IMG/VR virus record: IMGVR_UViG_3300032053_007844
Coordinates: 1 to 33,485 of that record
Length of the DNA: 33,485 nt
Direction: 5' to 3' (one strand)
From: a virus
Positions 1-33,485 of the stretch are shown in pieces. The notes beneath the pieces are model-generated. The model saw nothing but the letters and a program-made list of their open reading frames with translations, made no database searches and was not told where the DNA came from. Positions within the stretch are counted from its first letter, which is position 1; every line of letters starts with the position of its first letter. Both the position numbers and the translations under genes were made by a program.

Positions 1-606
1 AAGAATGGACTCCATGTGCCCGGCCGGTCCTGCCCCGGCTTGCCGGCGTTGGTAGGATGCTCGGTGATCAACCGATGACCTATCCGGCTTGGTTCGTTCC
101 CAGTGGCTCATCTCGCGCCACCGCGGGCACATGGATTCAGTAGTCGAAGCCCGCGCCGCCGTCGGCTCCGGGGAATCATGGACCGGGGCGGCTGGCGCGG
201 GCTTGGTTTTGGTGGCCGCAAGGGACATGGCTGAGGGGTAGTTCGCCACATCACCTTGCGGCCGGTTGCCCGTCCGCGCGGCGTTCCATGTCAGGGGGGC
301 CGACAGTGGAGACGCGGGCGCGGGCGGGGTACAAGAGAGGAGAGTCAGGACTGAGAGCACAGAGACCCAGGCGAGAAGCGCGGTGAGGATGTGACCGGGT
401 TCTCGTAGTCGGTCAAAGAGCGCCGCGTCGTAACCATGTGCCTTCGCCATCCGACCGTAGGCTGGCGTGTTGTCAAATCCGCAGTAGGGGCACACAAAAT
501 CAACCTTCTCCCCACGACAGGTACGTTTCGGCTTGGCGACGAACTCCCGCCGGCAGTTCTCGCACTCGTTGGGTCCACGTCGGCGCGACGCCGGGTAGAG
601 TTTCAT
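1..606 (-). CDS. Partial zinc-ribbon membrane protein, runs off left edge
   Basis: The frame is open for 202 codons from an ATG at 606 to the window edge with no stop, so the C-terminus is missing. The N-terminus has two CxxC pairs (C15/C18 and C39/C42), a likely zinc ribbon. Residues 72-91 form one hydrophobic segment ending in Leu-Leu-Ser-Cys, followed by a Pro/Ala-rich stretch, so the protein is probably membrane-anchored. A GGGAG ribosome site precedes the ATG, which overlaps the stop of the upstream 73-residue gene (ATGA). The distal part (about 1-150) is Arg-rich and less protein-like; another minus-strand frame there also reads plausibly, so a frame change or different gene end is possible. 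Function unknown. Confidence 0.5.
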   Translation of the reverse strand, partial: MKLYPASRRRGPNECENCRREFVAKPKRTCRGEKVDFVCPYCGFDNTPAYGRMAKAHGYDAALFDRLREPGHILTALLAWVSVLSVLTLLSCTPPAPASPLSAPLTWNAARTGNRPQGDVANYPSAMSLAATKTKPAPAAPVHDSPEPTAARASTTESMCPRWREMSHWERTKPDRSSVDHRASYQRRQAGAGPAGHMESIL

Positions 607-824
607 GCCCTATCTCCCGTGGCCACCAGGTTTCCGCGCGGCACGCAAACGCAGGTCTGTCGTCTGCCCCTGTCGAGTAGTAGCACCTCGACATTGAGCG
701 GCCCTTTGCCGCCAGCGACTCGCGTCACGATGCCACGGCAATCGTGATATTTCGCCTCACAGCGCAGGGCCGCCTTGCCGTAGTGGATTCTGACCCGCTG
801 ACCGACCTTGGGATGCCAGATCAT
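603..824 (-). CDS. Small basic hypothetical protein (73 aa)
   Basis: A 73-residue protein that starts with ATG after a GGGAG ribosome site 7 bases upstream and ends in an ATGA overlap with the next gene. The sequence is rich in Val, Gly and basic residues, with short alternating hydrophobic stretches and four cysteines. This suggests a small beta-barrel (SH3-like) fold, but that is an impression and not a motif match. It belongs to the leftmost run of small accessory genes. No function is assigned. Confidence 0.6.
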   Translation of the reverse strand: MIWHPKVGQRVRIHYGKAALRCEAKYHDCRGIVTRVAGGKGPLNVEVLLLDRGRRQTCVCVPRGNLVATGDRA

Positions 825-827
825 GGT

Positions 828-875
828 CTATCTCCCGCCGCCTGCGGCCATCGTCGCCCGGGTCTGAGAGTTCAT
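828..875 (-). CDS. Possible 15-residue micro-ORF or leader peptide
   Basis: A 15-codon ORF lies between the 200-residue gene and the 73-residue gene. It has an AAAGGA ribosome-site candidate 6-8 bases before its ATG. Its last codons contain the ribosome site (GGGAG) of the next gene, an arrangement compatible with translational coupling. Part of it matches a 19-base stretch inside the upstream 200-residue gene (about 1132-1150), so it may be debris of a small duplication. Confidence 0.25.
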   Translation of the reverse strand: MNSQTRATMAAGGGR

Positions 876-886
876 GGCCTTTCCTT

Positions 887-1489
887 TCAGCCCGAGCGCG
901 CCATGCCGAGGGTCGCCAGGTCGAACTCCGCTGTGAGCCGGATGAACTCCCCCTGGCGCGAGACGAGGATGTCGGGCTTATGATCGAGCATCCCCGAAAA
1001 CCGGTCGATCATGAGGGCGAGGCAAGAGTCGGCCTCGGGCCGGCGGCCGGTCATCTCGAGGACGAACTTCGGCCGGGACCCCGCCGCCGCCGCGGGGACC
1101 TTCGGCGCGTCCGGCGCGGCCGGCGACGCGGCCCTATCTCCCGCCGCCTGCGCTACGGCGTCGAACAGGGTTGCGTGGCAGGTGATGACCGTCCGGGTCT
1201 GCTGGATCGTGCCGTCATCGTTGAAGAAACCCCTCCGCGCCTTGTGCCCGGCCCTCTTGCGGCAGGTACAAGAGAGGCACTCGGGCGCGATGCCGTCCGG
1301 CATGGTGGGTCGCTGGGCCGTAGCCCCGATGCCACTGTCGTAGACGACCACGCGATACCGGCCATCCTTCTGAATCGCCTGCGGGCCAAACCCCCCAAGG
1401 TCCAACGCGGCCTTCGTCTCCTGGCCCCGTCGCGGGAATGATGCGCCGCAAACGAACATCAACCGCCATTGTCCGGCAGCAATCTTCAT
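887..1489 (-). CDS. Hypothetical protein (200 aa)
   Basis: A 200-residue protein not recognised as a known family. It starts at an ATG preceded by GGAGG with 7-base spacing, overlapping the stop of the upstream winged-helix-like gene by four bases. The middle holds a cysteine cluster (CxxC, then a basic stretch, then another Cys) that could bind metal. Residues about 115-140 are an Ala/Pro-rich linker, and the C-terminal part looks folded, with alternating hydrophobic and charged residues. It belongs to the same short operon as its neighbours. A DNA-binding or accessory role is possible, but nothing in the sequence proves it. Confidence 0.65.
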   Translation of the reverse strand: MKIAAGQWRLMFVCGASFPRRGQETKAALDLGGFGPQAIQKDGRYRVVVYDSGIGATAQRPTMPDGIAPECLSCTCRKRAGHKARRGFFNDDGTIQQTRTVITCHATLFDAVAQAAGDRAASPAAPDAPKVPAAAAGSRPKFVLEMTGRRPEADSCLALMIDRFSGMLDHKPDILVSRQGEFIRLTAEFDLATLGMARSG

Positions 1490-1821
1490 GCTCGCGCCTC
1501 CTCGAACAGGGTTGCGTCAGGGAACCGCTGCCGCCGGGCCCACCCCAGGGCCTTGGCCCTCGCGGCCTGTGGTTTCATCCGGCAGACGAGGTACGAGAGG
1601 GCCTGGTCAAAGTCCTCGCGGCTCACGCACCAGAAGTAGCCCTTGCGCGAGGAACCGATGGGATAGCCGATCAATACCGCATCTTGAATCGTCCGCTCGA
1701 CCTCCCGCATCGAAAGGTGGTAGGCCGTAGCGAGTCCCTTCTTGGGGGTTGCCCGTGAGGCCCCGGGGCAATACTCTTTCAGGTAGCCAAGGACGAGCCC
1801 GCTAAATGGATGCAGCGGCAT
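1486..1821 (-). CDS. Small winged-helix-like protein (111 aa)
   Basis: The frame extends upstream to 1896, but a strong AAGGAGG six bases before the internal ATG at 1821 fixes the start there, giving 111 residues. The middle reads like a winged-helix domain: a helix pair typed as 'hLSMREVERTIQDAV' and then a Gly-Tyr-Pro-Ile-Gly...Gly-Tyr-Phe-Trp wing. This resembles small phage proteins of the helix-turn-helix replication or regulation class. The tail is basic and helical. The long AT-rich palindromic region just upstream makes autoregulation possible. The assignment rests on fold impression only. Confidence 0.6.
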   Translation of the reverse strand: MPLHPFSGLVLGYLKEYCPGASRATPKKGLATAYHLSMREVERTIQDAVLIGYPIGSSRKGYFWCVSREDFDQALSYLVCRMKPQAARAKALGWARRQRFPDATLFEEARA

Positions 1822-1868
1822 GGCGTCCTCCTTCCTTGCGTCGTTGACCTTGCACTCTCCGCGTATGG

Positions 1869-1906
1869 CCGATATGATATATGTGCAACATACCATACAT
1901 TATCGG
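1869..1906. promoter_or_regulatory. AT-rich imperfect palindrome, possible operator
   Basis: Within this GC-rich window, 1862-1965 is strikingly AT-rich and carries no gene. A perfect TATGT-gca-ACATA inverted repeat sits at 1880-1892, nested in a longer imperfect palindrome with outer arms CCGATA (1869) and TATCGG (1901). The octamer TACCATAC occurs at 1891 and again at 1950. On the minus strand a weak promoter candidate TTGTCC-N19-TATAGT (the -10 at plus 1956-1961) precedes the winged-helix-like gene. The layout suggests a regulated promoter, but no binding protein is known. Confidence 0.4.
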
Positions 1907-1969
1907 ACCTTCGAGGGTTCGCGAAGGCGAGTCGCCCATTCAGACTCATTACCATACTATACCCGTTCT

Positions 1970-2263
1970 TTACCCGCCGCGGACAATGTCCAGCAGGTCT
2001 TGGTAGGATGCGTTGGGGTCCCGCAACAAGAGGAGGACCCGGAGCGCCTGGAATCCGAGTCGCTGACATGCTGCCTTAGTTAGAAGACGATGCCCCCGCG
2101 TTTGCTTCTCCGTCTTCTTCGTGACTAAACCTATATGGTACAGCCGGCGGCGGTGCCTTAGTGCCGAGCCTTCATGGGCGAGGTCGCCCTGACAAGTGGA
2201 GGTTGGGGTTGGGGCACCAGCCGCGCGGCCGTTCTTTTTCGGGGGCTGAACAGGATTCAGCAT
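1970..2263 (-). CDS. Small hypothetical protein (97 aa), paralogue-like N-terminus
   Basis: ATG candidates lie at 2272 and 2263. The second has better spacing (about 10 bases) from AGGAG and matches the start of the neighbouring 58-residue gene, so it is preferred. The first 25 residues (Asn-Pro-x-x-Pro, Lys, Asn, Ala-Ala-Gly-Ala, Thr-Pro, Ser-Thr-x-Gln) closely resemble that neighbour. The C-terminal half is basic, then helical and Leu-rich with an acidic end, and may be a small DNA-associated domain. The AGGAG overlaps the stop of the upstream gene, indicating coupling. Function unknown. Confidence 0.5.
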   Translation of the reverse strand: MLNPVQPPKKNGRAAGAPTPTSTCQGDLAHEGSALRHRRRLYHIGLVTKKTEKQTRGHRLLTKAACQRLGFQALRVLLLLRDPNASYQDLLDIVRGG

Positions 2264-2276
2264 CTGGGTCATGCTC

Positions 2277-2453
2277 CTAAACCGCGAGGAATATGATCTC
2301 CAAGTGCAACACGAAGGGCGTGCGCATCACAAACGGTAGCCATAGAACCGGCGGCGGCGCACTAGTGGCGTGCTCTACTTGGTCAGTGGAGTCAGGCGTT
2401 CGCGCACCGGCCGCCAGGTTCTTTTCCTTCCGGGGTTCATCAGGATTCTGCAT
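2277..2453 (-). CDS. Small hypothetical protein (58 aa)
   Basis: The frame can start at a GTG at 2468, but that codon lies inside the ribosome site (GTGGAGG). The ATG at 2453, 8-9 bases downstream of it, is the likely start. The N-terminal 25 residues match the pattern of the following gene, while the C-terminus is hydrophobic (Leu, Phe, Ile, Val) and could touch a membrane. The gene is the first one behind the promoter at 2481-2509. No family was recognised. Confidence 0.45.
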   Translation of the reverse strand: MQNPDEPRKEKNLAAGARTPDSTDQVEHATSAPPPVLWLPFVMRTPFVLHLEIIFLAV

Positions 2454-2480
2454 ACTCGCATCCTCCACTGACCGAGGTAC

Positions 2481-2509
2481 AGTATACCACGTTTCCGGCG
2501 AAATGCCAC
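2481..2509 (-). promoter_or_regulatory. Sigma-70-type promoter for the left small-gene operon
   Basis: Read on the minus strand, a perfect-looking -10 TATACT (plus 2481-2486) lies 17 bases downstream of GTGGCA (plus 2504-2509), which matches the -35 consensus at four of six positions. It sits in the 130-base gap between the 79-residue gene and the 58-residue gene. It would drive genes from 2453 leftwards. A second weaker pair, TTGCTC-N17-CATAGT, lies about 60 bases upstream. Confidence 0.5.
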
Positions 2510-2584
2510 ATGGCGTTTAGGCGATATGACGTAACTATGGGCAGGCAATGGGGTTAGAGCAAGCGTTTTTCTTCGGATTCCGTT

Positions 2585-2824
2585 TCAGAAATCCCCCCTC
2601 AGGCGCGCGTGCGGTATCTCGCCCGTGGCCAAGTAGTCCTCCATCGCCCCGATGACCTCGGCGTTGTGCCAGTCTCGCACGAGGTCCAGGAGCCGCCGCA
2701 GTTCCGCGCGCGGGGCCGGGCGCTCGATCTTCTTCAAGAGGACGCGGGCCCGTCGGCCGACAAGGGTTTCCGCCGGGTACTGGTCGGCGATGATGTGGCA
2801 GCATTCGGTTACGGTGTGCGGCAT
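2585..2824 (-). CDS. Small helical protein (79 aa)
   Basis: The frame is open much further upstream (to 2980), but that part overlaps two other genes. The ATG at 2824 gives a compact 79-residue helical protein with a Cys-Cys pair near the start and an Arg/Leu-rich middle. An in-frame GTG at 2839 is the alternative start; the ribosome site (GGGG) is weak. It is the last gene of the lysis-like group and is followed by the promoter region at 2.5 kb. Function unknown. Confidence 0.5.
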   Translation of the reverse strand: MPHTVTECCHIIADQYPAETLVGRRARVLLKKIERPAPRAELRRLLDLVRDWHNAEVIGAMEDYLATGEIPHARLRGDF

Positions 2825-2859
2825 TGGTTGCCCCGCCACGGGGTTCAGTTCAGAAACGG

Positions 2860-2937
2860 TCAGCGGTGGCCCGCGCACCCGGCGATGAAGGCCAGGGCCA
2901 ACGACAGGGCCGCCAAGATGTACCGCCCCCACCTCAT
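2860..2937 (-). CDS. Very small lipoprotein (25 aa), Rz1-like candidate
   Basis: A 25-codon ORF starts at an ATG overlapping the stop of the upstream 78-residue gene (ATGA). It encodes a complete lipoprotein signal: basic start (Arg-Trp-Gly-Arg), a hydrophobic core, and a lipobox Phe-Ile-Ala-Gly-Cys at residues 17-21. Only four residues follow the cysteine. Tiny outer-membrane lipoproteins of this kind occur as the outer spanin partner in lysis cassettes, and a membrane coiled-coil protein lies about 1 kb upstream. The mature peptide is shorter than known outer spanins, so it could instead be a lysis- or entry-related micro-lipoprotein. Confidence 0.5.
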   Translation of the reverse strand: MRWGRYILAALSLALAFIAGCAGHR

Positions 2938-3170
2938 ATGAGTTTGAACCCGATCTGCTGCGCGAGTGCCGCGGCGGCACGGATCATCGCCACGACTTCG
3001 GCACCTTTCTTCTTGTTGTCGGTCTCGACACCCATCGCGGCGAACAAGCGCGCCTGGTCGGCCTCGGGCATCTGATTGATGTCCTTTTCGGCCTGGTCGA
3101 TGGCCGCCTGCTGCACGGCGGGGTCCAGGTGCGCAAACTCCCCGTTCACAAGCTCGGTGATGTTTCCCAC
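2934..3170 (-). CDS. Small helical hypothetical protein (78 aa)
   Basis: Starts at GTG with an AAAGGAG ribosome site 8 bases upstream. The 78 residues are almost wholly helical, alternating Ala/Gln and charged residues, with a Lys-rich patch (about 53-56) and a hydrophobic C-terminal helix. No catalytic motif or membrane anchor is visible. It follows the holin-like/lipoprotein gene by 13 bases and overlaps the 25-residue lipoprotein, so it is co-translated with lysis-type genes. Function unknown. Confidence 0.65.
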   Translation of the reverse strand: MGNITELVNGEFAHLDPAVQQAAIDQAEKDINQMPEADQARLFAAMGVETDNKKKGAEVVAMIRAAAALAQQIGFKLI

Positions 3171-3183
3171 GGGCTGCTCTCCT

Positions 3184-3909
3184 TTACTTGGGGACTGGAA
3201 CGGCGGTCGGCTCGGGCTGAATCGCCGGGGTTTGAATCCCTGGCGTCGTGACCTTCAGACCCAAAGACTGGACGACGCCGAACGCCTCGTTGACGATGTT
3301 GGGGATGGCGCTCATTTCCATTCCGGCGCTCATCCAATCTGAGATTGCACCGCGTAGCCGCATGGCCTTCGCCGCCTCGGACTGGTTCATGGCGACAAGA
3401 GTTCGCATCTTGGCGACGATGAGTTGCGTATCGGCCATAGCCTTCTCGCGGGCGGCGACGACGGCCTTGATGCCTTCCTCGATTTCCGCCGGCGTCTTGG
3501 CCGCCACCTTCACAAAATCGATTGACTTCTGCATCGTGTAGTCGATGTCGGCCTGGCGCGTGGCGACGAACACCGCCTCCCAGCACTGTTCGATTCGCTG
3601 GTCGTTCCCAAGGTGCGCCTGCCAGGTCGCGCCTTCGAAGGCCTCGGCTTCGCGGACCGTCGCCGACGCCATGCAACCTGTGACCAAGAGCGGCAAGAGC
3701 AACAGGAGCAAGACTGTCGGCGGCGTCTTGCCGTTGCCCTGCGTCTTGTCGGGCATCGAGAGTCCGATGTGGCCGATCACGTCAAGCACCTTGGCCAGCC
3801 ACGCATCGTCGGCCTGCGTCGGCGTCAACTTGACGATGAGCCGCGCCACGATGACGATGGCCCCGGCGACGGCCACGATCTCCTGCCAGTGGGCAATGAT
3901 CCAGTCCAT
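3184..3909 (-). CDS. Holin-like N-terminus fused to a lipoprotein/coiled-coil domain
   Basis: A 241-residue product with two parts. Residues 1-53 resemble small single-span phage holin-type proteins: Trp-Ile-Ile-Ala-His-Trp, a transmembrane segment at about 12-28, then Leu-Thr-Pro-Thr and a short helix. Residues 54-82 read as a separate lipoprotein signal peptide: Met, basic/polar start, a run of Leu, then a Val-Thr-Gly-Cys lipobox near residue 82. The rest is a long Ala-rich helix or coiled coil with a Pro-rich end. The start ATG has AAGGAG at 6 bases. An internal ATG at 3750 could give the lipoprotein alone, though its ribosome site is weak. Lysis or envelope attachment is the inferred role. 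Confidence 0.6.
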   Translation of the reverse strand: MDWIIAHWQEIVAVAGAIVIVARLIVKLTPTQADDAWLAKVLDVIGHIGLSMPDKTQGNGKTPPTVLLLLLLPLLVTGCMASATVREAEAFEGATWQAHLGNDQRIEQCWEAVFVATRQADIDYTMQKSIDFVKVAAKTPAEIEEGIKAVVAAREKAMADTQLIVAKMRTLVAMNQSEAAKAMRLRGAISDWMSAGMEMSAIPNIVNEAFGVVQSLGLKVTTPGIQTPAIQPEPTAVPVPK

Positions 3910-3920
3910 GCCTTTCTCCT

Positions 3921-4184
3921 TTATGGTTCCTTCTTGACCCGCTCTCGTTCCAGCCCCACTTCGATCCGGGCCAGACTCGCCCGGATATGTTCCAGTTGCG
4001 TCTGCACGACGACGATCTGCAAGTTCTGGTCCGTGTTCTCCGTGGCGCGGGCGCGATTCTCAACGAAGAAGTATCCGCCCACGGCAAGCAAGATGGCAGC
4101 GACAAGAGCCAACACGCTCCCGCACCAGAGGGCATGTCTTCGCCAGCAGTTGCCCGTCTCTCGGATGCCTTCGGTCAGTGCCAC
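3921..4184 (-). CDS. Membrane-anchored coiled-coil protein (inner-spanin or holin-like)
   Basis: Eighty-seven residues starting at GTG, seven bases after AGGAG. A short N-terminal tail is followed by one transmembrane helix (about 21-41), then a predicted coiled coil (about 52-80) and a basic end. This layout is seen in phage holins of the haemolysin XhlA type and in inner-membrane spanins. It sits next to a holin-like lipoprotein fusion and a small lipoprotein, which supports a lysis cassette. No endolysin is visible in the window. Confidence 0.55.
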   Translation of the reverse strand: MALTEGIRETGNCWRRHALWCGSVLALVAAILLAVGGYFFVENRARATENTDQNLQIVVVQTQLEHIRASLARIEVGLERERVKKEP

Positions 4185-4194
4185 GGTGTCGCTC

Positions 4195-5016
4195 CTATGC
4201 TGCTACGCCCATCAACATCGTCCCTGGCGGGCCAGGATGGTAGACGACCGCGCTGGCATCGTTGTGGCCCCCATTTGCGACCCCGCAGTATGCGTGAATG
4301 GGAACCGTCTGCACGGGCAGGTAGTCCACGGTCAGGGTCTTGCCTGAGCCATTCGAGAAAAGGCAACATCGGGAATGCGTGACGCTGGTAGCATCCGTGC
4401 CATCGATGGTCACATTCCCGCCGGCGACGACCGCCGCGCCTGCCAGGTCCACGGCCTGACCCGCCAGCGCCCAGTTCGATAGGAGATTCACCGTGCCCGC
4501 GAATGTCACCGGCCCGGCCATCTTGCCCGTTCCGGTTAAAGTCAAAGACCCAGAGAGGGTCAGGCCGGCCGTGAACGTCAGGGTAACAGCATTCCCGACA
4601 GTGAGCGCGCCGGCGACCGTCGCCGCACCCGTCAATGTGACCGTGACCAAGGCGTTGAAGACTGCCCCAGCCGCAATGTTCGTTGTCCCCGTCACGGGGG
4701 CACCGAGGTTGAACGTCCCGGCAGTCACCTCCAAGTTCCCTGTGATTGGTTTTGTGCAGGAAGGCGAGGCCCCGGCGTGGCTCACCGTTACGTTTCCGAT
4801 AGTACCCGGGGCAACCACATAATTGCCGACGTTGCCCCCAACAACGGCAGAGTTCACCAAGATATGATAGGGGCCGTCTGTTGGGCGATTCGTCGAGGCT
4901 ACCGTGCCACTGGCGTGAACGATGGTATCACCGGCCACTGGGTAGGCACCCTCCGCCCAGTTGGCGTTGTTGGTAAAGTCGGTATCGATCGTCGCGTTCC
5001 AAGTTCGCGTTGCCAC
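4195..5016 (-). CDS. Beta-rich virion appendage protein (273 aa)
   Basis: Starts at GTG with TAGGAG six bases upstream. The opening (Thr-Trp-Asn-Ala...Asn-Asn-Ala-Asn-Trp...Pro-Val-Ala-Gly-Asp-Thr-Ile) is typical of extracellular or virion proteins that begin a beta-helix. The middle (about 85-185) is a repetitive run of Thr/Leu/Gly/Ala/Val units such as 'TLTG' and 'VAGAL', as expected for a parallel beta-solenoid. The C-terminal about 60 residues contain Cys, His and Tyr and look like a distinct cap or receptor-binding tip. It lies between the lysis-like genes and the polyvalent gene, so it is probably a tail spike, fibre or decoration protein. Confidence 0.6.
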   Translation of the reverse strand: MATRTWNATIDTDFTNNANWAEGAYPVAGDTIVHASGTVASTNRPTDGPYHILVNSAVVGGNVGNYVVAPGTIGNVTVSHAGASPSCTKPITGNLEVTAGTFNLGAPVTGTTNIAAGAVFNALVTVTLTGAATVAGALTVGNAVTLTFTAGLTLSGSLTLTGTGKMAGPVTFAGTVNLLSNWALAGQAVDLAGAAVVAGGNVTIDGTDATSVTHSRCCLFSNGSGKTLTVDYLPVQTVPIHAYCGVANGGHNDASAVVYHPGPPGTMLMGVAA

Positions 5017-5031
5017 GGTTCGCTCCTACCT

Positions 5032-5397
5032 CTATGCTCCGAACGGCTTGAGTTCACTGATGATGTTGCCGTGGATGGTGGCCGCGATGTGGTCGGCGAC
5101 GCTGCCAAAGAGTTTCGGCACGACGCCGACCGCGAACAAGTGCGGTGTCGCCAAGGGCCGCGAGGCTCCCCCGGTCGCCGCGCAGTAACGGTTCTCCGCC
5201 CGTTTGCCGGCAGCGTCCGTCGCGCCCGTAATCTTCACCTGCATGGCCACCTCGGGGCTGATGTCAAAGTCGGTCATCTCGACCTGCTCGGCCGCCAAGA
5301 GCGCGTGTGCGGTCTCCACGCCGCCAAGGTACAGTGTGAACTCGACGCCAAGCGTCGCGTCGCCAGACGCGACTTCGCCATGAAACGGGATCTTCAT
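5032..5397 (-). CDS. Hypothetical protein (121 aa)
   Basis: A 121-residue protein starting at an ATG that overlaps the stop of the giant polyvalent gene (ATGA), so it is translationally coupled to it. The first half is beta-like with acidic patches, and the middle has Ala/Gly-rich segments. No motif or membrane segment was recognised. Placement after the polyvalent gene and before the beta-rich appendage gene suggests a small virion or assembly protein. Confidence 0.6.
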   Translation of the reverse strand: MKIPFHGEVASGDATLGVEFTLYLGGVETAHALLAAEQVEMTDFDISPEVAMQVKITGATDAAGKRAENRYCAATGGASRPLATPHLFAVGVVPKLFGSVADHIAATIHGNIISELKPFGA

Positions 5398-8300
5398 TTG
5401 ATGCTCCTCTGTTGTCTGCGCCAGCGCTGCGAGAGGGCCGTCAGACGCCGGGTCAGCACGTCCGGTGCCCAGCCCTCACGTCGCGCCCTTGACCTTACTA
5501 TCGTGCGAGCCTTGGCCAACGTCCACCCTCGCCGCACGATGCGTTCGAGGGCGGCCTGGGCAACCGGCTCAGATTCGTCGGCGGCCTGCAAGGCGTCGAC
5601 CTCGTCGTCGGCGGGCCCGCCGCCGCCCATGCGGTAGATGCCCTTGCCGAGGCCCAGCGGGAAGGCGACGGGGACCCCGACCAGCGTCCCGATGCTCCGC
5701 GCCAGTCGTTCGGCCGCCCGCAGTCCTGTCGCCCGCGCCTTGGGGTCGTCATCCTTCCACTGGTTCAGGGCGTGCATCACGTCGCCGAATCCTCGCATCC
5801 CGCCCTGAGCGACCTCGCCCCAAGGGCTACCCCGCATGTCGCCGGACTTCGACCGGGCCGCATGAACAAGGTCGCCTAAAAGGTAGACGTTGCTCAGGTT
5901 GGTCTCGACCATGTCCATCGCCACGCCGCCCCAGGGGGCGTTCTTCTGGGGCTGGAATCCGGCGTAGACCTTCTCGCGGGCCTTGTTCACCATGACCTGA
6001 TAGGCTGGCGAGACGATCCCCATTGCGGCCAGGGAGACCAACAGGGCCTTGAGTGCTCCGGGTGCCGTCGGGTTCTGCCTGAACCGCGTGACGCTCTCGA
6101 TCAGGCGGTTCAACACTTGGGCGTTCTGGCTCTGAAGGAACACGATGGGCCGCAGGGCGGGACTGCCACGGGCCGCTCGGGCCAAGCCCGGCAGGAATTG
6201 CGGGTTGTCAGTCGGCTGCGTCTCGTCCGAGAGCCGGTCGAACCGCTTGGCGACAGACTCCCAGTATTCAGGAGTCCCGGCCTTGAATTCCGGGTGCAGG
6301 GCCTCGGTCTCGGCTTTCACGGCCTCCCACACTTGCGCCCGGCCCAACTTGTCGCCCATGATGAGCGGCGACATCAGGTACTCCCGCAGCGGCTTCCGGC
6401 CGTACCGCTGATACCGCTCGCCGATGGGTGGCGTGACGAGCGAGTACGGCGTCTCGTTGTAGAGGAGCCAGGCCCCGGGACTGTGTTCGGTCATCTCGGC
6501 CACGCTCTGCTTCGCGTGACTCGCTGCCGCCGCCATGCCCTTGAGGAGATAGGCGGTGTCCATCTTCCCGGCGACGAAGGCGGGGGCGTCCAGTTGCCGC
6601 AAGGCGCTCCAGGGGTTCGCCAGGAGACCGCCGGCCGCCATCTTGAGCCAGCCTTCCATCGCGGTCTCAAGGGGCGACATGGGGCGGCCGCCCATGTTCG
6701 AGACGGCGTTCAGGTATCGGTCCAGTTCCTTGAGCCAGTCGGCCCCCAGGTTCCGCACCACTGCCTGCTTGAACTCCGGGTGCCCCGCAACCATCGCCGC
6801 ATCGCGCAGGGGTTCGCCAAGACCGATGAACGACGCCTGTTGCCGGGCGACACGCAGGTACTTCTCGAAGGCGTTCTCGACGACGACCGAGTACCCGCCG
6901 CCGGTGCGCGGTTTCGCAATCCCCATCGTTTCCTTGAGTCTCAGGCCGAACTGGTGCCAGAAAACCGGCTCGTATTGGAAATGTTCGAGCCAGTAGTCTC
7001 TGAGGATGCTCCACCAGGCGGGGCGGATCTCCAAGTCGCGGCCGGTCAGTTGGCGGTTCACGGCGCTCATGCGTTCGCCCGGTTCACGCAGGGCCGCGCC
7101 AAGGGCCTCGGCGAACTTCTTGGTGGGCACGTCCAGGGACGCCCCCACGAAATCCTGTGCCTCAAGGGGCATCGGAATGTGATGCTCGGCCAGGCGTTCG
7201 CGGGTGCGGAATCCGGCCTTCTCCAACTCGCGGCTCGTGTGCGGGTCCAGGGTGTCGAGGTAGAGGTCGATCCAGTGAGCGCGCGACATCGTCCGGCGCC
7301 CGGCTTCGGGCAACTCCATCGTCACTGGCTCGTCGAGGTAGGTGGCGAGTTCCTTGGAGTGCCACGGGAACCCGGCATCCGAGCACGCCTTCCGCAGGCG
7401 CTTGTCGCTGCCGAGGGTTTCCTTGCGGCTCGCATTGACGCCATCCCATATCCGGTCGTCGAACACCTTCTTGCCGGTGCCGCCTTCCCCGCTGACCGCC
7501 AAGAGGTTGTTCGGTGTGTGCTGGATACCATGCCTCACCATCCATCGCCACGCCCTGCGCGCGAAGCCCGCCATTTCGTATCGTTCCGGCAAGGGCTTTG
7601 TGCGGCCCTCGATCTCGCCGACAAACTCGCGCACGGCATCATCGACCGCCTGCCGCTTCTCGCCAACGAGTAACCGCCCGGCTTCCTGCGTCTGGTACAG
7701 GCCCTCAGCCAGTCGCGCGTCGATGGACTCAAGTTCGTCCAGTTCCCGGCCCATCAAGTTCCGGCGGCCGATGCCCCGCATGTTCCGGGCTTCCGACAGG
7801 AGCGCCTTGGCCTCCTCGGTGTGCATGTAGGGCGCAACCTTGCCGAACTTCCCGGCGGTCTTCTGGATGCGGTCGATGACTGAGCGTTTCAGGTGCTCCT
7901 CGAAGTATTTGTCGGCCAGCGAGAGTGCGCTTTCCAACTGGCTGGTCGTCCGAGCGCGCGACACGCGCCGGAACATCTTCTGCTTGACTTCGGGGGGCAA
8001 CTTCTCGACCAGGGCGATCAGGCGGGTCCGCACCCCGGCCGCCCCTGCTTCGGCCTTGCCGAGTCGTCGGGCAGCGGAGGTCTCGCGGCGAATCTTCCCA
8101 ATCTCGTCGCGGGCCTCGCGTAAGGCGGTCTCGTACTTCTTGCTGACTTCCTCGACCTGAGTCGCGGCCGTCGCCCGCTCCTCTGCCCTGGCCTTGGCCG
8201 TCTCGCTCTCGATGGCTTTCCGCGCCTCGGTCAGGTTGGCCTCCAACCGTTCAATGTCGGCCTCGCGCCGGACCATGATGTACGGCTCGACCGCCTCGAC

Positions 8301-11300
8301 TACCCGCGTCTGCGCCTTGTTCTCCCGGTCGATGGCCCGGTCCATGACGTCGGCCAGAGACCGCAGGTGGGCGGGGTCGCGGCTGCTCTCTGCTGACGCC
8401 CGGAGTTGCGCCCCAACGTCGCCCGCAACCATCCGCTCGGCTTCGGCGGCATCGGCTTCCTTCACGAGTTGGTCGAGGAAGTCGCTGGGCATGTCGCCCT
8501 TGAACCCGCTCTCGGCGGTCTCCTTGGCGTCGATGATCGCCCCGTCGATGCCGCGGGCCTGCTTCTTCCCCGTGAAGTCGAAGAACTTCCGGAGGTACGG
8601 GCGGCCCGCGCAGGCTTCCTTGATCTCCGTCGCCATCTCCGCGCCCTTCCGGGCGTCGATGACGGTGCTGCGCATCCAGTCGAGGAGCGGCGTCTGCGCC
8701 CGCGACGGTGCTTCGGCGATGAGGGGCTTGGCCTGGCCCTCGACTTCCTTCCGGTATCGCGTGGCCTCGCGCATGCTTTTCAGGGCTTGCTCGACTTCGG
8801 GCACGGAGTTGAGGTCGCGTTCCCCAACCGCGTTCAGTTTGTCCACCATGCGGGGCATGTCGGCGGGCTTGAAGGACCGGAGAAGGCTCGACACGCGCTT
8901 ACCGGCGGGGGCGGCCTCGGCGTAAGGTTCTCCGGCAGGCTTCTCGGCCTCGGCTTCCGGCGGCTCAATGACTTCGCGGCCCATCTCCCGTTCGGCCTCG
9001 GCGGCTGCTTCGACCTCAAGTTCCTCGCGCGTCGGCTCGCGCGGTTCCTCGCCAGGCTCGCGCGGAAAGGTCGAGGCGGTCTCCTCGCGGTACAGCCGCA
9101 TGGCCCGCGCCCACACGCGCCTGAGATGCGGCCGGATTCTCTCCCCGAGGTCCGCCACCATCTGCTTCGCCCAGGCAGCGAAGTTGCGCAACCCCTTCTT
9201 GATGTAGAGGTAGCCCAAGTCTACGGCGTCATTGAGCGGTCCCAGTCCGATGCCGCTGACGCCGCCCGTGGCCGACTTCTTCGCACGCGCCTTGGCGGCC
9301 TCGATGTCGTCGAGAAGTGTCGCCCCGCCCTCCCCTTCCATCGTCGTCCGGCTGGCGTTCCATGCCCTGAGTTCACGGTCCTTGGGGCCGGCGATTCTCT
9401 CGGCCTCACTCCAACCGCCAGCGACAGATGCCCAATCGAGGCCGGTTCCGGCTAGTTCCTTGCGCTTTGGTGCCGCCTTCCCGGCCAACCATGCCCTGAC
9501 GCCCAAGGTTTCCTCGGCGTTCGGCTTCCACTTGCCAGCACTCAGGATGCGTTCGGCCTGGTCGTAGTCGTGAGGCATCAAGCCGTACCCGTCGGGTTCG
9601 CCAGGCATCCCTTTAGGCTCGGCTTCGGGCGGCGGTCCCGGTTCTTTGGGAGGTTCCGCGAACCCCATCTCCTTCTGCTTCCCCGTCACCTTCTCGAACG
9701 TCGGCTTGCCGAGAAGGTCGCGCGCAGGTTCGGGCGGGGCAGGTTCACCCAACGTCGGCGAGTGCGTGACGACCTTCCCGCCCGGCTGGACTTCGGTGTA
9801 CGCCTGGTTGAACGGCGGCGGCGCATCCTTGATGACAAGCCCCTCGGACGTGGCGTAGATGAACTTCGACTTGTCAGACTTGAACCGCTGGGCAGCAGCG
9901 ACAGCGGACTCGATGCTGGCCTTCTGGTAGGTGGCGCGGCGAACACCCTTCGCTTCCCCCCTGCCCTCTGGCGCTGCGGCTGCCTCGGGCCGCGCTGGCT
10001 CTGGCGGCGGTTCGAGTTTCGCAAGGGCGGCGTAGTCGGAACGATTCCCGGCGGCGGGTCGAACTCGTACAGGGAAATCCTTTTCTCCTCTCGCTATGGC
10101 CCCTGCTATCCTGTGGCTTCCATCCGTAATCCTGATTGTGCCATCAGGCAGAAGCATGCCTTCGGCCGGAGTCCGCGGAGCCTTCTTGGGGGCGCGCCCC
10201 TGAATTGTCACACCGCCAACCAGCCGTTGAGCGACAGTCGCGTCCTTGCCCAGGAGAGCCGTTGACACTCTTTGAACACGACCGTCGATGGCGAAATCTG
10301 CGAACTCTTGCGCTGTCATCTCCCACGGCTGCTTGCCCTCTGGAGCGGGGCCGGGCGCGGGTTGCGCAGGGGCCGCTTCCGCCGCGCGCTTGGCGATCCG
10401 CGCAAGGCGCTTGGCCTTCGCAGGGAGCACGGGAGGGGGGGGAACGGCAGCGGGAGTCGGCAGTTTGCCCCCGGCGGCACCGGAGGCGGCAGGATTAGGG
10501 CGCGGAAGGGAGAGTCCGTTCTCCTCTACAATTTGTGCAGCGAGGGCGATGTTCTCTAGGTTGGGCGGAAGATGATATTTTGCTTCAAGCCTCCTGAAAT
10601 GTTCTCGATTGGCGAGAATTTGGTCGGCGGCTGCGTCGGCGGTGAGTTTTCGAGATGACACAACCCAGTCCGAATGGGGGTTGTCGCCGGAAGAATAAGT
10701 TAATACGTAACCGTAGCGGTGTGGAACAACGCCGTTCTCGGGCGGCAATGTGTAGACGATCTCACGCATGGGTTCCGACTCTGTTGCCACGCGCGGAAGA
10801 GGATGATCTTCAACCACAAGGCCGTTGGCCTCAGCAATGTATTCGGTAACATCCTTTGAAATGCCATCGATACTCCCAACGCCTGGTTTTCGGATGCGAA
10901 TGATCGGAGCGCGTGCTATCCCGGCCGCTTCGGCGACACTATACTCCCAAGTCGGTTTAGTTAAAAGGTCAGCGCGCTCGGGATCCCATTTACGGAAGAG
11001 ATAGTCGGCATGAGGCAGCCAACTGGCCAACTCTTGAGCCGTGGGAGGAGCCGCACCTGTTGTGCTCTCGGGCGGCGACCAGTTTGGTCCGTAGTAATTA
11101 TAATACGCCCGTTCGCGGTTCATCAGCCAAGAACGAATATCGTAATGCCGTTGGCTGTCGAACTGTGGTTCTCCACCGCCGGGCCGTGGGGTTTCTTGCG
11201 GCGCTTGTCGGCCCGCCCCGCCAGTAGTCACGCCGCCAGTATCGAACACGGGTCTCGTTTTGTCAACCCCCGGCGCAACCGCCTTCGCAGGCTGCGTTAC

Positions 11301-12557
11301 AGGCGCGGCGGGGGGCACTTCTTGAGGGACTGCCTTAGCCGCGGGCGCAGCGACGACTGGCGGCCTTCCTGGCGCTTCTGGCGCTGCCGCAGGGGCCACG
11401 TTAGGGGCCTGTGGGGGTTCCACGGGCGATTTCGGACCCCTGAGAGCGGGGACACTCGGGGACACATTTTGTGGCCCTGGCGGGGCCGAGAATGCCGTTT
11501 TGCTCGGAATGTGTCCCTCAGAGATGTCCCCGGCGGGGACAGATTTGGCGGCCTCGACGGGCGGCTCCTGGGCCACCTTGGGCTCTGTCGCGTCCAGAAT
11601 CTCCCCGATGCGGCTCATCCGGCCGCCAATCCGTGTCGACCGCCCCGTTGGCGCAGGCAACCCGACGATTTGGGGCAAAATCGGCGGTCCAGGGGCCTGA
11701 ATCGGCGGCACGGTGCCCGCTTTGGCCTCGAAAGGCAGCATTTCGCCGGTTGGCGTCGACCATCGCAGGCCCTCAATCGGCGGCGCGGCCATGCCCGGCT
11801 GAGCCAAGGGGATGCCGGGCGGCTCGAAGCGGGGAATCTCAGGAACCGGGGGCCGCAGGATGCCCGCGCGCCTGAGAACTGCCCTCGCCCCCATGCCGAC
11901 AAGGTGCCCGGCGACCGGCAAGGCCCCCATCATGGCCCCGCTCTCCGCACCGCCAAGGGCGATCTCGAACGGAGTAGTGCCCGGCTGTGCCGCCGTCTCG
12001 GCCGCACCCATCCCCGCGCCGATCGCGCCCCACCTGAGCGCGGGCGGGCCTACCTTGGCGAGAAATCCGGCAGTCCTCGGGACGGCGGCACCACCGCCCG
12101 TCGCCAAGAGTGGTATCGACGAGCCGATCAGTTCCGTGCCGACATCCTTCCACCATTCGGGATTCTTGAGTGCGCCCAAGCCCTCTTTCGCCAAGGTCGG
12201 TTCGGCTTCCTTGCGCGTCTGCAACAGGCGGTAAGCCTCGGCCGCGTCGCTGGTGTCCAAACCGACGGCGGCTCCGGCGCGCGCGTATAGCCCAAGAGCA
12301 GTCTCGGGGGCACCCCAGCCCATCGACTCCACGAACTTCTCGCCGCGCGTGCGTGGTGGCAACTTCTGTGGGGCGTAGGGCAGCCCCGGAGCCCGAAGGA
12401 GTTCCTTTTCTTGGGGCGAGCGAAACTCCTCCGGTTTCTGAAGGGCGGCCTGTTGGAACGGCGTCAGAGAGGCGGCGGCCTGTGGCTCCGGTTGGGCCGT
12501 GGCCGTGGCCTGCCCTGCCCCCGCTGTCCCGAACGCTATCTCGAACGGCGTCGGCAT
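5394..12557 (-). CDS. Giant polyvalent virion protein (2387 aa) with ParB-like domain
   Basis: A 2387-residue protein, probably packed in the capsid and injected with the DNA. Residues 1-240 hold Gly/Ala-rich hydrophobic segments like phage ejection proteins. A Pro/Ala-rich linker follows (about 250-460). An unassigned module at about 466-690 is encoded by less GC-rich DNA. A ParB/sulfiredoxin-type domain lies at about 742-836, with the motif Asp-Gly-Ser-His-Arg-Ile-Ala-Gly. A Tyr-Ile-Lys-Lys-Gly-Leu-Arg-Asn-Phe segment near 1115-1145 is common in phage polyvalent proteins, and a coiled coil spans about 1405-1510. Residues about 1985-2305 resemble the C-terminal domain of large polyvalent proteins, with hydrophobic stretches. 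The phrase 'TPFEIA' recurs at residues 3 and about 195. No lysozyme or transglycosylase motif was seen. The ribosome site is weak. Confidence 0.75.
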   Translation of the reverse strand: MPTPFEIAFGTAGAGQATATAQPEPQAAASLTPFQQAALQKPEEFRSPQEKELLRAPGLPYAPQKLPPRTRGEKFVESMGWGAPETALGLYARAGAAVGLDTSDAAEAYRLLQTRKEAEPTLAKEGLGALKNPEWWKDVGTELIGSSIPLLATGGGAAVPRTAGFLAKVGPPALRWGAIGAGMGAAETAAQPGTTPFEIALGGAESGAMMGALPVAGHLVGMGARAVLRRAGILRPPVPEIPRFEPPGIPLAQPGMAAPPIEGLRWSTPTGEMLPFEAKAGTVPPIQAPGPPILPQIVGLPAPTGRSTRIGGRMSRIGEILDATEPKVAQEPPVEAAKSVPAGDISEGHIPSKTAFSAPPGPQNVSPSVPALRGPKSPVEPPQAPNVAPAAAPEAPGRPPVVAAPAAKAVPQEVPPAAPVTQPAKAVAPGVDKTRPVFDTGGVTTGGAGRQAPQETPRPGGGEPQFDSQRHYDIRSWLMNRERAYYNYYGPNWSPPESTTGAAPPTAQELASWLPHADYLFRKWDPERADLLTKPTWEYSVAEAAGIARAPIIRIRKPGVGSIDGISKDVTEYIAEANGLVVEDHPLPRVATESEPMREIVYTLPPENGVVPHRYGYVLTYSSGDNPHSDWVVSSRKLTADAAADQILANREHFRRLEAKYHLPPNLENIALAAQIVEENGLSLPRPNPAASGAAGGKLPTPAAVPPPPVLPAKAKRLARIAKRAAEAAPAQPAPGPAPEGKQPWEMTAQEFADFAIDGRVQRVSTALLGKDATVAQRLVGGVTIQGRAPKKAPRTPAEGMLLPDGTIRITDGSHRIAGAIARGEKDFPVRVRPAAGNRSDYAALAKLEPPPEPARPEAAAAPEGRGEAKGVRRATYQKASIESAVAAAQRFKSDKSKFIYATSEGLVIKDAPPPFNQAYTEVQPGGKVVTHSPTLGEPAPPEPARDLLGKPTFEKVTGKQKEMGFAEPPKEPGPPPEAEPKGMPGEPDGYGLMPHDYDQAERILSAGKWKPNAEETLGVRAWLAGKAAPKRKELAGTGLDWASVAGGWSEAERIAGPKDRELRAWNASRTTMEGEGGATLLDDIEAAKARAKKSATGGVSGIGLGPLNDAVDLGYLYIKKGLRNFAAWAKQMVADLGERIRPHLRRVWARAMRLYREETASTFPREPGEEPREPTREELEVEAAAEAEREMGREVIEPPEAEAEKPAGEPYAEAAPAGKRVSSLLRSFKPADMPRMVDKLNAVGERDLNSVPEVEQALKSMREATRYRKEVEGQAKPLIAEAPSRAQTPLLDWMRSTVIDARKGAEMATEIKEACAGRPYLRKFFDFTGKKQARGIDGAIIDAKETAESGFKGDMPSDFLDQLVKEADAAEAERMVAGDVGAQLRASAESSRDPAHLRSLADVMDRAIDRENKAQTRVVEAVEPYIMVRREADIERLEANLTEARKAIESETAKARAEERATAATQVEEVSKKYETALREARDEIGKIRRETSAARRLGKAEAGAAGVRTRLIALVEKLPPEVKQKMFRRVSRARTTSQLESALSLADKYFEEHLKRSVIDRIQKTAGKFGKVAPYMHTEEAKALLSEARNMRGIGRRNLMGRELDELESIDARLAEGLYQTQEAGRLLVGEKRQAVDDAVREFVGEIEGRTKPLPERYEMAGFARRAWRWMVRHGIQHTPNNLLAVSGEGGTGKKVFDDRIWDGVNASRKETLGSDKRLRKACSDAGFPWHSKELATYLDEPVTMELPEAGRRTMSRAHWIDLYLDTLDPHTSRELEKAGFRTRERLAEHHIPMPLEAQDFVGASLDVPTKKFAEALGAALREPGERMSAVNRQLTGRDLEIRPAWWSILRDYWLEHFQYEPVFWHQFGLRLKETMGIAKPRTGGGYSVVVENAFEKYLRVARQQASFIGLGEPLRDAAMVAGHPEFKQAVVRNLGADWLKELDRYLNAVSNMGGRPMSPLETAMEGWLKMAAGGLLANPWSALRQLDAPAFVAGKMDTAYLLKGMAAAASHAKQSVAEMTEHSPGAWLLYNETPYSLVTPPIGERYQRYGRKPLREYLMSPLIMGDKLGRAQVWEAVKAETEALHPEFKAGTPEYWESVAKRFDRLSDETQPTDNPQFLPGLARAARGSPALRPIVFLQSQNAQVLNRLIESVTRFRQNPTAPGALKALLVSLAAMGIVSPAYQVMVNKAREKVYAGFQPQKNAPWGGVAMDMVETNLSNVYLLGDLVHAARSKSGDMRGSPWGEVAQGGMRGFGDVMHALNQWKDDDPKARATGLRAAERLARSIGTLVGVPVAFPLGLGKGIYRMGGGGPADDEVDALQAADESEPVAQAALERIVRRGWTLAKARTIVRSRARREGWAPDVLTRRLTALSQRWRRQQRSIK

Positions 12558-12585
12558 TTGCTTTTCCCGAATCCTGAGTTATACT
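12558..12585 (+). promoter_or_regulatory. Sigma-70-type promoter of the plus-strand moron gene
   Basis: TTGCTT (12558-12563) and TATACT (12580-12585) are separated by 16 bases, a good match to a housekeeping promoter. It lies directly between the start of the giant minus-strand gene and the plus-strand membrane gene. The plus-strand gene's ribosome site (TGGAGG at about 12599-12604) follows. An independent promoter facing against the late operon is typical of moron genes. Confidence 0.65.
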
Positions 12586-12611
12586 TACCTCGCCCTTTTG
12601 GAGGTCCAGCC

Positions 12612-12935
12612 ATGTTTCAGCACGATGTCAACCGCGACTTCTTGGTTATCGTCATGTGGACCGTGCTCGGCGGCCTTGGTGCCGGGTGGCCGGCGCTCGT
12701 CATCATCGCTTGGGGCCGCCGCCCGACCACGTTGGGCGCCATTGTCTGGACGGCCCTCGGCCTACTCGGTGCAATTCTTGCAGGCAACATCATCCTCGCC
12801 TGCACGGCACGCCCCGGAGACAACAGGTTTTATGTCGCCGACCTCGGCACCCTCCTGATTGCTTGGTCGCTCTACCTCATCGCCCTCGCGCGCATCCGCC
12901 GTCACGGGGCCGGAGCACCGGCCGCCGAAACCTGA
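12612..12935 (+). CDS. Small three-span membrane protein (moron)
   Basis: The only convincing plus-strand gene. The frame is open upstream, but the ATG at 12612 has TGGAGG 7 bases before it and its own promoter, giving 107 residues. Three hydrophobic segments lie at about 10-33, 41-63 and 78-94, joined by short charged loops, with a basic C-terminal tail (Arg-Ile-Arg-Arg-His). This is an integral inner-membrane protein. Its 3' end overlaps the convergent 426-residue minus-strand gene by 34 bases. Position, orientation and private promoter suggest a lysogenic-conversion or superinfection-exclusion gene, but no family is recognised. Confidence 0.65.
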   Translation: MFQHDVNRDFLVIVMWTVLGGLGAGWPALVIIAWGRRPTTLGAIVWTALGLLGAILAGNIILACTARPGDNRFYVADLGTLLIAWSLYLIALARIRRHGAGAPAAET

Positions 12936-14182
12936 ACGTGGCCGGAGTAACCCATCTGGTTCAACTGAGCCTCGATCTCCTCGGTGGTCGCCCCGGACTT
13001 CGTAAGCATCTGAATCAGAGTGACCGGGGCAGGTTTCAAGCCGCCCGCCCCCGGCCCGCCCTGCCCTGCCGGCCTGGGAATCGCAGGCGGGGCGGGTATC
13101 GGCCCCCATCCGAACGGATTGGCCCAAGAGTAAGCCTGTCGCGTCGGCTGCGCCCCTTGCTCTGCCCCCTGCTGCGCGCCCGGAGGCTGAGCCGTTCCGC
13201 CCCACAATCCCCAGTGTGTGCTGTACGGGACCGACAGCCCCGTCGCGCCAGCCATCAGCCCTGCTATTGCTGGTTCGCCTAGTTTGGCCGCTGCGGGAGA
13301 AGCGAGCGCTTCCGTGGCCCTCCGCGCCGCACCTTGTTCAGGCGTTGGGATGCCCATCGCCTGCTGCATCATCTGGGGGTTCTTCTGCAAGAAGTCGTAG
13401 TTGAGATCGAGGCCCCTGGTCTCAGCGCCAGCGCGGCCGGCCTGGGCGAGGTAGAGGTCGCGCACGCCCGTGGCCTGAGTTCCCAACGCCCTGCCCTGTT
13501 CCAGCGCTCCAGCCCCTATGTCGCGCTGCCCCGCGCCCACGTCGCGCATCTGCTGGGCCGAGGCCGCCGATTGCTCAATCGGAATGTTCACGAGCCCCGG
13601 CGCGGCAAACGCCTTGGCGCGGTTCATGGACTGCGTGAGGTTGATCTCGCCCGGCTGCGTTGCTTCCTCGAACGCGCCGCGCCGCCCGAATGCTGCCTTG
13701 CGATAGCCCTCCCCGGCGATGTCTGCCTCAAGTCCCGCGCCTGCGGCCTCGGTCGCCTGCGGTAGTGTCTGCTCGCCTATGTGCTGCTGCCATCCAGCAT
13801 GCGCCCCACGGAGGCCCTGAACCTTTTGCTCAGCCCCAAGCGTTGCCCGCGTCGTCTCCGTTCTGGTGGGCACAAGACCGCGTTCCGATTCAAGCGTTTC
13901 GGTGCCCAGTCTGGTCCCAGCGCCGATTTGCTCCTGAGCCAGTGGCGCGTTCCTGCGGCGCAGCACTTCGGCCGCCACGAGCGGATTCGTGCCGGTCTGC
14001 TGGTCGAACGGCCGGGCGTACTCGGAGATGTTGGTCGCCCTGTCGGCATCGAGGCCGATCTGCTGTCGGCGAAGTCTGCCCCGGACCATCTCGCCCGGCG
14101 TCGGCAAGTCCGGGCCGAAGGCGTAAGGCCCCCGTTTGTAATCCGTGCCGCCCCTGCCGAGTGCGCTTCTGCTGAAACCCAT
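12902..14182 (-). CDS. Ala/Gly/Gln-rich virion-associated protein (426 aa)
   Basis: The start at ATG 14182 is fixed by AAGGAG six bases upstream; a longer start at 14203 is less likely. The protein is low-complexity and helical: Gln, Ala, Gly and Arg dominate, with many Glu-rich segments and few aromatics until about residue 340. The C-terminus is Pro/Gly-rich, then ends in a short helical unit with a Thr-Thr-Glu-Glu-Ile-Glu pattern like a UBA-type helix pair. It sits just upstream of the giant polyvalent gene and shares its composition, so an internal (ejection) virion protein is the likely role. The 3' end overlaps the plus-strand gene. Confidence 0.6.
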   Translation of the reverse strand: MGFSRSALGRGGTDYKRGPYAFGPDLPTPGEMVRGRLRRQQIGLDADRATNISEYARPFDQQTGTNPLVAAEVLRRRNAPLAQEQIGAGTRLGTETLESERGLVPTRTETTRATLGAEQKVQGLRGAHAGWQQHIGEQTLPQATEAAGAGLEADIAGEGYRKAAFGRRGAFEEATQPGEINLTQSMNRAKAFAAPGLVNIPIEQSAASAQQMRDVGAGQRDIGAGALEQGRALGTQATGVRDLYLAQAGRAGAETRGLDLNYDFLQKNPQMMQQAMGIPTPEQGAARRATEALASPAAAKLGEPAIAGLMAGATGLSVPYSTHWGLWGGTAQPPGAQQGAEQGAQPTRQAYSWANPFGWGPIPAPPAIPRPAGQGGPGAGGLKPAPVTLIQMLTKSGATTEEIEAQLNQMGYSGHVQVSAAGAPAP

Positions 14183-14192
14183 GTGATGCTCC

Positions 14193-14780
14193 TTAGTCGG
14201 CATACTCCCAAGTCGATGTGTAGTACATCACGTCCGGCCCCTTGGTCTCCGTCGCGCTTGCAAAGACCTCAAAAATCGGGATGATCGAGTAGTAGAACGT
14301 ACCACTCCAGCAGCGGTGGAGCGCCGGGGCCGGGCCTGGATTGTTCACCTGCGCGCCGTCGTAGACCGTACCGGACCTTCCACCGCCCATCGACGTCCAG
14401 TTGCCATCGGCGTCCAGTTGTACCTCTGCGAAAGTGTAAGCCCGTCCGTTATCAACGACGCCCGTAGTCTTGCCCCAGAACATCTGGGCCGGATACCGTC
14501 TTGGCGGCGCCTGAGTCGCTGAAGGAGTCAAGGTAACGCCGTCGGGCGTCTGGTGCACGTCGATGCCGTCGCTGCGAATCGTCAAACGCCCTTGCCCCTC
14601 CGGCGGCGGCGGTTCTTCGGGCGCGGGAAGCCGCTGAATCGCATCGAGGAACTGCCCCATCTCCCGCACCCAGTCGAGGAGGGGCTGCAAGGGTGCGCGC
14701 AGGTTCGCAGGCAGGGCGTTCTCGTCGAACCTCGGCGCCCGAAGTTGCTGTACGGCCACGATGAACTCTGCTGGTGTCAC
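14193..14780 (-). CDS. Putative virion structural protein (195 aa)
   Basis: Starts at GTG overlapping the upstream stop (GTGA), with a loose GGAG about nine bases before it. Residues 1-55 are helical, then a Pro/Glu-rich hinge (about 52-62), then a beta-rich half with Trp, Tyr and Gly typical of tail or fibre proteins. It ends near residue 195 with an aromatic strand. It is the last of a row of coupled structural genes, so it may be a tail-needle or fibre-like component. No family match is claimed. Confidence 0.55.
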   Translation of the reverse strand: MTPAEFIVAVQQLRAPRFDENALPANLRAPLQPLLDWVREMGQFLDAIQRLPAPEEPPPPEGQGRLTIRSDGIDVHQTPDGVTLTPSATQAPPRRYPAQMFWGKTTGVVDNGRAYTFAEVQLDADGNWTSMGGGRSGTVYDGAQVNNPGPAPALHRCWSGTFYYSIIPIFEVFASATETKGPDVMYYTSTWEYAD

Positions 14781-15784
14781 CAGCCGACGCTCCGATCAAC
14801 AGCCGACCACGAGACCGCGTTGTAGAGTTTGGCCCTCCACGGGTCGGCTGCGGTATTACGCCAATCTCCGTGCGGATGGAACCTGTGCGTGAGGGACGCG
14901 CCTTCCTCGTCGTACTCCCGCACCTGTTGAATCCGCCACTCCTGTTCCTGGACATAGGTATCATTGTTCCATCCCGCGCCGTTGTATTCCATGCGGGCCT
15001 GAACCTCGTAGTACGCCGCGGTCATGCTCGCGCGCTGCGACCGGACACCGAGCATCCGCAAGGTCTTGGCTGCCGCGCCAAAGACATTAGCCATCGCGCC
15101 GCTGTTGATGGTGCTATGGCCGCTTGAATCGGACGCGAGCGCAGCGATTGCCTCGGCTGTGCTTTGCGTCGTCACGACATGAAGTTCCAATATCACGCGG
15201 CCCAAAAGTGTTGTGCCCTTGCCGGATGTGGGTATGTACCGGAGGAACTTGTTCTCTCCGGCGTCCAATCCCTGCCACCAGACCTGGAGCGCGGGGGTTC
15301 CCAAGTCCCACATCGGTCGCACTTCGTCCGTGGAAACGTCCAACGTCAGAAGTCCCCGGCCCAAGTTGCGGTACTGCACCTGCTTCATGGTCGGCGGCTC
15401 GTAGAAACACGTCAGCCACGCAAGACCCGGCCGGACCTGCCGCTGGACGCGGACGCGCTGAAGGATGGGCCGGAAAATCTCAACCGTCGTCTGCGTCCAG
15501 TAGGTCGGATTCGCGGCCCGGTCGGCGGCGAACGTCCCTGTGCCCGCCGACGTGTGCTCGATGAGGCAGGCCCACGGCCCGGAGTCGGGATCGCTTGCGA
15601 CGGCGCCGGCGGCGTAGTGCGTCGTGTGCGCCCAGGCCGTGAACGCGGTCAAGGGCGTGTAGATGGCGAGGGCCGATTCCTCGGCCTCGGCCGTCGAGTC
15701 GGGAATCTCGTAGGTGATGGTGCGGTACTCGCCCCACCTGTCTTTCATCGCGCCGCGTTCTACCCAGACCGTCGGCATGGTCAT
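14777..15784 (-). CDS. Putative virion structural protein (335 aa)
   Basis: A 335-residue protein overlapping both neighbours by four bases (ATGA before, GTGA after). It contains no membrane segment. The first third holds a Thr/Ala/Trp/Tyr-rich stretch (about 45-95) like short carbohydrate-binding or tail-fibre repeats, and the rest is mixed alpha/beta. The C-terminal about 60 residues carry many Trp and Asn. Strict coupling to the two neighbours suggests the three proteins form one tail or baseplate-like sub-assembly. Confidence 0.6.
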   Translation of the reverse strand: MTMPTVWVERGAMKDRWGEYRTITYEIPDSTAEAEESALAIYTPLTAFTAWAHTTHYAAGAVASDPDSGPWACLIEHTSAGTGTFAADRAANPTYWTQTTVEIFRPILQRVRVQRQVRPGLAWLTCFYEPPTMKQVQYRNLGRGLLTLDVSTDEVRPMWDLGTPALQVWWQGLDAGENKFLRYIPTSGKGTTLLGRVILELHVVTTQSTAEAIAALASDSSGHSTINSGAMANVFGAAAKTLRMLGVRSQRASMTAAYYEVQARMEYNGAGWNNDTYVQEQEWRIQQVREYDEEGASLTHRFHPHGDWRNTAADPWRAKLYNAVSWSAVDRSVGW

Positions 15785-16941
15785 GTGTAGGTGTCCCTCT
15801 TGACGTAAGTGACATGCATTTCGCAGAAGACCGCCCCGCGCTTCTGCACGCGCTGGACCTGCGTGACCACTTCGTTCGCGGCGAAGTAGGAGACCGCGCC
15901 CTTAGCCGGGCAGAGCCTGTCAAAGTCGGCTTCATGGACCCGGAAGTACCGCGTGATGGTCCGCAGGTTGGGCGTTTCCTGCACTTCCTTGGGCCGGTGA
16001 ATCTGGTAGTAACGTTCGAGGGTTTCGGTCGTACCCGCGTCCGGGGTCACGCCGACCAACACGTAGAGCGACAAGTCGAGAGTGCCCGTCACGGCGCCCA
16101 GGAGACTGATGACCGTCGTTCTGATGGACGCCTTGACGGCATCGACGGCGCTTCGGTCGGCGGCAAGTTGCATTGCCGCGCCCTCGGCGTAGGTGCCATA
16201 CTGCGAATAGGTGCCAACGAGGGCCTGTGCTGCGCCGAACGTCACGCCGTACTGCACTTCCGCGACAGTTGCCTCGTGGTACGTGCCATCGCTGCCGGTG
16301 CTATAGTTCTTGTGACCCACGAGCACAAAGGCAGGCAGAACGATATCGGCAGGGTCCACACCGCCGCCGACGTAGGTTCCATGCTTGTGTTCGGTGGACG
16401 TACCGCCAATGAGAACGCCATCCTTGATATTCGCCTCAAGGAAATTCGTCACGTCGAATAGGCCCGGATCGCCGCCGGTCCACTGGTCGTAACTCGACAG
16501 GATGCCGTTGCGGTCGGCCACGTCCGCCTTGGCAACGTAGTCATCCATGTCCATCGCACCGAGTACCAGGTTGCCGACGCCGTAGTGGGCCAGACTTGAA
16601 ACCTGAGCGGGATCGTCAGTCCAGGGATCGCCAAGGTTCGGCGGATACCAGTTGCCCGCATCCCCGTCGGTGTAGTTGTCGTGGCCGAATAGAACGTAGT
16701 CCGGGTCTACGACGTTGGCGATAAGAACATAGTCGGCCATCACAATCTCGCCATCGGCGTCGGGGTCGCCGAGGAGATTCGCAATGTCCGTCGTCATGTG
16801 GTCCTTGACGGCCTCGACGGCCAGCCAGTCCGTAGCGAGTTGGGTTGCAGCGGCTGCCGCATCCGAGAGTTCAAGCGCAGTGGTCTTCCAGTTGTAATCC
16901 CCCGGCGTCGTCGATCTTGCCTTGAACCTGTAATAAGACAT
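15781..16941 (-). CDS. Virion protein with an internal duplication (386 aa)
   Basis: A 386-residue acidic protein starting at ATG 16941, overlapping the upstream stop (TGATG). Two halves resemble each other. Residues about 36-90 (Leu-Ala-x-Asp...Ala-Val-x-Ala-Val-Lys...Leu-Leu-Gly...Tyr-Val-Leu) recur at about 258-305. A Tyr/Phe-Val-Leu-x-Gly-His-x-Asn-Tyr element occurs near 82-90 and again near 205-215. The C-terminal about 70 residues are a separate, more basic domain with two Cys. It is probably a structural tail protein made by duplication of a module. Confidence 0.6.
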   Translation of the reverse strand: MSYYRFKARSTTPGDYNWKTTALELSDAAAAATQLATDWLAVEAVKDHMTTDIANLLGDPDADGEIVMADYVLIANVVDPDYVLFGHDNYTDGDAGNWYPPNLGDPWTDDPAQVSSLAHYGVGNLVLGAMDMDDYVAKADVADRNGILSSYDQWTGGDPGLFDVTNFLEANIKDGVLIGGTSTEHKHGTYVGGGVDPADIVLPAFVLVGHKNYSTGSDGTYHEATVAEVQYGVTFGAAQALVGTYSQYGTYAEGAAMQLAADRSAVDAVKASIRTTVISLLGAVTGTLDLSLYVLVGVTPDAGTTETLERYYQIHRPKEVQETPNLRTITRYFRVHEADFDRLCPAKGAVSYFAANEVVTQVQRVQKRGAVFCEMHVTYVKRDTYT

Positions 16942-17789
16942 CAGGACACCTGTTCAATCATTGCGTTCGCTTTGGCAAGCACGATGTTGCTGTCCGCGCC
17001 TTGGTTCACGCAGGCCGCAGTGAAGACCGGAGAAGCCACGTCGTACTGTACGTTGAAGGACGCTGCCAGCCGCCCGCCGGTTGTGCTGTGAACCAGTGTG
17101 CCATCGAGATATTGCACATCGACGCCCATCTTGGCCGTGCCGCCAGCATAGCCAGTCCCATCGAACATCAATTCACAGTTGTCGGCCGCCGTCGCGTCGT
17201 CGCTGATTGCCTTTACGTTTGTCTGTGCAATCTGGCGGCCTTCTGGCAGGTAGATGACGTAGGTATCGTCGGCGTCCGGCGCGACGTTCCAGTTGGGCGT
17301 GACGGTGCATTGCTGGTTGCTGGCGGTACAGGCTTGCAAGACGCGGACCTCTATCAGAGTGTCAATTGTAGCCACGCACAGGCATCCGTTAAACTGGCCG
17401 TCAAAACTAATGGCGGCTGCGGCTAGTGTGATGTATCCAACCGCCCCGCCCTGGCTGGTGCCCGTGGCGAGTGTTACAAGTTTGCGGGGATAGAGAACGA
17501 TTATCGTTGTCTTTGCTCCGCTGGCATCGCTGGCGATTGTGATGGTCACGATGTCGGCGGTCATCTGCGCAGTCGTGAGGATGACGTAGTAGGCCCCAGT
17601 GTTGGTCGGAATCTGAACCGGCGTAGCGCCTGCCGCTGCCGTGTCGCCGTTGATGCTGACGGTGCTGGACATGGTGCCCGTCGTCACCGGATCGCCGTCC
17701 GCATCTAGAACAGGCGCCACGACCGTCCACGGCGCGCCATAGACCGGATATGGCAAGGCGTTGTTGCGAAAGGCAGTGACTTCTGCCAT
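16941..17789 (-). CDS. Putative tail/virion protein (282 aa)
   Basis: The frame extends upstream, but the ATG at 17789, with AAAGGAG seven bases before it and overlapping the previous stop (TAATG), gives the real start. The 282 residues begin like a phage beta-sandwich domain (Pro-Val-Tyr-Gly-Ala-Pro-Trp, then Val-Asp-Ala-Asp-Gly-Asp-Pro), as in decoration or receptor-binding proteins. They continue as Thr/Ala-rich beta strands, and cysteines appear near the middle and end. It is coupled on both sides to virion genes. Confidence 0.6.
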   Translation of the reverse strand: MAEVTAFRNNALPYPVYGAPWTVVAPVLDADGDPVTTGTMSSTVSINGDTAAAGATPVQIPTNTGAYYVILTTAQMTADIVTITIASDASGAKTTIIVLYPRKLVTLATGTSQGGAVGYITLAAAAISFDGQFNGCLCVATIDTLIEVRVLQACTASNQQCTVTPNWNVAPDADDTYVIYLPEGRQIAQTNVKAISDDATAADNCELMFDGTGYAGGTAKMGVDVQYLDGTLVHSTTGGRLAASFNVQYDVASPVFTAACVNQGADSNIVLAKANAMIEQVS

Positions 17790-18988
17790 TACCAGACTCC
17801 TTTCCCTGAGCCAGCAGCAAAGGGCACGCCGCCGAACCGCTTGATCGTTGGGTGGCCCGCAGCAGTCGCCGTATAGGTCGCCCGAAACCCGCGCGCATAG
17901 TTGCCGTGCGTGTGAGTCGCGAACCCGATCAAGGTCGCATCGTAGGTGTGGGCGCGCGACACGTCCGCATTCGTCACGGTGTCGTAATGGATGACGTTGG
18001 TCGAATCCGCCGCGATCTGGCCGCCCAGCCAGTAGGCCACGCCGCCCGTGGCTCCGTAGGGGGCGGCCAACGCTACATCTATCCAGGCGTCGCTGGAGTT
18101 CGTCGAGTCCTCTCCGGTCTGCGCAAGGAGGTTCACGGGATTCGTCGGAGCGGATCCGCCCGCATCGTCCCAGACGCCCATCACTCGCGCATTGGCGGTC
18201 CCCGTGTGGCAGGAGAAACCTATATGTGTTATCTCGTCGATGTCCACCGGTGCGGCGTATGGGCCTATGCCGTACTGGTTGGCGGTGTACAAAACCCTGT
18301 AACTCGCCCCACCGTCCGTGTACCCGAAATAGGGGTCGAGGAGGATGGGCCACTGGCGCTCGGCGGACTGGAGCCACGCGAGAGGTATCGTGGCCCACAG
18401 GTTGCCGGCCTCAAGAACCCACTCGGCCCAGGTCCATGCGCCTTTCAAGTCGATGACGAACGGCCGGTAGAGGTGGCCGAGTTTGCCGGCGTTCCAGTGT
18501 TTCGTGCCCCCGTCGCACGGGCCATAGATGGCGAACGAACCGACGACGAGGGGCGGCCGCAGGCAACCTTCGTCCAGTTCCTGCCGCGTCAGTTCCGGCT
18601 GGTAATGCATCGCCGCGCCGGCGGGCAGGCCCAGGTCGAACGGTATCCAGAGTTTGCCGCCCTGCTGCCGGAACCCTTCAAGCGCCGTCGGCGAATCGAG
18701 GACGAGCGTGACTTTCGCGCCCGGCGCCTCCGGCACGAGTTCTTTGGGCAGGCGGGTGATCAACTCGCAGCGGCGCGAGTCCTGGATCAGCAGGCGCGAC
18801 TGAGTATCGAGGGCGAACTCGTGGCCGCCCGCGGCCTCCCTGGCGTCGTGCACTTTGTCCGACCGGAGACCCCAACGAATCCGCGCGCCGCAGGCATCGA
18901 GGAGCGCGCGCGGCCGTCCCTTGCCGGCAGAAACTTCCGCCGCAGAGTTGGCCGACCACGATTCCCGAAATCCCGCATGCCTGAACAC
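17789..18988 (-). CDS. Putative tail-fibre-like virion protein (399 aa)
   Basis: The 399-residue frame starts at GTG 18988, seven bases after GGAG inside an octamer tandem repeat. The first 110 residues are helical and basic. The middle third is beta-rich, with Trp-containing segments such as Trp-Thr-Trp-Ala-Glu-Trp (about 195-200). The last 200 residues resemble a Gly/Ala/Thr-rich jelly-roll domain with many Tyr, like receptor-binding modules. Its stop is shared with the start of the next gene. The start codon could move if the repeat copy number changed. Confidence 0.6.
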   Translation of the reverse strand: MFRHAGFRESWSANSAAEVSAGKGRPRALLDACGARIRWGLRSDKVHDAREAAGGHEFALDTQSRLLIQDSRRCELITRLPKELVPEAPGAKVTLVLDSPTALEGFRQQGGKLWIPFDLGLPAGAAMHYQPELTRQELDEGCLRPPLVVGSFAIYGPCDGGTKHWNAGKLGHLYRPFVIDLKGAWTWAEWVLEAGNLWATIPLAWLQSAERQWPILLDPYFGYTDGGASYRVLYTANQYGIGPYAAPVDIDEITHIGFSCHTGTANARVMGVWDDAGGSAPTNPVNLLAQTGEDSTNSSDAWIDVALAAPYGATGGVAYWLGGQIAADSTNVIHYDTVTNADVSRAHTYDATLIGFATHTHGNYARGFRATYTATAAGHPTIKRFGGVPFAAGSGKGVW

Positions 18989-19025
18989 TTCGTCACTCCG
19001 TCACTTCGTCACTTCGTCACTCCGG
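18986..19025. repeat. Octamer tandem repeat at a translation start
   Basis: Five units of 8 bases follow each other without a gap: CACTTCGT, CACTCCGT, CACTTCGT, CACTTCGT, CACTCCGG. On the minus strand the units read ACGAAGTG/ACGGAGTG. They fill exactly the gap between the stop of the adaptor gene (19026) and the GTG start of the 399-residue gene. One unit supplies the GGAG ribosome site and the last unit supplies the GTG. Because 8 is not a multiple of 3, copy-number change would alter spacing and frame of upstream start options. Confidence 0.8.
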
Positions 19026-19937
19026 CTATGGCTCTGTGATTCTCAGGACCTGGGCCAGACCCCCGAACGGCGAAAACCTGTCGCCCTGCGATCCGTCCGA
19101 CAGGTGCAAAGGTTTGCGCGGCGTCCGGGCGTTGAACACAAGGTCGATCTTGTCCTGGAACCACTTGTCCCTGAGCATCATCAAGCCCGTCTCGCCGTCG
19201 TAAGCCTTGAGGCGCACCGCCAACGATTCAGTCAGGAGACCCAGGACTTCGGGGCGCAGGAACGTCGAAACGGCCGAATCAGAATCCATCCAGGCCGGCT
19301 TCCGCCAGTAGACGACCCGGACCTGCCGGGCATCGAGCGGGGCGCCCTCGCAGTAGAAGTAGTCGCCGAACCGCGCAAGGCTGACGGGGATGCTCATCGT
19401 CCCGGGCTGCCACATGCGCCGCTGTTCCCACTCGCCGCGGTCGGGCGTGCGGATGTTCATTTCGAGGCCCGTGTCGAGGTAGGCTTTCCCTTCCTGCCCC
19501 CAGTCCGCCGGGACGGCGTAGCGGACGTACCGCACCGCGTAGGTGAGACCGGCGCCGCCCGCGCCGAGGTAGGCCGGGTCGATTGCGAGGCTTGCCCCGC
19601 AAGAGTCGATGCTGGCGATGTAGTACAGGTGGAACCCGTCATCGTCGGTCCAGAACTCTTGGCCCAGCGCCGTTTGCGGGAAGACCGCCGCGCCGCCTGC
19701 CGTCACCGTCGTTCCACCAGTTGCCACAGTGACGGTGCCCGTGGTGTAGGGCGGCGAGAGATTGAAGCGGTAGACCTGCTGCATCCAATCCCACTTCCGT
19801 TCCATCGCCAGGAACTGCTCGAAGGAGTTGATCCAGAGGCCGAGTTGGGCGTCATCCTCAGAAAGTGTCACGTCGCCCAGCCAGCCGTTGCGCCGAGCAA
19901 AGGTCTTCAACTCCAAAAGTGTGAACGTAGTTGCCAC
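19026..19937 (-). CDS. Head-tail adaptor protein (303 aa)
   Basis: Starts at GTG 19937 with GGAGG seven bases upstream. The N-terminal 45 residues are helical (acidic, with Trp-Asp-Trp near 51). Then comes a Tyr-Arg-Phe-Asn-Leu-x-Pro-Pro-Tyr, Thr-Gly-Thr-Val-Thr-Val, Gly-Gly, Val-Thr-Ala-Gly-Gly series, a pattern I associate with phage adaptor / tail-tubular A proteins that sit below the portal. The remainder is mixed, ending in a helical domain. It lies directly after capsid genes and before tail proteins, as expected. Its ribosome site lies in the third arm of the attenuator hairpin just upstream. Confidence 0.65.
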   Translation of the reverse strand: MATTFTLLELKTFARRNGWLGDVTLSEDDAQLGLWINSFEQFLAMERKWDWMQQVYRFNLSPPYTTGTVTVATGGTTVTAGGAAVFPQTALGQEFWTDDDGFHLYYIASIDSCGASLAIDPAYLGAGGAGLTYAVRYVRYAVPADWGQEGKAYLDTGLEMNIRTPDRGEWEQRRMWQPGTMSIPVSLARFGDYFYCEGAPLDARQVRVVYWRKPAWMDSDSAVSTFLRPEVLGLLTESLAVRLKAYDGETGLMMLRDKWFQDKIDLVFNARTPRKPLHLSDGSQGDRFSPFGGLAQVLRITEP

Positions 19938-19941
19938 GGGC

Positions 19942-19990
19942 GGCCCTCCGCGAAAGTAAAGGAGGGCCAGGCCGGCGGGCCCGGCCCTCC
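19942..19990 (-). terminator. Three-armed terminator/attenuator before the adaptor gene
   Basis: On the minus strand, GGAGGGCC (plus 19983-19990), a 14-base loop and GGCCCTCC (plus 19961-19968) form an 8-bp hairpin followed by TTTACTTT. This is a plausible factor-independent terminator after the decoration gene. A second copy of GGAGGGCC (plus 19942-19949) lies 11 bases further on. It is also the ribosome site of the adaptor gene. The middle arm can therefore pair with either outer arm, giving either a terminator with a free ribosome site or an antiterminator with a blocked site. Confidence 0.6.
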
Positions 19991-20025
19991 AGTGTCCACA
20001 GTCGCTGTCAGGGCGACCGCAAGGG

Positions 20026-20676
20026 TTAGACGGTGCGCGGCAACGTCGCCCAGGCGGTGCGGATCATCGCGTTTCCCGCCCAGAGCCACGAACCGCTGTC
20101 GGCCTTCTCGGCCACGCCGCAGATGTAGCCGCCACGGAACTGCTCGGTGCCGCTGGCGCTCAGCCAGAAACTTACGGCTTGGGGACCGACCACGCCGTCG
20201 ACGGCCGTTCCAAGCATCTCGGAACCGGCGGCAATGCTCTCGTTGGTCCAGATCTTGTACGGGTTCAGGCCCGCGACCTGCACCCAACCGAAGTCGCCCG
20301 CCCGCCAACTGCCCTCGACGGACGCCGTGTAGAGCGAGCCGGTCGGGTTCGCAGCGGCCGTTGCCATGATGAAGCCGGTGACGAAACTCACCAGCACGCC
20401 GCTCGGCGAGTTGTACGTCTGGCTGACCGACCACGGGCCGCTGTTGTCGTCCGTGATGGGGACGAGGTACGCCGGGGCCATCGGCAGGGCCGTGGCCTGG
20501 GCCGCGCACATGCGGGCGAAGACGGCCTTGAGGACGCCGTAGGTCGGGTCGAAGATTTCGGCCACGGCGCCGACCGAGAACGTGCCGTCCGGCGGGGTTG
20601 ACGGCACCCCCGTACTGGCGACCTTCCCGTAAGGCGTGAGGGTCTGCAAGTCTTGAAGCGTCAGTTGAGAAAACAT
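20026..20676 (-). CDS. Putative capsid decoration / head protein (216 aa)
   Basis: AAAGGAG is seven bases before ATG 20676, so this start is preferred over the ATG six bases upstream. The 216 residues are mixed alpha/beta with many Gly, Ala and Thr, and two Cys. It follows the major capsid gene by 27 bases, a usual place for decoration, head-fibre or head-completion proteins. No motif allows a firm name. Transcription beyond it passes the terminator at 19942-19990, which fits a product made in large amounts together with capsid. Confidence 0.55.
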   Translation of the reverse strand: MFSQLTLQDLQTLTPYGKVASTGVPSTPPDGTFSVGAVAEIFDPTYGVLKAVFARMCAAQATALPMAPAYLVPITDDNSGPWSVSQTYNSPSGVLVSFVTGFIMATAAANPTGSLYTASVEGSWRAGDFGWVQVAGLNPYKIWTNESIAAGSEMLGTAVDGVVGPQAVSFWLSASGTEQFRGGYICGVAEKADSGSWLWAGNAMIRTAWATLPRTV

Positions 20677-20703
20677 GCTCATTCTCCTTTCTGCCCAGGC
20701 CGC

Positions 20704-21828
20704 TTAGTGCCCGAAGACCTGGAAGTACCGCGGGTTGGTGAACCGGACGGTCATAATGCCGGTCTTGAAAACACCCATCTTCCCGGCCAGCCACGCCATG
20801 TCGTTGTCGTCGGTGGCGTAGGAGCCCACGAGACCATCGTCGCGGGCGTTCGTGGTGATCAGTTCCATCTCCGTCGAGTAGCCGAAGATGCACTCGCCGA
20901 CGGTGGTGGTGTAGGAGAGGTACTTTCCCGGCGCCGTGCCGGAGTTGGCGTAGCCGTAGTTCTCATCCCAGAAATGAACCACGTTGTCGATGATCATGTT
21001 GTCCCAGCCGTTCTCCACCATGTTCATGTTGGCCGGGGTCACACCATCCTTGGCATGTAGCGAATACTTGGTCTCGGCGAACGTCACGGCCCGAAGGAAG
21101 GCCGTCTGACTCCAGACTCCGAAGTCGGGCTGGCGCCTGAGACCCGTTCCGCCGGCGGTCTCGGAGAACGTCATCTGCATTTTGGCCGCCTTCTGGGCCG
21201 TGAGAAGGTTCGCAACCCAGGTAAGGCTTCCGATGTCCGCTCCGGTCGGCATCCAGTAATAGTGGGCCGCCCCGTCGTAGGTCTCGGTCGCGTTCATGGC
21301 GACGCCGGCATAGGTGCCGGTCGCGGCTGCCGTGAACATGCCAAGGCCGCCGGGCTGGTTGGCTTCGCTCGCCGCCCACGGCCACTTCGCCAGGCTGGCG
21401 TGAATGGCCTGCTCGGCGTCGAGCATCCGGTCCTTGAGGATGTCGCGGATCTTCTGGGGCCCGGCATGGCGGTTCTTCGCCATGTCACCCTCGCCGATTC
21501 CGAAGGTCTGATCGAGCATGTACCCCAGGTACAGCGTCGGGTTCGCCAGGAGGTCGGGCTGCGCCACGTCGCGCACCCTGAGTTCGCCGGTGCCCATCGT
21601 GGCGGTTGACCGGCGCTTCAGAACGCGCCAGTCGAACGCACTGCCGCCGGCGCCCCAGCGGATTTGCTTGTACTGGCCGATGTCGAGCCGGTCGGCCTTG
21701 GGATTCAGGCGCAGGCCGCCGATCAGCGTGAAGAAAAGCGGAGAGACGGTGCTGACGCCCATCGTCAAAGCATCGTCAATCTCTTCGCGGTATGAACTCT
21801 TCCGCGCTGCAACTTTGGCAAGTGGCAT
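20704..21828 (-). CDS. Major capsid protein
   Basis: A 374-residue protein with ATG preceded by AAAGGA (8 bases). Its position after a scaffold-like gene and its length are right for a capsid subunit. The N-terminus is helical (Arg-Glu-Glu-Ile-Asp-Asp-Ala-Leu), followed by a region with many Tyr, Gly and Asn, and ends in an Arg-Phe-Thr-Asn-Pro-Arg-Tyr-Phe segment as seen in the P-domain of HK97-fold capsids. Segments such as Ile-Gly-Gln-Tyr-Lys and Asp-Asn-Val-Val-His-Phe support a virion protein found in large phage families. It is separated from scaffold by 18 bases, forming a capsid module. Confidence 0.7.
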   Translation of the reverse strand: MPLAKVAARKSSYREEIDDALTMGVSTVSPLFFTLIGGLRLNPKADRLDIGQYKQIRWGAGGSAFDWRVLKRRSTATMGTGELRVRDVAQPDLLANPTLYLGYMLDQTFGIGEGDMAKNRHAGPQKIRDILKDRMLDAEQAIHASLAKWPWAASEANQPGGLGMFTAAATGTYAGVAMNATETYDGAAHYYWMPTGADIGSLTWVANLLTAQKAAKMQMTFSETAGGTGLRRQPDFGVWSQTAFLRAVTFAETKYSLHAKDGVTPANMNMVENGWDNMIIDNVVHFWDENYGYANSGTAPGKYLSYTTTVGECIFGYSTEMELITTNARDDGLVGSYATDDNDMAWLAGKMGVFKTGIMTVRFTNPRYFQVFGH

Positions 21829-21846
21829 GGTTCAATTCCTTTCAGT

Positions 21847-22863
21847 TTAGGGAATGTTGATGTCTCGCAGCAGACGACGTTCTTTGTTGGCCGGTCGGGT
21901 TCCCCCCCCGCCTCCCGCCCCCGGCGCTGCCGCCGTGGCCGCGAGAGCGCGAACGTCATCTGCCTTTTGCTCGGCCTGTGCGCCGCCTTCTTCGCCGGCG
22001 ATCTTCTTAGAGTCTGCGAAGGTCTTGCCGCGCCGCATCAGGCCGACTGTGCGGTCGTACAAGAGTTCGCTCGTCTCGCGGAGTTGCGAGAGCGCGTACA
22101 CGTCTTCGAGTGCGAACCGGTCATCGGTTTCGAGGTCAACGCCGAGGTCCGTCCCGACTTCACGCATCCGGTCGGCCGCCTCGTCGTCGAAGTCGGAGTG
22201 CGCGGCAGTGAACTTTCGGAACTCGGTCTCAAGCGGCCGCGTGGTCGCGGTCTGGCGCGCGGTCTCTGCCGTGTTGCGCGCATCGCCGAGTTCCTTGCGG
22301 ATGGCCAACACCTCGTCCCGAACGGCCGCCCGTGCAATCAGGGCGACGGTCTGGGCCGGGCGCGCGTCCATCTGTTCCTGCACCCACTGCTCGCCCTTCG
22401 CCGGGTCGGCGGTGTAGAAACTCAAGAATCGGTCTACGTCGTCGGCCGGCTTGGCGCCAGGGACTTCGGCAGGCTTGGCTTCGGCCAAGGCTTCCTGCCT
22501 GATCCGTTCGCGTTCCTCCGCACTCAACCTGTCATGCAACTTCTCGCGGTTCCGCAGCCGCTGGGACACGCGCTTGAGGGCTTCGCCCTCAGTCGTGCAT
22601 CCCTTGACGAGCCGTGGGTCGAGGTCGTTTTCCGCCGCAAAGGCTTCGGGGTCGAAAGCGCCGGTGTCGGCCGCTTGTGCCGGCGGCGCTCCCGGCGTTT
22701 CCTCGCCGAGTGCGTTGGTATCGGTCTCGACTGGCTTCGTCTCTGCGCCCTGGGCGGGGGCCTCCGGCGTTCCAAGCATGTCGAAGACGGACCCGGTGTC
22801 CTGGGTTGGCTCAGTCTCGGCCGGGGCGGGTGCCGTGTCGGCCAAAGTCGTCGCCTTTGCCAT
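21847..22863 (-). CDS. Capsid scaffold-like protein (338 aa)
   Basis: The start at ATG 22863 is fixed by AAGGAG seven bases upstream; the longer frame to 22932 overlaps the terminator. The protein is strongly acidic in its first 80 residues (Thr, Glu, Pro, Ala), then helical and highly charged with Arg/Glu pairs. It ends in a Gly-run and a basic tail. Acidic, helical, low-complexity proteins directly upstream of the capsid gene are typically internal scaffolds. No protease signature was seen. Confidence 0.7.
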   Translation of the reverse strand: MAKATTLADTAPAPAETEPTQDTGSVFDMLGTPEAPAQGAETKPVETDTNALGEETPGAPPAQAADTGAFDPEAFAAENDLDPRLVKGCTTEGEALKRVSQRLRNREKLHDRLSAEERERIRQEALAEAKPAEVPGAKPADDVDRFLSFYTADPAKGEQWVQEQMDARPAQTVALIARAAVRDEVLAIRKELGDARNTAETARQTATTRPLETEFRKFTAAHSDFDDEAADRMREVGTDLGVDLETDDRFALEDVYALSQLRETSELLYDRTVGLMRRGKTFADSKKIAGEEGGAQAEQKADDVRALAATAAAPGAGGGGGTRPANKERRLLRDINIP

Positions 22864-22915
22864 GTTGCTTCTCCTTTTGGGCGGGGGCCAACGCCGTGTC
22901 CGCCCGGAACTGGAC

Positions 22916-22954
22916 CGACAAAAAGCCCCCAATCCTCCGCGCGGATCGGGGGCT
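22916..22954 (-). terminator. Factor-independent terminator before scaffold gene
   Basis: On the minus strand, AGCCCCC and GGGGGCT pair around a 17-base loop (which contains an inner GATCC/GGAT pairing), followed by a run of U (TTTTTG). It lies between the 57-residue gene and the scaffold gene. No clear new promoter follows, so it probably acts as a partial terminator. A weaker alternative pairing of GGGGGC with GCCCCC downstream, near the scaffold ribosome site, is possible. Confidence 0.7.
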
Positions 22955-23004
22955 TCGAGTTCAGGACTCAGCGACCGGCCGGTCGCCTTCGTCGGTCCAG
23001 ATTT

Positions 23005-23178
23005 TTACTTCTTCTTCTTGCCGAACATGGCGCGTCTTGGCCCGGATGATTCAGGGTCGACGCCCGTGATCGTGCCCTTGTTTCGGCTCGCGTAGAAGAC
23101 CTGCTTGGCCTTCTTCTCAGTCGGATACTGGGCACGCATGCTCGACAGGATTTCACGCCCTTTCGCATTCAGCGGCAT
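23005..23178 (-). CDS. Conserved small phage protein (57 aa)
   Basis: Fifty-seven residues from ATG 23178 to a TAA. The sequence has Met-Pro-Leu-Asn-Ala-Lys-Gly, then Lys-Lys-Ala-Lys-Gln-Val-Phe-Tyr-Ala-Ser-Arg-Asn-Lys-Gly-Thr-Ile-Thr-Gly-Val, a pattern I recognise from small proteins widespread in phage structural modules. A poly-lysine C-terminus follows. The gene overlaps nothing and lies 2 bases after the previous stop, ahead of the scaffold gene. Its role is unknown; capsid assembly is likely from location. Confidence 0.75.
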   Translation of the reverse strand: MPLNAKGREILSSMRAQYPTEKKAKQVFYASRNKGTITGVDPESSGPRRAMFGKKKK

Positions 23179-23180
23179 GG

Positions 23181-23498
23181 TCAGAGCCTTATCTTTTCCC
23201 GCTCTCTCACGCGGTCTATAGCGGCGCTCAGCAGTTCGCCGCGGGCCTTCCCGCGCCGCCGCTCAAGAACCTTCCGCTCATGGCCGGTCAGGAACACGAT
23301 GCCCTCGGCCTCGCGCTGCTTCACATCCTCGCGCGTCTCGGTCGGCTTCCCCAAGATGCGCCCGTGGTCGCGCAAGGGGTTGTTCGTGTCGGTGTGAAGT
23401 GCAGGCCCTTGCCGTTCCTCGCGCTGCTCCTTGCACCCGCAGGCCGCCCCGCCCTTCACCCATTCGTGACACCGCGAGCAAATGTGGCCGAGTGTCAT
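23181..23498 (-). CDS. Small zinc-finger-like protein (105 aa)
   Basis: Starts at ATG overlapping the portal stop (ATGA). It has Cys7-x2-Cys10...Cys20-x-Cys22, a possible zinc knuckle, followed by a long charged helix (Arg/Glu-rich) to the C-terminus. Its location between portal and scaffold is conserved for small assembly proteins in phages. No enzyme motif is seen. It may help portal or scaffold assembly, but this is inference. Confidence 0.65.
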   Translation of the reverse strand: MTLGHICSRCHEWVKGGAACGCKEQREERQGPALHTDTNNPLRDHGRILGKPTETREDVKQREAEGIVFLTGHERKVLERRRGKARGELLSAAIDRVREREKIRL

Positions 23499-25435
23499 GG
23501 AGCACCTGCCGGTACGGGCACGGCCTGCTGAGCCGCCGGCGCCGAGACTGTTTCCGCACCGCCGGGCGGCCCGACCACGGGCGCAGGGGGTATCAAGGAT
23601 TGTGCATCAGGCAGGATGGACTCGAACTCGCCCAGGTCCTGCATCGCCAACACTTTACGCGCGGCTTCAATCTGCTTCTCCAGGCCCAGGGGACCAAGGG
23701 CCGCGAGAACCGGCTGAATCATCATCCGGTACGTCGCTATGAACGTCCCGATCTTCTCCTGCCGCTGAGCCCGCTGCGTGCTGCCGTGCTCGATCTCGAC
23801 GTTCAGGCGGAGCCTGAGCACGTCCAGGGGCAGGTGTTCCTGCCAATACTGGGCGAGTTCCGGCCCGACCATCGCATCGACGCCGAGTTGCACGAGGTCG
23901 CCGCCAGCGATGAGCACCTGTTCCGCCTGCGCCCAAGGCATCGGCGGCTGCACCTGCCCGGCGGCGTCTTCAACGATGCTCCACTTGGGCAGGATGACGT
24001 GGCACATGACGAGCAGGCGCCACTGGCCCTCGGCCAAGGCGTTCTCCCAGGCCCGAAGCCGCACGTTCGACCGGGCGCTCGCTGCGTCGGCCTGAATGCG
24101 CTCGGCCGTCGCCGTCTGGTCGGATTCCTCAGCCATCTTCACCTTCGGCAGGCCCGAAGTTTCCTCGTGGATCGCCTTCAGTTGGTCCGGCCACTGTTCC
24201 ATCGCGGCATTGTACTTCCCGGTCTCGATGGCAACGATCATCGGCTCGCCGCGCTCGTCAACCATGCCAGGCATGACCATGCGGTCGGGGCTCGACATGA
24301 TTTCCTTCACCTGTTCGTCAGTCAGTTTGCAGCCAGAGCGCGTCCCGAAGAGGATCTTGTAAATCCCTTCCATCCAGCGAGCGGCGCCGCCCACGGCCCG
24401 CTCGTAGAGTTCGAGGCACTTCTGCTCGTGCCGGAAATCGCTGAACCCGGCAATGCGGTTGAAGGATTCCTGGTAGGCAAGGCGCAGAACCGGCCACTCG
24501 TCGTATCCCAGGCCAAGCCCCGCCGGCCAATCGTCCTCGTCCTTTAGGGTGCCGTCGAATCCCTCGACGACCTCGATGTGCCGCCGGGCTTCGCGCATGC
24601 CCTTCCTGTCCCTGTAGCGCTCGATGTGCGGCTTGTCCGCAACGAGCGGTTCCTTGTCGTACAGCGCATAGACACCACGCGCGAAGATATGCCACACCTT
24701 GCACTTGGCCTGAGATTCGCCCGCGACCTCTTTGCCCTTCGAGCGCTTCATCAGGGCCTCGCCGCTGAGTTCCTTGGCGTCGGGCGCGTCCTTGGGCTTC
24801 ACGGCGGCCTTCTTGAGTTTCTGAAGGTCCAGTTCGGGGTTGCGTTTCCAGACTTCTTCGGGGGCCTCCATCTGGAAATACGCCAACCATCCGGCCCGGG
24901 TGAGGTTGCCGTTACAATCGGCGTCCCACCGCACATTCTCGTTCTCGATCTGTTGGGCTTGCGGCAGGCTGGTGCGGTAGTCGGTCGAAAAGAGGAGCCA
25001 CCCAAGGCCCGACGTATCGGCCGAGTGACGCCACCGGCCAAACTCCGGCCGTAGGCCCTGTTCCTCGCACAGCCAGGCCAGGACTTCCTGATCGCACTCC
25101 GCAGTTTTCTTGGCGATGGGGTTGTCGGCAAAGGGTTTGCGGGCCTTGACGACTACGCGCGCAGGTTCCTCGTCCAGAAACGCGGCTTGGGTATCGACGC
25201 GCATCCGCCAGCGGTTCGTGACCGGGCGGCTGCCCTTCTTGGACTCGCCCTCGTAGGCAAGCCGGGCCTCGTCCCATTCTTCTTCAGGCAGGACTTCGCC
25301 CGTCTCCACAAGGCCGAGGAAATACTTGGCGATCTTCACGGGGTCCGGCGGAAGGGGCGCATCGGCGTCGTCGGCGTCGGGTCCGACGCCGAGAAAGCCT
25401 TTGACTGCACCAACGACGGTACCCAGTACGCCCAA
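23495..25435 (-). CDS. Portal protein
   Basis: A 646-residue protein with the size and layout of a podovirus portal: an acidic N-terminal helical region, a central alpha/beta domain with Asp-Cys-Asn-Gly and Trp-rich segments, a long wing/stem, and an Ala/Pro-rich C-terminus. The frame stays open to 25513, but that part overlaps the terminase gene. The TTG at 25435, eight bases after TTGGAG, is the likely start, five bases past the terminase stop. It follows the terminase nuclease, the normal order. Confident as portal by position and length; not verified by search. Confidence 0.7.
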   Translation of the reverse strand: MGVLGTVVGAVKGFLGVGPDADDADAPLPPDPVKIAKYFLGLVETGEVLPEEEWDEARLAYEGESKKGSRPVTNRWRMRVDTQAAFLDEEPARVVVKARKPFADNPIAKKTAECDQEVLAWLCEEQGLRPEFGRWRHSADTSGLGWLLFSTDYRTSLPQAQQIENENVRWDADCNGNLTRAGWLAYFQMEAPEEVWKRNPELDLQKLKKAAVKPKDAPDAKELSGEALMKRSKGKEVAGESQAKCKVWHIFARGVYALYDKEPLVADKPHIERYRDRKGMREARRHIEVVEGFDGTLKDEDDWPAGLGLGYDEWPVLRLAYQESFNRIAGFSDFRHEQKCLELYERAVGGAARWMEGIYKILFGTRSGCKLTDEQVKEIMSSPDRMVMPGMVDERGEPMIVAIETGKYNAAMEQWPDQLKAIHEETSGLPKVKMAEESDQTATAERIQADAASARSNVRLRAWENALAEGQWRLLVMCHVILPKWSIVEDAAGQVQPPMPWAQAEQVLIAGGDLVQLGVDAMVGPELAQYWQEHLPLDVLRLRLNVEIEHGSTQRAQRQEKIGTFIATYRMMIQPVLAALGPLGLEKQIEAARKVLAMQDLGEFESILPDAQSLIPPAPVVGPPGGAETVSAPAAQQAVPVPAGAP

Positions 25436-25439
25436 GTGG

Positions 25440-26465
25440 TCAACTCCAAGGCCCGGCAGACTTCGCCTCTCGTCGCTTATCACTTTCGATGATACGCCTG
25501 AGGATGTCCACACTGGGCTTTGGCTTCGAGGCCGCTTGCCACCTTACGGCGGTGGTCTGGACGGCATACCGGACGACATCGGGCCCTTCGTCGTCCACGT
25601 CCACGAAATCAGCGCTTGGGGCCTTGAACGCCGGGTCGCCAACCTGCGGTTTCCATCGGAAATTGAGGCATTGTTCGTACAAACTGGGGTTCTCGCCCGC
25701 GCAGGCCGGGTCGAACCAAATGGCGGGTTCCTGGGCGAGTTTCATGGCCAAGGATTGGTCCATGACGGGCGCAGCCAGGGCCTCCTGCAAAATGTTCAGG
25801 TCACGTCTCCAAATTGCGAACCGGGCGATGGCCGAAATGAACCCGCTCGTCATCCTGTCGTACCCCACGCGGCTGTTGTCGGCAGCACTCAAGGGCAGGC
25901 CCGCCTTGGCGTAGGCGTCGGCCCATAGTTCGCCCGTCAGCGCGTCACGCTGCCAGATCGAGGGGTCGGCTACGGTCGCCTGCACTTCCTCGTCGTGGGG
26001 CGTCAGGCGCAGAATCTCGGCGGCGTTCGCGGGCACCGTCGCGTCGGTGCGGTAGTACTGGCGGAAGAAGAAGCGGTCGCCGTCGGTGTTCACCGCGAGC
26101 CAGGCACAGCACTCAGGGTGTCTCATCCCGTGGTCGAGGCTCCGGTAGACGGCCCACGCGGCGGAGCCCCGTTCCGCGAACAGGCGGACGTGAATCTCGC
26201 GCCTGAGCATCGGCCAGACAGGTTGCCCGCGGCGAGTGAGGCGCCGGAGCATGTTCTGCTGCCACCACACCGATCCGACTCCGCCGTAGGGTGCGGACTT
26301 CTCCGCAACCCATCTGTCGTCATGGCTGGGGTCGTCGCCGTAATCGACTTCCTGGACGAGACAACCGTGGGAGAGTCTGCGGGCCCGGCACGAGAAGCCC
26401 GGCAGGTGCAGGTCGGGCGTCCCCGCGAGGATCACGGCGCGGGTGCTAGAGTGCTCGCTTGCCAT
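25440..26465 (-). CDS. Large terminase subunit, nuclease domain (split)
   Basis: A 341-residue protein carrying the linker and nuclease half of a phage large terminase. The linker (about 20-85) has Tyr-Gly-Asp-Asp-Pro and Trp-Trp-Gln-Gln elements and Gln-Pro-Val-Trp-Pro. Nuclease residues are visible: Asp111 (Leu-Asp-His-Gly), Asp167 (Ala-Asp-Pro-Ser-Ile-Trp) and Asp296 (Pro-Asp-Val-Val-Arg-Tyr). The Gly-Leu-Pro-Leu...Asn-Ser-Arg-Val-Gly motif also fits. The ATPase half is a separate gene at 30115-30969. The ATG at 26465 overlaps the preceding gene and lacks a clear ribosome site, so coupling is probable. It cleaves concatemeric DNA during packaging. Confidence 0.8.
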   Translation of the reverse strand: MASEHSSTRAVILAGTPDLHLPGFSCRARRLSHGCLVQEVDYGDDPSHDDRWVAEKSAPYGGVGSVWWQQNMLRRLTRRGQPVWPMLRREIHVRLFAERGSAAWAVYRSLDHGMRHPECCAWLAVNTDGDRFFFRQYYRTDATVPANAAEILRLTPHDEEVQATVADPSIWQRDALTGELWADAYAKAGLPLSAADNSRVGYDRMTSGFISAIARFAIWRRDLNILQEALAAPVMDQSLAMKLAQEPAIWFDPACAGENPSLYEQCLNFRWKPQVGDPAFKAPSADFVDVDDEGPDVVRYAVQTTAVRWQAASKPKPSVDILRRIIESDKRREAKSAGPWS

Positions 26466-27081
26466 CGGCCGCCGGCATCTTCATGTCGAAATGCGTTCCA
26501 AGCGCGACAAACTGGGCCGTCCACCAGGCGAACATCTGGTGCTCGAACTCCCACCGCTTCTCGCTCCGGTTCTGCTTCTCGCCTTCCGCCGGCGTGTTGG
26601 CCCCGTCCGTCCCCGCCATGTCATAGCCCCGCAGGGTGAGCACCTTGGGCCGGTAGAGGTACGCCAGGCCAAGGGCCGACAGGCCCCCCAGCGTGTTCCA
26701 CACCGGGAGTGTCCCCGGCTGCGGCCCGTAACCCGGCAGGAACACGTCGTAGCACATGACCGTGCGATCCGCGCACCGGGGAATCAGGTCTTGCAGGTGC
26801 TCGCCGTTGAACCTCGGCCACCAGCAGAACTTTTTCCACAGGGCGTTCTCCCGACAGGCCCCGAAGTCGGCGTCAACGTAGTCGCGCCTCGTGAAAATCC
26901 AGGGTCGGCCGATGGGCGTGTACTGCGTGAAGGGCCGGGCGTCCACCATGACCCACCAGTCGCAGGGCGTCCGCTCGACGACGGAGTTGACGCCGATCAC
27001 GATGTCGGCCTGATCGACCATGTGACAATCTTCGTGGAAGTCCTTGACGGACGGACCCTGGCTCACGATGGTCACGCGCAT
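26446..27081 (-). CDS. DUF115-like protein (211 aa), cassette member
   Basis: ATG 27081 follows AAGGAG (8-base spacing); an ORF extension to 27222 lies inside the upstream gene. Residues 4-15 (Ile-Val-Ser-Gln-Gly-Pro-Ser-Val-Lys-Asp) resemble the nucleotide-binding start of DUF115 / surface-glycan associated proteins. Then come Ile-Gly-Val-Asn-Ser, a central Trp/Tyr-rich part, and Thr-Leu-Arg-Gly-Tyr-Asp-Met near residue 155. The C-terminus ends inside the nuclease gene's start. It overlaps the GT2 gene and the nuclease gene, so the cassette is one translational unit. A role in glycan modification is inferred from the neighbours. Confidence 0.55.
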   Translation of the reverse strand: MRVTIVSQGPSVKDFHEDCHMVDQADIVIGVNSVVERTPCDWWVMVDARPFTQYTPIGRPWIFTRRDYVDADFGACRENALWKKFCWWPRFNGEHLQDLIPRCADRTVMCYDVFLPGYGPQPGTLPVWNTLGGLSALGLAYLYRPKVLTLRGYDMAGTDGANTPAEGEKQNRSEKRWEFEHQMFAWWTAQFVALGTHFDMKMPAADGKRAL

Positions 27082-27827
27082 GACGCCCTCTCCTTCGCAA
27101 GCCGCTCGTTGTGTAGTCGGCACAGTTCCAGATATTGTGAGTGCCCCATGTTCGGATACCGCTTCGTCATCTGTTGCCGGTGTTGGCGGTAGCCGTACAG
27201 CGGTTCGGGCACGTGCGCCCACTTCAGGCCCCCGATGTTAAGCGCCCGGAAGTTCCAGTCGCTGTCGGGCGCAAACATCCACTTCGGGTCAAACAGGCCC
27301 ACCTTCTCATAGACCCGCGCCCAAGCCGTGAGCGAGCCGCAACAAGGACCGTGACACTTGTTGCCGTGGCCGTAGTTCTGCGGTTGCATTCCGCTGACCG
27401 CAGGAACCTCTTGCCTGTCGTGGGGCGCCCCGGCCCCCGACTCGGCAAAGACGTACATGCCGGTTGAGGCGATGTCGGCCCCCGCCTCCAGCAGGGCCAT
27501 CTGCTTCTCGATTCGCGTCGGGTCCTGAACGTCGTCGGAATCCAGGCGTGCGATCACCTCGGCCCCGGCCGCCATCGCCCGCCGAAACGCCTCATTCATG
27601 GCGCCGACCGAATGGTCGCCTTGATGCTGTATCGTGGTCACGGTCGAATCTCGCAGGCCATAGGCATGCAGGGCCGCGAGGGCCTCAAGAGCGGTGTCGT
27701 CGCTCGAGCCGTCGTCCACGACGATGACCTGGCACAGGCCGTAAGTCTGTTTGGCAATCGAGCGTATGGCCTCGCCGATGAATCGGGCGGTGTAGTAGGC
27801 CGGCATCACGAACCAGACTTTGCGCAT
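27072..27827 (-). CDS. Family 2 glycosyltransferase (251 aa)
   Basis: ATG 27827 with GAGGAG six bases upstream. The GT-A fold signs are clear: residues 7-9 (Val-Met-Pro), 36-44 (Val-Val-Asp-Asp-Gly-Ser-Ser-Asp-Asp) for the nucleotide, and Leu-Asp-Ser-Asp-Asp (95-99) for metal and sugar binding. The C-terminal part has Tyr-Glu-Lys-Val-Gly-Leu-Phe-Asp, as in GT2 enzymes, and Tyr-Gly-Tyr-Arg-Gln-His. It is probably cytoplasmic; no membrane helix was seen. It adds a sugar to a glycan or protein; the acceptor is unknown. It overlaps the radical SAM gene by 22 bases and lies between the terminase halves. Confidence 0.75.
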   Translation of the reverse strand: MRKVWFVMPAYYTARFIGEAIRSIAKQTYGLCQVIVVDDGSSDDTALEALAALHAYGLRDSTVTTIQHQGDHSVGAMNEAFRRAMAAGAEVIARLDSDDVQDPTRIEKQMALLEAGADIASTGMYVFAESGAGAPHDRQEVPAVSGMQPQNYGHGNKCHGPCCGSLTAWARVYEKVGLFDPKWMFAPDSDWNFRALNIGGLKWAHVPEPLYGYRQHRQQMTKRYPNMGHSQYLELCRLHNERLAKERASCA

Positions 27828-29074
27828 TGCTCGCTCCTCGGTTGTCGCTGCGTGAGACGGCCTCGGAACTTCGCCGTCAGGCGCCGCTGCCATTCCTGCA
27901 AGCGGGCGTTCGCGACGGTGCGGGTCGCCCAGAAGTCGTTCTGGTACTCGTCGGTTTCTTCCCATCGAATCCCGCCCAAGGCGTCGCGGTCCTGGGCGTG
28001 GTAGAACGTGCCGGGATAGGGACACAGGATGGTGAACCCGTACTCGTCGAGGTCAAGATGTTCCGCGAACCGCTCGGTCTCCTCAAGGTCTTTCTCGGTC
28101 TCCTCGGGAGCGCCCAGGATGAAGTAGCCCCGAACATGCAGACCGGCGCCCTTGGCAAGAAGGCACGCCCGCGAGATCGTCTCGCGCGTCGTCGCCTTCC
28201 CGATACCCTTCAGGACCGGGATCGACCCGCTCTCGACGCCGATGCCAATGGTCCGGCAACCCGCCTCGTACATCGCGGGGAACATTGGCTCATCGACAAG
28301 ATTTGCGTGGATGTTGGCAAACCACGGGAGGGCCGCGATGGCGCTTCGCCGCTTGGCGGCGCAAAACGCGTGGACCCAGCCTGGGGCGGCATTCCAGGTG
28401 GGGTCGCAGAACTTGAAGAAGTCGAGTTTGTACTGCCGGGCCACGACCGCGATCTCGTCGACGAGGTCTTGAACCGGGCGACTGCGGCAGGCGACAACCC
28501 GGCCGCCATACAGCGCCTTCGCCGCCCCGTCCGCGCAGAACTTGCAGGAGAACGGGCAGCCGCGGTGGGCCTGAAACGACGTGATGCGCAGGCCGTTCTC
28601 CCGGTAGGCGACCCCGATGTTGCGCTCGGTGCGGATAAGGCGCCGGTTGGGCCACGGCAGTTCCTCAAAGTCCATCGGTCGGCCGGTGACAACCGGATCT
28701 CGCAGGCCCTTCACGATGTCGAGGAGCGCCTGCTCGCCCTCGCCCCGAACAGCCTGGTCAAACCCTGCGGCAAGACACTCTGCCGGCAGAGCCGACGCAT
28801 GGTATCCGCCGATGACCGTTCGCGTGCGGTGGCTGACCTCATGGATCGCGGCCGACAGACGGACGGCATGGGCGACGGTCGGCGACGTGCAGGAGAAGGC
28901 TACGATGTCGGCCTTGGCCCCTGCCGCGATGATGTCAGAGTCGTCGTCGAAGCAACCTTGGAAAAACCCGAACTTTACTTCGGGCTCATGGTTGTGCACG
29001 TAGGCCGCCAAGTAGCCCAGGCCCAGGGCCTCCCAGGAGTTCGCGTACCGGCCGTGGACGAGGACGACCTTCAT
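27806..29074 (-). CDS. B12-binding-domain radical SAM enzyme (422 aa)
   Basis: ATG 29074 overlaps the previous stop (ATGA); the frame further upstream is read-through. Residues about 1-125 form a B12-binding-type Rossmann domain (Ala-Asp-Ile-Val-Ala-Phe-Ser-Cys...Ile-Gly-Gly-Tyr-His-Ala-Ser), without an obvious Asp-x-His-x-x-Gly. The radical SAM cluster motif is Cys-Pro-Phe-Ser-Cys-Lys-Phe-Cys at about 172-179. Downstream motifs (Gly-Ile-Gly-Val-Glu-Ser-Gly; Gly-Tyr-Phe-Ile-Leu-Gly-Ala-Pro-Glu-Glu-Thr) are typical of B12-radical SAM proteins. It likely methylates or rearranges a carbon substrate. The substrate is unknown; the neighbours are glycosyltransferases. Confidence 0.8.
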   Translation of the reverse strand: MKVVLVHGRYANSWEALGLGYLAAYVHNHEPEVKFGFFQGCFDDDSDIIAAGAKADIVAFSCTSPTVAHAVRLSAAIHEVSHRTRTVIGGYHASALPAECLAAGFDQAVRGEGEQALLDIVKGLRDPVVTGRPMDFEELPWPNRRLIRTERNIGVAYRENGLRITSFQAHRGCPFSCKFCADGAAKALYGGRVVACRSRPVQDLVDEIAVVARQYKLDFFKFCDPTWNAAPGWVHAFCAAKRRSAIAALPWFANIHANLVDEPMFPAMYEAGCRTIGIGVESGSIPVLKGIGKATTRETISRACLLAKGAGLHVRGYFILGAPEETEKDLEETERFAEHLDLDEYGFTILCPYPGTFYHAQDRDALGGIRWEETDEYQNDFWATRTVANARLQEWQRRLTAKFRGRLTQRQPRSEQCAKSGS

Positions 29075-29682
29075 GGCGTGCTCACTTGTTTGCGGAATCG
29101 CCTGCTGGCCTGCCCGTGCGCAATCACCGGCTCGCGCTTGCCGTAGTGCATCTCGCTTATCCGGTCCATCCAGCAGTATTCGGGCGGCAACTCGAAGATG
29201 CTGGCCTGCGGGAAGCGGGCCAGGAGAAGTTGGAGCGCCTCTTGGTCCACGCCCAAGAGTTTCTCGGTCTCGGGCTTCCGGCACTCGACAAACCATGCCT
29301 CAAGAATCGCGTCGGCGGTCGGCGTAGCCGCCCACCACGTTGTGCCAGTGCAGAGTTCGCGCTTGTCAGGAGTGACCGAGCGGGGCGAGTTAGGAAGCCA
29401 GTACAAGCCCGCGTCGAATCCTTCCTCTGCGAGACCCGCCAGGCGCACAGGCAACGTCGTCACGCGGGCATCAGCGTCCAGGAACATAATGTCCTCGTCA
29501 GGATGCCGCCGGCGCGTTTCGAGAATGACCAACGGAAAGAGGCACGCGGCCTTGGCCCAAGTGCCCGGATGCGGGTACTCCCTGACATCGTGCTTGAGGC
29601 CGAACTTGTCGAGCGTGGCGACGAGTTCCTTGGCCTCGGCCTCGTAGGGCGTGCCTGCCGTCCAGAAGGAAGTGACGATCAT
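29071..29682 (-). CDS. Nucleotide-sugar transferase-like protein (203 aa)
   Basis: A 203-residue GT-A type protein. It begins with Ser-Phe-Trp-Thr-Ala-Gly-Thr-Pro-Tyr, contains the metal-binding Asp-Ala-Asp (69-71) after Ile-Met-Phe-Leu, a Gly-Val-Asp-Gln motif near 145, and an Ala-His-Gly-Gln-Ala-Ser near 190, all usual in nucleotide-diphospho-sugar transferases. Its start overlaps the stop of the 144-residue gene (ATGA) and its end overlaps the radical SAM gene. It probably uses UDP- or GDP-sugar; donor and acceptor unknown. Confidence 0.7.
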   Translation of the reverse strand: MIVTSFWTAGTPYEAEAKELVATLDKFGLKHDVREYPHPGTWAKAACLFPLVILETRRRHPDEDIMFLDADARVTTLPVRLAGLAEEGFDAGLYWLPNSPRSVTPDKRELCTGTTWWAATPTADAILEAWFVECRKPETEKLLGVDQEALQLLLARFPQASIFELPPEYCWMDRISEMHYGKREPVIAHGQASRRFRKQVSTP

Positions 29683-30113
29683 GGCTTCGCCCCCGGACCC
29701 GGAGTGGATACTTGCTTCGGCCGGATGAGGCGGGCGGGGGGGTAGCGCCCGATGGGCCGCTCTCGCAGAGGGACGGCCGGATCGAATAACCGGACCTTGT
29801 AGACATAGCCCGGTTCGACGCCGGGAATCTCCACCTCGTCCTCGTCCTTGCCGCTGTCAGCGCACACGCCGACAACCTCGGCCGGGACCTGAACTTGGCG
29901 CTTGCCCCGCTCTGCCCAGTCGAGGATGAACACGCCGCCGACGGGCTTCCTGAGGTCGATGGTCTGCGCGCCTTTCGCCGGCAACGGCGGCCGCGGCAAG
30001 TCCGGCACTTCCTCCCACCCGGGCGGTATGGGGTACTCGACCGGGCCGTCCATGACGACGTCGAGGTCGTTGCCGTCGGTCATGCCGCCTGTGTTCGGTT
30101 GTCGCTTAGGCAT
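29679..30113 (-). CDS. Hypothetical protein (144 aa) following the terminase ATPase
   Basis: ATG 30113 with AAAGGAG seven bases upstream, one base after the stop of the ATPase gene. The N-terminal half is Pro-rich (many Pro pairs); the middle holds Val-Phe-Ile-Leu-Asp-Trp and a short beta-type domain (about 60-130); the end is Pro/Lys rich. No homologue was recognised. It is the first gene of the segment between the terminase halves, so it may be part of the inserted cassette or a packaging-associated protein. Confidence 0.6.
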   Translation of the reverse strand: MPKRQPNTGGMTDGNDLDVVMDGPVEYPIPPGWEEVPDLPRPPLPAKGAQTIDLRKPVGGVFILDWAERGKRQVQVPAEVVGVCADSGKDEDEVEIPGVEPGYVYKVRLFDPAVPLRERPIGRYPPARLIRPKQVSTPGPGAKP

Positions 30114-30114
30114 C

Positions 30115-30969
30115 TCACTTCTCCTTTCCGAGTTTGTCCGGCAAAAACGTCTGCCAGAACCATCCGAAGTCCGCGCTCCCGATGAGCGTGATCCGCTCGA
30201 CTGCCGGCAGAGCCTGGTGATAAGCCCCCTCGATCTCGTCCTGTAACTGGGCCTCGTCGCAGACGAGCCAGGCTGGGGTGTGGGACTGGACCATGTGCGC
30301 GCCCTGCGGGGCCGCCACGATGACGCTGCCGTTCGTGAACTCCAACCGGGTCGCTGCGCCCGGCCCGATGCGCTTGGCGCCGTACCACGGGGCAAAGTCC
30401 TGCATCCTGGTGTAAACCCCGTTCGCGCGCCAGAGCATGGCCGCCGCATCTTCCTCGCGCTTCGATTGAAACATGTACAAACGGCCACCCAATAGCAGGG
30501 CTTCGCCCAGGATATAGCAGACCACAACCCAGGTCAGCATCATCTGACGCGACTTCGGCCACGCGCTGAACCACTCGTGCCACAGCCAGTAAACAACACT
30601 TCTGAGATAACCGACGGATGGCAGGCGATGGTACGCCGACGTCCAACCCTTCGAGACCCAATGGGCATCCTCCGTGTACACGTAGTTCGCCATCCAGTAC
30701 CACGGAGACCGCCGACACCGCATGAGTTCCTGCGCCTGCGCCTCCGGCGACTTCCCCAGCGCCCGCCAACCTTCGCGGGTCCGCACCGGTCGCAAGAGGG
30801 CCTGCATCGACTCGGCTCCGCACACGCACGTCGTCCGCTCTGTCACTTCTCCGCGTCTCGTCCAGGTGGCCCGGGTAAGGTCGGCGCCGCAGGCCGAGCA
30901 TGCCGGACACACAGGCGCGACAATTCGCGAATCGAGGGACCACGGCACGAGAGGCGGCGGATCGTTCAA
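30115..30969 (-). CDS. Large terminase subunit, ATPase domain (split)
   Basis: A 284-residue protein carrying the motor half of the terminase. An N-terminal zinc-ribbon-like region (Cys21, Cys24, Cys27, Cys48, Cys50) precedes the ATPase. The Walker A-like segment is Trp-Pro-Lys-Ser-Arg-Gln-Met-Met (137-144), a deviant form seen in phage terminases. Walker B is Val-Cys-Asp-Glu (236-239), followed by a coupling motif Ile-Gly-Ser-Ala-Asp-Phe-Gly near 263-269. It ends at residue 284, just after the ATPase fold, without the nuclease. The start is a TTG overlapping the small-terminase stop (TTGA). The nuclease half is at 25440-26465. Confidence 0.8.
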   Translation of the reverse strand: MNDPPPLVPWSLDSRIVAPVCPACSACGADLTRATWTRRGEVTERTTCVCGAESMQALLRPVRTREGWRALGKSPEAQAQELMRCRRSPWYWMANYVYTEDAHWVSKGWTSAYHRLPSVGYLRSVVYWLWHEWFSAWPKSRQMMLTWVVVCYILGEALLLGGRLYMFQSKREEDAAAMLWRANGVYTRMQDFAPWYGAKRIGPGAATRLEFTNGSVIVAAPQGAHMVQSHTPAWLVCDEAQLQDEIEGAYHQALPAVERITLIGSADFGWFWQTFLPDKLGKEK

Positions 30970-31421
30970 GGGTCATCTTTCTTCGGCTCCGGCGACGGGT
31001 GCCCGTCTACGTCGGAATCGTCCAGCCCGTCGAGGATGCGCACGCCCCCCTGGTGCCGCACGTCTACGCGCTCGCGGAACTTCTCAGGCCGGTGCGCCTT
31101 CAGCAGGAAAATCGCCAACACGTCTGAGTATTCTTTCACATGGCCGACGAGCACGCCGCCTTGGTACACTGGCCGAGACACGCCATGCATGGCCCGACGC
31201 CGGGCCTCGGTCTCAAGTATGTCCACGCTCTGCTCTATGGCATCGTCCCAAGCCGTTGCAAACTCGGGGTGCGCCTCGCGGGCCTCGTACACGTACTGCC
31301 GGTTCATGCGGACAGCCGCCGCCGCCGCAGTGACATTCGGGTCTTTGGCAAGCGCCACGAGAAACGCTGGCATCCAATCGAGCAACCCTTTTTCTCGTGT
31401 CGGGTTCGTCGGGGCGCTCAT
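30966..31421 (-). CDS. Small terminase subunit
   Basis: The start at ATG 31421 overlaps the upstream stop (ATGA); the upstream extension to 31502 lies in another gene. The 151-residue product has an N-terminal helix-turn-helix (Asn-Val-Thr-Ala-Ala...Met-Asn-Arg-Gln-Tyr-Val-Tyr, about 30-50). Its second half has Ser-Asp-Val-Leu-Ala-Ile-Phe-Leu-Leu-Lys-Ala-His-Arg-Pro-Glu-Lys, a hallmark of phage small terminases of this type. It recognises the packaging site and recruits the ATPase. It is directly coupled to the ATPase gene. Confidence 0.75.
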   Translation of the reverse strand: MSAPTNPTREKGLLDWMPAFLVALAKDPNVTAAAAAVRMNRQYVYEAREAHPEFATAWDDAIEQSVDILETEARRRAMHGVSRPVYQGGVLVGHVKEYSDVLAIFLLKAHRPEKFRERVDVRHQGGVRILDGLDDSDVDGHPSPEPKKDDP

Positions 31422-31723
31422 TGCATCGACGGCCGCCGTGGCGGCCCTCCGGGCAGCAAGATCTTGGGCTTGTTGAGCAGCTCCAGCGCCATCCTCTCCC
31501 ACTCAGGCCAGCGCTCGAATACCTCGCTCACATGGTCGGCGCCGGGTTCTTGGCTGAGCAATACGGCGGCCACGGGCACCATAACCTGCATCGTCTGGAC
31601 GCCGCCTGCCGTGGGGCGGTGCAGGAGCACCTGCGCCCGGAAGGCCTCCTCTGCTTGCGTACTCTCCCGGTAGACGACGTGTCCCTCGTCGTCGCGGAAG
31701 GTCTCAACGTGCCAGATCGCCAT
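31418..31723 (-). CDS. Hypothetical protein (101 aa) upstream of the small terminase
   Basis: ATG 31723 with AAAGGAG 5-6 bases upstream; the extension to 31921 lies in the sigma-like gene. The 101 residues start with a compact beta-type segment (Ile-Trp-His-Val-Glu-Thr-Phe), followed by helical Met/Val/Glu-rich stretches and a Pro/Arg-rich end. No motif was recognised. Its coupling to the small terminase suggests a DNA-packaging accessory. About 90 bases upstream of it are gene-free and show no clear promoter. Confidence 0.55.
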   Translation of the reverse strand: MAIWHVETFRDDEGHVVYRESTQAEEAFRAQVLLHRPTAGGVQTMQVMVPVAAVLLSQEPGADHVSEVFERWPEWERMALELLNKPKILLPGGPPRRPSMQ

Positions 31724-31814
31724 GCGCGCTCCTTTCTGGTGCGCACTGTCGAAGGCGGGGTCGGACATCTCTACGGAAATCTGGAAAAATCTTGGACTCA
31801 GGAGTCGAGGGGGT

Positions 31815-32309
31815 TCATCCGTTTGCGTCCTGGGGCATCCTGGCGCTCTGTCGCAGGCGTTCAAGGCCCTTTGTACGCAGAAGCCAGACATCTGAGCGGC
31901 AGCGCCGCATGACCTCGGCAATCATGCCCACAGGCAGGCACAGGTTGCCCGCCAAGCCGTAGTACAGAATCAGCACGACGGCCTCGGCCGGCCGCACCCG
32001 GCGCAGGTCCACGTCCAGCAGTTCGCCCTTCTCGTGCCGCGCCGCAACCGGGACGCGCTGAAGGTCTCGATGCCGGACCTCCTGGCGCATGGCATCCAGC
32101 ACCGCCCAGCGGACCCGGCGCCAGCCGTGCGTCGAGAGTCCCGCCATCGACGGCTGCCACGACCGCACCGCCTCACACAGCGCCAGATTGCCTACGCTGC
32201 GGAGATCGTCGCGCAGGGACCGCGGGAAACTCCTGACGATGCTGCCGATGAGGCCCTGGTTGTCGAGCACGATCGTCCGCTGCTCGGGCGACAGAGGGTA
32301 CTGCGACAT
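31815..32309 (-). CDS. Sigma-70-like transcription factor (164 aa)
   Basis: The start is uncertain: ATG 32309 has no strong ribosome site, while an in-frame GTG 11 codons upstream lies 9-10 bases after GGAGG. Residues about 10-75 match sigma region 2 (Asn-Gln-Gly-Leu-Ile-Gly...Asp-Asp-Leu-Arg-Ser-Val-Gly-Asn-Leu-Ala-Leu-Cys-Glu-Ala-Val...Trp-Ala-Val-Leu-Asp-Ala-Met-Arg). Residues about 105-160 resemble region 4. It is small for a sigma factor but fits phage-encoded ones. It is likely to redirect host RNA polymerase to late promoters; no matching promoter set was identified in the window. Confidence 0.65.
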   Translation of the reverse strand: MSQYPLSPEQRTIVLDNQGLIGSIVRSFPRSLRDDLRSVGNLALCEAVRSWQPSMAGLSTHGWRRVRWAVLDAMRQEVRHRDLQRVPVAARHEKGELLDVDLRRVRPAEAVVLILYYGLAGNLCLPVGMIAEVMRRCRSDVWLLRTKGLERLRQSARMPQDANG

Positions 32310-32344
32310 GGTTGCCCGTCTGGCTGCGCGTCTCTCAATCACTC

Positions 32345-32854
32345 TCAGAAATCCCTCCACTCCCATTCGCCTTCAATCACCGCCTGCCGCCACAGTTCCA
32401 GCGCCGCCCGCAACTCGTACCCCTCGGCCCTGAGCATCACCCCTACGCCCTCGACGTGCATCTCGGCCTCGCGGTGCTTGAGCATGGCCATCTCCGTGAT
32501 AGCCTCGGCGCGCTCTGCGGCGCTCTGCGGTTCGAGGGCCTGGACGCTCCATATGTGCTCCAGGATCTCTCTTAGGCCATCGGTGGCAAAAGGCGGGAGC
32601 TTGCGCGACCCGAGCCATGTATGGACTAAGGTTTCAGCCTCTTCGAATTTCGCGGCCTTGTACCACAGGGCCGCCGCGCTGAGGGCCGTGACCCCAAGAG
32701 TACGGAGTTTCGATTGGTCTAGGCCCAACAGGGCCTTCGACTCAGCCCGAGCCGCAAGCGCGTACAACTCCCGCGCACGGTCAGTCTCTCCTCTGTGTGC
32801 TGCGAGTTGCGCCTCAGCTGCGTGGCGCTCGCTTTCGGTATGATGGTCGGTCAT
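32345..32854 (-). CDS. TPR-like helical protein (169 aa)
   Basis: ATG 32854 overlaps the previous stop (ATGA). The 169 residues are a run of helix pairs: Ala-Ala-His-Arg-Gly-Glu-Thr...Ala-Arg-Glu-Leu-Tyr-Ala-Leu-Ala-Ala, then Ala-Ala-Leu-Trp-Tyr-Lys-Ala-Ala-Lys-Phe-Glu-Glu-Ala-Glu, typical of tetratricopeptide-like repeats. I associate the Thr-Leu-Gly-Val...Ala-Leu-Trp-Tyr-Lys-Ala pattern with bacterial (non-phage) proteins of unknown function. Such repeats bind partner proteins. It was probably acquired from a host genome. Confidence 0.6.
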   Translation of the reverse strand: MTDHHTESERHAAEAQLAAHRGETDRARELYALAARAESKALLGLDQSKLRTLGVTALSAAALWYKAAKFEEAETLVHTWLGSRKLPPFATDGLREILEHIWSVQALEPQSAAERAEAITEMAMLKHREAEMHVEGVGVMLRAEGYELRAALELWRQAVIEGEWEWRDF

Positions 32855-33258
32855 GGCTTGTCCAGGAATCGCTCGTTGATGTCGGTGGCCCATGCCCTCA
32901 AAAGGGCGGCCATCTTCTGGTTGCGCCGGTTCCACAGGAGCCAGCCGGTGCGTAGCCACCATGGCGCGGTCAGATGCTCTGCCGCACGACTCAGGTTCAG
33001 CGCGGCGATGGCGAGGGACTGTCTCGCCATTTCTGACGATGCTACTTTCCCCTGGCGCGTGGCTTCCACCTCCCACGAGTCGGCCGCGGCCTGCGCATCG
33101 GCCGCGCGCTTCTCAGCATCCTCGCAGGCGTCGAGGAGCAAGAGCACGTCGGACGCCGCAATGTCCACTACGCACTTCGCCTTCCATCCCTTCTCGAACT
33201 TCTCGGTTGCGGTACGGCGTATGGCACTCAACACTTCACGGCTTGGCATCGTCGGCAT
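32851..33258 (-). CDS. Coiled-coil hypothetical protein (135 aa), tandem paralogue
   Basis: ATG 33258 with GAGGAG six bases upstream; the longer frame to 33288 overlaps the neighbour. The N-terminal 40 residues (Ala-Thr-Glu-Lys-Phe-Glu-Lys-Gly-Trp-Lys-Ala-Lys...Ala-Ser-Asp-Val-Leu-Leu-Leu-Leu-Asp) are repeated in the next gene, at the nucleotide level identical over 92 bases. The rest is a helical coiled-coil segment and a Trp-rich basic end. Unknown function. Confidence 0.6.
   Translation of the reverse strand: MPTMPSREVLSAIRRTATEKFEKGWKAKCVVDIAASDVLLLLDACEDAEKRAADAQAAADSWEVEATRQGKVASSEMARQSLAIAALNLSRAAEHLTAPWWLRTGWLLWNRRNQKMAALLRAWATDINERFLDKP
33126..33217. repeat. 92-bp direct repeat, copy 1
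   Basis: This segment is identical, base for base, to 33394-33485 at the right edge (offset 268). Both copies code for the same N-terminal region of two tandem paralogous proteins. Because the second copy ends exactly at the window edge, the identity may extend further. Recent gene duplication or gene conversion is likely; the edge location also fits an assembly break at a repeat. Confidence 0.85.
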
Positions 33259-33485
33259 GTTCCTCTCCTCGTTGTCGATACGCGGCAAGTTCGGCGCGCA
33301 GGCGGTCTAGTTCGGCCCCGGCCTCGCGTAGTGCATCCGTGGCGTCGCGCACCGCTTTGCGGCCATCTTCCAGGCCCTTTTCCAGTTCCTCGTAGGCGTC
33401 GAGGAGCAAGAGCACGTCGGACGCCGCAATGTCCACTACGCACTTCGCCTTCCATCCCTTCTCGAACTTCTCGGTTGCGGTACGG
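33236..33485 (-). CDS. Partial coiled-coil paralogue, 5' end beyond right edge
   Basis: The frame is open to the right edge with no start needed, so the true start lies outside the window. The encoded part begins as Arg-Thr-Ala-Thr-Glu-Lys-Phe-Glu-Lys-Gly-Trp, identical to the neighbouring gene, through Asp-Val-Leu-Leu-Leu-Leu-Asp-Ala. It then diverges into an Arg/Glu/Ala-rich coiled coil. It overlaps the downstream paralogue's start by 23 bases. Function unknown. Confidence 0.65.
   Translation of the reverse strand, partial: RTATEKFEKGWKAKCVVDIAASDVLLLLDAYEELEKGLEDGRKAVRDATDALREAGAELDRLRAELAAYRQRGEEHADDAKP
33394..33485. repeat. 92-bp direct repeat, copy 2 (right edge)
   Basis: Second copy of the repeat at 33126-33217, running to the window end. 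It marks the point where the two tandem paralogous genes share sequence. Confidence 0.85.

What the first reader, a model, noticed from the sequence alone, without database searches (positions are those of the whole stretch)
25440..30969. Large terminase split into two genes with a radical SAM/glycosyltransferase cassette in between
The ATPase half (Walker B Cys-Asp-Glu, coupling motif) ends at a stop just after the ATPase fold, and the nuclease half (Asp111, Asp167, Asp296) is a separate gene 3.65 kb downstream. Between them lie five same-strand genes: an unknown, a nucleotide-sugar transferase-like protein, a B12-radical SAM enzyme, a GT2 enzyme and a DUF115-like protein. The genes overlap or abut, so the cassette is built into the packaging operon. 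Terminases interrupted by introns or inteins are known; a coherent metabolic cassette at the domain boundary is unusual. The split parts may reassemble in trans, and the cassette could modify the virion, the DNA or the host surface.
Basis: partly seen in the sequence, partly recalled or inferred. Interest (0 to 1): 0.85.

Follow-up and report, generated by a model that had tools for sequence, protein, structure and literature searches.

The report
Two-gene packaging motor with sugar-gene cargo
This uncultured virus makes its DNA-packaging motor as two separate proteins, an ATP-driven engine and a DNA cutter, a layout shared by dozens of other viruses in public data, and in this one five genes, mostly sugar-related, sit between the two; it matters because the best-studied motor (phage T4) stops pumping DNA when its two halves are not joined.

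Summary
A gp17-type TerL ATPase (30115-30969) stops just after the coupling motif. A separate gene (25440-26465) carries the linker and RNase-H nuclease with all three catalytic Asp. Five overlapping same-strand genes fill the 3,649 nt between them. The explanation needs changing: the cassette did not break this terminase; the split belongs to an old lineage. An IMG/VR scan for the ATPase motif KSRQMMx[ST]W gave, window included, 82 loci with separate ATPase and nuclease genes against 27 with one full-length gene. Gaps run from 4-nt ATGA overlaps to 3.65 kb (this window). In four loci the nuclease gene comes first, which splicing or frameshifting cannot explain. The halves share their history (Mantel r 0.86; best of 2,000 permutations 0.24). 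No Rfam intron is present. The nearest relatives keep ATPase - cargo - nuclease - portal; one carries a CMP-sugar synthetase and a relative of the window's last cassette gene, another three glycosyltransferase-like genes. Most likely the halves assemble in trans as a two-chain motor, and the junction is a cargo site, here holding a glycan/radical-SAM cassette of inferred function. I found no published case of this unspliced two-gene layout.

The parts
30966..31502 (-). Terminase small subunit (TerS)
   Evidence: phrog_4044 E 4e-34; stop overlaps the ATPase start as TTGA
30115..30969 (-). TerL ATPase gene (284 aa, TTG start): KSRQMMLTW, Walker B CDE, coupling motif GSADFGWF, then stop
   Evidence: phrog_5989 E 4e-10; profile to T4 gp17 92-299 E 2e-20; RB49 gp17 105-304 E 1e-15
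29679..30113 (-). u144, unknown protein; good ribosome-binding site (AAAGGAG)
   Evidence: no Pfam/PHROG hit; sequence
29071..29682 (-). 203-aa protein with a DADA (DxD-like) motif, nucleotide-sugar transferase-like (weak)
   Evidence: PF03407 E 0.078, below cut-off
27806..29074 (-). B12-binding radical SAM enzyme (CxxxCxxC)
   Evidence: PF02310 E 3e-17, PF04055 E 1e-15; NCBIfam B12/rSAM families, all below their cut-offs
27072..27827 (-). Family 2 glycosyltransferase
   Evidence: PF00535 E 5e-21
26446..27081 (-).
   Evidence: no Pfam hit; phrog_4603 E 0.02; 25% identity to the L140 protein, E 2e-3 and 2e-4 in two searches; model too poor to use
25440..26465 (-). TerL linker + RNase-H nuclease gene (341 aa), D111/D167/D296
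   Evidence: tblastn to TerLs; profile to D6E, P22, SPP1 terminases; AlphaFold + Foldseek
23495..25513 (-). Portal-like protein (start uncertain, ORF overlaps the nuclease gene)
   Evidence: homologue follows the nuclease gene in L140 (E 4e-106), L107 (E 1e-53) and L244 (E 9e-50); identity as portal inferred from position and size

Best explanation
This phage encodes a two-chain large terminase. Chain 1 is the ATP engine of a gp17-type TerL, ending after the coupling motif. Chain 2 starts with the linker/lid ('transmission') segment and carries the RNase-H nuclease. Shown: both chains keep their catalytic residues, lie in one tightly packed operon (TerS - ATPase - cargo - nuclease - portal), share their evolutionary history, and belong to a lineage of split terminases in which the junction may be empty, filled with different genes, or reversed in order. 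Inferred: the chains assemble without a covalent bond on the portal into a working motor, held by the engine-transmission and engine-nuclease surfaces that in T4 lie within one chain. Inferred: the junction tolerates insertions because it is already a gene boundary, and successive phages have loaded it with cargo. In this phage the cargo (GT2, a DxD nucleotide-sugar-transferase-like protein, a B12-radical SAM enzyme, a 211-aa protein) most likely makes or transfers a modified sugar, on virion, DNA or host surface; the target is not known (about 0.5 for a sugar role of any kind).
For: 82 split loci against 27 full-length in the KSRQMM set, window included; 69 against 19 at <95% ATPase identity; two further loci prove split under code 25. 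Split state is clustered on the ATPase tree: 5 changes against a shuffled mean of 19.1, 0 of 500 shuffles as low. Mantel r 0.857 between halves over 56 loci, permutation maximum 0.244. ATGA overlaps in 9 of 56. Reversed gene order in L185, L186, L205, L163. No second terminase in the record. Cut site maps to gp17 residue ~304, the linker to 319-365. Relatives L140, L107, L244 share nuclease and portal in the same order. Cassette GC (0.63-0.68) equals its flanks.
Against: For T4 gp17, separated ATPase and nuclease domains keep their activities but lose all DNA translocation, and the hinge is called essential (PMC9958956). No biochemical data exist here. All split cases are uncultured contigs, one of them in a bacterial MAG. 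The linker-to-gp17 match alone is weak (probability 4.6%, E 0.009). The window record is a fragment. The cassette's role rests on enzyme families only; three of its five proteins have no profile match above cut-off.
Confidence: 0.82

Rival explanations
1. The two pieces are joined after all: a group I/II intron, an intein, trans-splicing or a programmed frameshift yields one TerL.
For: Published terL genes are split into fragments by group I introns (Jug phages, PMC12363816; Bastillevirinae, PMC11878797). Inteins do occur inside the ATPase gene of two relatives. Abutting ATGA pairs could in principle frameshift.
Against: No Rfam match in window 25000-31600 at E<=1, and none but a tRNA in 12 relatives. 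Five complete ORFs with own starts lie between the halves. Four loci have the nuclease gene first.
Confidence: 0.04
2. The window is a misassembly joining two phages at 26.4 or 30.1 kb.
For: No reads were available to check coverage.
Against: L140, L107 and L244, from separate metagenomes, have the same order ATPase - cargo - nuclease - portal. Both window halves have L140 then L107 as nearest relatives. GC is even and genes overlap across both joints.
Confidence: 0.03
3. The cassette inserted into an intact terL and broke it in this phage's recent ancestry.
For: Insertions of endonuclease genes into terL are known (Enterococcus phage iF6, two VSR endonucleases; PMC10054541).
Against: Relatives with a short gap or other cargo are split at the same place. 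The split state covers most of a deep tree, and the window's two nearest relatives are both split.
Confidence: 0.06
4. The separate ORFs are decaying and a full-length TerL elsewhere in the genome does the packaging.
For: The record is a 33.5-kb fragment with no end repeats.
Against: Catalytic residues are kept in both halves; 44-47% identity to L140 over most of their length. No second TerL in the record.
Confidence: 0.04

Closest known systems
T4 gp17-type large terminase (Terminase_6N / gp17 ATPase)
   Same: ATPase half aligns to gp17 92-299 including the SRQ motif, Walker B and coupling motif
   Different: One chain in T4; here the chain stops after the coupling motif, and the G-K of the gp17 SRQLGKT loop is replaced (SRQMMLTW)
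Phage D6E / P22 / SPP1 large-terminase nuclease (Terminase_3C / Terminase_6C)
   Same: Nuclease half matches in sequence profile and fold, with Asp triad
   Different: Encoded as its own gene, preceded only by the linker
terL genes interrupted by group I introns (Jug phages PMC12363816; Bastillevirinae PMC11878797)
   Same: terL appears as separate ORFs with genes between
   Different: Those are spliced to one protein; no intron found here, and relatives have empty or reversed junctions
Enterococcus phage iF6 terL with two VSR endonuclease genes inserted (PMC10054541)
   Same: Foreign genes next to or within a terL gene
   Different: iF6 leaves a 95-aa fragment judged non-functional; here both parts are complete domains and conserved across a lineage

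Membership tests
Large terminase subunit (TerL) | ASCE ATPase with Walker A-like loop, Walker B and coupling motif | tested here: met
   Profile match to gp17; CDE and GSADFGWF present; loop is the deviant SRQMMLT form
Large terminase subunit (TerL) | RNase-H-like nuclease with catalytic Asp triad | tested here: met
   D111, D167, D296; profile and fold match to D6E, P22, SPP1
Large terminase subunit (TerL) | Genomic context between TerS and portal | tested here: met
   TerS upstream; portal-like gene conserved downstream
Large terminase subunit (TerL) | ATPase and nuclease in one polypeptide joined by a linker | tested here: not met
   Two ORFs 3,649 nt apart, no intron
Large terminase subunit (TerL) | Packages and cuts DNA | not testable with these tools
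   Needs biochemistry
Intron- or intein-split terL | Group I/II intron or intein at the break | tested here: not met
   No Rfam hit; no intein domain in the five gap proteins or the halves
B12-binding radical SAM | B12-binding domain plus radical SAM domain with CxxxCxxC | tested here: met
   PF02310 and PF04055 over cut-off; CPFSCKFC in the translated sequence
Glycosyltransferase family 2 | PF00535 over cut-off | tested here: met
   75.8 bits against 23.3
Nucleotide-diphospho-sugar transferase (PF03407) | Score over curated cut-off | tested here: not met
   13.4 bits against 22; resemblance only
DUF115-like | Profile match | tested here: not met
   No Pfam hit at E<=1; model pLDDT 46, not used

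The most novel reading that the evidence does not exclude
A whole lineage of tailed phages runs a two-protein packaging motor in which the ATP engine and the transmission-plus-nuclease are separate, non-covalently joined subunits, possibly with different copy numbers or an exchangeable nuclease, and the junction between their genes is a cargo-loading site.
Probability: 0.6. Interest if true: 0.86.

Novelty: new variant of a known kind. Interest (0 to 1): 0.77.

Why it matters
In T4, separating the ATPase and nuclease domains abolishes DNA translocation and the hinge is considered essential (PMC9958956). Natural terminases cut between engine and transmission offer a direct test of whether the motor needs a covalent tether, and would let engine and nuclease be varied, labelled or dosed separately. 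It also affects annotation: in searches that expect a full-length TerL, the nuclease gene of these phages looks like an unknown protein (the window's nuclease has no Pfam or significant PHROG hit), and a conserved operon junction turns out to be a recurrent site for accessory genes.

Tried and rejected
Single-sequence IMG/VR scans with the nuclease half, ATPase half and portal found nothing; the motif and alignment scans did. An early worry that the two halves came from different terminase types (nuclease relatives had P-loop ATPases) was dropped once loci with both parts of the same type, split and fused, were found. The idea that 'ILAGTPD' at the start of the nuclease half is a leftover coupling motif was dropped: it is not conserved in L140 or L107. 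The D115 structure model was too poor (pLDDT 46) and was not searched; a scan for D115 relatives found none. The radical SAM protein has only distant phage relatives (Streptomyces phage SF3, 26%) and none in the L140, L107 or L244 records. Queries with five other ATPase halves gave, in the rows listed, only hits of about 31% identity or less, nearly all annotated as terminases; two that were opened (Vibrio phage 1.052.A and phage C48C1) are full-length. Ten literature searches found intron-split terL and an endonuclease insertion but no unspliced two-gene terL lineage.

Full report
What is there. The window is a 33,485-base IMG/VR virus record; its main genes run on the minus strand. From 31,502 down to 23,495 the order is TerS, TerL ATPase, u144, a 203-aa protein, B12-radical SAM enzyme, GT2, a 211-aa protein, TerL nuclease, portal-like protein. 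Junctions from TerS to the nuclease are TTGA or ATGA overlaps, overlaps of 10-22 nt, or a 1-nt gap, so the run reads as one operon, probably translationally coupled. GC content of the five middle genes (0.63-0.68) equals that of the flanks (0.64-0.65).

Identity of the halves. Alone, the ATPase half hits PHROG terminases (E 4e-10). As a profile of 32 relatives it matches T4 gp17 residues 92-299 at E 2e-20, and it aligns to RB49 gp17 105-304, ending just past the coupling motif. The nuclease half has no Pfam or significant PHROG match, but hits annotated TerLs by tblastn, matches D6E TerL 195-416 at E 6e-19 and the P22 and SPP1 nuclease domains by profile, and its model (pLDDT 79.5) finds the same folds. 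Its first part aligns, weakly, to gp17 319-365, the segment that follows directly. So the cut lies between the ATP engine and the transmission/hinge segment, and nothing appears to be missing between the two proteins.

The split is a lineage trait. Most carry an ATPase-only ORF that stops about 140-170 residues after the motif. Iterated profiles for both halves sort the loci, window included, into 82 split, 27 full-length and 10 unresolved. Several of the ten end at a contig edge. Two others, L120 and L197, are split once TGA is read as glycine (code 25), with the nuclease gene directly downstream. At <95% ATPase identity the count is 69 split to 19 full-length. On the ATPase tree the split state needs 5 changes against 19.1 for shuffled labels, none of 500 as low. 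The tree is 'quick' and has long branches, so I do not claim a single origin. The scan selects one motif and says nothing about frequency among all terminases.

The halves act as one evolutionary unit and as separate genes. Over 56 non-redundant loci, pairwise identities of ATPase and nuclease halves correlate at r = 0.857; the highest of 2,000 permutations was 0.244. Gaps are at most 30 nt in 25 loci, 30-300 in 10, 300-1,000 in 15 and over 1,000 in 6; nine have exactly the 4-nt ATGA overlap. The window's 3,649 nt is the longest in the whole set. In L185, L186, L205 and L163 the nuclease gene lies upstream of the ATPase gene; in the two read in detail, L185 and L163, a portal-sized gene follows both. 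Splicing, inteins and frameshifting cannot produce that order. No intron family matches in window 25,000-31,600, and 12 relatives gave only a tRNA.

Cargo at the junction. The closest relatives are L140 (ATPase 47%, nuclease 45%, portal 33% identity), L107 and L244. All keep ATPase - cargo - nuclease - portal. L140 holds a 180-aa protein, a CTP_transf_3 cytidylyltransferase (CMP-sugar synthetase type, E 2e-10) and a distant homologue of the window's 211-aa protein placed, as in the window, directly before the nuclease gene. L244 holds three overlapping genes, two with GT2 domains. L107 has no recognisable enzyme. Elsewhere the gap holds HNH or LAGLIDADG endonucleases, an APS-kinase-like gene, HExxH proteins or a glutaredoxin-like protein (and sequence reading). 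Apart from the 211-aa protein the sugar genes of window, L140 and L244 are not homologous at the level tested, which suggests separate loading of similar functions. That is three cases, too few for a statistical claim.

Mechanism. Shown: two intact genes, conserved catalytic residues, shared ancestry of the halves, operon context. Inferred: the proteins assemble in trans on the portal. The strongest argument against is experimental: separated gp17 domains keep their activities but lose translocation (PMC9958956). Either this lineage has evolved contacts that replace the tether, or the cut site matters, because here the transmission stays with the nuclease and the engine stands alone. The cassette probably makes or transfers a sugar; whether on virion, DNA or host surface is open.

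Comparison with what is known. Known split terL genes are interrupted by group I introns (PMC12363816, PMC11878797) or by inserted endonuclease genes (PMC10054541). I found no description of an unspliced two-gene terL lineage in ten searches of open-access papers; most subscription papers are not covered. Among 50,697 phage records, ATPase halves of this lineage gave, in the rows listed, hits of about 31% identity or less, nearly all annotated as ordinary terminases, and two opened examples are full-length. One split case lies in a contig binned as Candidatus Eremiobacterota. I therefore rate it a new variant of a known kind.

Limits. All evidence is comparative. No reads, no complete genome and no complex model were available. 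The 203-aa and 211-aa proteins and u144 are not assigned by any profile above cut-off.

Noticed in passing
L092 ATPase ORF (533-2038) and L198 ATPase ORF (2402-3979), coordinates on the reverse complement of each locus: The ATPase half of two split terminases carries what looks like a complete intein at the Walker B site (...C|LGPETKVLTSD...ASHN|SDE...).
   Followed up: partly
L120 (301-1008 and 1049-2083) and L197 (2593-3399 and 3501-4529), coordinates in the orientation: In-frame TGA codons fall at conserved glycines; read with code 25 (TGA = Gly, as in Gracilibacteria-type hosts) both halves of a split terminase are intact.
   Followed up: yes
L185, L186, L205, L163: Gene order reversed: nuclease gene upstream of the ATPase gene.
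   Followed up: yes
L099/L237, L110, L112/L241, L117/L236, L092/L230 gap regions: Small proteins with an HExxH-like motif recur between the terminase halves of several phages; no Pfam match for the two tested.
   Followed up: no
L241:1242-1313: A tRNA gene lies directly after the ATPase gene, at the start of the cargo.
   Followed up: no
L257 (JAIORV010000157.1): Split terminase in a 142-kb contig binned as Candidatus Eremiobacterota, overlapping genes with no cargo.
   Followed up: partly
window 5394-12557 (-): One 2,387-aa ORF, about a fifth of the record, with weak matches to DarB-like antirestriction and unknown PHROGs; possibly an internal virion protein.
   Followed up: no
window 31815-32366 (-): Sigma-70 region 2-like protein just upstream of the packaging operon (phrog_351 E 2e-4; PF04542 below cut-off).
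   Followed up: no
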